Shown here in pieces: positions 1 through 64,000 of a DNA stretch of 64,000 bases. The translations under genes and the position numbers were made by a program. The DNA is taken from the NCBI RefSeq assembly GCF_000145255.1, contig NC_014394.1, forward strand, positions 1,302,001 through 1,366,000, written 5' to 3'. Within the stretch, counting starts at the first letter, position 1, and each line of letters begins with the position of its first letter. The notes below the pieces were generated by a model. The model did no database searches. It was not told the origin of the DNA and saw only the letters and a list, made by a program, of their open reading frames with translations. Source of the stretch: Gallionella capsiferriformans ES-2. GTDB taxonomy: Bacteria; Pseudomonadota; Gammaproteobacteria; Burkholderiales; Gallionellaceae.

Positions 1-281
1 CCGGTGAAGTCCTGCAGCACGATACGGGCGACCACGAAGGGGATTTCTTCCGTGCGCGGGGCATTAGGCTGCCAGTTAGCCAGTTCGCGGATATGGGATT
101 CAGCGATTTTCTTGTCGTCGTAATTGCGCAGCACCGCTTCTAACACGATGCGGATGGATACCGGCAGGCGTGATATTTTGCCGATGCCGGCCGCTTCCAG
201 CGCGGGCAGCGAGTACAGCGTGCCGGTTGCACCGCTGGCAAGGTTGAAAGAAGTTCGGGTGTTGAACAAATTATGCGACAT
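1..281 (-). CDS. acnA: Aconitate hydratase A, N-terminal part (gene runs off the window)
   Basis: Aconitase A isomerises citrate to isocitrate through cis-aconitate in the TCA cycle, using a 4Fe-4S cluster in the cytoplasm. Only the first 93 or so residues are inside the window. They begin [12 protein letters not shown] and contain the family's N-terminal landmarks: LYSLPALE, the [18 protein letters not shown] stretch and, at the window edge, [11 protein letters not shown]. The cluster cysteines lie outside the window. The ATG at 281 is preceded by a GGAG at suitable spacing. The family could also be the closely related 2-methyl-cis-aconitate hydratase AcnD, which cannot be separated on this fragment. 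Confidence 0.85.
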
Positions 282-377
282 GGCAAAGGCTCCGGATACG
301 CGAGATGAAGTGGGGATTATAGATTGCAGGCAGACTGAATTTTTGCCGGCGCAATTAGCCGCCGGGTTAAACCCGGG

Positions 378-449
378 CTATTTGACCGGTGGCGCTTCCT
401 TCTTGGGTTTTTTTACTTCCTTGTTCTTGCGCTGTTGACCTTTAGCCAT
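378..449 (-). CDS. 23-residue basic micro-protein of unknown function
   Basis: This small frame is supported by a near-perfect ribosome binding site (AAAGGAG, seven bases before the ATG at 449). The product begins MAKGQQRKNK, has 9 lysines and one arginine, and ends in a proline/lysine-rich tail (EAPPVK). It resembles the very short lysine-rich hypothetical proteins annotated in many betaproteobacterial genomes, but I do not know a function. It sits alone between kup and acnA, all on the minus strand. Nucleic-acid or ribosome association would fit the charge; that is speculation. A GC-rich inverted repeat just downstream (about 360-378) may end its transcript. Confidence 0.6.
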   Translation of the reverse strand: MAKGQQRKNKEVKKPKKEAPPVK

Positions 450-508
450 GATGTTTCTCCTTTGAGGTGAACGAATAGTAACTTGGCGCGATTATAGGCG
501 GCTATCGG

Positions 509-2371
509 TCAGATTTCTACACGCGTGCCCATCTCGATGACACGATTAGTTGGAATTTTGAAGAAATCGGCCGCATTCATCGCATTTCTGGACAGCGCCA
601 TGAATAAGCGTTCACGCCATTTCATCATGCCGGGGTTGGGGGCGGACACGATCATCGCGCGGGAAATGAAGAACGAGGTCGTCGTCATGTCGAACGGCAG
701 TCCCCATGATGAACACAGTTCAAGGGCGGCGGGCAGGTCCGGTCTTTCCATGAAACCGTAGAAGACTCTCACGCGGTAAAAATTATGCCCCAAATCATTA
801 ACCAGGATGCGGTTGCCTTTTGTGACGTAGGGCTTGTCCTCGACGATCACGGTCAGCAGGATGTTGCGTTCGTGCAGCACCTGATTGTGTTTGAGATTGT
901 GCAGCAAGGAGGAGGGTGCGCCATCGCCGGTGCCAGTCAGGAAGACCGCCGTGCCGTGCACCCGGCTGACGGAGTCGGAGCTGTCCAGCACGACTTGGAT
1001 AGGAACCGCTTTGCGGGCAATTTCAGCAAATAATAATTGGCGTCCGCGCTTCCAGGTCGTGAGTACGGTGAAGGAAATGACTGCCATTCCTAGCGGAAAC
1101 CAGCCGCCTTGTGGGATTTTTATCGCATTGGCGGCAAAATAGGCCATATCGACGCAAAGAAAAGTGCCGATCAAGATAAACACCAGCGGTGGAGACCAGC
1201 GCCAGGCGACCAGTACGAAGGCGATCAGTATGGTGTCGATCATCATCGTGCCGGTGACGGCGATGCCGTAAGCGGCTGCCAGATGACTGGAGCTCTGGAA
1301 GGTCAGAACCAGAAATACCACCGACAGATACAGCGTCCAGTTGGTCAGCGGGACATAAATTTGACCCTGTGCTTTATCTGAGGTTTGCCGGATCTCCATG
1401 CGGGGCAAAAAGCCCATTTGCACCGACTGGCTGGCCACCGAAAACGCGCCTGAAATAACGGCCTGCGATGCAATCACGGTGGCGGCGGTCGCAAGCAGTA
1501 CCATCGGTATCAGTGCCCAGGCGGGTGCTAACAGATAGAACGGATTTTCAATGGCGTGCGGATTTTGCAGCAGCAGTGCGCCCTGACCAAAATAATTTAA
1601 CACCAGTGCCGGGAGGACGAAGGAAAACCAGGTAAGCCGGATCGGGAATTTTCCGAAGTGTCCCATGTCCGTATACAGCGCTTCGCCGCCGGTGACGGCG
1701 AGTACCATGGCACCTAATGCCAGAAAGGATACCCAGGGGTCTATGCTTAAAAAATGCCAGGCATAGGCCGGGTTGAGCGCCCACAGTACATGGGGCGTCT
1801 GCGCGATGGAGTGGATGCCGAAGGTCGCCAGACAGGCGAACCAGCAGATCATGATCGGGCCGAAGGCCAGACCTACGATGCCGGTGCCGTGTTTCTGGAT
1901 AAAGAACAGTGCCGTCAACACAATCAGGGTAATGGGCAGGACGAAGGTCGTGAGCTGAGGCGAGATGACCGTCATACCTTCCACTGCGGACAAGACCGAG
2001 ATGGCCGGGGTGATCATGCTGTCGCCATAAAACAAAGTGGCCGCAAATACCCCGAGTACGGTGATCGTCCAACGGGTTTTAGGTCGTTTGGAGGTGAGTT
2101 CGCTGACCAGTGCCAGCAAGGCCAGAGATCCGCCTTCGCCGCGATTGTCCGCGCGCATGATGACGATCACGTATTTTAGCGAGACCAGCAGCATGATGGT
2201 CCAGAACATGACCGACAGCACGCCGAGTATATTCACTTCTATTACCGGCAGCGCATGGTGGCCTGAAAAGGTCTCTTTTAAGGCATACAGCGGACTGGTG
2301 CCGATGTCGCCATAGACCACACCGATTGCGCCCAGCAGCAAAGCAGGCAGTTTTTGTTTCGTTGCACTCAT
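509..2371 (-). CDS. kup: Potassium uptake transporter of the KUP/HAK family
   Basis: Inner-membrane low-affinity K+ uptake system, believed to be a K+/H+ symporter. The 620-residue product has the usual KUP length. The N-terminal motif [15 protein letters not shown] (about residues 17-31) is the family signature. About twelve hydrophobic segments follow to about residue 430, then a soluble C-terminal domain of roughly 190 residues ending in TRVEI. The chosen ATG (MSATKQKLP) places the signature at the normal distance from the start. In the ancestral chromosome this gene lay 141 bp downstream of folD on the same strand; a 33.5-kb transposon now separates them. Confidence 0.93.
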
Positions 2372-2470
2372 TAGTTTCTCCCCCCAATTTTCTTCTCTGC
2401 GGAAGAATGATGCCGGACTCTACACGTGCTTTATGCTGGAAACAATCGTGTCGTTTTGTGGATGAAAAAC

Positions 2471-2494
2471 AAAATGACCGCAAGCGGTCATTTT
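2471..2494 (-). terminator. Intrinsic terminator, originally the folD terminator
   Basis: A perfect inverted repeat (AAAATGACCGC, two bases, GCGGTCATTTT) followed on the minus strand by GTTTTTC. It lies 18 bp from the left transposon junction. Removing the transposon would place it just after the folD stop codon, so it probably terminated the ppa-folD transcript before the insertion. Confidence 0.75.
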
Positions 2495-2512
2495 GTCATC
2501 TGTCGGGTTGAA

Positions 2513-2517
2513 TTACT
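2513..2517. repeat. Left copy of the 5-bp target site duplication (TTACT)
   Basis: TTACT directly precedes the TGTT tip of the left transposon end and is repeated directly after the right tip at 36072-36076. A 5-bp duplication is the length known for Tn7-family transposition. The same five bases overlap the last codon and stop codon of folD at the other end. Confidence 0.9.
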
Positions 2518-2666
2518 TGTTGATTGATAATAAAGTTCTTTCCTGAAACGAGCGTATCTGATTGATTAATAGTTGTCAGGCTTTACGGTCAAAAAAATAG
2601 AGTTCTTTCCTGAGCCGTGAAATAATACGAGATATGCAACAAAGACACATAATAAAGTTCTTTCCT
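2518..2666 (+). repeat. Left transposon end with three spaced TnsB-type sites
   Basis: Sites are at 2529-2544 (exact consensus), 2596-2611 (AATAGAG variant, one mismatch) and 2651-2666 (exact). They start 67 and 55 bp apart. All three have the same orientation, pointing inward. The first begins 11 bp from the tip. Wide spacing at the left end is the arrangement known for Tn7. Confidence 0.9.
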
Positions 2667-2882
2667 AGAGGTGGGCAGTACAATGTGACACGCATTGCCA
2701 TCATCCCGTTTCACAATGGCGCTATTTTACCAAACCGGCCTAGCGTCGGGGTTTTTCAGCAGCCTGCTAGGTTTGCCACCAAGCTATGAGAGATATTTCC
2801 ATAACAAGATTCATAGCAGCATAGCCGGGCTCGTCCAACAACCGGTACTGATCGAGGCTCACTTCGCGATCATGACCTAACC
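2667..2882. other. Non-coding left margin of the transposon, possible remnant DNA
   Basis: I see no convincing gene. The stretch holds GGGTTTTTCAGCAGCCTG around 2750, which resembles the tip of some insertion sequences. On the minus strand an open stretch reading about 40 codons (ending at about 2775) has no start signal and could be the 3' remnant of an older gene. Plus-strand frames here have no ribosome site. Confidence 0.35.
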
Positions 2883-3257
2883 TTACTCGTTGGCATAGTC
2901 GCGCCGCGCTATTCGAATACCTTCCTCAATGTCCTTGAAGAAATTTTCATAGTCTTGATAGAAAACTGAGTTTGGGCAAGCGAGTTCTATCAGAACCTCA
3001 AGCATGGTAGAGAACCCCTTAATATCACCCTCCATTGGTGGAATAGAATGCGTGTGCGCAATGTAGTGAACTGCACGAACAATGATATTGGGATCTTGAC
3101 CTTGACCGGTGAGGAATTCCACGTGTTGGATAGCCACCTTAAAGTAAAGCTCAACATATGCTTTAGCGATGACTTCATCAACTTGATTGTCTTTCCAACG
3201 AATTGAGCGGGCCACTTCATAGCAGGCTGCGATGAGAGCGTTATTGTCGAGTTCCAT
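2883..3257 (-). CDS. Hypothetical protein, last gene of the Wadjet operon
   Basis: I do not recognise this 124-residue protein. It is acidic, apparently mostly helical and has no membrane segment or signal peptide; it ends RRDYANE. The frame stays open 17 codons further upstream (to 3308). The ATG at 3257 (MELDNNALIA) has an AAGGA at good spacing, so I chose it. It follows jetD by 58 bp on the same strand and is probably co-transcribed. It is not one of the four known Wadjet components. It could be an accessory of the system, an immunity or regulatory protein, or unrelated cargo. Confidence 0.6.
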   Translation of the reverse strand: MELDNNALIAACYEVARSIRWKDNQVDEVIAKAYVELYFKVAIQHVEFLTGQGQDPNIIVRAVHYIAHTHSIPPMEGDIKGFSTMLEVLIELACPNSVFYQDYENFFKDIEEGIRIARRDYANE

Positions 3258-3315
3258 GAGTTTCCTTGTAGTAAAAGTGAGGGGCTGCGCTATTTTCCGT
3301 AGTCGCAAGTATTAG

Positions 3316-4500
3316 TCAGGTAATTAATGAATTCCACACGTAGTCCCATGCAATACGCTCTTGCTCAAGTCGAATGTTCTGGCCCCACTGATGTTGTTTT
3401 ATGCCTCCGTACACCGCTTGCTCGGCATCGGTCAGGAGCGGATGCGCTTCTGCAGCATGTTGTTGTTTTTCTTTGACCCACAATGTTCTGTGACTGAGTA
3501 ATGTTTCCTCGTCCATGAGTACGGATTGAAGATTCGGCAAGTAGGACCTAGCGCGATTCAAAATTGCGAATCCGTGTGTATCCAAATCTCCCCAGTAGAT
3601 GCACCTTGCTTTAGCAATCCATGGCAATCGAGCGAGAACATCGACGTTGTAACCCAGTCGCATAATGACGACCGTGCCGAGCATGTCAGGAAAGGCCAAT
3701 CCGGTTTGAAGGTTCTCGACAATGAAAACTCTGGATACCGAAAGATTTAAGGCGGCAAGTTCATCCAATGGGGCAGAGAGGTCACCGAGGCCACCAATTT
3801 TATTTCTGATTTCCTGATCTAGAACCCTCATTCGTATTGGATATGGCAGAGGTTTCAGTCCGCAGAGCTGGAAGAAATCTCGTTCACTGGTGTATCCCTT
3901 GATCGTGGCGACGAGGTCAGACAATAGCCCCTTGCGTCCCTCAAGCCATTTGCTGTCAAGGCCGGCGATGGGTAATTGGCGTGGGTAGAGATTGGAATTC
4001 GGATTGGCAATAACCCAGTCCAGCATTGCGTAGATCCGCTTGTAATCAGCATCGCTATAGTCGGCAAGGACATCAAAATATCGAGTTATACCTAACGCCA
4101 GTGATGGCCAGCGTGTCGTGATTTCAGCGTGTCGAATGCAGGCGCACTCCCAGCGCGCGGTCTCACCAGTCCACGAGGCTACGTCGGCAGGTCCCTGCAA
4201 CACTAGCTTATCGGGCAGACGTTGGGCGCCCAGTGAACGCCAACGCCGATCATTCCAAATGAGCGTGCCGACACCTCGCCAGTTTTGCCATGTAGTGACC
4301 CAAGCGCGCACGCCTTCAGGTTGCTTAAGGGCAGCCACCTCAGTTGGAATACCGAGATTGATTTCCAATGGCCAACGTGTGTTCTCGGTTTCATTGGAGG
4401 GACCGGGAACCAGCCATTCGCGGTGCTTGTTTTGGAAGCGGCGAATAAGCTCCTGTCGGACCTCGTCAGGAAGCTTCAATTGTTGACCCCTCGTGCGCAT
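3316..4500 (-). CDS. jetD: Wadjet subunit JetD, topoisomerase VI-like nuclease
   Basis: JetD is the DNA-cleaving subunit of the Wadjet anti-plasmid system. It cuts circular plasmids after the JetABC motor has extruded them. The 394-residue protein has the expected two parts: an N-terminal DUF3322-like region and a C-terminal DUF2220/Toprim-like region. In the latter, the glutamate of VFIVEN and the paired aspartates of WGDLDTHG are the likely metal ligands. It overlaps the end of jetC by 35 bp. A TTG a few codons further in, behind a GAGGGG, is an alternative start. It is followed by a small unknown gene. Confidence 0.85.
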   Translation of the reverse strand: MRTRGQQLKLPDEVRQELIRRFQNKHREWLVPGPSNETENTRWPLEINLGIPTEVAALKQPEGVRAWVTTWQNWRGVGTLIWNDRRWRSLGAQRLPDKLVLQGPADVASWTGETARWECACIRHAEITTRWPSLALGITRYFDVLADYSDADYKRIYAMLDWVIANPNSNLYPRQLPIAGLDSKWLEGRKGLLSDLVATIKGYTSERDFFQLCGLKPLPYPIRMRVLDQEIRNKIGGLGDLSAPLDELAALNLSVSRVFIVENLQTGLAFPDMLGTVVIMRLGYNVDVLARLPWIAKARCIYWGDLDTHGFAILNRARSYLPNLQSVLMDEETLLSHRTLWVKEKQQHAAEAHPLLTDAEQAVYGGIKQHQWGQNIRLEQERIAWDYVWNSLIT

Positions 4501-7500
4501 GCTCTGGAAGTTTTAGCCTTTGTCGATCATGGTCATACTCAATGAGCAAGACACCTGAAACGCGACGATCACTGATATCGACGAAACAAGCTCCGCCGAT
4601 GAAAGGCTCTAGGGTCATCACAGATTTCAGTGGGGTGGCAACAATCATCTGGAAACCAAAGTTGGTAAAGATGTTCATGGCAAGGGTAGTGAATTCGTTG
4701 TCAGCTTTGTCGAAAGCCTCATCAAGCACAACTGGCGCGTACATCGGGACGCCATGTTCATTACCACCCAACTGATACCGCAGGGCTGCAGCAAGGCAGG
4801 TTGTTGCCAATTTTTGCCGTTGACCTCCCGACTTGCCTGCGCCACTCCGATAAATCTCTACTTCCACGCCACTCTCATCAATCTCGCAGCCGATGAATTC
4901 AACATGCTGGCGCACATCCAGCACTGAGTCGCGCCAGCGTTTCAGTTCCGGGTCTTGGCTTGATAGTCGTTCGACGAGTCGACGCAGTGCAATAAAACGT
5001 GACTCGGCGAATTCGCGGTCCTCACTCCAGGCATGGCTGAGCGCCTGTTGAATATCCTGCTTGAACTCTTTGACCTCAGGCAATTGCCGGTCGGTGGCAT
5101 CTATGTGGAGATAAGTTTGTTGGTTTGCACTCTGATTGAATGGAACCTGGCCTAAACTGTCATTGACCAGCTCCATCCGTTCCAGAATCGCCTTTCTGGC
5201 ATCGTTCAGATAGGTTGATAGTGCAGCAAGATTCTGGTGGCTTTGATTCTGGAGAAGATCAAAGAATCGCTGCTCGTAAGCTGGCAGTCCATCCGCCTCC
5301 AAACGAACCAGCTTGGCAAAGAAATCTGATGCGCTGGACAGGCTGCTGTCCATATCGCCCGCATCCATTGGCCATTGCCGCTTGAAGTCGGCGAATCGAT
5401 TTTCAATAATTTTCTCGCAGCCGCTTATCCCCTGGTTATGTTCCTCGATTTCTTTGCTCAATGCCTGCACGACAGAGGTGGTGAGGCGATCAATATTTTC
5501 AAGATGAACGGCATCTGGCAGCTTGGCAAAGCGTTCATCAAGTTCTTGAGTCTGATATGGCGTCAGAGGAATAATCGTCAGGTTTTGTAGGAGAGACTCG
5601 AGTTTTTGATTGCTTTCTTGAATGTGATCGAGAATTTTGTCGTGCCTGATCTCAGCTTTTCGAAGCGCTTCGTCTGCCTCCTTAACCTGAACTGTCTGAT
5701 GTTCAATACGTTCACTAATCTGTAGTAATGCCGTATTTCCTTCCCGAACTTTTTTAAGTTGCCGTTCGATATTGGAAATGCGTACCAGCAAGGGGGTGAC
5801 ATCGATTTCTTGCCACTGAAGGTTGATCAGCGTCTGGCATTGGATAGCTCTGGAAGCTCGCTTGTTGTCCTGATCTAAAAGTGTCTTTAACTCTTCTGTG
5901 AGAAGAGAAATTGCTTCTGCCAGGTCTTGTGCCTGCTTCTCGAAAATCGCAAGTTTTTCGCGGTTGTCGAAGCCTAGCACCCAATTCCGCCGATCATCGA
6001 CACGACTACGATCATCTTTTTCGTGGCGATTCTTGTTGTGTTTGACCTGCCCCTCTCTAGTAAGCGCACGATCTGTGCTCCTGAGAGTTTGAATAGAGTC
6101 GACGCAGGCATAATCGAATCGTTGCCGTAATTCAGCCTGTAGCCAATCAGCGTGATTGCACTGTTTAACATTCAGTTTAAGGACGAGGGAATTGGCACCG
6201 ATGGGCTTAGCCTGTGAGGATTCGGCTCGACCGGTTCGGTAATACACCAGACGCCGTCCCAAATTGGTGCCGTTGATGTGATTGGCCAGTGCCGCATAGT
6301 GGCGCTCATCCACCAACAGTGATAGCGCAAAGCCATGCAAGACGCGCTCGATAGGGCCTTGCCATTCAGTCTCATCGGACTTCACTTCTACTAGCTCACC
6401 AACAAATGGTAACGCCTCTTCGGATATCCCAATTGCGTCGGCTATGTTTCGGCGAAGTTCGAGCATATTCGCAGGGATATTCGATGGCTGACGCTGGAGC
6501 GCCTGTACCTCCCTCACTGCTTGAGAAAATTCGCTCTCAGTTGTGTTTTTCTTGTTGGATAACTTGAACTGATTTTCGCGCGTCTCGTTATTACGCTGCT
6601 CACAGTTCTCGACTTCCTGTCTGGCGCTTCCGACCAGTTCCGCAAAACCTTGAGGTGAGTCAGATAGTGCCCAGCCCAGTTTTTTGCAGGCATCCTCTGC
6701 TTGGGAGCGTTTGCGCAGGCGCTCATCACGTTGGGTCTCCAGACCTTTCTTTTCGGCTTCCCATTGCTCGATCTGATCGCCACCCATTTCGCGGTGTTGT
6801 CCTTCCAGATCGCGCAACGTGGCAGCATGATTTTCTCGAATTCCTTTCTTTTTGACTATCTCACCTGCAGCTCCACTAGCCGAAATATCGAGGTCAAAGA
6901 TATTTTGCTTAAGTAATGCAATGCGACGGGTATCACGGTAACTATTAACTCCCATCTGCAGCTCTTGGAGTTCGTTTCGTTTGCGTTGCAGAGATTGCAT
7001 ATGTTGGTGTTGCTCACGTGCCGGAACTAGGGTCTGAACTTGTTCACGTGCTGTGACAACCGCTTTATGTGCGGCATTGAGCTCGCCAAATTCACTAACC
7101 AGCCGATCCGCGACATCGAATGTTTCTGGCTTGTCGAGCATGAAATCTCGGAGAAAGGTATTCAGATCCCCCAAGTTTTTTGCTGACTGAGTCTTGTGCA
7201 ATAGACGGAGCGCCATCTCACTTTCAATGCCGAGCAAGCGACTAAATCGCTCGCAGTACGGTCTGAATTCATCGCGGCTAAAGGCCTCGGGGAAGGACAG
7301 CTTGAGCTTCCGAATATCAAAATTGGATTGACCAAAATCCTCAAGTTCGCGCAGATCAAATGCTCGTTCAAAGATCAGGTAGTGCCGTTTGACGTCCGTA
7401 TTGCCGTTTGCATTACCCCGTATCCAGAATACCTGGACAAGAGTGACATGCACCCCAATGGAGTTCTGATAACTCAATGACAGCGCCGACCAAGTCGTTC

Positions 7501-7840
7501 CTGGACGCAAATAGCGTGTCGCGATTTCGCCCGATTCGCCATCTTTCTGTTCCGCCCATGCCCCGCGTATGTAGCTCACAACATTTCGGTCGCGACCACT
7601 GCGATCCGCTTCGCGTGCGGCCGCATTGAAATCTACCCAGCGTGGTGGCACCAATAATGCCGAGAATGCATCCAACAACGTTGACTTTCCAGCGCCAGAT
7701 CGGCCGACAAATAGGAAGCCGCGTTCTGAAATCGGGACGTCATGCAGATCTGAGAACGTTCCCCAGTTAAACACCTGTAACCGAGACATTCGAAATTGTT
7801 CTCGGGCGAATAGCAAACCGGTTTGAGATTCTGAATTCAT
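4466..7840 (-). CDS. jetC: Wadjet subunit JetC, SMC/MukB-like ATPase
   Basis: JetC is the SMC-type motor of Wadjet. Dimers extrude DNA loops with ATP, with JetA and JetB as kleisin and KITE partners. The 1124-residue product has an N-terminal Walker A (GRSGAGKS, residues 46-53), long charged coiled-coil arms from about 240 to 900 with a globular hinge-like region near 470-600, and the C-terminal half of the ATPase. There the SGGQRQKL signature precedes the Walker B VVLDEAFDKAD. This layout matches MukB-like SMC proteins. Its ATG overlaps the jetB stop by 4 bp, indicating translational coupling. Confidence 0.92.
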   Translation of the reverse strand: MNSESQTGLLFAREQFRMSRLQVFNWGTFSDLHDVPISERGFLFVGRSGAGKSTLLDAFSALLVPPRWVDFNAAAREADRSGRDRNVVSYIRGAWAEQKDGESGEIATRYLRPGTTWSALSLSYQNSIGVHVTLVQVFWIRGNANGNTDVKRHYLIFERAFDLRELEDFGQSNFDIRKLKLSFPEAFSRDEFRPYCERFSRLLGIESEMALRLLHKTQSAKNLGDLNTFLRDFMLDKPETFDVADRLVSEFGELNAAHKAVVTAREQVQTLVPAREQHQHMQSLQRKRNELQELQMGVNSYRDTRRIALLKQNIFDLDISASGAAGEIVKKKGIRENHAATLRDLEGQHREMGGDQIEQWEAEKKGLETQRDERLRKRSQAEDACKKLGWALSDSPQGFAELVGSARQEVENCEQRNNETRENQFKLSNKKNTTESEFSQAVREVQALQRQPSNIPANMLELRRNIADAIGISEEALPFVGELVEVKSDETEWQGPIERVLHGFALSLLVDERHYAALANHINGTNLGRRLVYYRTGRAESSQAKPIGANSLVLKLNVKQCNHADWLQAELRQRFDYACVDSIQTLRSTDRALTREGQVKHNKNRHEKDDRSRVDDRRNWVLGFDNREKLAIFEKQAQDLAEAISLLTEELKTLLDQDNKRASRAIQCQTLINLQWQEIDVTPLLVRISNIERQLKKVREGNTALLQISERIEHQTVQVKEADEALRKAEIRHDKILDHIQESNQKLESLLQNLTIIPLTPYQTQELDERFAKLPDAVHLENIDRLTTSVVQALSKEIEEHNQGISGCEKIIENRFADFKRQWPMDAGDMDSSLSSASDFFAKLVRLEADGLPAYEQRFFDLLQNQSHQNLAALSTYLNDARKAILERMELVNDSLGQVPFNQSANQQTYLHIDATDRQLPEVKEFKQDIQQALSHAWSEDREFAESRFIALRRLVERLSSQDPELKRWRDSVLDVRQHVEFIGCEIDESGVEVEIYRSGAGKSGGQRQKLATTCLAAALRYQLGGNEHGVPMYAPVVLDEAFDKADNEFTTLAMNIFTNFGFQMIVATPLKSVMTLEPFIGGACFVDISDRRVSGVLLIEYDHDRQRLKLPEHAHEGSTIEAS

Positions 7841-8556
7841 TGTTCTGCCTCTTCATCATGCTCGGACTGGATTGCCGGTGCAGGCGTCTCACCGGCTGCC
7901 ATACGCTGATATAGATGGGTGAGCGCTTGTATCTCCTCTGCCGAGAAAAGTAGTTTTAATGTGGGCGAAATTTCGAGCCGGTCGTCGCTGGATCGTATCT
8001 TCTGAAGGATGCTGTGTTTTTTGATTTTCTCAATTGATGCATGAACGCGTTTGGTGAAACCAGACCGATCGGTGTTTGCTGTGCGTTCATAGGGAATAAG
8101 GTATTCCACAATCTCTTCGATGGACACGACGGCACGCTCTCCTTGCGTATCGGCTTGGGTTAATCGTTGGCGAAGATGGAGCAGCAGAATCGAGTCGATA
8201 AAAGTCAGTTGAGCACGACGCAACAGCAATGGGACTTCCAGGTCCCCGGTTTCTGCCTGACGGGTGAAGGCGACCTGCACATCCAGATCGATCACCAATT
8301 CAAGAAATAACTCGGCCAAGCGACGACGTATTATTCCTTCGTCGCGTATCAGCATCGGCCATAGTTTGGGGTGGCGTCGACCATCCAGAGATGGTCCCTG
8401 GAGAAGTTGAACCAAGGCACGGCGAGTGTCCAGCTGCAACTCGCCACTATCTCCAATGAACAGTGTATTTGTAGGAATCTCTGCTGTGACAGGCAGCTCA
8501 ACTTCGGTTGGCGAGGCGGCCATCTCCTGTCCCGATGCGTTTTCAGACCAGCTCAT
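7837..8556 (-). CDS. jetB: Wadjet subunit JetB (DUF4194), KITE/MukE-like
   Basis: JetB is the winged-helix KITE subunit that sits on the kleisin JetA, like MukE in MukBEF. The 239-residue protein is soluble. Its conserved middle has the pattern of the DUF4194 family (LIRDEGIIRRRLAELFLEL, then a long helical region and SSDDRLEISPTLKLLFS near residues 205-222). Its position between jetA and jetC, with overlaps of 14 bp and 4 bp, is the standard type I Wadjet order. The first 30 residues and the acidic C-terminal tail look disordered. The assignment rests on context plus family resemblance. Confidence 0.85.
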   Translation of the reverse strand: MSWSENASGQEMAASPTEVELPVTAEIPTNTLFIGDSGELQLDTRRALVQLLQGPSLDGRRHPKLWPMLIRDEGIIRRRLAELFLELVIDLDVQVAFTRQAETGDLEVPLLLRRAQLTFIDSILLLHLRQRLTQADTQGERAVVSIEEIVEYLIPYERTANTDRSGFTKRVHASIEKIKKHSILQKIRSSDDRLEISPTLKLLFSAEEIQALTHLYQRMAAGETPAPAIQSEHDEEAEQ

Positions 8557-10003
8557 TGGCTCGCTCCCTCAAGAAAAAGATTTTCGGAATTTTCGCACTG
8601 CGTCGCTGATCGTCGTCGCCAACCCATGCAACTGTCTCATTGAGGTCAACCTTTAAGCCGTGCCGACTGCCCAATGCCAGTAGTCCTATAACACTGCCCA
8701 GCCCCTGTTTGGCGGGGAACAAATCCAGCACATCGGCAATAGATGCTTGTGATCGTTGTTCAAGTATGGCGCGAACGTTGGCTTTCAAGTTGCGGAAGTC
8801 AATTTCCGACTGTGCGACCAATTCACCGACCGATTCCAGGTCAATCGGTGCCGCATCTCCATCTGTCATCTGGCTTGGCAACGCCTGAAGCGATGGATCG
8901 TGCAATACCCATTGAGATAGCGACTGTAGGCGACTGCTAGTGAGCTCCAGCGTGTATTGGAGAGCTTCTGTTGCCCTAACTTCATCCTTCAGAACGAGTG
9001 CCGCGCGTTGTGCATCTTTGAGGAGTTGGTTGAGCCGCCGTTGCTCAAGGTATTCGCGGCTCTGAACAAAATGCTTGAGGCTACGCGCAAACGACTGCAA
9101 CACCTCGTGAACCATCCCGCCCTGTTCCAGCAGTGTTCGTGTCAGTCGGAGGAGAAAACGCCTGTCTTTGGCATCCAGTTGCGCCACAAACTCGCGTGAC
9201 ATGACTCTGTCCAGTGCTTGATCCAGGGTGGCAGCCTGCTCGGGATCGGTCAGCAAACGCCAGAACGCCGAGAACGTCCTTCCTGCCTCGCTTTCCGTAA
9301 TGAGATCGATCCCGGCAAAGAGCGAATCCAGCACGTCGCCCCGACTGCCGTCGTTGTCCATGATCCGCTCTCTCAAATCCCGGTTCAGTTGGTCGAACTG
9401 ATCGCGGACGCGGCGAAAATCACCCGCCAGATCATCTGCCAAGGAGATGATTTCCCGTGTGCGCTCCAATGCCTTCGTATGGGGAAGCACTCGCATCTGA
9501 CCTTTTTGGATAGCATCTATTTCCTTGTCGATGCGCGCCTGCTCGGCCATCAGTCGGTCGATCCGGCGGAATTTGTCGGTATCGGTATCCTCAGCAAGTC
9601 GTGCCAAGGCATCGATCACCAGTGTTAATCGGCTTTCGGTTGCGGCCGAGTGGGGTTTGGCCAGACCGGATACATATCGAATGGCCTCGACAGCGGCGGT
9701 GGAAAGTTCATATTCCTCTTCTTTTGCGCCAGGAAGAAACCGCCGCTCCAGATATCCCTCGGCTAACCAACTGGCCACATACGCCTGCGCTGTTTGCGGG
9801 AAATCTTCGCCTTGGGCACGAAGTTCTTCCAGATCGCGCCCGATCCGTTCGTGGAATATTGAGGCGGGAAGGCTCCGGTCACTTTCGTACAGATGTGATT
9901 GGAGTAGACCAATCACGGTCGGCCCATTATTCGAGGCAATCAATCGCCATAGCGGCTGCGTCCGCATGCGGCGGTAGGTTGCGATGGTCTTATCTGCTTT
10001 CAT
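8543..10003 (-). CDS. jetA: Wadjet subunit JetA (DUF3375), kleisin/MukF-like
   Basis: JetA is the kleisin that bridges the JetC heads and carries JetB. The 486-residue protein starts MKADKTIATYRRMR and contains the DUF3375 landmarks: an N-terminal winged-helix region (residues 20-110, including AYVASWLAEGYLERRF), a long helical core and a C-terminal SAKIPKIFFLRERANELV segment. It is the first gene of the minus-strand jetABCD operon. Its promoter must lie in the 160-bp region shared with the divergent WYL regulator. All four Wadjet genes are intact. Confidence 0.88.
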   Translation of the reverse strand: MKADKTIATYRRMRTQPLWRLIASNNGPTVIGLLQSHLYESDRSLPASIFHERIGRDLEELRAQGEDFPQTAQAYVASWLAEGYLERRFLPGAKEEEYELSTAAVEAIRYVSGLAKPHSAATESRLTLVIDALARLAEDTDTDKFRRIDRLMAEQARIDKEIDAIQKGQMRVLPHTKALERTREIISLADDLAGDFRRVRDQFDQLNRDLRERIMDNDGSRGDVLDSLFAGIDLITESEAGRTFSAFWRLLTDPEQAATLDQALDRVMSREFVAQLDAKDRRFLLRLTRTLLEQGGMVHEVLQSFARSLKHFVQSREYLEQRRLNQLLKDAQRAALVLKDEVRATEALQYTLELTSSRLQSLSQWVLHDPSLQALPSQMTDGDAAPIDLESVGELVAQSEIDFRNLKANVRAILEQRSQASIADVLDLFPAKQGLGSVIGLLALGSRHGLKVDLNETVAWVGDDDQRRSAKIPKIFFLRERANELV

Positions 10004-10044
10004 TGAGTACGAAGCCTCGAAAGTATGCTTGCCTTAGTTATTGT

Positions 10045-10066
10045 CATCATCAATATGATTATGATG
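10045..10066. promoter_or_regulatory. Inverted repeat in the divergent jetA / WYL-regulator promoter region
   Basis: CATCAT (10045-10050) and ATGATG (10061-10066) form a symmetric pair with a 10-bp AT-rich spacer, midway between two divergent operons. WYL regulators of defence islands usually bind an inverted repeat at their own promoter, so this is a candidate operator for the 10165-11067 product. The match is only six bases per arm. Confidence 0.35.
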
Positions 10067-10164
10067 TCGGATTATATTGGAATGATTGCGGCATTCTATT
10101 ACGACGCATATACTATGCGCAACAACACTCAAAATCCATCATTGATTTTAATTAACCGGACAGA

Positions 10165-11067
10165 ATGTCAAACGAACAACTTATAGACCTGACCCAGCCA
10201 CAGCGTGACAGACTCGCTTTTATTGAGTTGCGCGTTCGTTTCATTGGGGAGATCCGTCGTAATGACTTAGTGTTGCGTTTCGGCATTCAGTCGGCAGCGG
10301 CCACCCGTGACCTTGCACTCTATAAGGAATTAGCCCCGAATAACATTGATTACGATTCCAAGGGAAAATCATATGTATTTGGAAGCGATTTTCATCCGGT
10401 GTTCGATTTCCCTCCGGAGCGAGTGTTGTCCTGGTTGTCGCAGGGATTTGGCGATGGGGAGCCATCACAGCTTAAATCATGGATCACCAGTGACATCCCC
10501 ATCCGCTTGACTCAGCCCGCACTTGATACGCTTGCAAGCGTGAGTCGGGCCATACATCAACAATGCCCTCTGAAAGTTGAGTACCACTCAATTTCGAGTG
10601 GTAAATCGGAGCGTGAGCTCGTTCCATTCGCGCTGATCGACAACGGCCTTCGCTGGCACGTCAGGGCATTCGATCGCAAAAGCCAAGAATTTCGTGACTT
10701 TGTCATCACACGGATTACACATCCAGTCGTAATGAAAGATGCTGATCTGCTGCCGCATGAGAAAAGCGATCAGGATATCCAGTGGACACGCATCGTTGAG
10801 CTTGAGCTGGTGCCACATCCTGACCAACCGTATCCAGAGATTACATTGATGGACTACAACATGGATCAAGGCGTGTTGAAAGTAAATCTGCGTGCCGCGA
10901 CAGCGGGTTATATCCTCCGAAAATGGAGCGTGGATTGTTCGCCAGATCATAGCTTGCGTGGCCCTGAATATCGGCTATGGCTTCGTGATTCATTATCACT
11001 GTATGGTGTAAAAAACGCTTTACTAGCCCCTGGATATCGTGATCCAAACGACTCAGTAACTGGATAA
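10165..11067 (+). CDS. WYL-domain transcriptional regulator (BrxR/CapW-like)
   Basis: A 300-residue regulator of the kind that heads many phage-defence islands (BrxR and CapW are the studied examples, and usually repress). The N-terminal region (residues 10-75) looks like a winged helix, with FGIQSAAATRDLALYKEL as a probable recognition helix. The WYL core runs about 125-205 (LKVEYHSISSG, then DNGLRWHVRAFDRKSQEFRDF), followed by a C-terminal WCX-like domain. It is the first gene of a ten-gene run of defence genes and is divergent from jetABCD, so it may control one or both. WYL domains are thought to sense a ligand, possibly nucleic acid. Confidence 0.85.
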   Translation: MSNEQLIDLTQPQRDRLAFIELRVRFIGEIRRNDLVLRFGIQSAAATRDLALYKELAPNNIDYDSKGKSYVFGSDFHPVFDFPPERVLSWLSQGFGDGEPSQLKSWITSDIPIRLTQPALDTLASVSRAIHQQCPLKVEYHSISSGKSERELVPFALIDNGLRWHVRAFDRKSQEFRDFVITRITHPVVMKDADLLPHEKSDQDIQWTRIVELELVPHPDQPYPEITLMDYNMDQGVLKVNLRAATAGYILRKWSVDCSPDHSLRGPEYRLWLRDSLSLYGVKNALLAPGYRDPNDSVTG

Positions 11068-11086
11068 ATTGAAAGAGTAATGAATA

Positions 11087-12841
11087 ATGGCAAAAACACT
11101 TGAGGCACACGACAAGCTGATCCGCGAAATATTCGAGGGCAGCTATCAGTTTGAAATCCCAGATTACCAACGCCCTTATGCGTGGACGACGGAGCAGGCT
11201 GAGGAGTTATTTAACGATCTCGTGTCGGCGATGCAGGATGCGCGCACGTCCGGAGCGTCAAGCCAATACTTCCTTGGCAGCATCGTTCTCATTAAGAATG
11301 ACAGGGAGCCGAAGTCGTCGGTGGTCGATGGTCAACAGCGACTCAGCACACTCACGATGCTGTTCTCTGTACTGCGTGCCATGATGCCAGATGCGGCCGA
11401 CGACATTACCGATTTCCTCTATAAGAAGGGAAAAATCAGCCTCGGCGAAACTAACGAATACCGTTTGATTGCCAGAGAGGAAGATGCCGATTTTTTCCGC
11501 ACTTACATTCAAGAACCAGGAGGCATTACTCGGCTGGTAGCTAGCACCGACAAGCTTGAAGATAGCCGACTGCGCTTCCGTGAAAACGCTACCCTGATGC
11601 TGGAGAAAGCTGGAGCACTTTCGATCTCAGATCGTGAAGCGCTATGGAAATTTCTGGCCAACGACTGCTCGCTGGTCGTCATCTCGACGCCTGACCTTGA
11701 GGCGGCATATCGCATCTTCTCTGTTCTGAACAACCGTGGGCTCGACCTTGCCCCCATCGATATCATCAAGGCCGCAGTGCTGGGTTCGATCCGCACCATT
11801 GCCGGCGACGCGAAGAGCCGTGTTTATGCCAAGGAGTGGAGCCGGATAGAAAGCGCACTCGGGCGAGATGCCTTTGGTGACCTGTTTGTACACATCCGCA
11901 CTATTTACGCCAAGCAGAAGCAGCGGGCGACGCTGGTTAAGGAGTTCCAAGATTACGTCACCGAATACAAAATGCCGATTGACCTAGTCGACAAGGTCAT
12001 CAAGCCTTACGCCGAGGTCTGGGACTTTGTGCGGGAGGCCGACTTTGAAGCCACCGAGCATGCCGAGACGATCAATGACTATTTATCCTGGCTCAATCGC
12101 GTCGACTTCAAAGATTGGGTGCCGCCCGCGCTGGTCTATTTCAAGCGCTTTCGCCAGCAGCCTCAGTTGCTGGCCGACTTTTTCAAGTCGCTGGAACGCT
12201 TGACCTACTTTCTGCTCGTTACGAAGGTCGGCATCAACGAACGCATCGAGACCTACGCCGACCTCACCAAAGAGATCGAGCCGGATGCTTTTGATGGCGA
12301 GTTGGCTGCGTTGAATACGCTCAATCTCACTGACAAGCAAAAGCGGGAGTTCGTCGCCGCGATCGACGGTGATATCTATCGCAGGCTGCCCAAAGCCCGT
12401 ATGGCGCTGATGCTGCGCCTCGAAGCCCTGGTCAGTGACGGCAGCAAGAAGCAGGCGTTTGAACACCTGTCGCTGGAGCACGTTCTGCCACAAACCCCGC
12501 CGGCCGCTTCTGACTGGATCAAATGGTTCCCCGACGAAGATGAGCGAGACTCGTGGACACACCGGCTTGCCAATCTGGTGCCCCTGCATGCCCGCAAAAA
12601 TCCGGCTGCAAGCAACTACGATTTCGCTACCAAGAAAAATGTCTACTTCAAGGGTAAGGGGACGGCATCGCCTTTCATCCTGACACAGGAAGTCAGGTCG
12701 GAAGATTCGTGGATGCCTGCAATGCTTATCGATCGGCAGAAACGACTCGTCGGTGTTCTTGAAAAGCACTGGGTGCTCGATGCTGCTGGTGCTGATTCCG
12801 ATAGCCTACAAGCCGCCGTTACTGCAAGCGCACAGGGATAA
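11087..12841 (+). CDS. GmrSD-like DUF262/DUF1524 nuclease (type IV restriction-like)
   Basis: Single-chain relative of GmrSD, an NTP-dependent enzyme known to cut DNA carrying modified bases such as glucosylated hydroxymethylcytosine. The 584-residue protein has the DUF262 N-terminus: [10 protein letters not shown] near residue 24, and [16 protein letters not shown] near 77, which holds the DGQQR motif. The C-terminal DUF1524 HNH-type nuclease has LEHVLPQ at about 464-470 and a second histidine/asparagine cluster ([17 protein letters not shown]). It lies 19 bp after the WYL gene and 4 bp before hsdM, so all are likely on one transcript. It is not a normal type I subunit; substrate is unknown. 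Confidence 0.85.
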
Positions 12842-12845
12842 GAAT

Positions 12846-14396
12846 ATGGCACAGAACGACACGAACAAGAACGGCGGCAACCTCGGCTTCGAGGCGGAGA
12901 TGTTTAAGGCTGCCGACAAGCTGCGCGGCAACATGGAGCCGTCCGACTATAAGCACGTCGCGCTCGGGCTCATCTTCCTTAAGTACATCTCGGATGCCTT
13001 CGAGGCGAGGCACAAAGCGCTGCTGGAAGAAGACCCACAGGCGGCCGAGGACAAGGACGAATACCTGGCCGACAATGTTTTCTGGGTGCCGAAGGATGCG
13101 CGTTGGTCGCACCTGCAAGCCAACGCCAAGCTTCCCACCATTGGCACGCTGATCGATGACGCAATGCGCGCCATCGAAAAGGACAACGAGTCACTGAAAG
13201 GCGTGCTGCCGAAGGATTACGCCCGACCTGCGCTCAACAAGGTCATGCTCGGCGAGTTGATCGACTTGATTTCTGGCATTGCCCTCAATGAAGAGGGGCA
13301 CGCCTCCCGCGACATCCTCGGTCGCGTCTACGAATACTTCCTTGGCCAGTTCGCAGGTGCCGAAGGCAAGCGCGGCGGCGAGTTCTACACACCGCGCTCC
13401 GTTGTGCGCGTCCTCGTAGAGATGCTGGAGCCGTACCAAGGACGCATCTACGACCCGTGCTGTGGCTCGGGCGGGATGTTCGTTCAGTCTGAGAAGTTCG
13501 TGCAAGAGCACGGCGGCCGTATTGGCGACATCGCGATCTACGGCCAGGAGTCGAACTATGTCACTTGGCGGCTAGCCAAGATGAACCTTGCGGTGCGCGG
13601 GATTGATTCGGATATTCGCTGGAATAACGAAGGTAGTTTTCACAAGGACGAGCTGCGCGACCTCAAGGCCGACTACATCCTCGCCAATCCACCGTTCAAT
13701 ATTTCGGACTGGGGTGGCGACCGTCTGCGGGAGGACGTGCGCTGGAAGTTCGGCGCGCCCCCGGTGGGCAACGCCAACTATGCCTGGCTGCAGCACATCG
13801 TTCATCACCTTGCGCCGAATGGCACGGCTGGCGTGGTGCTGGCCAACGGCTCGATGTCCTCGACGCAGTCCGGCGAGGGTGACATTCGCCGCGAGATGGT
13901 CGAGAAAGACATCTTGGATTGCATGGTAGCCCTGCCGGGCCAGCTCTTCTACTCGACCCAGATCCCCGCTTGCCTGTGGTTCCTGGCCCGCAACAAGAAT
14001 CCGGGCAACGGGTGGCGTGACCGGCGCGGCGAGGTGCTTTTCATTGATGCGCGCAAGCTTGGGGTTCTCGTTGATCGGACGCGACGTGAGTTGTCCGACG
14101 CGGATGTCCAGAAAATCGCTGACACATACCATGCGTGGCGGGGTGAGCCGAACGCTGGTGCATACGAGGACATTTCTGGCTTCTGCAAGTCCGCATCTCT
14201 AGACGACATTCGCAAGCAGGGACACGTTGTCGCACCTGGTCGCTACGTTGGCGCAGCTGAAACCGATGACGATGAAGAACCGACGTCAGAGAAGCTCTCT
14301 CGGTTGTCATCGCAGCTTCGCACGCATTTTTCTGAGAATGCTCAACTCGAGCAAGCGATTAAGAATGCCTTGACGGAGATTGGTTATGAGTGCTGA
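12846..14396 (+). CDS. hsdM: Type I restriction-modification methyltransferase subunit
   Basis: HsdM methylates adenine at N6 in the sequence chosen by HsdS and is part of the restriction complex with HsdR. The 516-residue protein has an HsdM N-terminal domain (residues 14-150), the S-adenosylmethionine motif I DPCCGSGG (203-210) and the catalytic motif NPPF (281-284). The frame is open further upstream, but the ATG at 12846 (MAQNDTNKN) follows an AGGG and leaves only 4 bp after the previous stop. It overlaps hsdS by 11 bp. Confidence 0.95.
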
Positions 14397-15618
14397 TACG
14401 GCGCTGTTAAGCGATCTCGTGACATACCTGAATCGCGGTGTCGCACCCAAGTACGTTGAGACCGGTGGAATTCGTGTTTACAACCAGAAATGCATTCGCG
14501 GTCAGCGAGTTTCTGACGGGCCGTCCCGTAGGACGCAAGCCAGCGCACGCCTTAGCCAAGTGGATAAAGAACTGCGTCTGTTTGACGTTCTTATCAATTC
14601 GACAGGCGTGGGCACCCTAGGGCGAGTTGGACAGATCTTTGGGCTAGATGAGCCGGCGACGGCAGACAGTCATCTGACCATCGTTCGACCTGACCCGCAA
14701 AAAGTCGATCCCTTGTTTCTCGGATACGTGCTGAAAGCCTATGAGCCCGAAATCGAGAGACTAGGAGAGGGAAGCACCGGACAGACAGAATTATCCAGAG
14801 CGAAGCTCGGAGAACTTGAAATCCCACTAATTTCGCGCGACGCACAGAAAAGTGCGTCTGCGTTCCTGTACGCCATCGACAAGCGATTAAATTTACTTCG
14901 ACGGATCAGCGAGGATATTGATGTCTTTGCGCGCACCCTCTTCCGGGAGTGGTTTGGTGCGGGGAACAGCGAAGACTGGCCAACGGCACGCCTTGATCAG
15001 CACCTAACAGCGCATCGAGGGTTGAGTTACAAGGGAGCGGGGCTTTGCGAATCGGGAGAGGGAGTTCCGATGCATAACCTCAACTCGGTATATGAGGGCG
15101 GCGGATACAAGTACCCAGGAATCAAATATTACAAAGGCGAGTTCAAGGAGCGCCACGTTTTGAAGCCTGGAGACATTATCGTGACCAATACCGAGCAAGG
15201 CCATGAACATCGCTTGATCGGTTTCCCCGCTGTCGTGCCATCAATCTTTGGGGACAATGGGATTTTTTCGCAGCACATCTATCGCATTGTTCCGTTGGAT
15301 TCAAGTTACCTAGGCCGAGAATTTATCTATTACCTACTGATGGCAGGCCATGTTAGAGATCAAATAATCGGCTCCACCAACGGTTCGACCGTAAATATGT
15401 TGGCAATCAGTGGCCTGCAAGACTCGACGTTCTCGCTGCCGCCTCAAGATATCGTCGAAAAATTCACAGCGACCGTAAGACCACTTTGGGAGATGGCCGA
15501 AAGAAACGAAAAGGAGTCGCGCGATCTCATCAAGCTTCGTGATCTTCTACTACCAATGCTGATTGCGGGTGATCTGCAGCTTAAGGGCTCGGTCGAGTTA
15601 CTTGGGGTGCTCCCATGA
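14386..15618 (+). CDS. hsdS: Type I restriction-modification specificity subunit
   Basis: HsdS recognises the two halves of a bipartite DNA site and guides HsdM and HsdR. The 410-residue protein has the usual duplicated plan: a first target-recognition region with a conserved helix around residues 130-190 (ending [11 protein letters not shown]), and a second region ending in a similar helix (about 350-405, with [14 protein letters not shown]). The ATG at 14386 is preceded by GGAG and overlaps hsdM by 11 bp. Specificity cannot be read from sequence. Confidence 0.9.
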
Positions 15619-16361
15619 ACTTCGACTGGTGCCCCGGCATCCGCGAGGCTTGCTCGCACTGGCGCGACGCGCCAATGCTGCAGCAGACTTTCGAGGAATT
15701 AGAGCGGGCGCTGGCCGAAGATAACGACGCCTGCATCGACTCAGCAAAGGCCATCGTCGAGGTGATTTGCCAGATCATCCTGCAGGAGTTGGACTCGCCG
15801 TCAAACCCAGTGCGCCCAGTCGAGGCACTTCCGACCTTTGGTGCATGGATGAGTGCAGCCGTCCGGGCGTTGAAGCTCGGGGACATCAGGCATAACGGTT
15901 TCCAGAAGCTGGTGTCACAGCACAGGAAGCTCACGGACGCATTGGGCGACCTGCGCAACGACGCTGGAACGGCGAGCCACGGGCGTGAGGGGTTCTTGCA
16001 ACGCCTGTCGGTTCATCATCGACGCGCGGCGGTGTTGTCGGCGGATGCCATCGTCACCTTCCTGCATCAGGCCTATCTGGAAGCGGAGCTGGACTTGGTG
16101 CGAACACGCGAACCTTATGAGCGGTTCGGCCACCTGCACGAGCTGATAGATGCGCACGTTTCATTGCAAGCAGACGTCGATGAAGAAGGTTTTCTCACGA
16201 TAGACGTGACCCTGCCTTCCGGTGATGTCTTGCCTTTGCGGGTTGAAGCAAGTCGCTTGCTTTACCAACTGGATCGTGACGCCTTTGTCGAGGCGTTGAA
16301 CGCTGCGCGAGGGGCTCCTGCTGCGGTGGTGGAGCAAGACGAATTACAAGGGGAAGAATGA
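15615..16361 (+). CDS. Abortive-infection (Abi_C) family protein inside the type I operon
   Basis: A 248-residue soluble protein resembling the abortive infection C-terminal (Abi_C) family. Residues 25-160 contain the helical region found in that family, including [14 protein letters not shown], then [11 protein letters not shown] near 112-122 and [14 protein letters not shown] near 138-151. The last 70 residues are a small acidic domain. It overlaps hsdS by 4 bp (ATGA) and hsdR by 4 bp, so it is translated as part of the restriction operon. The role of Abi_C domains is not established. It could sense or act when restriction fails; that is inference. Confidence 0.7.
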
Positions 16362-19300
16362 TGGCGTTTTTGTCGGAGGCAGCCGTTGAGCTGGCACTAC
16401 TAGAGCAACTGCGAGGGCTGGGCTACAGCATCGAGCAAGAAGAAAACATCGGCCCAGATGGACATCGCCCTGAGCGTGACAGTCACGACGTGGTCGTGCT
16501 GAAGAAGCGATTGGAGGACGCCGTTGCGTTGCTCAATCCCGGAATGCCATTGGATGCGCGTCAGGATGCGATCCGCAAGGTGATGCAGTCCGAGCTGCCA
16601 TTAATGCTTGAAGAGAACCGCCGTATCCACAAACTGATGACTGAGGGCGTCGACGTCGAGTATTACGCCGACGACGGAACACTGACCGCAGGCAAGGTTT
16701 CCCTCATCAACTTCGAGCGGCCAGAGCAGAACGATTGGCTGGTGGTGAGCCAGTTCGTGGTGATCGCCGGGCAATACAACCGCCGCCCAGACGTGGTGGT
16801 GTTCGTTAATGGCCTGCCGCTGGGCGTGATCGAGCTGAAGGCTCCCGGCAGCGGGAACGCAACATTGGTCGGGGCTTTCAACCAGCTGCAGACCTACAAG
16901 AAGCAGATCCCGGCGCTATTCAATACCAACGCACTGCTAGTGACATCGGATGGGATTACCGCGCGCGTCGGCTCGCTGTCTGCCGACCTGGAGCGGTTCA
17001 TGCCATGGCGCACGACCGACGGCAAAGACGTTGCACCGAAAGGTGCGCCCGAACTCTCGACATTGATCGAAGGCGTTTTCGAGCAGCGCCGCTTGCTCGA
17101 CATGCTGTGCCACTTTACGGTCTTCGGTGAGACGGGCTCGGGCTTGGCGAAGATCATCGCGGGCTATCACCAGTTTCACGCAGTCATCCGCGCGGTCGAT
17201 TCGACCCTTCGCGCATCAAGCCAATGGCAGGGCGTGCAAGAAGATCCGCGCGACTACGGCTTACCCAGCGTCAAGACCCAAGCCAAAGGTGACAGAAGAG
17301 CTGGGGTAATCTGGCACACACAAGGCTCCGGCAAAAGTCTGTTGATGGCGTTCTACGCTGGGCAGCTGGTCAAACATCCGGCGATGGCCAATCCAACGCT
17401 CGTAGTACTGACCGACCGTAACGATCTCGATGACCAGTTGTTCGCCACCTTCTCGATGTGCCGCGACCTGATTCGGCAAACACCGGTACAGGCTGACAGC
17501 CGCGAAGACTTGACTAAACTTTTGGCGCGGGCATCTGGCGGCGTGATTTTTACAACCTTGCAAAAGTTTGGCGAGACAAGTCAGGCGCTGACAGACCGTC
17601 GCAATGTGGTTGTGATCGCTGATGAAGCGCACCGTAGCCAATATGGCTTTCGGGCCAAGGTGGATGCCAAAACGGGTGAGATTTCCTACGGGTTCGCCAA
17701 GTACCTGCGCGACGCGCTGCCCAACGCGTCGTTCATTGGTTTTACCGGAACGCCCATTGAGGCCGACGATGTGAACACCCCGGCGGTGTTCGGCAATTAC
17801 ATCGACGTTTACGATATCAGCCGAGCAGTCGAGGACGGCGCGACAGTGCCGATCTACTACGAGTCGCGGCTCGCTCGCATTGAACTTGATGAGGACGAGA
17901 AACCCAAGATCGATGCCGAGGTCAACGAACTCACAGAAGACGATCCGGAGGTTGAGCAAGAACGCTTCAAGCGCAAATGGTCAACAGTAGAAGCCTTGGT
18001 GGGCAGCGATAAGCGCCTCGCGCTGGTTGCGCAAGACATGGTTACCCACTTCGAGGATCGCGTTGCTGCGCTGGACGGAAAAGCGATGGTTGTTTGCATG
18101 AGCCGTCGCATCTGCGTGAAGCTGTATGACGAGATCGTGAAGCTCCGTCCAGACTGGCACAGTGCCGATGACAACGCGGGGGCGGTCAAAATTGTGATGA
18201 CGGGCGCTGCCAGCGACCCCGAAGACTGGCAGCAGCACATCGGCAACAAGGCCCGCCGCGATCTGCTGGCCAAGCGCGCTCGCGACGCCAAAGACCCGCT
18301 CAAGCTGGTGATCGTGCGAGATATGTGGCTTACCGGGTTTGATGCGCCCTGCATGCACACGATGTACGTGGACAAGCCGATGCAGGGGCACGGCTTGATG
18401 CAGGCGATTGCGCGGGTGAATCGTGTGTTCCGCGACAAGCCTGCCGGGTTGATCGTCGACTACATCGGTATCGCCCAGAACCTGAAATCGGCGCTTCAGC
18501 AATACTCGAAGAACGACCAGGAAAACACCGGCGTCGACGAGTCGCAGGCCATCGCCGTGCTGATGGAAAAGTACGAAGTCGTGCGCGACATGTACCACGG
18601 CTTCGACTACGCCTCAGCAATGGGCGGAACACCTCAAGAACGCTTGGCAATGATGGCCGGTGCAATTGAGTGGATTCTCGACATGCAGCAAAAGTTGGCG
18701 GCGAAGGAGAAAACCAAGGACGGCAAAAAGGATGCGCATCGCCGCTATCAGGATGCCGTGCTTGCGTTGTCCAAGGCGTTCTCCCTTGCATCGGCATCCG
18801 ACGAGGCCCGCGAAATCCGAGAGGAAGTGGGCTTCTTCCAGGCAATTCGCGCGGCGCTGGTAAAGAGCAGTACCGGGTCGGGCGTGACTCAGCAAGAGCG
18901 TGAACTGGCAATCCAGCAGATCGTGAGTCGCGCCGTAGTTTCCACCGAGATTGTCGACATCCTCGCTGCCGCCGGGATCAAGAGCCCGGACATCTCGATC
19001 TTGTCAGACGAGTTCCTGGCCGAAGTTCAGCAGATGGAGCGCAAGAACCTCGCTCTCGAAGCGTTGCGGAAATTGATCAACGATGGCATCCGCTCCCGCA
19101 GCAAATCCAACGTCGTGCAGACCAAGGCTTTCTCAGAGCGGTTGGAAGATGCTGTCGCGCGGTATCACGCCAATGCGATCACCACCGCTGAGGTCTTGCA
19201 GGAGTTGATTGATCTCGCTAAGGATATTCGGGCAGCTCGTCAGCGTGGTGAAGAGCAAGGTTTGTCCGAGGATGAAATTGCTTTCTACGACGCGCTGGCC

Positions 19301-19576
19301 GAGAACGAGAGCGCGATTCAAATGATGGGTGACGACAAACTGAAACTTATCGCACACGAGTTGTTAGTCAGCCTGCGCGAGAACGTATCTGTGGATTGGG
19401 CGCATCGTGATTCTGCCCGCGCACGGATGCGAGTGCTGGTGAAGCGCATTCTGCGCAAGTATGGTTACCCGCCTGATCTGCAGGACGCGGCCGTGCAAAC
19501 GGTACTGCAGCAGGCCGAGGCATTGTCGTCGACGTGGAGCATGCCGAGACCTGGCAGAGGAGATGGCCATGGCTGA
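16358..19576 (+). CDS. hsdR: Type I restriction endonuclease/translocase subunit
   Basis: HsdR translocates DNA with ATP and cuts it when blocked. The 1072-residue chain shows the PD-(D/E)XK nuclease motif (PDVVVF with D145, then IELK with E159 and K161), helicase Walker A HTQGSGKS near 324-331, the DEAHR box near 422, and FTGTP near 460. A C-terminal helical domain of about 350 residues would bind HsdM. It follows the Abi_C gene with an ATGA overlap. The downstream TIR gene starts inside its last three codons. Confidence 0.95.
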
Positions 19577-20024
19577 TGTATTCATTTCTCACTCGCAGGT
19601 TGACTTACCACTTGCCGAATTCCTTCACAGGCACTTGACGCAGGAAGGCTTGGAGGTCTATTTGGCCTCGGTATCGATGCAGCCAGGTGAACGCTGGATG
19701 CCGCACATTATGGAAAGTTTGCGAAGTTCGACTTGGGTACTCTGCCTCGCAAGCCGAACGGCGTGCGCGTCACCTTGGGTGATGCAGGAAATGGGCGCGG
19801 CGATTGTCGGAAACAAGAAGTTGATCCCGATTATTTGGGACCAGCCTGCAGAAGCACTCCCGGGATGGATGAAACAATTCCAAGCTGTAAATCTGGCTGG
19901 AGCCAGCCAGCAGGATGCAGTGGCTGCATTTGGTCGAATTGCGGAGACCATTAAGTCCGAAAAGCAAAAGGGGTTGGTCATTCTCGGCTTGTTGGTGGCT
20001 GGATTGGTTGCCTTCGGGAAATGA
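19569..20024 (+). CDS. TIR-domain protein with a C-terminal membrane helix
   Basis: The 151-residue protein is a compact TIR domain. Such domains hydrolyse NAD+ or make ADP-ribose-type signals in bacterial immunity. It starts [12 protein letters not shown], has the BB-loop region MQPGERW at 37-43 and [11 protein letters not shown] with the likely catalytic glutamate at residue 74. Residues 135-150 ([16 protein letters not shown]) form a membrane segment at the extreme C-terminus. The ATG at 19569 is six bases after AGGAG, better placed than the one at 19563. It overlaps the end of hsdR and is followed 1 bp later by a second TIR gene. Confidence 0.85.
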
Positions 20025-20025
20025 T

Positions 20026-20574
20026 ATGACCGGTTTTTACAGCGATCCGAATATGAACGGCTTGTTGGCTGCGCTGATGAAGCCAGCACGGCGGAAGGTG
20101 TTCGTCAGTTATCACCACGGTGGCGATCAAGCGTATTACGACGAATTCTCTCGCTTCTTTCACGATCAGTATGAGGCGATTCGGGATAACTCGTTGGAGC
20201 GCATGATCCAGAGCGATAACACCGAGTACGTGATGCAACAGATCCGGGAGAAATACATTGCCGGCACATCCTGCACCATTATTATGATTGGCGCGGAGAG
20301 CCACCAGCGCAAGTATCTGGATTGGGAGATCAAGGCTACCCTAGACAAATGCCACGGCTTGATTGGGATCGTTTTACCCACACATACCAAGAACCCTGCT
20401 GGCGAGATCGTTGTGCCGGATCGCTTTCTTGATAACTGCAAGAGCGGGTACGCGGCTTGGGCACACTGGAGTGAACTTACGGCTCAATCATTGACCCAAT
20501 TGATCGACACCGCTATCGCGAAGCCGCAGTGGCAGATCGACAACTCACGACCGATGCGTCAGCGAAACGGATAG
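20026..20574 (+). CDS. ThsB-like TIR protein (DUF1863 type)
   Basis: A 182-residue protein whose layout resembles ThsB, the TIR sensor/enzyme of Thoeris defence that makes a cyclic-ADP-ribose isomer. KVFVSYHHGGDQ (24-35) is the first strand and loop. TSCTIIMIGAES (81-92) followed by DWEIKATLDKCHGLIGI (99-115) matches the ThsB arrangement, with E101 as the probable catalytic glutamate. The frame extends upstream, but the ATG at 20026 lies 1 bp after the previous stop, and translation is probably coupled. No ThsA-type partner (SIR2-SLOG or membrane-Macro) is visible nearby. Its partner may be one of the adjacent genes. Confidence 0.78.
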   Translation: MTGFYSDPNMNGLLAALMKPARRKVFVSYHHGGDQAYYDEFSRFFHDQYEAIRDNSLERMIQSDNTEYVMQQIREKYIAGTSCTIIMIGAESHQRKYLDWEIKATLDKCHGLIGIVLPTHTKNPAGEIVVPDRFLDNCKSGYAAWAHWSELTAQSLTQLIDTAIAKPQWQIDNSRPMRQRNG

Positions 20575-20583
20575 GAGATAGCT

Positions 20584-21150
20584 ATGGCCGTAATGAAGAA
20601 GGGCAACTTTTCGATAGATATTGGGTTTCTCAAGCTGGGGGCCGATTTTGAGGAAAGTGACCGGCAATGTGCGTGGGAACTGTATACCGAGCTGGCGACG
20701 AGAATTGCAGTTACCGGAAAATCCAAAGATCGCGACTGCACGGATTTTTCAGGGGAGGTCTATGCCGAAAGCCTTACGTCGTTGCACACGTTTTTCGGCG
20801 AGGCGAGAAAGATCATGCGCCAGTTCCCAGTCTGCTCGACCTATGTGAAGCCGAGAAAACTTTTTGGAATTCGTACTGGTGCGGGTATAGAAAATCATCT
20901 GGGTGCGTTGATTCATCGCGCAATGCGTGATGTGCTCCGGCCATTTCTTGAGACTTGGCAAGCCGACTATCGGTTCTGGTGGGAGAGCACCAGTGACAAG
21001 ACACTACCGCCTTTCGAGCGGCAAAAAGCATATCCGAAACTAAACGACATGATTTCTCAATGGAGCGATGTTCGAGCGATCATGCGCGCCATCCAAGATG
21101 AATTGGTGAGCATGTACAAGTTAGTAGATGTCACTAAGCTGTCCTCATGA
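20584..21150 (+). CDS. Unknown 188-residue protein within the TIR gene cluster
   Basis: I do not recognise this protein. It is soluble with no membrane segment, and the middle and C-terminal parts look helical. Conserved-looking stretches are AWELYTELATRIAV (about 30-43) and FLETWQADYRFWWES (about 121-135). It starts after GGAGATAGCT, 9 bp downstream of the ThsB-like gene, and overlaps the next TIR gene by 4 bp, so it is embedded in the operon. Lying between two TIR proteins, it could be an effector, adaptor or inhibitor; none of these is shown by the sequence. Confidence 0.8.
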   Translation: MAVMKKGNFSIDIGFLKLGADFEESDRQCAWELYTELATRIAVTGKSKDRDCTDFSGEVYAESLTSLHTFFGEARKIMRQFPVCSTYVKPRKLFGIRTGAGIENHLGALIHRAMRDVLRPFLETWQADYRFWWESTSDKTLPPFERQKAYPKLNDMISQWSDVRAIMRAIQDELVSMYKLVDVTKLSS

Positions 21151-22097
21151 CCTCACCAAAAGTATTTCTGAGCCACGCAAGCGAAGACAAAGAACGCTTC
21201 GTGCTGGATTTCGCGCGACAGCTGCGGGAAAACGGCGTTGATGTTTGGCTTGACCAGTGGGAGATGAAACCGGGCGATAGTTTGGTGGACAAGATATTCG
21301 AGGAGGGGCTGAAAGAGGCAAGCGCAGTGATTATTGTGCTCTCGACCACCAGCGTTCAAAAGTCGTGGGTACGAGAGGAGCTGAACGCTTCTGTTGTAAA
21401 TCGGATCAGTCGTGGAACAAAGCTGATCCCGGTCGTCATTGACGAATGTGACGTACCAGAGAGCCTCCGATCTACTGTCTGGCAGAAAGTGGACTGCCTC
21501 GACGACTACAGTCAGAGTCTGCAGCGCATCTTGTCTGCGATTTTTGATGTCAGCGACAAGCCACCTATCGGTAATCCCCCCGCGCGATTTTCAGGTGCGG
21601 AGCCCCTGATTTCTGGCTTGACGCGCATCGACGATTTGGTCTTACGTGAGATCGCTCGTCTACAAATCACGGAGAACAATGGGCTGGTGATGTTTGATCA
21701 GCTCCGTGCTGAGCCAGCACTTTCGGACGTACCTCAGCAGGAGTTACTTGATTCGCTGGAAATCCTCGGACAGAAATATCTGATCAAAATCTCCTATGTG
21801 CTTGGCGCGCCCCTCTCGCACGTTGTGCTCACGGATTTTGGTTTTCAGCAGTTTGCAGAGGCATACGTTCCAGACTATAACGAGGTGGTCGCCCGGATTG
21901 CTGCGCTACTCGTCAACGAGAACGTCTGCCGGAACGAAGAATTGGCGTCTCGAATTGACAGGCCGGTCGGGTTCGTGGATTTTGTGCTGAATCTCATGGA
22001 GAGTAACAACCACATCAAAATGTCGAAATATATAGGGGGTCAGTCGCAGGTTTGGCAGATATCGCCGTCACTGCGTCGGGCATTGCTGCAGTCATAA
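21147..22097 (+). CDS. TIR-domain protein with a C-terminal helical/winged-helix extension
   Basis: The 316-residue protein has an N-terminal TIR domain (residues 4-145): KVFLSHASEDKERF, the WLDQWEMKPGDS loop at 34-45 and KSWVREELNAS with candidate catalytic glutamates at 77-78. After a linker (about 150-165), residues 165-316 look like tandem winged-helix modules (for example ELLDSLEILGQKYLIKISY and NEELASRIDRPVGFVDFVLNLM). This could bind nucleic acid or another protein. It overlaps the unknown gene by 4 bp (ATGA) and is the last gene of the run. A hairpin follows the stop codon. Confidence 0.85.
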   Translation: MTSPKVFLSHASEDKERFVLDFARQLRENGVDVWLDQWEMKPGDSLVDKIFEEGLKEASAVIIVLSTTSVQKSWVREELNASVVNRISRGTKLIPVVIDECDVPESLRSTVWQKVDCLDDYSQSLQRILSAIFDVSDKPPIGNPPARFSGAEPLISGLTRIDDLVLREIARLQITENNGLVMFDQLRAEPALSDVPQQELLDSLEILGQKYLIKISYVLGAPLSHVVLTDFGFQQFAEAYVPDYNEVVARIAALLVNENVCRNEELASRIDRPVGFVDFVLNLMESNNHIKMSKYIGGQSQVWQISPSLRRALLQS

Positions 22098-22121
22098 GGT
22101 CACCGTCCAGATACATGCTGA

Positions 22122-22150
22122 GGTGGAAACAATCGGACGCTGTTTCCACC
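22122..22150 (+). terminator. Hairpin after the defence operon
   Basis: GGTGGAAACA and TGTTTCCACC form a perfect 10-bp stem around a 9-base loop, 25 bp after the last TIR gene and in front of the convergent tniQ gene. There is no long T-run, so it may end transcription weakly or protect the 3' end. The nearby stretch 22220-22239 holds four tandem GGTT units. Confidence 0.5.
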
Positions 22151-22261
22151 CTTAATCTGGAAGGTGTTGTACGCTGTTTGACCGGTTTATGCTATGTGCA
22201 GAGTAGCATTAGCGATTGATTGTTGGTTGGTTGGTTGGTACGAAAAATAAAAGTATCCGAA

Positions 22262-23626
22262 TTATGTATGTGCGCGCTTTAGCTGTTCGATATGATCTAT
22301 TGCATTTGATATTCGACATGATGAAATCCTTAAAAACTCCTCAAGATCGGCAACCATTACGCCATGTTGTGAACATGCCTCCAGAATAGTTGTACCTTGG
22401 CTGAAATCCCTAAATGCGTGTAACAACGCACTAGATTCGTAATGTTTCAAGCTTGGAAACCCCATGCTTATCATTTTTTCGCGAGTATTTTTTCGATCTA
22501 AATTAAATCTGTCCGCAACATCTGAATAAATTCCATGACATTCAATGTATGCGGAATACAAAGTATGTCCATTCCAAAAGCTCTGGCCCAAGCGCTTTGG
22601 CGATGGATACTTTGCCTTTTCTTTACTTGGATCAATGGGCGGAGCGGTAAAGGCACCTAATGCGATTTCAGTTGAATTGTACGTTGCAGCCAAAACCAAT
22701 GAATAACTCTCATAACTAGCAACATACCCCATTGATTTTACTATCCCATCGATACAAAAAAAATTCTGATTTATATGCTTTTTCTGGTTACTACTTGCAT
22801 AGACGCTGTTGTTGAACCAGTCAGTTGGAGCCATTTTTATTACATGGTCAGAAAGCAGAATTTTCCGACCATATTCTCCGACAGGAAAACACAATGCTTT
22901 AACTCGTAAATTTATCCTGCCATTTACGATAGCGACCGTCAGTGGTTTAGCTTGTTTCAATAACGCGATAGCATTAGCTGAATATTTTTGAACGAATTCT
23001 GGTGTTTCATTGATATGTAAACAAAAGGAAGGTAGGGGTGTAATCATTTTTTGTTGACGCCAAAAATGGGGCAGTTTTGAAAATGGATTGTCAGAATTAA
23101 CCCGATTTAACACTTCTCCATGATTTGGACACCAATCAACTCCATTGAGATGATGGCTTCTCCTAAAATAACTAAAGCCGTGCTGATCAAAATCCTCTTG
23201 AATACAGCTTAAACACACACAAGCGAATTTTCGTGGGATGAGCATTCCTAGCCGCCGATTAATAGACATAGCTTCAGGGGAGCCATGTACAAATTCATTT
23301 CCATATTTTGCGGCCACTCGCATCACTGGAAGCATCGAGTGATTAAGTGCATAGTCTTGAGTCGGAATTCTAGCTGCCTTGGCCAAGATATCCAGAGTGG
23401 ATAGGTCCTGAACTTTTTTTCCTTGCTGCAACTGATTAGTACGCAAATTTTTTATTAGCTTGTCAAATTTTCCAAGGCCATTGAATATTGCAATCCTGTG
23501 ACCATGTCCTAAAGCAATTTCGTCCGACATAGGTTTAAACATTATTATTTCGTCTCCACTGCCAATAACATAAATCTGTTTAATTTGAGCACCGCAGCAA
23601 GTAATCTTGCTGTGTTCATACCGCAT
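22262..23626 (-). CDS. Second TniQ-family target-selection protein
   Basis: TniQ/TnsD proteins choose the target for Tn7-like transposition and recruit TnsC. This 454-residue member has the TniQ zinc-binding pattern: C138 and C141 (CVCLSC), then H-x-x-N-G-x-x-WCPNHG with C166 and H169. The N-terminal 28 residues before MFKPMSDE look unlike the family. The internal ATG at 23542, behind a GGAG, is an alternative start, while the ATG at 23626 overlaps tnsD by 11 bp. It is too divergent to call TnsE or a CRISPR-associated TniQ. Having it beside a full TnsD suggests a second targeting route; that is inference. Confidence 0.75.
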   Translation of the reverse strand: MRYEHSKITCCGAQIKQIYVIGSGDEIIMFKPMSDEIALGHGHRIAIFNGLGKFDKLIKNLRTNQLQQGKKVQDLSTLDILAKAARIPTQDYALNHSMLPVMRVAAKYGNEFVHGSPEAMSINRRLGMLIPRKFACVCLSCIQEDFDQHGFSYFRRSHHLNGVDWCPNHGEVLNRVNSDNPFSKLPHFWRQQKMITPLPSFCLHINETPEFVQKYSANAIALLKQAKPLTVAIVNGRINLRVKALCFPVGEYGRKILLSDHVIKMAPTDWFNNSVYASSNQKKHINQNFFCIDGIVKSMGYVASYESYSLVLAATYNSTEIALGAFTAPPIDPSKEKAKYPSPKRLGQSFWNGHTLYSAYIECHGIYSDVADRFNLDRKNTREKMISMGFPSLKHYESSALLHAFRDFSQGTTILEACSQHGVMVADLEEFLRISSCRISNAIDHIEQLKRAHT

Positions 23627-25361
23627 GGCGCCATAGGGCGGGTGCTGATTCCAGCTCTACATTGATTTTTTCACGGTAGTCAGTCGAGCGTAGCCCTGTT
23701 TTTCTCAATACTTGCCACGCTTTCACAGGCCTGCCGGCTGACTCTAGTTCCTGAATCGCCCAGCGAATCCGACGAAGCTGGAAGTTCTCAAGATTTTCCA
23801 ATGTGCGATCAAGGAATGCTTTTGTCTGGGGCAAAAGGTGCTGGTGCGTGAGCAGCCAGTCGCGTTTTCCGATGCGGCGATTGAGTTCTGCAAACGTTAT
23901 GCGCACAGGAGGGGATTCTTTATAAATAAGAGCTGGCAATGAGCTTAGTTTGGCGATACAGGCTTCGTCTACTTCAACCCAATCACGCCTGAAGGAAGCC
24001 GATATATTTTTTCCAGGTGATGATGCTAATTGTTTTTTAATACTTGTATTTTTCGCCGGTATTTTTAGGGGGGCATCCTTTGATGGAGACTTGCACTGCT
24101 TGGATTGTTTCTCAATATCCAACGCGCGCGTTAGGCGAAATACTGTCTTCGGGTCGAGTTGAAGAATCTGCCCAATTTTTCGTCGGCTGACGCCATCATC
24201 TATGAGTTTTCTTAATGCTGGTTTTAGCAGTGGCCCGTATTGCTGAAAACGCGGTGGACCCACTTCACTTGTTGCCGAATTGAAGCTGCGTGTATAAACG
24301 TAGCCACAATTGCATGTGAACACCCCAGTAATTTTTCCGTGATTGTTATGTTCTGTAACCTCTTTAATTGGTGTAGCGGTTCGATGCTGAGCCAGTGGGT
24401 TAAGGCATGCCCAAGGCCCAGTGCCAAACCGAGAAACATGCCTTTCGCGTAGTGCTAGAAAATTCTGCACTAGCAGGTGGTAGATCGGGTGGCTTGCCTT
24501 GCGATGCTTGCGCACCATAATCTTGAGCCAGTTCCCTGAAAATCCGTTGCCATCCAACAGATTTTTAAATAACTCCAGAGTGCGTCCATAGAAATTCCTA
24601 AATTCTTGAGAGAAGCGCTGCTGGTCCATTCGGCAATCGGAAAGTGCCAACCCAGTTTCTATCATCCTGTCACGATAGAAAACTGTCCAACCGGCGAAAG
24701 TGCGTGGCGTCGGCGGACTCTCTAGCAGTTCGGTGCTTAATCGCGCCAAACTCTGTAGGTGAGAGAGTGTTTTATTATCCACCATCGGGATAACTGGTCG
24801 CGCATGTTGCGGACAATTCGCGCGCGTCGCCGCGATAAATTCATGCCGACTGTGCTGCACGAAGGAAAGATTGCTTTCCAATAATAGGCATCCATGCTCT
24901 GGACAAACCAATACGCTGGACAATTGGTGATCTCTGCGCCAATACATTTCGCCGTGGCTGGCGATCATTTTTTGTGTGCATTCCAAACAGAAGCGAAAAC
25001 TCTCAATTCGCCCAACTCTGGATGCAGTTAACCCCAAACGAATGTGTAGGTTTTTAACTATTCCTCGCATCATTGCTTGCCGCACCTTGGCTTGCAACGA
25101 TGGTGGCTCGAACGCAGCGACATATGGAAAAAGCGTTAGCGTGTCTATCAGATGATTAGCCGTTAAGTTTCGTTCGGTTGGAATACGATCCGCCAATTCC
25201 TGGAGGTTTCCCTGTAGGTCTATCGATGCAATTACCTGCTGCTTGCCAAAAAGAGTCTCCATCGTGTGCATTGATCCTGGCAAACCCGTGTGTCGGTGAT
25301 AGCGTGCCAGTACGCTATATAACAACTCTCCAGGATAGACAGCAGGAAAATACGACAACAT
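23616..25361 (-). CDS. tnsD: TnsD-like target-site selector
   Basis: TnsD recognises a fixed chromosomal attachment site and recruits TnsC. The protein (about 581 residues) begins LSYFPAVYPGELLYSVLARY, the normal TniQ-family opening. It has a CCCH zinc motif (FCLEC at about 126-129 and VCPEHG at about 154-158) and a long C-terminal region with helix-turn-helix-like stretches (for example LIDDGVSRRKIGQILQLD) that would read DNA. A GTG three bases upstream is an alternative start; the ATG at 25361 fits the AGGA better. It lies 9 bp after tnsC. The element's position at the 3' end of folD suggests that gene holds the recognised site. Confidence 0.88.
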   Translation of the reverse strand: MLSYFPAVYPGELLYSVLARYHRHTGLPGSMHTMETLFGKQQVIASIDLQGNLQELADRIPTERNLTANHLIDTLTLFPYVAAFEPPSLQAKVRQAMMRGIVKNLHIRLGLTASRVGRIESFRFCLECTQKMIASHGEMYWRRDHQLSSVLVCPEHGCLLLESNLSFVQHSRHEFIAATRANCPQHARPVIPMVDNKTLSHLQSLARLSTELLESPPTPRTFAGWTVFYRDRMIETGLALSDCRMDQQRFSQEFRNFYGRTLELFKNLLDGNGFSGNWLKIMVRKHRKASHPIYHLLVQNFLALRERHVSRFGTGPWACLNPLAQHRTATPIKEVTEHNNHGKITGVFTCNCGYVYTRSFNSATSEVGPPRFQQYGPLLKPALRKLIDDGVSRRKIGQILQLDPKTVFRLTRALDIEKQSKQCKSPSKDAPLKIPAKNTSIKKQLASSPGKNISASFRRDWVEVDEACIAKLSSLPALIYKESPPVRITFAELNRRIGKRDWLLTHQHLLPQTKAFLDRTLENLENFQLRRIRWAIQELESAGRPVKAWQVLRKTGLRSTDYREKINVELESAPALWRHAV

Positions 25362-25370
25362 CACTAATTC

Positions 25371-26990
25371 CTATGCCGCAATATCTAGTAATGGTGGTTT
25401 GACCATTCCAGCCACAAGCAACGCTTCGTATCCAGAATGTCCAGCTTGTTTGCCTTGAGTGACTATGCGACGTAAGTCATGCTCTGGTTGTGCTGGGAGC
25501 TCATCCTTTTTAGGTGATTTAGGTTTTTTTATTTTGATGGGCTTAGCAGCCAGCTTTTCCGCTATTGCTGCCATCAGTAGTAGTGGATCGGCAGAGGAAT
25601 GTTGAGCCCGCGCTTCGTTGAGTAATACTTTCGCAACATCGTCGGCGACATTGAGTGAGCGTAAAGCCACCAGGATTGGATCAAGATCCTCTGAATTTTG
25701 TGTAGGTGTCTGTACTTTATTCGCCTTAGTGGAGTGTTGCAAAACATCTGCGCCTTGCGATTGGATTGCATCTGCTATTATTTGCTCAACATGCGCTTGT
25801 AGGGGCAGCAGGTCATCGTACTTTAGCAGTGCATTGCTGTCATTCATTCGAAGAGCGTCAATCATTGGCCGTACGATACGGAAGTCTTCACGTGCAACCT
25901 TGCGCAGAAGTTGTGGTGTCAGAATTTCCTGTGTGCCGCGCACATCACCTATACCGACTACCCGTAATTGAGCGAGCATGAAAAGTTTGACGACAATATC
26001 CAAGATGCCTTGACTTTCGTCGTACAATACATCACGAACTTCTTGACTAATTGGTGTGTGGTCGCGAGTCCACTGATGTTTCCATAGTTTTTCGATAAAA
26101 TAGTCCCATGCTTTGTTTTTCTGCATACGATCCCAAACCAATGAGCCTAGGCCGCTTGCTCTTCGTGCTTGGCGGAAATTCTCCTGCAGCATTGGAACCG
26201 CGCTAAGCGTACCGATGAGGATCACCGGCACACTGATCGTATTGACCAGGGTAACTAAGAAATTCAGCAGCGCATCAGGCCCGATCTTGGTTTTATTCAG
26301 GTGCTGAATTTCATCAATTACCAGCACGCCAAGTGCATGCAAGTTGGCTACATGCGCCATGTGTACCATCATCTCGTCTACACTGGCACGCCGGCTACCA
26401 TACGCGTTGAAATAGTTAGTTCCGACGAGCCGATCTACGGCTGAAAAGAAGTTGATGCACAACTGTTTTGGTGATCCCTGATGTGGGCAGTCGAGCTTTA
26501 GCCATACGATCTGCACCAGAGTAAAAGGCGCAGAATGTTGGATGCGTTGTGGATATTGAAGCAGGACTTTCTCAATTGACTTCGACTTGCCAATACCAGA
26601 ACAGCCTACAAGTGCGAAGCTGGCAGCAGTGTTCTCCACAGGATGAAGCGTCGCAACGTGTAGCGAATTCGCTTCAATGCGCTCAGCACCATTTTGCAAA
26701 TGGCGAATGTAATCGTGAGTTAGTGGATTGCGTCCGACATAACCTTGCCGCAAAAGCATGCCAAACCTTTCAGCCAATTGAAGTTGTCGCTCTAGTGGCT
26801 CGAAATATCGACCCAATCGCATGATGCAGTGTTTGCGCAACTGCGCTGGATAAGTACGTTCCTTTTCATTGAACTCTGGATGGTTTGCAAGTGCCATCAA
26901 CATTTCACGTTGCAATAACAATGGCGGTAACTTGGCAATGAATGGATTGTCTTGGTATTCGCGTAACACGGGAATATCAGCGCTTTGCAT
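25371..26990 (-). CDS. tnsC: TnsC-like AAA+ ATPase, transposition regulator
   Basis: TnsC forms ATP-dependent filaments on DNA and links the target selector to the TnsAB transposase. The 539-residue protein has a Walker A (GCSGIGKS, about residue 130) and a Walker B (LGVLVIDEIQHL). After the AAA+ core a basic, low-complexity C-terminal tail appears (KPIKIKKPKSPKKDE). Three ATGs lie close together (27008, 26996, 26990). The last has AAGGGGG six bases upstream and is chosen. It overlaps tnsB by 14 bp. Confidence 0.92.
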   Translation of the reverse strand: MQSADIPVLREYQDNPFIAKLPPLLLQREMLMALANHPEFNEKERTYPAQLRKHCIMRLGRYFEPLERQLQLAERFGMLLRQGYVGRNPLTHDYIRHLQNGAERIEANSLHVATLHPVENTAASFALVGCSGIGKSKSIEKVLLQYPQRIQHSAPFTLVQIVWLKLDCPHQGSPKQLCINFFSAVDRLVGTNYFNAYGSRRASVDEMMVHMAHVANLHALGVLVIDEIQHLNKTKIGPDALLNFLVTLVNTISVPVILIGTLSAVPMLQENFRQARRASGLGSLVWDRMQKNKAWDYFIEKLWKHQWTRDHTPISQEVRDVLYDESQGILDIVVKLFMLAQLRVVGIGDVRGTQEILTPQLLRKVAREDFRIVRPMIDALRMNDSNALLKYDDLLPLQAHVEQIIADAIQSQGADVLQHSTKANKVQTPTQNSEDLDPILVALRSLNVADDVAKVLLNEARAQHSSADPLLLMAAIAEKLAAKPIKIKKPKSPKKDELPAQPEHDLRRIVTQGKQAGHSGYEALLVAGMVKPPLLDIAA

Positions 26991-29142
26991 CGTCATCCCC
27001 CTTAGCACCCATTATTTCCATAATGTCAGGTTCGCTGTAGTCATCAGTCACTACTCGGGGAAACGACAGAATATCGGCGCTCTTAGCTGGTGCCGGTTTA
27101 TCAGTATCGAAACGGAATGTTTCTGATCCACGGTTGGATTGTTTCTCATCAGCACGATGCTTATGTATATTTTTAGTGCGGCTGGCAGCACTTGCGGTGC
27201 TCGGCTCGCCTTTTTTCTTGACCGCATCGTCTACAATATTTTCGATATCTGCGGACAAGCCGACTGCTGCAAGTTGCTGCCGGGGCTGGCGTTTAGCTGA
27301 CACCTGTTGTTCGGCTTGTTGCTGCTGTGCTATTTCCCAAATCGACATCTGTTGGTGCGCACGGCTTCGTTCTGTCATTGTGCAGGTCTGAAACTGCATC
27401 GACACTTGGTTATCATGCAGATAGATTTCATCCATGTTGCGTGGATCGTAGGAAATCTTCACTTTCCAATTCCCTCTTTGACGGGCGCGATCAAACCACC
27501 GCTCCTCAATCGTTTTTTGGCAGGTGTAAAAATCACCATGAAATCGGATACCGTTTACCGTAACCGTTGCCTCATCTACCGGCAGAAGGCTAAACCGTAC
27601 CAAGTTTTCCGGATACTGGCGCAGGCTACCGCTACGATTGGCGATGCCCCATTCCCACAAGTCAATCGGTACGGCAGGTATGTTGTCGGCGGCGAGATCG
27701 CGATCCTTGTCATAGCGCTTTAGCTCGTGGTGGTTGTTGTAATACAGCACGACCTCGATGATGATTTGAGTGAACTGATCCAAATCAAGCACGGCATCCA
27801 ACCGATAGTCCTTGCCGCCACGCGCACGGAAATCAACATCAATGTAACCTGGAACATAGGGTTTGAACTTGGCGGGCAATAATTTAAAGCGTTGCTCCAC
27901 GATACCTTTCCAGTCAGCCCGGAATGCCGCCGCCGTTTCAACAGTGACATTGAAGTTGTTGATCAGTGTTTCGATCATGCGGCTTTCGATTTCACCACGA
28001 TCACCTAACAGGCTGGCTGGCAAATGGCGACACGGCCATTCATCGGGTTCAATGCTGCGCCCGAATTTTTTACAGAATGCTTGTTTGTCAGACGCCGTGT
28101 TTGCTAGTGCCATCATTGCGCCGACCCAAGACGGTCCTTCCAGACCGATGTAAATGCCAGTAATCATCCGGCTGAATACGTCGATGACGACATACAACAC
28201 TGGTCTGCCAATGATTCTGTGACGATCCATTCGCGAAACCAGGTACACGTCTGCAATCGTTGCATCAATCTGATACCGAGCGCCAGGTCCCCATACTTCC
28301 GCTGTTGATGTACCCAGCAGACCGCGCAGATCTTTGTCGTAGATTCTCGGTTTCAGTCGCTTGCGTTTAATGTCAAGACGATCATTGTCCTGTTCCAGCC
28401 AGTAATTGAACTGGTTGAATGTTGGAAATCCTGTCGTAGCCATATTAGCCTTAGGGCTGTGCGTGACACACAGGGTTTCAGGGTTTATTGAACGTTCACA
28501 AAAGAACTCCTTGATCATCTGATCGTACGAGCCTCGCAGGGTAAATTTGGCATTTATTGTGTAATAGCGTGCCACAGCGACACGAAACACCTTTCGGATT
28601 TCTTCGGTGATGTTGAGACCTATTTGATCGCCAAATTTGCGCGGACGTCCACGTTTTACATCAGATTTGGATTGGTGGGATTTACCCTTGCCGCCAGAGT
28701 TGGCATAGTCCGGCAACAGCGCATTAGGTGTCTGGCCCCGCTGCCAGTATCGGCGCAGGTACAGATATAGAGTCGGTCTTGTTGCCAAGCCCGCTGCGAC
28801 GCATTTAGCAACCTGCTTTGCTCGATATGTTGCGGAGTAAATGCTCGGCTCGGCACGAACCAAGTCAGCAATTGCTTTCCATGCAAGGTCACGTCTTTGC
28901 TTACGATTTTCCGGAATGGCACTTTCTTCGAGTACTAACAAATAAGGATCTGCAGTAAATACCCTGGCTCTGCCAGAATTAAGGTCGCTTTCGAGCGCCT
29001 GTTGCTGGATGAGTTCTGGTACGGCATACTTCGCATTCACATCAATTACGAATGCCACAGGCATCTCTGGGTGTATCCATAAAATCCTGATTGTCTTCGC
29101 TTCAGGCTCCGCGTAATCCAGAATGTCGTTTTGTAATAGCAT
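26977..29142 (-). CDS. tnsB: TnsB-like DDE transposase
   Basis: TnsB binds the transposon ends and joins 3' ends to target DNA. The 721-residue protein has an N-terminal helical/HTH region, a retroviral-type integrase core with D293 (QIDAT), D381 (LGDRGE) and E416 (KGIVEQRFK), and a C-terminal beta-barrel and tail that normally contact TnsC. All three catalytic acids are present. The ATG shares one base with the tnsA stop (TAATG). Its binding sites are the three 16-bp repeats at each end of the element. Confidence 0.94.
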   Translation of the reverse strand: MLLQNDILDYAEPEAKTIRILWIHPEMPVAFVIDVNAKYAVPELIQQQALESDLNSGRARVFTADPYLLVLEESAIPENRKQRRDLAWKAIADLVRAEPSIYSATYRAKQVAKCVAAGLATRPTLYLYLRRYWQRGQTPNALLPDYANSGGKGKSHQSKSDVKRGRPRKFGDQIGLNITEEIRKVFRVAVARYYTINAKFTLRGSYDQMIKEFFCERSINPETLCVTHSPKANMATTGFPTFNQFNYWLEQDNDRLDIKRKRLKPRIYDKDLRGLLGTSTAEVWGPGARYQIDATIADVYLVSRMDRHRIIGRPVLYVVIDVFSRMITGIYIGLEGPSWVGAMMALANTASDKQAFCKKFGRSIEPDEWPCRHLPASLLGDRGEIESRMIETLINNFNVTVETAAAFRADWKGIVEQRFKLLPAKFKPYVPGYIDVDFRARGGKDYRLDAVLDLDQFTQIIIEVVLYYNNHHELKRYDKDRDLAADNIPAVPIDLWEWGIANRSGSLRQYPENLVRFSLLPVDEATVTVNGIRFHGDFYTCQKTIEERWFDRARQRGNWKVKISYDPRNMDEIYLHDNQVSMQFQTCTMTERSRAHQQMSIWEIAQQQQAEQQVSAKRQPRQQLAAVGLSADIENIVDDAVKKKGEPSTASAASRTKNIHKHRADEKQSNRGSETFRFDTDKPAPAKSADILSFPRVVTDDYSEPDIMEIMGAKGDDDAKR

Positions 29143-29990
29143 TAGGCGAACCTCCTAGCTGAATCAGCGACACCCGCCGAAGTAACTATGTCGAGCACGT
29201 TGAGCGGTGCGTTCATGTCGAATTTTGCATCGAGATTCATCACGATATGTTTGATTGCGACTAAATGCCGTAGCACCATCAACCCTTCTCCAACTGAAAA
29301 CCCCTGTGTCCCTTCCAATTGATGAATGAATTGTTTAATCGTCATGTCGCCAGCCTGCTTGCAGCAGGCGGCGAATCGTGTACACCGATCCTCCCAATAT
29401 CCAGGGTATGGAACCACCATATGCTCCAGTGAATTCATCTCGTGTAGCCAGTGAAGATTTTTGATGCGTTGAGCCGGAAGGTCTTTCTCAGTGATCAAAC
29501 CCCAGTCGACTTTTTTAATTTCCCAGTAGCGGCGTTCTATTTCCTGTTTTTCCAGAGTGCGGTCATTGTCCAGTTCCCCGTATGGCTTTACTGATCGCGC
29601 TAACAGTAAGGCGCCATTACTTGTTTGGAAATTAACCAGAAAATCGGTAGTCATCACAACGTCGGTTTGACTCTGCGAGTCGATCGGATGACGCACTCCC
29701 ATCTCTGTCGCGATTCGCCGGGTTACATCTCTCTCCAGTGGAAACTGTTCGCGGATGTCTGTGACGGCGTTCGACCAGTCAAGCAACAAGAACGTTGCCG
29801 TTTCCATATCCGACAGCAAGTGATGCTCTCGTCCAGTCTTAACACCATGAATACGACTAGATCTGCCGCGCGAGGATACGTCCTGAACAGTCAACCATGG
29901 GCGGTATTCCGGGCCGCAGCCTTGCCCGCGACCTTCCTTTGTAAAGCGGATAATTTTGTCTTCATCAATGCCGTATCTTCGCTTTGCCAT
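29142..29990 (-). CDS. tnsA: TnsA-like endonuclease of the heteromeric transposase
   Basis: TnsA cuts the 5' ends of the transposon, giving cut-and-paste movement when paired with TnsB. The 282-residue protein shows the endonuclease fold with E63 (SDMETA), D116 (TTDFLV) and K135 (SVKP). The position of Q130 in Tn7 TnsA appears to be serine here. The C-terminal winged-helix region follows (EKQEIERRYW, then WGLITEKDLP). It is the first gene of the tns operon, with an inverted repeat CTAGCTGGCTAG 117 bp upstream. Confidence 0.92.
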   Translation of the reverse strand: MAKRRYGIDEDKIIRFTKEGRGQGCGPEYRPWLTVQDVSSRGRSSRIHGVKTGREHHLLSDMETATFLLLDWSNAVTDIREQFPLERDVTRRIATEMGVRHPIDSQSQTDVVMTTDFLVNFQTSNGALLLARSVKPYGELDNDRTLEKQEIERRYWEIKKVDWGLITEKDLPAQRIKNLHWLHEMNSLEHMVVPYPGYWEDRCTRFAACCKQAGDMTIKQFIHQLEGTQGFSVGEGLMVLRHLVAIKHIVMNLDAKFDMNAPLNVLDIVTSAGVADSARRFA

Positions 29991-30106
29991 GAAAAGGTAT
30001 TTCCCTATAAATTATGTATAGCCCGTCTAATCTGGCTGAATCATCAAGCTGAAATGAGAAAGCCGAAGGGCAGTAATTTTCACGTATGCTTCCCTGTTTT
30101 TGTAGA

Positions 30107-30118
30107 CTAGCTGGCTAG
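30107..30118. promoter_or_regulatory. Palindromic operator candidate upstream of tnsA (CTAGCTGGCTAG)
   Basis: Perfect dyad CTAGC-TG-GCTAG between the stop of the 30144-31115 gene and the start of tnsA. The same twelve bases followed by AGT/AG recur at 31126-31137 in front of the neighbouring gene. Two identical sites at the two promoters of a transposition module suggest one regulator acting on both. Confidence 0.65.
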
Positions 30119-30143
30119 AGTAAGCCGGTTAAAGAAAATAAAT

Positions 30144-31115
30144 TCATTCATTCAATGCTTTTAATAAAAGACTTTTGTAAAGCTCGCAGCATTTAATCCC
30201 GCTATTGATACTTCTGCTGGGTGGGCAGACTACTTGGAGGTACGCCGAATTGTGTATGACTGAAACACCTATTCCTTTAGGGATGTTTGCGATAACTTCA
30301 TTTAAAAGCGTATCACGCGTTACAACCCACATAAAGTCACAATATTGCATGAGTGTTTCTAACGTTTCGCAAGTTTGAGAATACATGGGGGTGCCAATGA
30401 CCACTATGCCATGTAATGTAAGTTGAGATTTTAGCTTATGACCTGTGGCAACAACTGCATCAAACATAACGAACTTATTTCCGCTTCCTCTTAAGGTCGG
30501 CTCAAAATGAGTAAAAACCTTATAGAAGTCATTAGTGCCGGAATGGATCAAATCTCCGCGTTTATTGGAAAGCGCACTAAAAATTTCCGCCTCCATTAAA
30601 GTGTGACGTTGGGAATGGACTGTGGAATCATACTTGGGCGCATCCCGTTTTCCTCTTGCTGTTTGCCCAGCAAGTACGGGTCTAAATATTGTCCATGCGG
30701 CGCGTAGTTCCGCTCGTGTAGCTTCTCCTGAAACTACGCGTTTAGAAAGATTTTGTACCATCTCATATGGCGCAACTCTTTCAATTTTGGATAATAGCTC
30801 AAGATTCTCAGGACTTATTTGATCGGGCAGATTTTTCAAATCAGGTAACTGAATATTGAGTGCCAACATTTTTTTCTGCAAACCAGAGTAGTAGCGCCCT
30901 GCAGTAAGGTAGCGCCATAAAATACTTTTTGTCTTTTTTAGTTGCGCTGCACACTGGTTTAGCCATTCAGTGAACGATCCGGAGTCCTCGCGCCATATTT
31001 CATGCAATTCTACTGAATCCAACAAGAGGGCAGTTTCAGCCCAAGTGCGGGAATCACCACGTAGGATGGCGGTCAGTTCTTGTTGTGTTTCTGATAATGA
31101 AAAATATTGACTCAT
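30144..31115 (-). CDS. Probable transposition-module regulator, function not established
   Basis: I do not recognise the family with confidence. The N-terminal half of the 323-residue protein is helical, with a possible helix-turn-helix at about 55-80 (AQLKKTKSILWRYLTAGRYY). The C-terminal part (about 180-300) weakly resembles the MmcB-type PD-(D/E)XK fold (VMFDAVVATG, then QYCDFMWVV and IPKGIGVSVI), but the expected E-x-K is replaced by VIGT, so nuclease activity is doubtful. It lies upstream of tnsA on the same strand. A CTAGCTGGCTAG palindrome sits just before its own start and another before tnsA. This suggests an autorepressor or timing regulator; that is inference. No clear ribosome site precedes the ATG. 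Confidence 0.6.
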   Translation of the reverse strand: MSQYFSLSETQQELTAILRGDSRTWAETALLLDSVELHEIWREDSGSFTEWLNQCAAQLKKTKSILWRYLTAGRYYSGLQKKMLALNIQLPDLKNLPDQISPENLELLSKIERVAPYEMVQNLSKRVVSGEATRAELRAAWTIFRPVLAGQTARGKRDAPKYDSTVHSQRHTLMEAEIFSALSNKRGDLIHSGTNDFYKVFTHFEPTLRGSGNKFVMFDAVVATGHKLKSQLTLHGIVVIGTPMYSQTCETLETLMQYCDFMWVVTRDTLLNEVIANIPKGIGVSVIHNSAYLQVVCPPSRSINSGIKCCELYKSLLLKALNE

Positions 31116-31125
31116 ATCTGTATTC

Positions 31126-31137
31126 TAGCTGGCTAGA
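31126..31137. promoter_or_regulatory. Second copy of the CTAGCTGGCTAG palindrome
   Basis: Identical to the site at 30107-30118 and 10 bp upstream of the ATG of the putative regulator gene. A bound protein here would block transcription initiation or early elongation of that gene. Confidence 0.65.
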
Positions 31138-31224
31138 GTTATTTTGCAAGTAATAATCGCACTGTATTGATAATTTTGGGCTAAGTAAATTTTGAGGAAG
31201 TGTAGTTAGGCCTGTATTTTGGAA

Positions 31225-31467
31225 TTATGTTGATTTATGCAATCCAATGTTGACCCACCTTGAAATATGATGCCACAGTTTGTGAAATAAAGAATTGAAG
31301 AGCGAAATGCCTATGATGGCAAAATAGAAAATGTGGTCAAGGGGTGTAGAATATCCAAGGATTAAGGGGAAGGTCGCTATGTGCATCAAAGTGCCATTCA
31401 TAAAATACACATAATTTAGCCATGCTCCATGGGTTAGCGGCGTATTGACATACATCACCGCGCTCAT
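31225..31467 (-). CDS. Doubtful 80-residue hydrophobic protein
   Basis: The frame predicts two possible membrane stretches (around residues 15-37 and 45-62, with IFYFAIIGISLF) and a basic end. There is no ribosome binding site before the ATG, and I recognise no family. It may be chance or a remnant. Confidence 0.22.
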   Translation of the reverse strand: MSAVMYVNTPLTHGAWLNYVYFMNGTLMHIATFPLILGYSTPLDHIFYFAIIGISLFNSLFHKLWHHISRWVNIGLHKST

Positions 31468-31741
31468 GACAGTTCACTCACTTGCAGAACTGCTCACAAC
31501 GCCTCTCACCACACGTATGGCGGGAGGCTGAAGGCATACGTGGCAGCGGAAGGAGGCAACAAAGTCGCATGGCATGGTCAAGGGCATCTTTCCGATTCGG
31601 ATGATGATGAAGGGACTGGGTGATGAGTTGTGGCGCGAGAAGGAAAAGTGTGCGATGGCTTGGCTGGAAGTGACACTGCCTACTCTACAAAGAGCGTTGA
31701 CTTCGGAAGTGTGGTTGGGGAGTGAATATCTATTGGAAACG

Positions 31742-31749
31742 ATAATCGG
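31742..31749. repeat. Left 8-bp target duplication of the IS (ATAATCGG)
   Basis: ATAATCGG is repeated at 33101-33108, immediately outside the other IS tip. IS256-family elements normally duplicate 8 or 9 bp. Confidence 0.85.
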
Positions 31750-33100
31750 GGGGGTGTCCTGAATTTTGTGTAAACGGGTTTTCAATTACTCGATAAAATC
31801 CGTTCTTCAAACTGGATGGAGAAGCGGTTCAGAGCGGCTTTCCAGTCCCGGATTGGCATTGTCCACTTCTTGCTGATGTTTCTCAGCGCCAGGTAAAACA
31901 GCTTGGTCACAGCCTCGTCGGTCGGGAATGAACTGCGAGTTTTGATGACTTTGCGCAGGCTCATGTTAATCGATTCGATAGCGTTTGTCGTATAGATTAC
32001 TTTTCTGATTTCAGGCGGATAGTCAAAAAATGGGATGATCCGTGCCCAGTTCCGCCGCCAGCTCAGCCCAATAGACTGGTAATCCTTGTCCCATTTTTTC
32101 TCGAAGTCGGTCAGCATTTGTTCGGCGAGTTCGACGGTCGACGAGGTGTAAATCAACTTCAGATCAGCGGCGACTTCCTTCTGCATTTTCCACGGCACAA
32201 AGTTCAGGCTGTTGCGGACCATGTGCACGATGCACAGTTGCACCGCCGCTTTCGGATAGACTGCCTCGATGGCTTCCGGGAAGCCTTTGAGTCCATCGAC
32301 ACAGGCAATAAAAATGTCTTGCACGCCCCGCGTCTTCAGTTCAGTGACCACCTGCAGCCAGAACTTGGCACCCTCGGTTTGGGCGATCCACAGCCCCAAT
32401 ACTTCCTTGTGCCCATCCATGTTCACACCGATCGCCAAATACACTGCTTTGGTCCGCACCGCACCGGCGTCACGCACTTTGACGTGGATGCAGTCCAGAT
32501 AAAGAATCGGGTACAGCGGATCGAGCGGGCGTGCCTGCCAGACCTTCAAATCCTCGCTCACGGCGTCCGTGACCGCCGAGATGAGGCTTGGTGATACCTC
32601 GGTGCCATACATCTCTTTCAGGTGACCCTGGATCTCACGCACGCTCAGGCCTCGGGCGTACAGCGAGATGATCTTGTCGTCAAAACCTGACCATCGGGTC
32701 TGATGCTTGGCAACCAGTTGCGGCTCGAATGCGCCTTGGCGGTCGCGGGGAATATCCAGTGGCAATTCACCAAAATCGCCCTGCAAGGTCTTGGCACTGT
32801 GACCGTTGCGGGTGTTGCCGGTGCTGTTGCTAACAGCGCCGCTCCTACCATGGCCGAGGTGTTCGGTCATCTCGGTTTCGAGTGCCCGCTCAACCAGCAT
32901 CTTGGTCAACTGCTTGAGCAGGCCATTCTCACCAATCAGGTCTTCGGGTTTCTGGTAGTTGGCCAGAAGCGCATCGGCCAGTTTTAATAGTTCAAGATCG
33001 GGTTTAACTCGTTTGTTACGTTTCGGTTCGGTCATTGTTGCTCCTTTATGCTGGCAGTTTCCTGCCAAATGACCGTTTACACAAAACTATTTACACCCTC
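31750..33100. mobile_element. IS256-family insertion sequence, 1351 bp
   Basis: The tips are imperfect inverted repeats: GGGGGTGT on the left and GAGGGTGT on the right (read inward). Both are followed, after six variable bases, by TTTTGTGTAAACGG. An ATAATCGG duplication flanks the element. One mutator-type transposase fills it. The clean duplication and intact gene suggest a fairly recent insertion into the transposon cargo. Confidence 0.93.
31782..33035 (-). CDS. IS256-family (mutator-type) transposase
   Basis: DDE transposase that moves the surrounding IS. The 417-residue product has family landmarks: LGHGRSGA near residue 60, LPLDIPRDRQGAFEP near 95, YARGLSVREI near 130, the first catalytic aspartate in ILYLDCIHVKVRD, the second in FIACVDGLKGFPEAI, and the glutamate in YTTNAIESIN. 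The ATG at 33035 (MTEPKRNKR) has AAAGGAG upstream; the frame also runs 11 codons further. It is intact. Confidence 0.95.
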   Translation of the reverse strand: MTEPKRNKRVKPDLELLKLADALLANYQKPEDLIGENGLLKQLTKMLVERALETEMTEHLGHGRSGAVSNSTGNTRNGHSAKTLQGDFGELPLDIPRDRQGAFEPQLVAKHQTRWSGFDDKIISLYARGLSVREIQGHLKEMYGTEVSPSLISAVTDAVSEDLKVWQARPLDPLYPILYLDCIHVKVRDAGAVRTKAVYLAIGVNMDGHKEVLGLWIAQTEGAKFWLQVVTELKTRGVQDIFIACVDGLKGFPEAIEAVYPKAAVQLCIVHMVRNSLNFVPWKMQKEVAADLKLIYTSSTVELAEQMLTDFEKKWDKDYQSIGLSWRRNWARIIPFFDYPPEIRKVIYTTNAIESINMSLRKVIKTRSSFPTDEAVTKLFYLALRNISKKWTMPIRDWKAALNRFSIQFEERILSSN

Positions 33101-33108
33101 ATAATCGG
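33101..33108. repeat. Right 8-bp target duplication of the IS (ATAATCGG)
   Basis: Matches 31742-31749 exactly and abuts the right IS tip. Confidence 0.85.
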
Positions 33109-33185
33109 CTTTTCGGTATATTGCACCAACTAATATTTTGAAGTTAAATATTTCTGCTGATTTAGTTGAAACTTAAGGATCCACC

Positions 33186-35681
33186 ATGAAAAGAGCCTTT
33201 CTTTCCCACTCATTCCTAGACAAAGAGTTTGTTCGTGCAGTTGCCCTCGATTTGGGGCGGCAATTTTGCTTATTTGATGAGCAAGTTTTTGATACTGGCG
33301 AGTCATTCAAACAATCAATTGAAAAACACTTGGACGATTCTTCAATTTTTGTTTTGTTCGCCAGTACGGCCTCATTGAAAAGCATCTGGGTAGATTTTGA
33401 AATCGAAGAAGCGTGGTATCGTCGACTTGAAGGTCGACTTTCACAAACACTGGTGTTCATAACTGACACATCCATATCTCACGATGACCTCCCGCCTTGG
33501 CTAAAGAGAGCAAAGGTTTCAAGAGTGAATGTTGCCAAGATAGTCGCTCGTGAGATCAGGCAGCACCTAGAAGAGATGCTTAGAGTTGAGCAACATCCAT
33601 ACTTTGAAGGTCGCACAGAAGACCTTGGTCGTTTGCAAAAGTTGATGCGCCCGATAGCCGAGCCAGCTCCGCGAGTATTAGCCATTTATGGTTTACCTAG
33701 TATTGGCAGAAAGACTTTTATAAAAAAAGCAGCACAATTGATGCTTTCGTTTAATCGGGCAATCACGATTCAGATAGGCGAAAGTGACAAGCTTCAAGAT
33801 ATCGCAATAAAAGCGGCAAATATTCTTGAACCTTTCGCAACCAAGGCGGGCTTTGACAATATAGTGTCACGCATTAGGTCCGAATCTAAAGATCAACTAG
33901 TAAATAGATTGTTATCTGACTTGAGAGTTGCGGTTTCGAATAAGGAAATACCGGTTCTTATTGATGACGGTGGGGTATTTACGCAAGAAGGTTATTTTAC
34001 CGAAACAGCAAAGACGATAATCGACGCCATTAAAGGGCAAGACGACCTATATACATTTTTAGTTTCAACAAGAAAGCCCGTCGATACTCTACCATCCCTT
34101 CAACTTAAACCGTTAGAAATTGATGATGTAAAGAGGCTCATTGGTCAAATCTCAGCCTCACAATCTTTAACACCGCCACAAATATCTGAGCTGGCCGAAT
34201 ACGTAAACGGCTACCCGCCCTCCGCATATTATGCGATTGAACTTGTAAAGGCTTATGGGATTAATGCCGTTCTTGCAGACAAGCATAGACTTGTACAGTT
34301 CAAAGCAACAATCTTCGTTAAATATTTAGCTAGTCGTCTGCTCACTGAGCACCAAAAATCCATACTTGTAATGCTGGCTCAATATAGCCCCATACCAATG
34401 CAAATTTTGGTAGACACGCAGAATCGCAGTCCTTCAGAACTTGCTGGAGACATAATGCAACTGGTGGACCACTCACTTGTCATTCCAAATGAGACTGGTC
34501 TTTACTCAATTGCCGGGCCAATTGTTGATGCAGTGTCAAGCGAGTTTAGAGCTTTTGAGGTTGACCACAAAAAGGTCTATGAATCACTAAAGGCACTATT
34601 GTCAGATGAAAGTCAGGAATTGCCTAGATTGGATTTGTATAGGCTTTTCTTTAAGGCATCGATCCGAAGCAATGCCAAAGATGGCGCAGCCTTTCATATG
34701 ACAAATGATTTAATCAAACTAGTCGAAGATTATTACCATGCTGGAGAATATAAGCCGTGCATAGCAGTTGCAAAGCTAGCCATTAATGAAGATGCACAGA
34801 GTTTTACTGCCCATGACTACCTTATTCGCAGTCTTGTCCAAGAAGAAGAATGGCAGGCTGCAGAGACCGAGATAAGAAATCTTGAAAAGTTTTCCCAAAG
34901 CAGGGATATATATTTTCTAACAGGTTTTCTTAATCGAAAAAAAGGAAATTTTGTTACTGCCATTGATAACTTTCTTAAGGCGGAAAAGCTGGGTCGGACA
35001 GGCGCAGCCCTTAAGCGAGAGATCGCAAGCTGCTATTTCCATAACGATCAACTTCCTGAGGCTAAGCGTTATGTGCATGAAGCTCTATCAAGGAATAGTG
35101 ACAACCGATTTGTACTAGATATTGCTATTCAAATCGCCGTCCGAGAGGGAGATGAACAGACAGCTCGAACTTTACTTGAGAGACTATCCGCGTTCGATAC
35201 GCCTTCGTTCGTAAAACACAGATTATCAACAATAGAGCTTAGCTTTGGCACACTAAAAAATGCGCTCAATGCCGCTATAGATTCTGTAAATTTGGCGGAT
35301 TCTGAAAATAAAAAACCAAAGTTTGGAATGTTGGCGCAATTAATAAATTGTTACACCCGCACTGGACAATATTCCGAAGCAGAGAACACTTTAAGTCGCT
35401 TATCACGTATATACTCCAATCAGCGACCAGACATTCGAGCTGGTCTTGAGTGCAGAATTGAAATTGAGCGCAAACACTTCCCGCGAGCGTTGTCTATCTT
35501 GGAAAATATCGGAAATAAATCACAGATATATTTAGCAATGCGTCGTGATGCAATAGATGGAATTCTTAATGGTGTCGTAAATGATGACCAAAGGATCAAG
35601 TACGAACAAGAACTTGCTGCTCTCAACGCACAGCTTAATACGTATGACCCGAACGGTGCCTGGCTAACTCTAATTAGATGA
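33186..35681 (+). CDS. TIR-NTPase-TPR protein, probable single-gene immune sensor
   Basis: The 831-residue protein combines a TIR domain, a STAND-like NTPase and helical repeats. This is the plan of nucleotide-binding immune receptors in bacteria and eukaryotes. Residues 1-130 are TIR (AFLSHSFLDKEF, then SIWVDFEIEEA with candidate glutamate E72). The P-loop region is GLPSIGRKTFI at 169-179; the usual G-K-T/S is G-R-K-T, which may be degenerate. Residues 490-830 form TPR-like helical pairs. The base composition is visibly more AT-rich than the rest of the cargo. It starts after AAGGATCCACC, 85 bp beyond the IS. A strong terminator lies about 150 bp downstream. Confidence 0.85.
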   Translation: MKRAFLSHSFLDKEFVRAVALDLGRQFCLFDEQVFDTGESFKQSIEKHLDDSSIFVLFASTASLKSIWVDFEIEEAWYRRLEGRLSQTLVFITDTSISHDDLPPWLKRAKVSRVNVAKIVAREIRQHLEEMLRVEQHPYFEGRTEDLGRLQKLMRPIAEPAPRVLAIYGLPSIGRKTFIKKAAQLMLSFNRAITIQIGESDKLQDIAIKAANILEPFATKAGFDNIVSRIRSESKDQLVNRLLSDLRVAVSNKEIPVLIDDGGVFTQEGYFTETAKTIIDAIKGQDDLYTFLVSTRKPVDTLPSLQLKPLEIDDVKRLIGQISASQSLTPPQISELAEYVNGYPPSAYYAIELVKAYGINAVLADKHRLVQFKATIFVKYLASRLLTEHQKSILVMLAQYSPIPMQILVDTQNRSPSELAGDIMQLVDHSLVIPNETGLYSIAGPIVDAVSSEFRAFEVDHKKVYESLKALLSDESQELPRLDLYRLFFKASIRSNAKDGAAFHMTNDLIKLVEDYYHAGEYKPCIAVAKLAINEDAQSFTAHDYLIRSLVQEEEWQAAETEIRNLEKFSQSRDIYFLTGFLNRKKGNFVTAIDNFLKAEKLGRTGAALKREIASCYFHNDQLPEAKRYVHEALSRNSDNRFVLDIAIQIAVREGDEQTARTLLERLSAFDTPSFVKHRLSTIELSFGTLKNALNAAIDSVNLADSENKKPKFGMLAQLINCYTRTGQYSEAENTLSRLSRIYSNQRPDIRAGLECRIEIERKHFPRALSILENIGNKSQIYLAMRRDAIDGILNGVVNDDQRIKYEQELAALNAQLNTYDPNGAWLTLIR

Positions 35682-36004
35682 AAATGCTAACGGGGTACCC
35701 ATTAGCCGACCTGCGTCAAGGGTGCCAAACCTGCCGGAGTCGAAATGCTTTCAAAATAGGCTGGAATGTTAGAAAGAAAATCGTCGCCGGTATCTTTCGC
35801 CCGCTACAAACCACTCCAAATTAACTGAAAAAAAGGCCAATACGTAATTGGCCTTTTTGAGTCTATATGCATTCCGATGTATTTATATATCAGTTTACGT
35901 CCTACAAAGTTCAGCGTGCCACACTAACATTCATCGTCAAAATTACATACTAACAATGGAGAAGTCCGAAGGCGGGCTGTCTAAATTGATAATCAGTTAT
36001 TTTC
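35682..36004. other. Non-coding right margin of the transposon
   Basis: Between the TIR-NTPase gene and the tandem TnsB sites I see only the terminator at 35830-35858. A plus-strand frame running into the TnsB sites (from 35848) has no ribosome site and is an artefact of the repeats. Confidence 0.6.
35830..35858 (+). terminator. Intrinsic terminator after the TIR-NTPase gene
   Basis: AAAAAGGCCAA and TTGGCCTTTTT pair perfectly around a 7-base loop, with A- and T-runs on both flanks. It can work in both directions and would also stop read-through entering from folD. Confidence 0.85.
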
Positions 36005-36071
36005 AGGAAAGAACTTTATTATCCAGGAAAGAACTTTATTACTTAGGAAAGAACTTTATTATTTCTTAACA
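36005..36071 (-). repeat. Right transposon end with three tandem TnsB-type sites
   Basis: Exact copies of the complement of AATAAAGTTCTTTCCT lie at 36005-36020, 36025-36040 and 36045-36060, a strict 20-bp period. The last is 11 bp from the tip at 36071. Dense sites mark the right end of Tn7, which is the end next to the attachment gene and to tnsA, as here. Confidence 0.92.
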
Positions 36072-36076
36072 TTACT
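36072..36076. repeat. Right copy of the 5-bp target site duplication (TTACT)
   Basis: Identical to 2513-2517. On the minus strand it reads AGTAA, covering the last two bases of the final lysine codon and the stop codon of folD. The gene therefore stays intact after insertion. Confidence 0.9.
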
Positions 36077-36932
36077 TGCTCACTGCCGACAGTCTTTCTG
36101 CAGCTCTAACCGTATTGGCAACTAGCATCGTGATGGTCATCGGACCCACGCCGCCGGGTACCGGGGTGATGTAGCCTGCCACGGGTTTTACGCTGGCAAA
36201 ATCCACGTCGCCGCATAATTTACCCTCGGCGTTGCGGTTGATGCCCACGTCAATGACGACAGCGCCCGGCTTTACCATATCGCCTGTGATGAAGTTGGGG
36301 CGACCGACGGCAGCGACCAGAATGTCCGCATCCCGGGTGTGCTTGGCCAGATCAACTGTTTTTGAGGTACAGATGGTGACAGTCGCATTTTTATGCAGCA
36401 ATAGCAGCGCCATCGGCTTGCCGACGATATTGCTGCGCCCGACGATCACCGCGTGCTTGCCCTCGATACTGATACCGGTTTTTTCCAACATTACCATTAC
36501 GCCATAAGGCGTGCAGGAAGGGAAGGGCGTCTCGCCGGTCACCAGTGCGCCGACATTTTTCTCATGGAAACCGTCTACATCCTTGTCGGGATTGATCGCT
36601 TCGATGACTTTATGCGCATCCAGATGCTTAGGCAGCGGCAGTTGCACCAGAATGCCGTGTATCAGCGGATCGCGATTTAACTTCTCGACCTCGGTAAGCA
36701 GTGCTGCTTCGGTCGTGTCGGCCGGCAGTTCGACGTGTATCGAATAAAGTCCCAGTTCTGCACAGGCGCGTACTTTGTTGGCGACATATACCTTGGAGGC
36801 CGGGTCATTTCCTACGATGATCACCGCCATGCCGGGCGTGATGCCGCGTGCGATCAAGGTGTCCGCACGGACTTTCCACTCGGCACGCACCTGAGCTGCA
36901 ATGGCCTTGCCGTCAATGATTTGTGCTGTCAT
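36072..36932 (-). CDS. folD: Methylenetetrahydrofolate dehydrogenase/cyclohydrolase
   Basis: Bifunctional cytoplasmic enzyme interconverting 5,10-methylene-THF and 10-formyl-THF with NADP+. The 286 residues match the usual length. Motifs seen are [13 protein letters not shown] with the catalytic lysine (about residue 53), ILVQLPLP (about 96-103), GRSNIVGKP (NADP-binding) and the conserved PGGVGPMT near residue 260. Its stop codon lies inside the transposon target duplication. Its ATG overlaps the ppa stop by one base, so ppa-folD form an operon that has lost its own terminator to the insertion. Confidence 0.96.
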
Positions 36933-37474
36933 TATTTGCCCGCAACTTCTTTTTTGTAGGCTGCCAAGCCGTTCAAAATTTCATTGTGTGCGGCATCAAC
37001 GCCTTCCCAGCCGCGGATTTTGACCCATTTGCCGGGTTCGAGCGCCTTGTACAGTTCGAAGAAGTGTTTGATCTGTTCGAGCGTGATCTTAGGCAGATCT
37101 TCGTAGGTCTTGATTTCGTGATACAGCGGAGTCAGTTTGTCGGTCGGGACGGCGATAATCTTTGCATCGTCGCCGCCTTCGTCGCTCATCATCAATACGC
37201 CAACAGGGCGGCAGGGGATGATGGCGCCGTGGACGATAGGGAACGGGGTGATGACCAGCACATCGACCGGATCGCCATCGTCTGCGATGGTTTCAGGGAT
37301 GAAGCCGTAGTTACAGGGATAGCGCATCAAGGAGCCGATGAAACGATCGACGACCAGCACGCCGGATGCCTTATCTACTTCATATTTGACAGGGTCTGCG
37401 TGTTTCGGGATTTCAATGATGACATTGCATTCGTGGGGTAATTTGTTTCCGGGGCGGACGTTCAGCAAGCTCAT
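36932..37474 (-). CDS. ppa: Inorganic pyrophosphatase, family I
   Basis: Hydrolyses PPi to two phosphates in the cytoplasm. The 180-residue protein has the signature [10 protein letters not shown] with three metal-binding aspartates, plus YPCNYGFIP and KWVKIRGW. The frame is open 13 codons upstream. The ATG at 37474 (MSLLNVRPG) with AAGGAG at good spacing is the proper start. It is divergent from a PPi-dependent phosphofructokinase gene, so one short region controls both a PPi consumer in glycolysis and a PPi hydrolase. Confidence 0.96.
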
Positions 37475-37588
37475 GGCATCTCCTTGGTGTAAGTTGTAAT
37501 GAAAAGACGACACAATTATAAGCGATGCGGCGCAGTCGTGTCGTATTCGGTTAAAATGCAGGCACTATTATTCTAAGGAGACGATGTT

Positions 37589-38776
37589 ATGGCTAAGCAA
37601 CTTATCGGCAAGATGGTTATCGGTCAATCAGGCGGTCCTACGGCAGTGATCAATCAGTCACTGGTAGGCGCGATTCTGGCGGCACGAAAACATGCTTGTA
37701 TTACCGGTATTCTCGGTGCGCACCATGGCATCGCCGGTATCATGAAGGAAGATTTTATCGATCTGACCACGCAAAGCGTTGAGCAATTAGAGTTGGTTGC
37801 GGCAACGCCTGCGGCTGCATTGGGTTCGGTGCGCTTGAAACCCGGTCGTGCCGAATGCGAAAAGGTCTTTGAAGTGTTCAAAAAACATGACGTGCGTTAC
37901 TTTTTCTATGTGGGCGGCAATGATTCGGCTGAGACAGCCCATATCATCGCCGAGATGGCAAAAGAGGCGAATTACGATTTTTGTACCGTGCATATCCCCA
38001 AGACTATCGATAACGATCTGAAAGTCACCGATCACTGTCCGGGATTTGCGTCAGCTGCGCGCTTTGTTGCGCTGGCCTTCATGGGTGACGATCGTGACAA
38101 CAATGCCTTGCCCGGTATCAAGGTTAACGTGGTGATGGGGCGTAGCGCCGGATTCTTGACCGCCGCCGCCGCGCTCGCGCGCCAGTCTGAAACCGATGGC
38201 CCGCATCTGATCTATCTGCCGGAACGCGTGTTTAATGTGGCATCCTTCCAGCAGGACGTGCGCGATGCGGTGGCTAAATATGGCCGTTGCGTGATTGCGG
38301 TGTCCGAAGGGATCACCGATAAGGATGGCAATCCGATTTCAACGAGCGGCGAACGCGATTCACATGGCAATATCCAGCTCTCCGGCAGCGGTGCACTGGG
38401 CGATACGCTGGCAGCCCTGGTAAAAGCCGCTTTCCCGGGCGAAAAAGTGCGCGTACGTGCCGATACCTTCGGGTATTTACAGCGTTCTTTCCCGACGATT
38501 ATTTCACCGATTGATGCTAAGGAGGCGCGTCAGGTCGGCGATTTCGCGGTGAACCATGCGGCGACAACGGGGGCTCCAGGTTCCGTGTCGATACGCCGTT
38601 TGTCGAGCGTGCCGTATCAGAGCGAATGCTTTATTACGCCGCTGTCCTCTGTTGCGCGTGAAGCGACCGAAATGAAGGATGAGTACATCAACGCTGCGGG
38701 CAACGACGTGACGCAGGCGTGGCTCGACTATGTCGCGCCGCTGGTGGGTGAGTTGCCGAAAATCGGCCGTCTGTAA
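37589..38776 (+). CDS. Pyrophosphate-dependent 6-phosphofructokinase
   Basis: Phosphorylates fructose-6-phosphate with PPi instead of ATP; the reaction is reversible. The 395-residue protein has GQSGGPTAVIN near the N-terminus, YVGGNDS (GGND at 109-112, where ATP-dependent enzymes have GGDG) and PKTIDND (137-143). The aspartate in GGND is a hallmark of PPi use. The ATG follows AAGGAGACG. A terminator lies directly downstream. Its neighbour ppa competes for the same substrate. Confidence 0.93.
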   Translation: MAKQLIGKMVIGQSGGPTAVINQSLVGAILAARKHACITGILGAHHGIAGIMKEDFIDLTTQSVEQLELVAATPAAALGSVRLKPGRAECEKVFEVFKKHDVRYFFYVGGNDSAETAHIIAEMAKEANYDFCTVHIPKTIDNDLKVTDHCPGFASAARFVALAFMGDDRDNNALPGIKVNVVMGRSAGFLTAAAALARQSETDGPHLIYLPERVFNVASFQQDVRDAVAKYGRCVIAVSEGITDKDGNPISTSGERDSHGNIQLSGSGALGDTLAALVKAAFPGEKVRVRADTFGYLQRSFPTIISPIDAKEARQVGDFAVNHAATTGAPGSVSIRRLSSVPYQSECFITPLSSVAREATEMKDEYINAAGNDVTQAWLDYVAPLVGELPKIGRL

Positions 38777-38791
38777 TTAATTTTTTACATT

Positions 38792-38820
38792 AAAAAAGCC
38801 GGCCCTGTGCCGGTTTTTTT
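38792..38820 (+). terminator. Intrinsic terminator after the phosphofructokinase gene
   Basis: AAAAAAGCCGGC pairs with GCCGGTTTTTTT (one G-T pair) around a 5-base loop, followed by a T-run, 15 bp after the stop codon. Confidence 0.85.
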
Positions 38821-38845
38821 ATGAGTCAGAATTGAGCGTGAAAAA

Positions 38846-39331
38846 ATGAACAAGCAAGTATCCGTTTTATTTGTCTGCATGGGCAATATCTGTCGATCTC
38901 CGACCGCGGAGGCGGTATTTCGTCATTACGTTGAGAGTGCCGGGCTGTCGGAATCAATTCTGATCGATTCGGCAGGAACGCACGATTACCATATCGGTCA
39001 TGCGCCCGATCAGCGTTCACAGCAGGCAGCAGAGCAGCGCGGCTACGACATGAGCGGACTGCGCGGGCGGCAGGTTGAAACGCTTGATTTTGAGCGCTTT
39101 GATTACGTGCTGGCGATGGATAAAGCCAATCTTGCCATACTGCACTATCTGGCGCCGCGCGGATGCAAGAAACAGGTCGGTTTGTTCCTGGAATTTTCGC
39201 GTTATCACAGCGAACGTGAAGTGCCTGATCCTTATTACGGCGGCACGCAGGGGTTTGAGTGTGTGTTGGATATGGTGGAGGATGCTGCACAAGGCTTGTT
39301 GCAGCACATCCGATCGAATGAGCTGACCTAG
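38846..39331 (+). CDS. Low-molecular-weight protein tyrosine phosphatase
   Basis: Dephosphorylates protein tyrosine (or possibly arginine) residues. The 161-residue protein has the P-loop C-x5-R at residues 11-17 (CMGNICRS) and the late general-acid motif DPYYGG. There is no linked tyrosine kinase or polysaccharide gene here, so the substrate is unknown. It is flanked by terminators on both sides and is probably monocistronic. Confidence 0.92.
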   Translation: MNKQVSVLFVCMGNICRSPTAEAVFRHYVESAGLSESILIDSAGTHDYHIGHAPDQRSQQAAEQRGYDMSGLRGRQVETLDFERFDYVLAMDKANLAILHYLAPRGCKKQVGLFLEFSRYHSEREVPDPYYGGTQGFECVLDMVEDAAQGLLQHIRSNELT

Positions 39332-39348
39332 ATTTTGTCGTTGAAAAT

Positions 39349-39378
39349 AAAAAAGCCTCGCAATTGCGAGGCTTTTTT
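39349..39378. terminator. Bidirectional terminator between the phosphatase gene and rne
   Basis: A near-perfect palindrome: AAAAAAGCCTCGCAA followed by its complement TTGCGAGGCTTTTTT. It lies between convergent genes and can serve both. Confidence 0.88.
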
Positions 39379-39393
39379 ATTGACGGGTGCGGC

Positions 39394-41898
39394 TTAGGAC
39401 TTGGGGTTTTGCGTTTCGATTTGAACCAGTGGTTCGTTCTCAACGTAAACTTCAAGCGGGCGAGCACGGCGACGAATTACCGGCTGGGGACGTTCGACGG
39501 GCGTCTCAGTTGAAACCTTGTTCGGTGCGGTTTCAATTTGTACCAGACCTGCTGATTTGGTTTCAACGGCAACATTGACGACGGGGGCCGCAACCATTTC
39601 AGCTGCAACAGGTGCGGCAACCGCTTCAGCTACGACTGGCGCAACCACTTCAGCTACAACAGACGCTGCAACTGTTTCCGTCACGACAGGTGTTGCGACG
39701 GGTGCGACCGCCATATTGCTTGGCATCGCGATGTATTCCGTCGGTTTGACTTTGGTCTGCGGCTGAACGGCTGTCGATGCGCTTTCCTGATTATCAGCAG
39801 CACCCGCGTTTTCAGACCCGGGTGTCACTTCACGTTTTTCACGTTCGCGACGACCGCCACGACGTCCTCTGCGACGGGCGCTGCTCTTCTCAGTCTTCTC
39901 AGCTTCTGTTTCACCCTCAGCTGCGATGGATTCGATGACCGGCTTTTCTTCTGTTGGGCGCTGTTCATTCGCAACTTTGGGCGGACGTGGTGGACGCGGA
40001 GGTCTAGGCTGTCTGACTTCCGCCGTTACCGTCGATTTTTCTGTCGACTTTTCCGCCGACTTTTCAATCGCCTGAGCTGCGTTGCGTTCAGGATTGCGGT
40101 CGCGACGCTTGCGGCCTTCGTTGCGATCCGGGCGATCACCGCGCTCAGAGCGTTCAGGTCTATCATTGCGGCCGCGCGGAGGACGGCTCACCGCTGGCGT
40201 TTCTTTTTCAGGTTCTGCTGCAACCAGTGATTTGAACCAGCCGCCGATTTGGCTGAGCAGGCCGGGAGTCGCTGCAGGTTCCGTTTTTACAGGTGCGGTC
40301 GGCGCCGGTGCGACGGGCGTGATGCCTTTGACAGCGGCCTGTACGCGTACCCCTTTTTGCGGTTCTTGATCAGCTTTGTTTTCTTCCGGTTTTTCGACCA
40401 GTGTATAGCTAGGCTGCGCGTCCCCCGTCAATTCGTCCTGACGCAGACGGTTGATGGTGTAGTTTGGCGTTTCTAAGTGTGGATTCGGGATCAGCGTGAT
40501 CGGCACGCGCAGGCGCGATTCGATGCGGTGCAGGTCGCCGCGCTTCTCATTGAGCAGGAAGGTTGCCACATCGACCGGTACCTGAGCGTGAATGGCCGCG
40601 CTGCTGTCCTTCATCGCCTCTTCCTGAATGATGCGCAGGATGTGCAAGGCGGAGGATTCGGTGCCGCGGATATGGCCGATGCCGCTGCAACGCGGACAGG
40701 TGATGTAGTTACTCTCGCCAAGCGAGGGTTGCAGGCGCTGACGGGATAATTCCAGCAGGCCGAAGCGCGAGATTTTTGCTGTCTGCACGCGGGCACGGTC
40801 AAAGCGCAGCGAGTCACGCAGGCGGTTTTCCACGTCGCGCTGATTCTTGCTGTTTTCCATGTCGATAAAGTCGATCACGATCAGACCGCCCAAATCGCGC
40901 AGGCGCATCTGGCGGGCGATTTCTTCGGCCGCTTCCAGATTGGTATTGAACGCAGTCGCTTCAATGTCCGACCCTTTGGTTGCGCGTGCGGAGTTGATGT
41001 CGATGGCGGTGAGCGCTTCGGTGTGATCGATCACGATCGCGCCGCCCGAGGGTAGACGCACTTCGCGAGAATGGGCGGACTCGATCTGATGTTCGATCTG
41101 GAAGCGTGAAAACAGCGGCACGTCATCCACATAGCGCTTGATGCGATTGACGTTGTCCGGCATTACGGTGCTCATGAAGGCATGTGCCTGTTGATACACT
41201 TCGTCGGTGTCGATCAGGATTTCGCCGATTTCCGGATTGAAGTAGTCGCGGATGGCGCGCACGACTAAAGAACTTTCCAGATAAATCAGTGACGGTGCTT
41301 TTTCAGATTTTGCCGCATCGGCAATCGCGGTCCACAGCTGATTTAAGTAGTTTAAGTCCCACTGCAGCTCTTCTTCGTTGCGACCGATGCCGGCGGTGCG
41401 CGCGATGATGCTCATGCCATCCGGTACTTCCAGATTGGATAGCACTTCACGCAATTCGGCGCGCTCGTCGCCTTCAATACGGCGCGATACGCCGCCGCCA
41501 TTAGGATTGTTAGGCATCAAAACGATGTAACGACCCGCCAAGCTGATGTAGGTGGTCAGGGCTGCACCCTTATTGCCGCGCTCATCTTTTTCAATCTGAA
41601 CCAGTAATTCCTGGCCTTCGCGCAGCGCTTCCTTGATGGAAGGGCGGGGGCCGCATCCGGGTTGGTGGAATTGAGGTGCGACTTCTTTGAAAGGCAAAAA
41701 GCCGTGACGGTTGCCGCCGTACTCGACGAAGCAAGCCTCTAAACTGGGCTCAATGCGGGTGATAACAGCTTGATAGATGTTGCTCTTGCGTTGTTCTTTG
41801 CCGGCGATTTCAATGTCGAGGTCAATTAACTTTTGACCGTCCACAATGGCGACACGGAGTTCTTCCGGTTGTGTCGCATTGAATAACATGCGTTTCAT
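39394..41898 (-). CDS. rne: Ribonuclease E
   Basis: Main endonuclease for mRNA decay and rRNA/tRNA processing, and scaffold of the degradosome. The 834-residue protein has an N-terminal S1 domain (about 36-120), the DNase I-like catalytic core ([15 protein letters not shown] and [10 protein letters not shown] with the two metal aspartates) and the zinc-link [12 protein letters not shown] near residue 400. From about 510 a long, disordered proline/arginine-rich tail follows, with alternating VAAPVVAE repeats near the end. Start MKRMLFNAT at 41898 is the conserved RNase E start. A 471-bp region separates it from divergent rluC. Confidence 0.96.
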
Positions 41899-42369
41899 TT
41901 TTATTTTTCTCCCGCGCTCGAACACGGGCAAGACTCAAACTCGCGCAAATTAAGCGTGAGAGAGGAACAGCTGACGGCGTTGGTTACACAAACGGTGGGT
42001 CAAATGGATTCTCTGTAATAGTTTGGTCAAAAATGTTTTGGGCCGCGTGGCATTCGCTGTAACGCGTTGGGGAGGATTCCTGGACTGTTGCAGTGCGGCA
42101 TGCGGCACTTGCAAAATCTGGCTCAACCAGCTACGTATTACAACTCGTCTGCCCCGTTGCGGAATTCACAGGTGCTTTGAGCGCGTAAATCAATTACTAT
42201 CGCTGCTGGTTCCGGTGAGCGATATTAACCGGGTTGCGGTTGGCGGGGGGCGCAGGGCGCCTGTACCAACAATCTGATATTTTTCGCAGGAAAAATTCAG
42301 GAATTATCGGCGGGAATGTATCCCAAACTTACCCGATCCAAAACGCGCGAACGGCGAAGTATAAGCATA
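41899..42369. other. Divergent rne/rluC control region without a gene
   Basis: No convincing gene; a plus-strand frame at 42023-42277 has no ribosome site. In E. coli the rne mRNA has a 361-nt leader that mediates autoregulation by RNase E. The long gap here would allow a leader of similar length. That is known for E. coli and inferred here. Confidence 0.6.
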
Positions 42370-43329
42370 ATGAATAGTTTAAGCAAAGAATCTGTCACAT
42401 TCCTCACGATCGACGAAAGCGGCGAAGAGCAGCGCATCGATAACTTCCTGTTTCGTCACTTAAAAGGTGTACCGAAAAGCCACGTCTATCGCATTTTGCG
42501 CGGTGAAGTTCGTGTGAACAAGAAACGCGTGGATCAGACGTATCGCCTCAAACTGGGCGACTTGTTGCGCATTCCTCCAGTGCGCGTCGCGCAAAAACAG
42601 GAAGTCGATGAAGTCTATATTCCTGCGCTGGAATTGCCGGTCATTTATGAGGACGATGCACTGGTGATCATCAATAAGCCCTCAGGGCTTGCCGTACACG
42701 GTGGCAGTGGCGTGAGTTTCGGCGTGATCGAACAGATGCGCCGTGCGCGCCCTCAGGCCAAATTTCTCGAACTGGTGCACCGTCTGGATCGGGAGACCTC
42801 GGGCGTCCTGCTGCTGGCGAAAAAACGCTCAGCCTTGACGGCGATGCACGAAATTATGCGCGAAGGGGTGAGCGACAAGCGTTATTTGACGCTGGTGCTG
42901 GGACAGTGGAATAACGCCCGTCAGCATGTCAAATTGCCGTTGTTCAAGTTCGATACCCCTCAGGGGGAGAAGCGCGTCATGGTGCGTGAGGGCGGACAAG
43001 CATCGCACACCATTTTTTCCCTGCAAAAAAACTGGCCGGGATACAGTCTGTTAGAAGCGCAGTTAAAGACGGGTCGTACCCACCAGATTCGCGTGCATCT
43101 GTCGCATTTGGGGTTTCCGATCGCAGGAGACGATAAATACGGTGATTTCGCGCGCAACCGCGAGCTAATGAAGCAGGGCCTAAAACGCATGTTTTTGCAT
43201 GCGCACAGCATTTCGTTTTCGCATCCGCTGACCGGGGAGCCTATGCACATCAGTGCGCCGCTGCCCCCGGAACTGGCGAGTTTTATTGCGAAATTAGATG
43301 CCCAGGAGGCGGCGAAAGACAATCTTTGA
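42370..43329 (+). CDS. rluC: 23S rRNA pseudouridine synthase RluC
   Basis: Makes pseudouridines 955, 2504 and 2580 (E. coli numbering) in 23S rRNA. The 319-residue protein has an N-terminal S4 RNA-binding domain (about 20-80, with FLFRHLKGVPKSHVYR) and the RluA-type catalytic domain, with the aspartate in HRLDRETSG. The start at 42370 (MNSLSKESV) is chosen; the frame extends 18 codons upstream without a better signal. The divergent arrangement with rne is the same as in E. coli. Confidence 0.93.
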   Translation: MNSLSKESVTFLTIDESGEEQRIDNFLFRHLKGVPKSHVYRILRGEVRVNKKRVDQTYRLKLGDLLRIPPVRVAQKQEVDEVYIPALELPVIYEDDALVIINKPSGLAVHGGSGVSFGVIEQMRRARPQAKFLELVHRLDRETSGVLLLAKKRSALTAMHEIMREGVSDKRYLTLVLGQWNNARQHVKLPLFKFDTPQGEKRVMVREGGQASHTIFSLQKNWPGYSLLEAQLKTGRTHQIRVHLSHLGFPIAGDDKYGDFARNRELMKQGLKRMFLHAHSISFSHPLTGEPMHISAPLPPELASFIAKLDAQEAAKDNL

Positions 43330-43416
43330 GGCGCTCAATTCAATACGCGTGGTTTTGCTACTTCATTTTTAGCAGGTTCAGCCGATAACAATCAGGAGTA
43401 TTGTTAAGGAGGAGCT

Positions 43417-43731
43417 ATGTCTTATTTGTCGAATTTGCCGCGTGAATTGCGCTTTAGTGGCGAGCGGAGCTTGCAAGAGGCCGCAGACGTCAGACTAGGT
43501 CGTCAGCAGCGATACCCTAATCATTTTGTTGAGGTGACTCCGAAGTCAATCGAAACACGAACCGCAGAGGTTCAAGCGAACGGCAGACTAGCGCTCGCCG
43601 GCGACAGGCGAAAAATTTGTCAGCGGATTTTGCACAAACCCGTGCTGGTCGATTTTCGCTCCGGGGTGCACCGCCGTTGTCGAAATTTGCGCGAGGACGA
43701 TATGGTTGAGCATGTCAGCGTGAGTGCATAA
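43417..43731 (+). CDS. Hypothetical 104-residue protein
   Basis: I recognise no domain. The start is well supported by AAGGAGGAGCT directly before the ATG. The product is soluble and arginine-rich (13% or so), with RRKICQRILHKPVLVDFRSG in the second half. No membrane segment or signal peptide is present. It stands alone between rluC and another hypothetical gene. Confidence 0.6.
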   Translation: MSYLSNLPRELRFSGERSLQEAADVRLGRQQRYPNHFVEVTPKSIETRTAEVQANGRLALAGDRRKICQRILHKPVLVDFRSGVHRRCRNLREDDMVEHVSVSA

Positions 43732-43862
43732 CACCGCATGATTGAACTCTTTACACATCCATTCGTTCCGGTATGTTTCAATTCTTTGGTTTTTCGGTAT
43801 AAACCATTACACTGTCGGCGGCCTGTTTTTTTTCCCAAAATTTACTATTTGAAAGTCACTCG

Positions 43863-44342
43863 ATGTACGCTGTTCATGATGTTGATGCACTACTTTTACT
43901 TGCCATAGCGATCTCCTCAAAAAGACGCCCGGCGGAACTTGCAGAGATTATTGCTGCGAACGATTTGATACACGGCTCTGTTTCTTTAAAGTCGGAATTG
44001 ACCGCGGGATTTAAAAACCTTTCCTCGCATGGTCTGATCGTGCAGGTGGATAACGGCTATACGCTGACACCGGTCGGGCTGACGCTGATGTCAACCGGGC
44101 GTAAAAAAGCCGATAACGAGGAGCGACTGCACGGCCTCAAAGCGGCCATTTCTGCATACAAGCTGAAGAGCGATCATCCTGTTATTCAGCTGACAGATGA
44201 GCAGATGGCTGCTGCCATGCATGAACATGAGGCGTCTAAAGCGCTGACAGGAAAAAATCTGCTGGTTCCAAAGCCCAAGCCCGTTGTCGATGCCAAGCGT
44301 CCATTGCGCCGCAAGCCTATGCCTGCACGCCGCAAGTTTTAA
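43863..44342 (+). CDS. Hypothetical protein with a winged-helix-like core and basic tail
   Basis: The 159-residue protein has a helical N-terminal half that could be a winged helix (AELAEIIAANDLI, then LKSELTAGFKNLSSHGLIVQVDNGYTLTPVG). A polar linker follows, then a strongly basic C-terminus (RPLRRKPMPARRKF), which suggests nucleic-acid contact. No known family is recognised. It lies 11 bp before a spermidine-synthase-like gene, so the two are probably co-transcribed. Confidence 0.7.
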   Translation: MYAVHDVDALLLLAIAISSKRRPAELAEIIAANDLIHGSVSLKSELTAGFKNLSSHGLIVQVDNGYTLTPVGLTLMSTGRKKADNEERLHGLKAAISAYKLKSDHPVIQLTDEQMAAAMHEHEASKALTGKNLLVPKPKPVVDAKRPLRRKPMPARRKF

Positions 44343-44353
44343 GCTGTGCGGGC

Positions 44354-45160
44354 ATGAAGTTTAAAAATAAACATGTAAAAAATATTGCACGTACCGTTTG
44401 CCGCGAGTTCGACCGGTTTTGTGCGGGGGCGGCAAAGCCTTATTTGACGGAGCGAGACGGGGTCCTTGCGCTTAATTTTGATGCCATGTCGGTGCAAAGC
44501 GAGATGTATGTCGACCGGCCTGATGAACTGGTGATTTCGTATACCCGGGCGATGATGAGTTTTCTGCTGCTCAATCCTGCGCCCGAACGCATCGCGATGA
44601 TAGGCCTGGGCGGCGGCTCTATTGCCAAATATTGCTACCGAAATGTGACCTCTGCCGAAATCCAAGTCATTGAAATCAGTCCTGACGTGATCGCATTGCG
44701 CAACGACTTTGCTATTCCTGAGGATGATGCGCGATTTTGTGTGCTGGCGAATGACGGGGCGCGCTGGGTCGCGGATACGACCTTTCAGCCTGAGGTGTTG
44801 ATTGTCGATGGATTTGATATGGAGGGTTTGCCTGCGGCCTTGAGTAGCCAGCGTTTTTACGATGATTGCTTTGCCGCTTTAGCAGATAGCGGTATTCTGG
44901 CGGTGAACCTGTGGGGGGGATACCCGCATTACGAGGACTATCTGGCGCGCATCAGTAACAGTTTTGCGGGACGCATCGTGGTGGTTGATTCCGATGATGA
45001 GTTTAATAAAATTGTACTTGCCGTGAAAAATGGGGTATTTCCGCCGGACATCTCTTTCATCAGGCAGCATGCGAATGTACTGGATATGTCGCATCCTCTA
45101 AATTTCCAGTCTAAATCGAACAGGCTGATCGGGGCGCTTAAGGCTGCAGGGGTGGATTAG
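44354..45160 (+). CDS. Spermidine-synthase-like methyltransferase-fold protein
   Basis: The 268-residue protein has the SpeE-type Rossmann fold: IAMIGLGGGSIAKYC (nucleotide-binding loop, about 79-93), VIEISPDVIALRNDF and an acidic loop VLANDGARWV. In true aminopropyltransferases the acidic catalytic residue lies in a D-x-x-D/D-S context. Here LIVDGFDMEGLP occupies that position, so the substrate may not be a polyamine. It starts 11 bp after the preceding gene. It is best called a SpeE-family protein of unknown substrate. Confidence 0.75.
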   Translation: MKFKNKHVKNIARTVCREFDRFCAGAAKPYLTERDGVLALNFDAMSVQSEMYVDRPDELVISYTRAMMSFLLLNPAPERIAMIGLGGGSIAKYCYRNVTSAEIQVIEISPDVIALRNDFAIPEDDARFCVLANDGARWVADTTFQPEVLIVDGFDMEGLPAALSSQRFYDDCFAALADSGILAVNLWGGYPHYEDYLARISNSFAGRIVVVDSDDEFNKIVLAVKNGVFPPDISFIRQHANVLDMSHPLNFQSKSNRLIGALKAAGVD

Positions 45161-45248
45161 CTGCGAGCCTCGGTTGTTAAGCAAGTCCTAATATTTCGCT
45201 GCTTGCTGCACGCCGCATCAATCATTGTAAAATTAAAACGTATCGGAT

Positions 45249-45647
45249 TTAATGAGCGGCCTGAACGCCCAAGCCCAAGTGTGCTTGCTCAATAATACGC
45301 AGATCGCAATTTTTTAAGCGCTGCGCCATCACTCTCATGACATCGATTGCAAATCCGGGTGACTCATCAACTAGGTAATGAAAGCGTTTAGCATCGATCA
45401 CGACAAACTTACAATTGGTAATAGCCGAGACGGTCGCATAACGTGGTGAGCCATCAATAACAGCCATTTCACCCACAAAAGTTCCAGCTCTACACTCTTC
45501 GAAATGAACGCCTTTGATTGAAATATGGGCTCTCCCTTCGATGAGCACGTACATTTGCTGACCTTGATCTCCTTCATTGAACAGTGCCCCACCTTGTTGA
45601 ATTTCAATAAACTCTGGGTCATGACGAAACAAGTCAAAAAACAACAT
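45249..45647 (-). CDS. Cyclic nucleotide-binding domain protein without a DNA-binding domain
   Basis: The 132-residue protein is a single CAP_ED-type beta-roll (LFNEGDQGQQMYVLIEGRAHIS, then FVGEMAVIDGSPRYATVSA, the phosphate-binding cassette region). It ends after the C-helix, with no helix-turn-helix. The usual arginine of the cassette is followed by a tyrosine (SPRYAT), so cAMP binding is possible but not assured. Its partner is unknown. Confidence 0.82.
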   Translation of the reverse strand: MLFFDLFRHDPEFIEIQQGGALFNEGDQGQQMYVLIEGRAHISIKGVHFEECRAGTFVGEMAVIDGSPRYATVSAITNCKFVVIDAKRFHYLVDESPGFAIDVMRVMAQRLKNCDLRIIEQAHLGLGVQAAH

Positions 45648-45847
45648 TTTTTGATTACCTTAATTGATTTAATGGCGAATTCTAATGGCCGGAATCTTCG
45701 TAGGCTATTGTAATATGAGCGGCGCTCAACTTGTCTGACTGGTCAGTCTTGATTTTATCCAGCCCGCGTTAGCGCTGAATTTCTTACTCACCGCAGGCAA
45801 GGCGATACGATTTCTTCTGAACACAATGATGCGGTTACGATAAGTTG

Positions 45848-46795
45848 TTAATCGGGCGGCGTATAAATGGAAATTTGATCCTTGCCGCTATTTTTCGCTT
45901 GATACATCGCCTTGTCAGCAGCGGTTAACAGTGCATTCACATCATCGGCATGATCAGGATGTTCGGCGATACCGATGCTGGCCGAAATACAGGAGATATC
46001 TTTTTTACCCAATTCATAGTGTGAGCGAAGTATATTCAGTATCCGGTTCGCAACACTGACAGCTCGCTCAATATTAGATTCAAGCAGAATCACGACGAAT
46101 TCATCTCCTCCCATACGCGCCGCGGTATCCCCTTCTCTCAGGCAGGAGAGCAATCTTGTTGCCACTTCTTTCAACAGGGAATCGCCGATGGCGTGACCAT
46201 AGCTGTCATTGACGTATTTGAAGCCATCCAAATCAATAAATAACAACGATATGGCTCGCTCAGTCCGGTTGGCGACGGAAATCCCCTGACTTAGTCGATC
46301 CAGCAGTAGCGTTCGATTAGGCAGGCCTGTCAGTTGGTCAAAATGCGCTAGTCCAAAGAGATGTTTTTGCCTGCGGTGCGTTATTTCCTTGAGTAAGTCA
46401 TAGCCGTTGGCCATGCCGAAATATTTTTTTTCACGGGTTACGATAAAGCCACTCACCATGTGCTCAATTCCGGCATCCAAAATGATGCGGGCGATATCAT
46501 CAATGCTGGTATTTCTGTCGACGATAATCGGCTTTTCATCCATCAAGGTGGAAATGGGTTTCTTGCCTTTTAGCTCTTTGACGTAGGGTTTACTGAAGAA
46601 TTCGGTAAGATTTTGCCGGACAATAATACCAACGGGCCTGTCCTTATCGTTCACGACAGGGAGTGCATAGAGTTTTTTATCGCTGTGAAATAACTCCAAA
46701 ACCTTGATGCAGCTGGCGTCCTCATTGACTGCCGGAATGTTTTTTAGCAGATATTCTACCGTCACAGCGGTGTTGTTTGCGTGTTCAGTTGACAT
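45848..46795 (-). CDS. Diguanylate cyclase with N-terminal CBS pair
   Basis: Makes the second messenger c-di-GMP from two GTP. Residues 12-135 form a CBS domain pair, which often senses adenine nucleotides. Residues 148-310 are the GGDEF domain with the intact RMGGDEF active site (GGDEF at 229-233). An RxxD inhibitory site (R220, D223) lies five residues earlier, so product inhibition is likely. No EAL domain or membrane segment is present, so it is cytoplasmic. Its start overlaps a possible small gene by 11 bp. Confidence 0.93.
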   Translation of the reverse strand: MSTEHANNTAVTVEYLLKNIPAVNEDASCIKVLELFHSDKKLYALPVVNDKDRPVGIIVRQNLTEFFSKPYVKELKGKKPISTLMDEKPIIVDRNTSIDDIARIILDAGIEHMVSGFIVTREKKYFGMANGYDLLKEITHRRQKHLFGLAHFDQLTGLPNRTLLLDRLSQGISVANRTERAISLLFIDLDGFKYVNDSYGHAIGDSLLKEVATRLLSCLREGDTAARMGGDEFVVILLESNIERAVSVANRILNILRSHYELGKKDISCISASIGIAEHPDHADDVNALLTAADKAMYQAKNSGKDQISIYTPPD

Positions 46796-46967
46796 TCAAA
46801 TCCTTGCTGACGATCTCTGCGCTGCGTTGGGGGAAATTATCTTGCCAGGAATTCAGGTTGTTCTGCTCAGTTTGATATCCATAAGGATTCGTTAGCTCAA
46901 CTTCGTCGTGACATATTGAACTTAAAATACGATCAATTTCTTCCGGCTGAGTGAGGTAATGAGCCAC
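46785..46967 (-). CDS. Possible 60-residue protein with GTG start, upstream of the cyclase
   Basis: The frame begins with GTG behind AAAGGA at good spacing and overlaps the cyclase start by 11 bp, consistent with translational coupling. The product is acidic, soluble and of no known family. It may be a real small gene or a leader frame. Confidence 0.45.
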   Translation of the reverse strand: MAHYLTQPEEIDRILSSICHDEVELTNPYGYQTEQNNLNSWQDNFPQRSAEIVSKDLNVN

Positions 46968-47024
46968 GATAATCCTTTCAAATAGTAATTTGATTTCTCA
47001 AAATAACCGAAATTTTTTGTTAAG

Positions 47025-47732
47025 TTACCTTGTTCCCTTTAAATCCAGTGCATGTCCTAGGCGGTCAATCAATTCAGCCGGAGTGCTTGAAATAATTTCT
47101 TCCGGCACGCCAAACTTTTTGCTCAGACGCGAATGGTCCTCAAAACCATAAGACACCACAAAGGGGTGCATTGCCGCACCAACGGCAGCCAGATAATCGC
47201 TATACTCATCCCCGCAGGCAAATGTACGCGCGGGATTGATGGCAAAGGACTGTCTCGCCTGTTTTAGATAGCCCGCTTTGTCCTTTTTAAGTGGGATGCA
47301 GGCGAAGTAATCGAACTCGTCAATATCAATGTCATGCCGATTGAACAGGCAGCGCAGTGTTTGTTCGGGTTCATTCGTTACATTGCGTGTCACCAAGCCC
47401 ACTCGAATATCGGATCTGTCCAGCAGCGTGCGTAACAGGGCGGCGATCCCCGGATATAAACACGCCTCCTTGCGGTAGATGTCGGTCAGTGTCTCCAGCA
47501 ATCGTTTGCGACTCTGTTCGCCAAACTGCTGACGCAAATTGGTGGGAAACTCACGCAACCCGCCAAGGAATTTGAACAATTTGCGACGCTTTTGAAATCG
47601 GTCGATGTCGCCAATATCCATGCCGTGCTGTAAAAAAGCCAGTTCAATAGCATGAAATGCGTCGATAGTCGTGCCGTCGGCGTCAAAAATTACCATTCGT
47701 TCACTGTTTGCAAACTGAGTCATAAATTCCAT
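47025..47732 (-). CDS. HAD-superfamily hydrolase
   Basis: The 235-residue protein has the HAD nucleophile motif VIFDADGTTID (about residues 14-24), motif II GLVTRN, and a late acidic motif (FACGDEYSDYLAA). A helical cap lies between. Phosphoglycolate-phosphatase-like enzymes share this plan, but no specific substrate can be named. The motif I pattern D-x-D-G-T supports phosphatase activity. It is divergent from hfq. A 270-bp gap upstream probably holds both promoters. Confidence 0.85.
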   Translation of the reverse strand: MEFMTQFANSERMVIFDADGTTIDAFHAIELAFLQHGMDIGDIDRFQKRRKLFKFLGGLREFPTNLRQQFGEQSRKRLLETLTDIYRKEACLYPGIAALLRTLLDRSDIRVGLVTRNVTNEPEQTLRCLFNRHDIDIDEFDYFACIPLKKDKAGYLKQARQSFAINPARTFACGDEYSDYLAAVGAAMHPFVVSYGFEDHSRLSKKFGVPEEIISSTPAELIDRLGHALDLKGTR

Positions 47733-48005
47733 CCTAGGCCAGAAATATGACAGAAGTATGAAAGGCGTCGTTGTTGATGGAGGGCCTCAGGATGAATAGC
47801 CCGTTTCGATGCGGGGGCGGTTAGGCGAATTCTTAGCATTCTGGTGTAGGTGGCTAATGGGGCAATAAGTTGAAATTGCCAGATTCCGCTGCTTGCCGGT
47901 GGATTTAGTTTAGCCGGATAAACTTCAAATTTTTACGTGCGTCTGGTCATCAGGGGCTGAATCCAGTAAAGTGCAGTTCCTAACCTTAACAAAAAGAGCA
48001 ATAAC

Positions 48006-48245
48006 ATGAGTGCAAAAGGCCAGCAGTTGCAAGATCCCTTTCTTAACGCCCTGCGTCGCGAACACGTACAGGTCGCAATTTATCTGGTTAACGGCATCAA
48101 GCTGCAAGGTCAGGTTGAGTCCTTTGATCAATACGTGGTGCTTCTTAAAAATAACTCCGTTGTCCAGATGGTCTATAAGCATGCTATCTCGACGATCGTG
48201 CCGGCACGCTCAGTGAATATCGCTTTTGACGATACTGACGCGTAA
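48006..48245 (+). CDS. hfq: RNA chaperone Hfq
   Basis: Hexameric Sm-like protein that pairs small RNAs with mRNAs. The 79 residues contain the Sm1 motif ([28 protein letters not shown]) and the Sm2 motif ([12 protein letters not shown]). The disordered C-terminal tail is only a few residues, much shorter than in E. coli. It starts a run hfq-hflX-hflK-hflC with gaps of a few bases or overlaps. Confidence 0.97.
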
Positions 48246-48247
48246 GT

Positions 48248-49396
48248 ATGCAGCAAACATCTGAAGGTACCCAGGCGGCGATACTGGTCAGCATCGACTT
48301 GGGTGGCGCCGATTATCGTGAAAGTCTGGCGGAATTGCGTCTCCTGGCCGAAACGGCCGGTGTGCGCACGCTGGCAACGTTTGAAGCTAAACGCATGCGT
48401 CCGGATGCTGCATTATTTGCCGGCAGCGGGAAAGTGGCCGAAATCGCCGAGATGGTGGAATTAAAAGAAGTGCCGCTGGTAATTTTCAATCACGACCTGT
48501 CGCCTGCGCAAATGCGTAATCTAACCGCAAGGCTGGGTACGCGTGTGATTGACCGCACGATGCTGATTCTGGATATTTTTGCGCAGCGCGCGCAAAGCCA
48601 TGAAGGCAAGGTGCAGGTGGAGCTGGCTCAACTTAAATACATGGCGACCCGTCTGGTGGGACTCAACACCGACATGGGACAGCAAAAATTTGCAGTGGGC
48701 GCGCGCGGGCCCGGTGAGACTCAGTTGGAGCTGGATAGACGTAAACTCGACAAACGGGTGCATCTGCTCAAAGAGCGGCTGGAAAAACTCAAAGCCCAGC
48801 GTGATGTGATGCGTCGTTCGCGCAATCGCTCGGGCGTATTTTCGGTGTCGATAGTCGGCTACACCAATGCCGGCAAGTCGACGTTGTTTAATCGCCTGAC
48901 CAAGGCTAATGTGTATGTGGCCAATCAGTTGTTTGCAACGCTCGATACCACCTCACGCCGCATGTATTCCGAAGGCGCAGGCGAAATTGTGGTGTCCGAT
49001 ACGGTCGGATTTATCAGGCATCTGCCGCACGGTCTGGTGGCGGCGTTTCGCAGTACGCTGGAGGAGACGATACAGGCCGACTTGCTGCTGCATGTGGTTG
49101 ATGCGAGCAATCCCAACCGCGACGATCAGATTGCCGAGGTTAACAAGGTGCTGAAGGAAATCGATGCGGGGGATATTCCGCAGTTGATGGTGTATAACAA
49201 AGTCGATCTAACTGAGATGGCGGCGGGTGCGGAACGGGACGACTGTGATAGAATCGCCCGCGTTTTTCTGAGCGCGGTAAGCGGCGCGGGTATGGACGAT
49301 TTACGTCTTGCGTTGACGGCGGCCAAAGATGCGAAGCTGGTTGTGGAACAAAATGAAAATCAAATTAGACAAGCGAGAAATTTGCCATGGGATTGA
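48248..49396 (+). CDS. hflX: Ribosome-splitting GTPase HflX
   Basis: GTPase that dissociates stalled or heat-damaged ribosomes. The 382-residue protein has the HflX N-terminal domain (LFAGSGKVAEIAEMV), the glycine-rich linker GARGPGETQLELDRR and the G domain: GYTNAGKSTLF (P-loop, about 201-211), DTVGF and NKVD. It starts 2 bp after hfq and overlaps hflK by 10 bp. Confidence 0.96.
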   Translation: MQQTSEGTQAAILVSIDLGGADYRESLAELRLLAETAGVRTLATFEAKRMRPDAALFAGSGKVAEIAEMVELKEVPLVIFNHDLSPAQMRNLTARLGTRVIDRTMLILDIFAQRAQSHEGKVQVELAQLKYMATRLVGLNTDMGQQKFAVGARGPGETQLELDRRKLDKRVHLLKERLEKLKAQRDVMRRSRNRSGVFSVSIVGYTNAGKSTLFNRLTKANVYVANQLFATLDTTSRRMYSEGAGEIVVSDTVGFIRHLPHGLVAAFRSTLEETIQADLLLHVVDASNPNRDDQIAEVNKVLKEIDAGDIPQLMVYNKVDLTEMAAGAERDDCDRIARVFLSAVSGAGMDDLRLALTAAKDAKLVVEQNENQIRQARNLPWD

Positions 49397-50574
49397 ATGA
49401 CCCGCAATGGGGTAACAATAAGAACAACAGCGGACCTCCCGATCTTGAGGAGTTGTTGCGCAAGCTCAAAGCGCAGGTTGCTATTTTGCTCGGCGACAAG
49501 GGCGGTGGCAATAAAGGCGGGGGCGGTAATATGCCGAAGCTGGGGAGCGGGGGGCTAGGGCTGCTGGCTGTGATTGCCGTGCTGATCTGGCTGGGTAGCG
49601 GCTTTTACATCGTGGACGCGAGTCAGCGTGGCGTTGTCTTACGCTTCGGTAAGCAGGTCGATGTCACGATGGCCGGCCCGCGCTGGCATATGCCGTATCC
49701 GGTAGAAACGGTCGAACTGGTCAATTTGAGTCAGGTGCGTACGGTTGAAGTCGGCTATCGCGAAAACGTCAAAAATAAGGTTGCTAAAGAGTCGCTGATG
49801 CTGACCGATGATGAAAATATCATCGACATTCAGTTCGCGGTGCAATATTTCCTGCGTGATCCGGCCGAATATCTGTTCAATAACCGGAACTCAGATGAAA
49901 ACGTGCGTCAGGCGGCAGAAACGGCAATACGCGAAGTAGTCGGCAAAAACAAGATGGACTTTGTTTTGTATGAAGGACGTGAGGCGGTGGCGGCAAACGC
50001 GACTAAACTGATTCAGGAAATTTTGGATCGTTATAAGTCGGGTATCGTGATCAGTAAACTGACGATGCAAAATGCGCAGCCGCCCGAACAAGTGCAGGCG
50101 GCTTTCGATGATGCGGTCAAAGCGGGCCAGGATCGCGAGCGGCAAAAAAATGAAGGTCAGGCTTATGCCAATGACGTCGTGCCGCGTGCAAAAGGAACGG
50201 CTGCGCGTCTGATACAGGAGTCCGAAGGCTATAAGCAAAGCGTGATTGCCAATGCCGAGGGTGATGCGAGTCGCTTCAAGCAGATTCTGGTGGAATACGA
50301 GAAAGCGCCGGCGGTGACACGAGACCGGATGTATCTGGACATGATGTCGCAAGTGATGGGCAATATCAGTAAGGTGATGGTTGACCAGAAGAACGGCAAT
50401 AGTCTGCTGTATCTGCCGCTCGACAAGCTGATCGAATCGAGCCGTACTTCGGGGGCTGCCGTCGACGCGCCGGCTGTACCTAAGATTGATCCTGTGACAT
50501 CGCAGGGAAATGACAACAATGCCGCACAGCGTGCACGCGATTCTCTGTTGAGTCGCGACCGGGAGGCCCGCTAA
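49387..50574 (+). CDS. hflK: FtsH-modulating membrane protein HflK
   Basis: Band-7/SPFH protein that with HflC forms a large cage around the FtsH protease in the inner membrane. The 395-residue protein has a glycine-rich N-terminal region (GDKGGGNKGGGG), one membrane helix (about 57-77, GLLAVIAVLIWLGSGFYIV), the SPFH domain to about 270, a helical region and a disordered C-terminus. Its stop shares one base with the hflC start (TAATG). Confidence 0.95.
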   Translation: MGLNDPQWGNNKNNSGPPDLEELLRKLKAQVAILLGDKGGGNKGGGGNMPKLGSGGLGLLAVIAVLIWLGSGFYIVDASQRGVVLRFGKQVDVTMAGPRWHMPYPVETVELVNLSQVRTVEVGYRENVKNKVAKESLMLTDDENIIDIQFAVQYFLRDPAEYLFNNRNSDENVRQAAETAIREVVGKNKMDFVLYEGREAVAANATKLIQEILDRYKSGIVISKLTMQNAQPPEQVQAAFDDAVKAGQDRERQKNEGQAYANDVVPRAKGTAARLIQESEGYKQSVIANAEGDASRFKQILVEYEKAPAVTRDRMYLDMMSQVMGNISKVMVDQKNGNSLLYLPLDKLIESSRTSGAAVDAPAVPKIDPVTSQGNDNNAAQRARDSLLSRDREAR

Positions 50575-51452
50575 TGAAAACTAATGTCGCTAATATCCTG
50601 ATCGGTGCGGTACTCGTCCTGATCGTATTGAGCCTGAGCCTGTTTATCGTCGATCAGCGCCAGACGGTCATCGTGTTCCAGTTGGGTGAAATGGTCAGCG
50701 TCAAGACCGAACCCGGTCTGCACTTCAAGCTTCCGCTGGTACAGAATGTGCGTTATTTCGATTCGCGCATCCTGACGCTGGATACGGGGGAGCCTGAGCG
50801 TTTCATCACGGCTGAAAAGAAAAACGTGATGGTCGATTCATTCGTCAAATGGCGCATTGTCGATGTGAAGCAGTACTACATCAGCGTGGGCGGTGATGAA
50901 GTGCGCGCCAATACCCGTTTGAAGCAGACCGTCAATTCGAGTATGCGTGAAGAATTCGGTAAGCGCACCATACACGAAGTGGTGTCTGGTGAGCGCGAGG
51001 AAATCATGAACGTGCTGCGCACCAAGGCCGATCTTGATGCCCGTAAAATCGGTGTTCAGGTACTCGATGTGCGATTAAAACGCGTCGATTTTCCGTCAGA
51101 AATCAGCGATTCCGTGTATCGCCGCATGGATGCCGAGCGTAAGCGCGTGGCCAATGAATTGCGCGCTTCCGGTGCTGCTGATGGCGAAAAGATCAAGGCT
51201 GATGCGGACAAGCAGCGTGAAGTGATTCTGGCTGAAGCGTATCGTGATGCGCAAAGCACCAAGGGTGAGGGCGATGCGAAGGCTTCTTCAATTTACGCTG
51301 CGGCCTTTGGCCGGAATGCAGAGTTCTACTCTTTTTATCGCAGCCTAGAAGCCTACAAGCAAAGCTTTAAGAACAAGAGCGATGTGATGGTGATGGATCC
51401 GAGTTCCGCATTTTTCAAGTACCTGAAGAGTTCGGGTAAAGCGGGAAAGTAA
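50574..51452 (+). CDS. hflC: FtsH-modulating membrane protein HflC
   Basis: Partner of HflK in the periplasmic-side complex that limits FtsH access. The 292-residue protein has an N-terminal membrane helix (residues 6-25, ANILIGAVLVLIVLSLSLFI), the SPFH domain and a long helix-rich stalk (QREVILAEAYRDAQSTKGEG). Translation is coupled to hflK. Confidence 0.95.
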   Translation: MKTNVANILIGAVLVLIVLSLSLFIVDQRQTVIVFQLGEMVSVKTEPGLHFKLPLVQNVRYFDSRILTLDTGEPERFITAEKKNVMVDSFVKWRIVDVKQYYISVGGDEVRANTRLKQTVNSSMREEFGKRTIHEVVSGEREEIMNVLRTKADLDARKIGVQVLDVRLKRVDFPSEISDSVYRRMDAERKRVANELRASGAADGEKIKADADKQREVILAEAYRDAQSTKGEGDAKASSIYAAAFGRNAEFYSFYRSLEAYKQSFKNKSDVMVMDPSSAFFKYLKSSGKAGK

Positions 51453-51501
51453 GTTTGCGGTGTTGGCATCGGATCAGATTAAATAGCGAGTTTATTAAAT
51501 A

Positions 51502-52665
51502 ATGCAAAATTGGTTACTACCTGAATATATACAAGACATGCTGCCGGTCGAAGCCTGGCGTGTCGAAAAAATGCGTGCGCAAGTTCTTGATTTGCTGAAA
51601 AAATCAGGTTATCAGCTGGTGGCGCCGCCCTTGCTGGAATATGAAGAGTCGCTATTGATTGCCGATAGCGCCGATATGGATCTGCGCACATTCAAGCTGG
51701 TGGATCAGTTAAGCGGTCGTACACTGGCATTGCGTGCCGATATCACGCCGCAAGTGGCGCGCATCGATGCGCATCTGCTCAATCGTCAGGGCGTGGCGCG
51801 TCTGTGCTATGCAGGCAGTGTGCTGCATACCATTCCTGCGGGTTTAAATCGTACCCGCGAATTGTTGCAGATCGGTGCCGAACTTTATGGTCACGGCGGC
51901 ATTGAGAGCGATCTGGAAATTCAGCAGCTGATGTTGCAGGCGTTAGCGCTGATCGGTGTTGAGCAGGTGCATCTCGATCTCGGGCATGTGGGCGTGTTCC
52001 GTGCGCTGGTTCAACACGCACAGTTGAGCAAAGCGCTCGAAAATGAGTTGTTCGCCGCTTTGCAGAGCAAGGACAGTACCAGTTTACAGGCGTTGACGGA
52101 ACAACTGGACAGTGTGTTGCGCAGTGCGCTGCGAGTGTTGCCAACGCTTTACGGCAGTTGCGACGAGGTGCTGGCGCGGGCGCGCAAGTCCTTGCCGGAT
52201 TATCCTGAGGTGTGTGCTGCGCTCAGCGATTTGCAAACGGTATCGGTTAAATTACACGGAGCCGTTGCCAGTGTAGGCATCGATCTGGCTGATCTGCGCG
52301 GTTATCATTATCACAGCGGTATGGTTTTTGCGGCCTATCATGCGGGCAGTCACGATGCGATTGCGCTGGGTGGACGTTACGACGATCTGGGCAAGAGTTT
52401 TGGCCGTGCGCGGGCGGCAACCGGGTTTAGTATGGATTTGCGTCTGCTGTATCGCCTGCTGCCGGCATGTGCGGCACAGCCGGGTATCCGTGCGCCGTAT
52501 CTTGATGATGCCGATCTGGCGTGTGAGATTGCAACATTGCGTGCGGCGGGCGAGGTAGTTGTCGTCAGTTTGCCCGGAAGTGTTGATTATCCGGACGAGT
52601 CGTTGTGCAATCGTGAACTTGTTTTGCAAGGCACTCGCTGGCAAGTTGTCACGATGGTCAATTAA
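51502..52665 (+). CDS. hisZ: ATP phosphoribosyltransferase regulatory subunit HisZ
   Basis: Catalytically inactive relative of histidyl-tRNA synthetase that binds short-form HisG in the first step of histidine synthesis. The 387 residues lack the C-terminal anticodon-binding domain. Visible class II elements are LADSADMDLRTFKLVDQ and LRADITPQVARIDAHLLN (motif 2 region), then GGRYDDLGKSFGRARAATGFSMD. HisG is not in this window. Its location between hflC and purA is common in betaproteobacteria. Confidence 0.93.
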   Translation: MQNWLLPEYIQDMLPVEAWRVEKMRAQVLDLLKKSGYQLVAPPLLEYEESLLIADSADMDLRTFKLVDQLSGRTLALRADITPQVARIDAHLLNRQGVARLCYAGSVLHTIPAGLNRTRELLQIGAELYGHGGIESDLEIQQLMLQALALIGVEQVHLDLGHVGVFRALVQHAQLSKALENELFAALQSKDSTSLQALTEQLDSVLRSALRVLPTLYGSCDEVLARARKSLPDYPEVCAALSDLQTVSVKLHGAVASVGIDLADLRGYHYHSGMVFAAYHAGSHDAIALGGRYDDLGKSFGRARAATGFSMDLRLLYRLLPACAAQPGIRAPYLDDADLACEIATLRAAGEVVVVSLPGSVDYPDESLCNRELVLQGTRWQVVTMVN

Positions 52666-52688
52666 CAGTTATTAATTATCAATTTTGA

Positions 52689-54023
<1,335 letters not shown>

Positions 54024-54153
54024 TCCGTTTTTAATGATGCAGTTTGTATTACCGCAGGCGTGTGACTCGGCGAGTCGTCTGGTTAGCACGTTACGCGGAT
54101 TAACGCCTCGTCCGACTTTGGCTGTTAAACAGCTAAGTCTGACAGGCAACGAA

Positions 54154-54183
54154 AAAAACGTGGCGCGAGTGCGCCACGTTTTT
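54154..54183. terminator. Terminator between purA and the convergent tRNA gene
   Basis: AAAAACGTGGCGC and GCGCCACGTTTTT pair perfectly around a GAGT loop, about 130 bp after purA and 95 bp beyond the 3' end of the minus-strand tRNA. It can stop both transcripts. Confidence 0.88.
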
Positions 54184-54276
54184 GTTTTATGGGTAACCGT
54201 AGTGCGTATTTTTTGGTCGTTGTGTTTATTCTGCACGAAAAAAAATAGCCAGCTTTCGCTGACTATTTCTAGTTTC

Positions 54277-54361
54277 TGGTGCCCAGAAGAGGACTCGAAC
54301 CTCCACACCTTACGGCACACGGACCTGAACCGTGCGCGTCTACCAATTCCGCCATCTGGGC
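54277..54361 (-). tRNA. tRNA-Leu, anticodon CAG
   Basis: The acceptor arms GCCCAGA and TCTGGGC pair, and the 3' CCA is encoded. The anticodon stem CACGG/CCGTG encloses TTCAGGT, giving CAG. A long variable arm (GTGCCGTAAGGTGT) and GGTTCGAGTCC as T-arm confirm a leucine class II tRNA. It lies opposite to purA and rnr, between them. Confidence 0.96.
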
Positions 54362-54415
54362 AAGCAATGTTTCTTGCTGAAGGCGCGCATTTTATAGCTA
54401 AAGGAAAATTTGTCA

Positions 54416-56644
54416 ATGAAAAAGAAAAATAATTTACGTTTGCAGGATCCGTTCTTAGAACGCGAGCGCGAACAATACGAACATCCGCTGCCGAGCCGCG
54501 AGTTCATTTTGCAGATTTTGACTGAGCATGGTGCACCGATGCACGATGACGATCTTCTCGATTTGTTGCTCATTGAGCGCGACGAAGAAGACTTGTTCTC
54601 GCGTCGTTTGCGCGCAATGGAACGCGACGGCCAGATCATGCGCAATCGCAAGCGCGCTATCTGTGTGATGGATAAGCTCGATCTGGTCAAGGGGCGTGTG
54701 CAGGGCCATCCTGACGGCTTTGGCTTCTTGATCCCTGAAGACGGCAGTGCTGATATGTTCCTGTCCGAGAAGGAAATGCATCAAGTGCTCAACGGGGATG
54801 TGGTGATGGTGCGTCAGGCAGGTGTTGATCGCCGCGGACGGCCTGAAGCCAAAATCGTCGAAGTGCTAGAGCGCGCAAACAACAAGCTGGTCGGTCGCTT
54901 GTATGAAGAGCACGGCATCCAGTTCGTGGTGGCAGAAAATCGCCGTATTACGCAGGATATTCTGGTGGCGGCGGGCGGCACGGCGGGTGCTCGTGCAGGG
55001 CAAGTGGTGGTGCTTGAAATCATCAAACATCCTGATAAGCATGCGCAGCCGATTGGTCGCATCGTGCAGGTGTTGGGTAATTATGCTGATCCGGGTATGG
55101 AAATTGAGATCGCATTGCGCAAGCACGATCTGCCCTATGAGTTTCCACAGGATGCGGCACGTCAAGCCAAAGCGATTTCGCCTGTGGTTTCAGCTGAGGA
55201 CTGGGCGGGGCGCGAGGATATCCGCAATTTGCCGCTGGTAACGATCGACGGAGAAACGGCGCGGGATTTTGATGATGCGGTGTATTGCTCGCCCGAGAAA
55301 GGCGGTTACCGTCTGGTGGTTGCCATCGCTGACGTCAGTCACTATGTGAATACCAATGATGCACTCGATCGTGAGGCGATTTTGCGCGGCAATTCGGTGT
55401 ATTTTCCGCGCCGCGTGATTCCGATGCTGCCCGAGGAGCTGTCTAACGGTCTGTGTTCTTTGAATCCACAGGTTGATCGCCTGTGCATGGTGTGTGACAT
55501 GCATATCAGCGCTAAGGGGGAAATTGGCGAGTACCGTTTCTACCCTTCGGTGATGTATTCGAATGCGCGTCTGACCTACAATCAGGTCGCCGAGATGCTC
55601 GCGCAACCCGATGGCGAGATGGCAAAGCAAAACGCTGCGATCGTGCCGCATCTGCAGCATTTGTATGAACTGTTCCAAAAGCTGCTCAAAGCGCGCGAAA
55701 AACGCGGTGCGATCGACTTCGAAACGGTTGAGACGCAGATGATCTTTACCGATCAGGGCAAGATCGAGCGCATCGTGCCGGTGGTGCGCAACGATGCGCA
55801 TAAGCTGATTGAAGAGTGCATGCTAGCGGCGAACGTGTGTGCGGCTGGATTCTTGCATGATCATCAGCATCCTGTGCTGTATCGCGTCCATCAGGGACCG
55901 ACACCTGAAAAGCTGGAGGCTTTGCGCGAATTTATGAAGGAGTTTGGTCTTGGTCTGACCGGGGATGACGAGCCGCAAGCGGCCGACTACTCAAAATTGT
56001 TAAAGCGCATCAAGGGTCGGCCGGATGCCGCTTTGCTGCAAACCGTGATGTTGCGCTCCTTGCGTCAGGCAAAGTATGAGCCGGAAAATATTGGTCACTT
56101 CGGACTGGGTTATGAGGCCTATGCGCATTTTACTTCTCCGATACGCCGTTATCCGGATTTGCTGGTGCATCGTGCCATCAAGGCGGTATTGCAGGGTAAA
56201 CAATACAAGCCTGCGCAAAAATGGGCAGAGCTCGGGATCCATTGCTCGATGACAGAACGCCGTGCCGATGATGCGACGCGCGATGTGGAAGCGTGGCTCA
56301 AATGTTTTTATATGCGCGATCATCTGGGCAGCGTCTTCACCGGTACGGTTTCTTCGGTGACAAGTTTCGGTATGTTTGTATCGCTTGATGATTTGTATGT
56401 TGAAGGTCTGGTGCACATCTCCGAGTTGGGTAAGGACTATTTTCATTTTGATGCCGCCAAGCATCATTTGCTGGGTGAGCGCACCGGTCAGAGCTATCGT
56501 TTAGGCGATCGCGTCGAAGTGCGTGTGGTCAAGGTTGATATGGAAAGCACCAAAATCGACTTTGTGTTGCACTCTGAGGTAGCTGAGGATGCGGCGGCAG
56601 GTAAACCTGCAAAGAAAGCAAAAGGGAAAAAGAAGCATGGCTGA
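54416..56644 (+). CDS. rnr: Ribonuclease R
   Basis: Processive 3'-5' exoribonuclease that degrades structured RNA. The 742-residue protein has an N-terminal winged-helix region, cold-shock domains, the RNB catalytic core ([16 protein letters not shown] with the metal aspartates), an S1 domain ([22 protein letters not shown]) and a short lysine-rich tail ([13 protein letters not shown]). A TTG six bases upstream is closer to the AGGA; the ATG at 54416 is preferred from the family. The gene end overlaps rlmB by 8 bp. Confidence 0.95.
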
Positions 56645-57380
56645 TTTAAGATTGATATACGGTTTTCACGCGGTAACTTCACGGATTCGTCAGAATCCGG
56701 AAGGGGTGATGGAAATTTATTTGCAGTCACAGCGTCAGGATCAGCGTATGCGCGATTTGATCGCGCTGGCTGAACTCAGCGGCGTGCGGGTGATTCCTGT
56801 GGATAGCGCGCGACTCGATGGTATGGCGGGTGGTGCACGTCATCAGGGCGTCGCCGCGAGGGTTGATGCGGCCAGGCGCGTACAGCATCTCTCCGATGTG
56901 CTGGAGACACTGACTGAGCCACCCTTGTTGCTGGTATTGGATGGTATACAGGATCCGCATAATCTGGGCGCTTGTCTGCGCAGTGCAGATGCGTTTGGCG
57001 TGCATGCGGTGATTGCACCCAAAGACCGTGCTGTAGGTATTACGGCGACGGTGGAAAAAGTGGCGTGCGGTGCTGCTGAAACCGTGCCTTATATCACGGT
57101 GACCAATCTTGCTCGTACCTTGCGAGAACTCAAAGATCAGGGAATCTGGGTGGTGGGTGCGGCAGGGGAAGCCAAGCAGGATCTACACAGTTTTAAACAT
57201 ACGGGGCCGCTTGCGATCGTGCTGGGGGCGGAGGGTGAAGGGTTGCGGCGTCTGACGATGGAGACCTGCGACGAGTTGGTGCGCATCCCGATGCTGGGTA
57301 GCGTGGAAAGCCTGAATGTCTCTGTGAGTACTGGAATCTGTCTGTTTGAAGCAAGGCGGCAGCGGTCGGTGTTGGCTTAA
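56637..57380 (+). CDS. rlmB: 23S rRNA (guanosine-2'-O)-methyltransferase RlmB
   Basis: SPOUT-family enzyme methylating G2251 (E. coli numbering) of 23S rRNA. The 247-residue protein begins [13 protein letters not shown] and has the three SpoU motifs: [32 protein letters not shown] and [18 protein letters not shown]. The frame opens earlier within rnr, but the ATG at 56637 is the conserved start. The rnr-rlmB pair is a typical operon. Confidence 0.96.
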
Positions 57381-57506
57381 ACTTTAGCAAAATACTCTGT
57401 TGTATTTATGCAACAGTCATCGAGTTTAGGGGTTGTTGAGATACAATGCCGACCAGTATCGGTTAGATGCCGATTAAAAATTTTAATTACACCAGAAGGA
57501 TAAAAA

Positions 57507-58550
57507 ATGAAAAAAAGCACAATGAGTATTGCTCTGGCCGCTGCGCTGTTGAGTATTTCTGTTGCACAAGCGGGTGAATTCACCGGCGGCTGGATCGGCC
57601 TGAAAGCCGGTAACAACAATTCTGATGTCACTTCTTTGGTTGCTGCTGCATCTGCAAAGAACGCTAGCACATACGGTCTGGAAGGTGGTTACAACTGGGA
57701 TATGGGTGGTTTGTTGTTGGGTGTAAACGGTTTTGCAGACTTCAACCAAAAAGTTGACCATGCAACGGCAACTCCTGGTGTTGTTAGCAATTACGGTAGC
57801 GATGCGCTCGGTCTGGATGTGAAGCTGGGTCTGCCATCAGGCAACTGGTTGCCGTACGCTAAAGTGGGTTACGCTTCTGTAGCCGCTAAAGGCGTTGCTG
57901 TGACAGGTACCGGTTCAGGTGCACATCTGGGTCTGGGCGTTGAATATAAGTTTGCGCCTCACTGGAGTGTTGCGGGTGAGTACACAACCGTATCTGACAA
58001 CTTCAACAATAACACACAGAAACTCAATAACAACAATTTCACGATTGGTTTGAATTACTACTTCGACAGCGTAGCGCCTGCTGCCGTAGCTGCTGCGATC
58101 GTCGCGCCAGTACTGGTTAAGGAAGCGGCTAAGCCTGTTGCTGTTGCGCCAAAAATTGTTGAAAAGACCATTTTCACCGACAAGCCAGTGACGATCGAAG
58201 GTGCGAATTTCGATACCAGCTCTGCTAAGATTAAGCCTGCTGCTGACAAGAAATTGAATGAAGTGGTTGATTTCGCAGCTAAGTACAAAGAGTCGAATCT
58301 GGCTATTTCAGGCCACACAGACAGCCGTGGTTCAGAAAAATTAAATCAAAAACTGTCTCTGTCACGCGCAGAATCAGTTAAGGCTTATTTGGTTAAGAAG
58401 GGTGTTTCTGCAGCTCGTATCACAACTAAGGGTGAAGCTTCAACTCGTCCTGTTGCTGACAACAAGACCAAAGCAGGTCGCGCTCAGAACCGCCGTGTTG
58501 AAATCAACTCGGTCGTTAGAGAGTCAAAGCAAGTACGCGTAACTGAGTAA
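57507..58550 (+). CDS. OmpA-family outer-membrane protein
   Basis: The 347-residue protein has a cleavable signal peptide (MKKSTMSIALAAALL through VAQA, cut after about residue 22) and an eight-strand-type beta-barrel with aromatic residues (about 23-190, ending LNYYFDS). An alanine/proline/valine linker follows, then a C-terminal OmpA peptidoglycan-binding domain (SGHTDSRGSEKLNQKLS, then RAQNRRVEI). It anchors the outer membrane to the wall. The gene follows an AGAAGGATAAAA ribosome site and ends at a strong terminator, so it is likely monocistronic and well expressed. Confidence 0.9.
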   Translation: MKKSTMSIALAAALLSISVAQAGEFTGGWIGLKAGNNNSDVTSLVAAASAKNASTYGLEGGYNWDMGGLLLGVNGFADFNQKVDHATATPGVVSNYGSDALGLDVKLGLPSGNWLPYAKVGYASVAAKGVAVTGTGSGAHLGLGVEYKFAPHWSVAGEYTTVSDNFNNNTQKLNNNNFTIGLNYYFDSVAPAAVAAAIVAPVLVKEAAKPVAVAPKIVEKTIFTDKPVTIEGANFDTSSAKIKPAADKKLNEVVDFAAKYKESNLAISGHTDSRGSEKLNQKLSLSRAESVKAYLVKKGVSAARITTKGEASTRPVADNKTKAGRAQNRRVEINSVVRESKQVRVTE

Positions 58551-58567
58551 TATTTTCAGTTAAAGTT

Positions 58568-58595
58568 AAAAGCGGGCTGGTGACAGCCCGCTTTT
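58568..58595 (+). terminator. Intrinsic terminator after the OmpA-like gene
   Basis: AAAAGCGGGCTG and CAGCCCGCTTTT around a GTGA loop, followed by further T residues, 18 bp after the stop codon. Confidence 0.9.
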
Positions 58596-58678
58596 TTGCG
58601 TTCTGGATTAGTAAACCGCGTTCTTTTTGGCGGGCAAATGGAATAAGATGTGAACCCCTAATGTATGACTGAGAAGTT

Positions 58679-60283
58679 ATGAAACTGGCTATTGCGCAAA
58701 TCAACTGTGTTTTAGGTGATCTGGCGGGAAATTCCGCGAAAATTTTGCATGCGGCACAGCGCGCCTGTCAGGCAGGTGCGCAATTGATGCTCACACCTGA
58801 ACTGAGTTTGTGCGGATATCCTCCGGAGGATTTGTTGCTGCGCAATGGGTTTTATAAGTCTTGTGCCGCCAGCTTGTCAGAACTTGCCCGGAATATTTCG
58901 GATATTGCCGTGATCGTCGGGCATCCGCACGAGCAGGATGGTAAGCGCTACAACGCGGCATCCCTGTTGCGGGACGGCCGTGTTGAAGCGACCTACTTTA
59001 AGCATTTTCTGCCCAATTACGCCGTGTTCGATGAGGAGCGATATTTTTCCTGCGGGAACGCGCCTATGGTGTTCGAAATGAGCGGGGTTCACTTCGGGGT
59101 CAATATCTGTGAGGATGTATGGGGGTCAGAGGCCGCGAGGGTGGCCGCGCAAGCGGGCGCTGATGTATTGCTGGTTTTGAATGCCTCTCCTTACTCTGTT
59201 GAGAAGCTGGCGTCGCGTCATGAAGTCGTGCGGCAGCGTGTCGCTGAAACGGATATGGCGGTCGTGTATGCCAATATGGTGGGTGGTCAGGATGAGTTGG
59301 TGTTCGATGGTGGCTCTTTTGCAATGGACCGTTCGGGGCGTCTGATAGCGCAAAGCGCGATTTTCGAAGAGACGCTGTCTTATGTGTCTCTTGATGCGCA
59401 TGGTGTCCCGAGCGGTGAGATCGCGGTATTGCCTATGCAGGAAGCGGCTGTTTATCAGGCGATGGTGTTGGGTTTGCGAGATTATGTCGGAAAAAATCGT
59501 TTTCCCGGCGTGTTGCTTGGCTTGTCAGGCGGTATCGATTCTGCATTGACGCTGGCGGTTGCAGTCGATGCCTTGGGGGCGGATAGGGTTCATGCGGTAA
59601 TGATGCCGTCGCCCTATACCGCGCAGATCAGCCTGGATGATTCGCGCGAAATGATCCGGATACTGGGTGTCAGATACGACGAATTTAGTATCGAGCCTGT
59701 CATGGAAAGTTATTTGTCCGTGCTTAGGGCGAGTTTTGCGGGGCGGCCTGAGGATACGACTGAGGAGAATCTGCAGGCGCGTATCCGTGGCAATTTACTG
59801 ATGGCCTTGTCCAATAAGCTGGGGGCTCTGGTGCTGACGACAGGTAATAAATCTGAGATGAGTGTGGGCTATGCGACGCTGTATGGTGATATGGCCGGTG
59901 GTTTCTCGGTGCTGAAGGATGTGGGTAAATTGCTGGTGTATCGTCTGGCGCGCTATCGCAATACGCAAGGGCAGGTGATACCCGAGCGCATTATTACCCG
60001 GGCGCCTAGCGCCGAATTGCGTCACGATCAGACAGATCAGGATAATTTGCCGCCTTATGAGGTGCTGGATGGCATTATGGCATGCTATGTTGAAAAAAAT
60101 CTCTCCATTCCTGAGGTGATCGCAGCGGGTTATCAGGAGGCTGATGTGCGTCGGGTTGTGCGTTTGATACAAAGCAGCGAATACAAGCGTCGTCAGTCAG
60201 CTACCGGTGTCAGAATTACTGAGCGGGGCTACGGAAAAGACTGGCGTTACCCGATTACGGTGCGATATCAGGATCAATTCTGA
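58679..60283 (+). CDS. nadE: Glutamine-dependent NAD+ synthetase
   Basis: Last step of NAD+ synthesis: amidates nicotinic acid adenine dinucleotide, using ammonia released from glutamine. The 534-residue protein fuses an N-terminal nitrilase-type glutaminase (TPELSLCGYPPEDL; FLPNYAVFDEERYF; nucleophile cysteine in GVNICEDVWG) to a C-terminal synthetase with the PP-loop LGLSGGIDSALTLAV. Its length is that of the two-domain form. Confidence 0.96.
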   Translation: MKLAIAQINCVLGDLAGNSAKILHAAQRACQAGAQLMLTPELSLCGYPPEDLLLRNGFYKSCAASLSELARNISDIAVIVGHPHEQDGKRYNAASLLRDGRVEATYFKHFLPNYAVFDEERYFSCGNAPMVFEMSGVHFGVNICEDVWGSEAARVAAQAGADVLLVLNASPYSVEKLASRHEVVRQRVAETDMAVVYANMVGGQDELVFDGGSFAMDRSGRLIAQSAIFEETLSYVSLDAHGVPSGEIAVLPMQEAAVYQAMVLGLRDYVGKNRFPGVLLGLSGGIDSALTLAVAVDALGADRVHAVMMPSPYTAQISLDDSREMIRILGVRYDEFSIEPVMESYLSVLRASFAGRPEDTTEENLQARIRGNLLMALSNKLGALVLTTGNKSEMSVGYATLYGDMAGGFSVLKDVGKLLVYRLARYRNTQGQVIPERIITRAPSAELRHDQTDQDNLPPYEVLDGIMACYVEKNLSIPEVIAAGYQEADVRRVVRLIQSSEYKRRQSATGVRITERGYGKDWRYPITVRYQDQF

Positions 60284-60366
60284 GTTGTTCAGTGCGCCGC
60301 TGGCAGGGGATTTTTCCGTAAAACTTCTACCGGCGGTATGGATACAAAAAAACGCCTGAATGGTAG

Positions 60367-60395
60367 TTCCTTTGTGCGGTATTTTTTGGTATAAT
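60367..60395 (+). promoter_or_regulatory. Candidate promoter of the rimP-nusA-infB operon
   Basis: A perfect TATAAT (60390-60395) is 17 bp downstream of TTCCTT (60367-60372), a weak match to the -35 consensus. It lies 55 bp upstream of rimP. Confidence 0.55.
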
Positions 60396-60410
60396 CCGCG
60401 CGGTTTATTG

Positions 60411-60434
60411 ATGGGCTTTGTGCCCGTTTTTTAT
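60411..60434 (+). terminator. Terminator-like hairpin in the rimP leader
   Basis: TGGGC-TTTGT-GCCCG is followed by TTTTTTATTT, between the TATAAT box and the rimP start. It is short but has the form of an intrinsic terminator and may act as an attenuator for the operon, or end an upstream transcript. Confidence 0.45.
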
Positions 60435-60449
60435 TTGTGGGTTGCGAAC

Positions 60450-60875
60450 ATGGATGTTGTGAAGCTAATAGAAGTTACGGTAAGTGGCTTGGGGTACGAG
60501 TTGGTCGATGTTGAACGCGCAGGTCGTGGTTTGTTGCGCGTGTTTATCGACAAGCCTGACGGTATTGCTGTGGAAGATTGTCAGGTCGTCAGCAATCAGT
60601 TGACGCGCTTGTTTACGGTTGAGAATATTGATTACGACCGGCTTGAAGTCTCTTCGCCCGGTCTTGATCGTGCATTGAAAAAAGAGGCGGATTTTATTCG
60701 CTTTGTCGGGCAAAAAGCGCAAATTAAGTTGCGTATGCCGATTGCAGCACGCAAAAACTTTATCGGTGTGATCGGTGAGATTAACGACGGTGTGTTGCAG
60801 TTGGATGTAGAGGGTGTTCCGGTCGCAATCGAGTTGACCAATGTAGACAAGGCACGTTTAGTGCCGACATTTTAG
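60450..60875 (+). CDS. rimP: Ribosome maturation factor RimP
   Basis: Needed for 30S subunit maturation. The 141-residue protein begins [22 protein letters not shown] and has the conserved [13 protein letters not shown], then [13 protein letters not shown]. The frame is open 30 codons upstream with no family similarity, so the start at 60450 is chosen. It heads the standard rimP-nusA-infB operon. Confidence 0.95.
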
Positions 60876-60917
60876 AATTTAATGCTCGCAGCTTGAGCGT
60901 ATAGCCGGAGAGATGGT

Positions 60918-62390
60918 ATGAGTCGTGAAGTTTTGTTGCTGGTAGATGCGTTGTCACGTGAAAAGAACGTGGACAAGGAAGTTGTTTTTTCTGCGCTGGA
61001 ATCAGCGTTGGCGTCCGCTACCAAGAAGCGATTTGAAGATGAGGCCGATGTGCGGGTTGCAATCGACCGCAATACGGGTGAATTCGAGTCCTTCCGTTGC
61101 TGGGAGGTAATGGACGATGAAACGTTTGAGACGCCAGATCTGCATATCAAGCTCGAAGAGGCGTTAAAGCGCGACCCGGCTATTGCGCTGGGCGGTTTTA
61201 TTGAAGAGCCGTTGGAGTCGGTTGATTTTGGCCGTATCGGTGCGCAGGCTGCCAAACAAGTGATTTTTCAGAAGATACGCGATGCGGAGCGTGAGCAGAT
61301 TCTGGCTGACTTTATGGATCGTAAGGAACATCTGGTGTCCGGCACGGTTAAGCGTCTGGAACGCGGCAGTGCGATTGTCGAATTTGGCAAAATCGAGGCC
61401 TTGTTGCCACGCGATCAGATGATTCCTAAGGAAAATATGCGCATCGGCGATCGCGTCAGAGCGCATCTGTTGCGCGTTGATCGCGGTCCGCGCGGTCCTC
61501 AGGTGATTCTGTCGCGCACTTCGACGGATTTGCTGGTCAAGCTGTTCGAATTAGAAGTGCCTGAAATCGAAGAAAACTTGCTTGAAATCGTCGGTGCTGC
61601 CCGCGATCCGGGTTCCCGCGCAAAGATTGCGGTGCAATCGCATGATCAGCGCATCGATCCTATCGGTACCTGTGTCGGTATGCGCGGCTCGCGTGTGCAA
61701 AGCGTGACCAATGAATTGGCGGGTGAGCGCGTCGATATCATCTTGTGGTCCGAAGATCCGGCAACTTATGTGATCAATTCGCTCGCACCTGCTGAAGTGT
61801 CCAGCATCGTCGTCGATGAAGACCGTCATAGTATGGACGTTGTGGTTGAAGAAGAAAATCTGGCGCAGGCGATCGGTCGTGGCGGTCAGAATGTTCGACT
61901 GGCCAGTGAGATGACGGGTTGGGAGCTCAATATTATGACCGTTGAGCAGGCTCAGGAAAAGCACGATCAGGAATTTGTCAAAACACGTGCGATTTTCATG
62001 GAAAAGCTGGATGTCGATGAGGAAGTTGCCGATATTCTGGTGCAGGAAGGTTTTGCGACCCTGGAAGAGGTTGCTTATGTGCCGGTTGAAGAGATGCTGG
62101 AGATCGAGACTTTTGACGAAGATACGGTCAACGAGTTGCGCAGTCGTGCGCGCAATGCGCTGTTGAATGCCGCGCTGGTCAGTGAAGAAAAGGTAGAGCA
62201 CGGAATTGACGGTTTGCTCAAGTTGGATGGTATGAACGATGAGTTGGCGCGCGAATTGGCCGTTAAGGGCGTTACGACTCAGGAGCAGTTGGCCGATCTG
62301 GATGTGGATGAATTGGTGGAGTTGTCCGGTCTGGATGCGGATGTTGCCAATGCGCTGATCATGGCGGCACGTGCGCCCTGGTTCGCGTAA
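60918..62390 (+). CDS. nusA: Transcription termination/antitermination factor NusA
   Basis: Binds RNA polymerase and modulates pausing, termination and antitermination. The 490-residue protein has the N-terminal polymerase-binding domain (1-125), S1 (about 132-200, [17 protein letters not shown]), two KH domains ([28 protein letters not shown]) and two C-terminal acidic helix-hairpin repeats (about 355-490), as in proteobacterial NusA. Confidence 0.97.
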
Positions 62391-62520
62391 TTAAAGTTTC
62401 AAAGGTGCGGCGAACAGTTTCGTCGCGCAGCATGTTGTGTTTTTTGCATAACTTTGCTGGTTAATGTACGGATTGTTTGCATCACCGGGGCAGAGATGCC
62501 CGTTGGTTTAAAGGATGGTA

Positions 62521-64000
62521 ATGGGAAAATTAGACGTAACACAATTTGCGGTTGAGCTGGGTCTGCCGGTGGCTTTGTTGTTGGAACAGTTGCATGCCGC
62601 AGGCGGCAAGCAATCGGATGCGGCGGATTTGGTTTCTGAACAAGATAAGGCTAAATTGCTCGAACATCTTCGTCACGCACATGGTGCGGACAATGCTGCC
62701 AAAAAGATCACGCTGACTCGCCGTGAGACGACAGAAATTCAGAGTTCGGATAAGTCCGGACGCGCACGTACGATCCAGGTAGAAGTGCGCAAGCGCCGCA
62801 TCGTGGCGCCCATGTCTATTGAGTCCGTACAAGCTGCCGCACCTGTGGTGCTAACCAGCGCGGAGCAAATTAAAGTGCTCGGCACGGCTGAACTCGATTC
62901 GCGTGAACAGGAAGCGAAGTTACAGGCGGAGCTAGCCGCACGGCAGGAGGCGGAATTAATTGCGCGCCAGGCGTTCAATAAGCGTCGCGCTGAAAAACTG
63001 GCGCAAGTCGAAGCGCCCGTTGTAAAGGCTGCCTTGCAAGCTCCGGTTAAAGAAGACGTCGCAGCGGAAGTGCCCGCAGCGGTGGTCGCTGACATCGAGC
63101 CGGTTGCGTCTCAGCCCATCAAGCCTCAAGCGGCTGAAGTCGCACAGGGCACGTTGCATAAACCAACCATGCGCCCCGGCGATAAGGTGATCAGGCCGGA
63201 CAGAAAGCCTAAGGTTGAAGTGGCTGCTGCGGCACCTGCCGCTCGCGAAGATAAGCCGGGTAAGCGTGTGCCTGCCAAGACGACAACGCGTGTGCCGCCG
63301 AAAACGACGACTAAAGAAAAGTCATGGGCGATGCCGGTTCGTGCGCCTAAGCATGGCCGTCATGGTAAACAGGTGGTCGATGAAGCGGCTCATGCCTTTA
63401 CGTTGCCGACCGAAGCGGTTGTGCGCGAAGTGGCTGTTCCTGAAACGATTGTTGTGGCCGAGTTGGCACAGAAGTTGTCCGTCAAAGCGGTAGAAGTGAT
63501 CAAAGTGCTGATGAAGATGGGCATGATGGTGACGATCAATCAGGTGTTGGATCAGGAAACGGCGATGATCGTCGTTGAAGAATTGGGTCATGTGGCTAAG
63601 GCTGCCAAACTCGATGATCCGGATGCCTATTTGATGGATGACGAAGTGCATCACGATGTTGAATCACTGCCGCGTGCGCCGGTTGTCACCGTCATGGGTC
63701 ACGTCGATCACGGTAAGACCTCCTTGCTCGATTATATTCGCCGCACCCGTGTGGTGTCGGGTGAAGCGGGCGGGATTACGCAGCATATCGGCGCATATCA
63801 CGTTGAAACGCCGCGCGGTATGGTCTCTTTCCTGGATACGCCGGGTCACGAAGCGTTTACCGCGATGCGTGCCCGTGGTGCCAAGGCGACCGATATCGTT
63901 ATTCTGGTTGTCGCCGCAGATGACGGCGTGATGCCGCAAACTAAAGAAGCGATCGCCCATGCTAAGGCCGGCAGTGTGCCGATTGTGGTTGCGATCACCA
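62521..64000 (+). CDS. infB: Translation initiation factor IF-2, 5' part (runs off the window)
   Basis: GTPase that places initiator tRNA on the 30S subunit. The visible 493 residues start [16 protein letters not shown] (IF2 N-terminal domain) behind AAAGGATGGTA. A long charged alanine/lysine-rich linker follows (about 60-310), then a second IF2_N module near 320-370. The G domain begins with the P-loop GHVDHGKTS (about residue 392) and [10 protein letters not shown]. The rest lies beyond 64000. Confidence 0.96.

Follow-up and report, generated by a model that had tools for sequence, protein, structure and literature searches.

A putative ParB/KorB-like autorepressor and its matched operator-like sites in a Tn7-like element of Gallionella capsiferriformans ES-2 and in other recombination modules

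Beside the tns operon of Gallionella capsiferriformans ES-2, in a 64,000-nucleotide stretch of the genome (NC_014394.1, positions 1,302,001 to 1,366,000; the whole stretch is called the window here), lies a gene of no confident family, and the same palindromic sequence is found upstream of both the gene and the operon. The locus therefore raises the question of what kind of protein this gene encodes and whether the shared sequence is the means by which it controls transposition as well as itself. The operon is that of a Tn7-like element, as tnsA, tnsB, tnsC and a TniQ/TnsD target selector are all present downstream of the gene (Table 1). The ends of the element were not located, since no inverted repeat joins 31140-31760 to the remainder of the window. 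To the left of the tns operon, the window contains defence genes (4466-22097), including Wadjet (JetA, JetC), type I restriction-modification and several TIR or ThsB-like proteins. On the other side, an IS256-type element with 26-nt inverted ends (81% complementary) adjoins the gene at 31752-33098, with a TIR-NLR-like gene beyond it at 33186-35681; an ARAGORN tRNA-Ser call at 32798-32881, antisense within the IS256-family transposase gene, is probably a false positive.

Table 1. Features of the regulator locus (window coordinates) and of the IS21-like element in the same genome.
Feature	Coordinates	Strand	Basis or remark
Regulator gene, 323 aa; predicted ParB/KorB-type DNA-binding half and degenerate MmcB-like half	30144..31115	-	ORF, translation, homologs, structure model
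Predicted N-terminal helical DNA-binding domain, residues 1-157	30645..31115	-	AF2 model, VIA-align structure comparison
C-terminal MmcB-like PD-(D/E)xK-type domain, E-x-K lost	30147..30623	-	paralog PF06319 match, family profile, alignment
Operator-like dyad, regulator gene side	31125..31136	.	extended repeat 31119-31139
Operator-like dyad, tnsA side	30107..30118	.	extended repeat 30101-30121
Predicted sigma70-type promoter of regulator gene, TTGCAA-16-TAGAAT	31122..31149	-	overlapped by dyad
Weak predicted promoter of tns operon, TTAACC-17-TAGTCT	30104..30132	-	overlapped by dyad, same register
tnsA	29142..29990	-	PF08721, PF08722
tnsB	26977..29142	-	Mu-transpos_C PF09299
tnsC	25371..27008	-	AAA_22, TniB
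tnsD (TniQ and TnsD domains)	23616..25364	-	PF15978 at 1.2e-87
Second TniQ-family gene	22262..23626	-	PF06527
19.1-kb IS21-like element	L008:7037 to about 768.2 kb of the same genome; second copy from L009:6878		

A scan of the window found the sequence CTAGCTGGCTAG in two exact copies in one orientation, one upstream of tnsA and one upstream of the regulator gene, both of which are read on the minus strand. This agrees with the first-pass annotation, which had placed a shared perfect dyad at these two positions; the arms (CTAGC/GCTAG) are indeed perfect, but the central TG breaks the palindrome, and 9 bases, instead of the ten given there, separate the dyad from the ATG of the regulator gene. 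Both dyads are contained in a 21-nt direct repeat with 90% identity between its copies, TGTAGACTAGCTGGCTAGAGT on the tnsA side and TGTATTCTAGCTGGCTAGAGT on the regulator side, and the regions upstream of the two genes are more alike than all 2,000 random pairs of window segments (p = 0.0005, which is the floor of this test). Across the 3.16-Mb genome CTAGCNNGCTAG has just two sites, both of them the window dyads, compared with 11 occurrences of its reversed-pattern control.

The genome contains two further copies of the gene, at 751.6 and 2914.9 kb, which encode mutually identical paralogs (P0002) with 39% identity to the window protein. IS21-like istA and istB come about 36 bp after each of them, and each copy is again accompanied by two sites, TAGCTGGCTA before the paralog gene and TAGCCGGCTA between the paralog and istA. 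The pattern TAGCYRGCTA occurs at 10 sites genome-wide, of which six flank the three gene copies (two per copy); simple arithmetic puts the chance expectation at about 0.003 for a target of roughly 1 kb. Both paralogs are located inside a 19.1-kb unit, together with istA-istB and metal-efflux-type genes. On sequence grounds this unit is a mobile element, transferred as a whole along with its metal-efflux-type genes, since its two copies are 99.98% identical, it is bounded by TGCG...CGCA, and the short duplications flanking it differ between the two places (read as AATAG and CCCCG).

Tn7-like loci without the regulator gene provide a control for these observations. Upstream of tnsA in nine such loci, zero occurrences of TAGCN(1-2)GCTA were found, with TnsA identities of up to 54%, TnsB identities of up to 47% and no regulator gene beside tnsA. 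Because the loci without the gene are also without the site, the site travels with the regulator gene and not with tnsA. A second Tn7-like tnsABC set in the ES-2 genome, at about 3.124 Mb (L199 5954-10381), has neither a regulator gene beside tnsA nor a site.

The family is rare, with matches in 1-4% of the sampled Pseudomonadota genomes, some of which are MmcB-type proteins. In four other genomes or lineages, homologs lie before a tnsA-tnsB, istA or tyrosine-recombinase operon and have matched sites before both genes. At locus L021 the family gene is followed by a tnsA-like gene (PF08722), tnsB and an ATPase gene, at L101 by istA, and at L102 and L103/L104 by unknown genes and a tyrosine recombinase (PF00589), with the exact 12-mer of the window upstream of the recombinase operon at L103. 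The occurrence of the rigid window 12-mer in 13 regions of seven other loci gave a Fisher p of 2e-7, and the similarity between own site and next site within each of five other elements gave a Fisher p of 1.2e-6, although some single sites in L021, L101 and L105 depart from the rigid 12-mer. Locus L105 (9007-10582) contains two tandem family copies, the second truncated, and TTTAGCCGCTAGA precedes the following gene. Conservation of dyad and gene together, which the first-pass annotation had proposed as a check, is thus seen at both positions and in independent elements. The gene, which the annotation had linked to the tns operon, is not tied to Tn7-like elements, as IS21-like elements and tyrosine-recombinase modules carry it too.

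More distant relatives are found outside such modules. Homologs on Enterococcus plasmids (about 22% identity) have a long dyad of the TTTACTATAAnnnnTTATAGTAAA type just upstream of the gene, and compensating changes in its outer arms are seen among plasmids (GCC/GGC, GTC/GAC, ACC/GGT). Over 230 Enterococcus plasmid records carry the homolog, which in the viewed regions (L002, L004, L025, L026, L027) is flanked by a MazF/PemK-type toxin gene on one side and a Fic gene on the other, with a resolvase gene nearby. A Flammeovirga plasmid homolog (L024 6995-8065) has two dyads of related type upstream of the gene and is located about 360 bp upstream of a cas6-cas3 (CRISPR-Cas) operon, while another family member (L107 7701-8591) directly follows DISARM drmA-drmB (PADLOC) and a phospholipase-D-like gene. 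The DISARM-linked L107 homolog and the short N-terminal homolog L106 have no recognisable dyad; the gene without the dyad, which had been named in advance as evidence against a regulatory link, was therefore encountered outside recombination modules, and inside them no such case was found. No homologs were found in viral contigs, either by protein and pattern scans or by profile search of the pattern matches, or in annotated phages, and at the sensitivity used the family does not look like a phage one.

The regulator protein has no match in Pfam and no confident family in NCBIfam, PHROGs or PADLOC. An AF2 model of residues 1-160 alone, with one homolog as alignment, reached a pLDDT of 82.9, and rows 1-14 of its VIA-align comparison are all DNA-binding domains of ParB, Noc and KorB (Z 7.4-6.3), led by the KorB-operator complex 1r71 (Z 7.4, rmsd 3.5, 111/116 residues), before the first unrelated row at Z 5.8; Z values of 7-8 fall short of conclusive where models are helical. 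The full-length model returned much the same list of structural matches. The kinship of the N-terminal half with the ParB/Noc/KorB DNA-binding domain is judged from these models to be probable and not firmer, since Foldseek E-values for the N-terminal model are weak and a profile comparison with R751 KorB is not significant (E 0.34; the sole stretch to align has the conserved LWR of the predicted recognition helix at its end). Family profiles also had no match among the sequences of solved structures. The first-pass annotation had called the product not a familiar repressor; for its DNA-binding half, the predicted fold and the KorB-like site provide a precedent.

The same annotation had proposed that a helical DNA-binding half is joined to a degenerate MmcB-like half, and this description stands. 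Structure prediction, which it had suggested for the MmcB-like fold, yielded a pLDDT of about 30-50 over the C-terminal half of the full-length model, too uncertain for use, and the likeness comes instead from profiles. Paralog P0002 matches PF06319 (MmcB-like) at 5e-4 with 20.3 bits, just under the Pfam cut-off of 22, the window protein (P0001) has no match to this family, and the family profile retrieves MmcB-type proteins weakly, through the C-terminal half only. In the alignment of this half D219 is retained, but HGIEIKG of the paralog corresponds to HGIVVIG in the window protein, such that the E-x-K motif has become V-x-I; it is intact in the IS21-linked P0002, in P0005 and in the Flammeovirga homolog. 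The likeness to MmcB-like DNA repair proteins thus consists of weak mutual profile matches over the C-terminal half, and the window protein no longer has the nuclease motif.

Among characterised systems, the closest parallel is KorB, the ParB-superfamily repressor of the IncP plasmids RK2 and R751, which represses by excluding RNA polymerase (PMC11790492) and whose operator is TTTAGC(C/G)GCTAAA (PMC2680271). Its half-sites, TAGC and GCTA, are those of the window dyads, and 12 of 13 positions of the L105 site agree with it; the family dyads differ in their outer arms and have a centre of 1 or 2 bp (1 bp in L105, 2 bp in the window). Fold and site are two independent lines that both point to ParB/KorB kinship. 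KorB acts as a repressor of its own operon and of others on a mobile element, and a similar arrangement is proposed here for the regulator. Unlike KorB, the regulator lacks the N-terminal CTP-binding ParB domain (its predicted DNA-binding domain begins at residue 7, and there is no Pfam ParB match) and a ParA partner (its neighbours in the window are tnsA and the IS256-family element); its C-terminal half is MmcB-like, and the two proteins have no detectable sequence similarity. A second comparison is CvkR, the MerR-type repressor of type V-K CRISPR-associated transposons, which acts through palindromes and for which gel shifts point away from autoregulation (PMC9938897). Both regulators are borne by Tn7-like elements with palindromes at promoters of the transposition module, but in the present locus a site lies at each of the two promoters and the fold is predicted to resemble ParB instead of MerR. 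In the open-access papers searched, no report was found of Tn7-like or IS21 elements under the control of a ParB/KorB-like regulator.

Predicted promoters suggest how the dyads might act. At six sites (both in the window, both at the paralog locus L008, and one each in L021 and L105), 8-9 bp separate the dyad centre from the end of the predicted -10 box. Under the strict criterion that the dyad centre falls inside the best predicted promoter, 7 sites were counted where 4.0 were expected, and because this excess is not significant (p = 0.08), overlap of dyads and promoters is suggestive only. About 6 nt separate the end of the predicted -10 box of the regulator gene from the ATG, and the transcript of the gene may therefore be leaderless. 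From the position of the dyads at the promoters together with the KorB parallel, we consider it likely that the regulator is a sequence-specific DNA-binding autorepressor that also silences the recombination operon. The N-terminal half would bind TAGC-N(1-2)-GCTA dyads (CTAGCCAGCTAG in gene orientation in the window), probably as a dimer. The first dyad covers the spacer and -10 box of the predicted promoter of the regulator itself, and the second lies in the same register at the predicted promoter before tnsA, so that bound protein would exclude RNA polymerase from both and repress both regulator and tns operon. When regulator levels are low, for example once the element has entered a naive cell, brief expression of the transposition genes would follow until the regulator accumulates. 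The MmcB-like half most likely serves in dimerisation or in sensing a DNA or protein signal, and is a natural candidate for the sensor of a signal that relieves repression. The first-pass annotation had left open whether an autoregulated repressor or activator controls transposition; the common site before gene and operon and the overlap with predicted promoters are in keeping with autoregulation, and repression is our inference.

It is unlikely, though worth weighing, that the bound protein is instead an activator or has a dual role, repressing itself and activating the recombination operon, for instance on a signal received by the MmcB-like domain. The tnsA-side promoter is weak by consensus (score 6.3), a frequent trait of activated promoters, and in L101, L102 and L103 the dyad before the family gene abuts the -35 box of the gene's own promoter and is not in the spacer. 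However, the dyads of the window, L008 and L021 share one register over spacer and -10 box, where repressors classically bind, and KorB, the nearest DNA-binding relative by fold, is itself a repressor.

Two other explanations deny the dyads a regulatory role. They could be structural or recombination sites (ParB-like loading sites, transposition enhancers or TnsB sites), with the protein as an accessory factor of transposition or partition, which would fit the parS-like sites that serve ParB/Noc loading, the resemblance of the second protein half to a nuclease fold and the location of the sites in mobile elements. This seems improbable, as one class of site accompanies three unrelated recombinase types (TnsAB, IstAB and tyrosine recombinase), related dyads occur both on plasmids and next to a CRISPR-Cas operon, all of these lie at gene starts and none at element ends, and the known ends of the IS21-like element differ in sequence from the dyad. 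TnsB sites in particular were rejected since the dyads accompany other recombinases. Hardly any weight is given to the possibility that the dyads are a functionless by-product of insertion, whereby a cassette and its promoter region were duplicated or inserted before tnsA and left direct repeats. In the window the copies are indeed arranged as direct repeats on either side of the gene, and Tn7-like relatives start directly with tnsA, but the best match between own site and next site is inverted in L021, L101 and L102, which is evidence against simple duplication, both sites persist in elements with only 23-38% protein identity, and the Enterococcus dyads show the compensating changes described above.

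To our knowledge, there are few cases in which it is understood how Tn7-like and IS21-like elements are silenced in the host. The autorepressor reading offers a regulator-operator pair that is defined to the base, is met again in modules of three kinds (Tn7-like, IS21-like and tyrosine-recombinase) and has relatives on plasmids from other phyla, and control of transposition thereby becomes directly testable. A broader and rather speculative proposal is that a portable regulator family, with a ParB/KorB-like reader head and an MmcB-like domain, has been swapped among unrelated recombination systems and defence loci, and that its copies in one genome cross-regulate, such that the Tn7-like and the two IS21-like elements of this genome, which share the 10-bp core, could silence one another and be released together by a DNA signal acting through the nuclease-like domain. 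With one gene and two sites found in quite different mobile elements, the gene seems to be a transferable off-switch of mobile DNA, and the pair provides a marker for finding more cargo-bearing elements.
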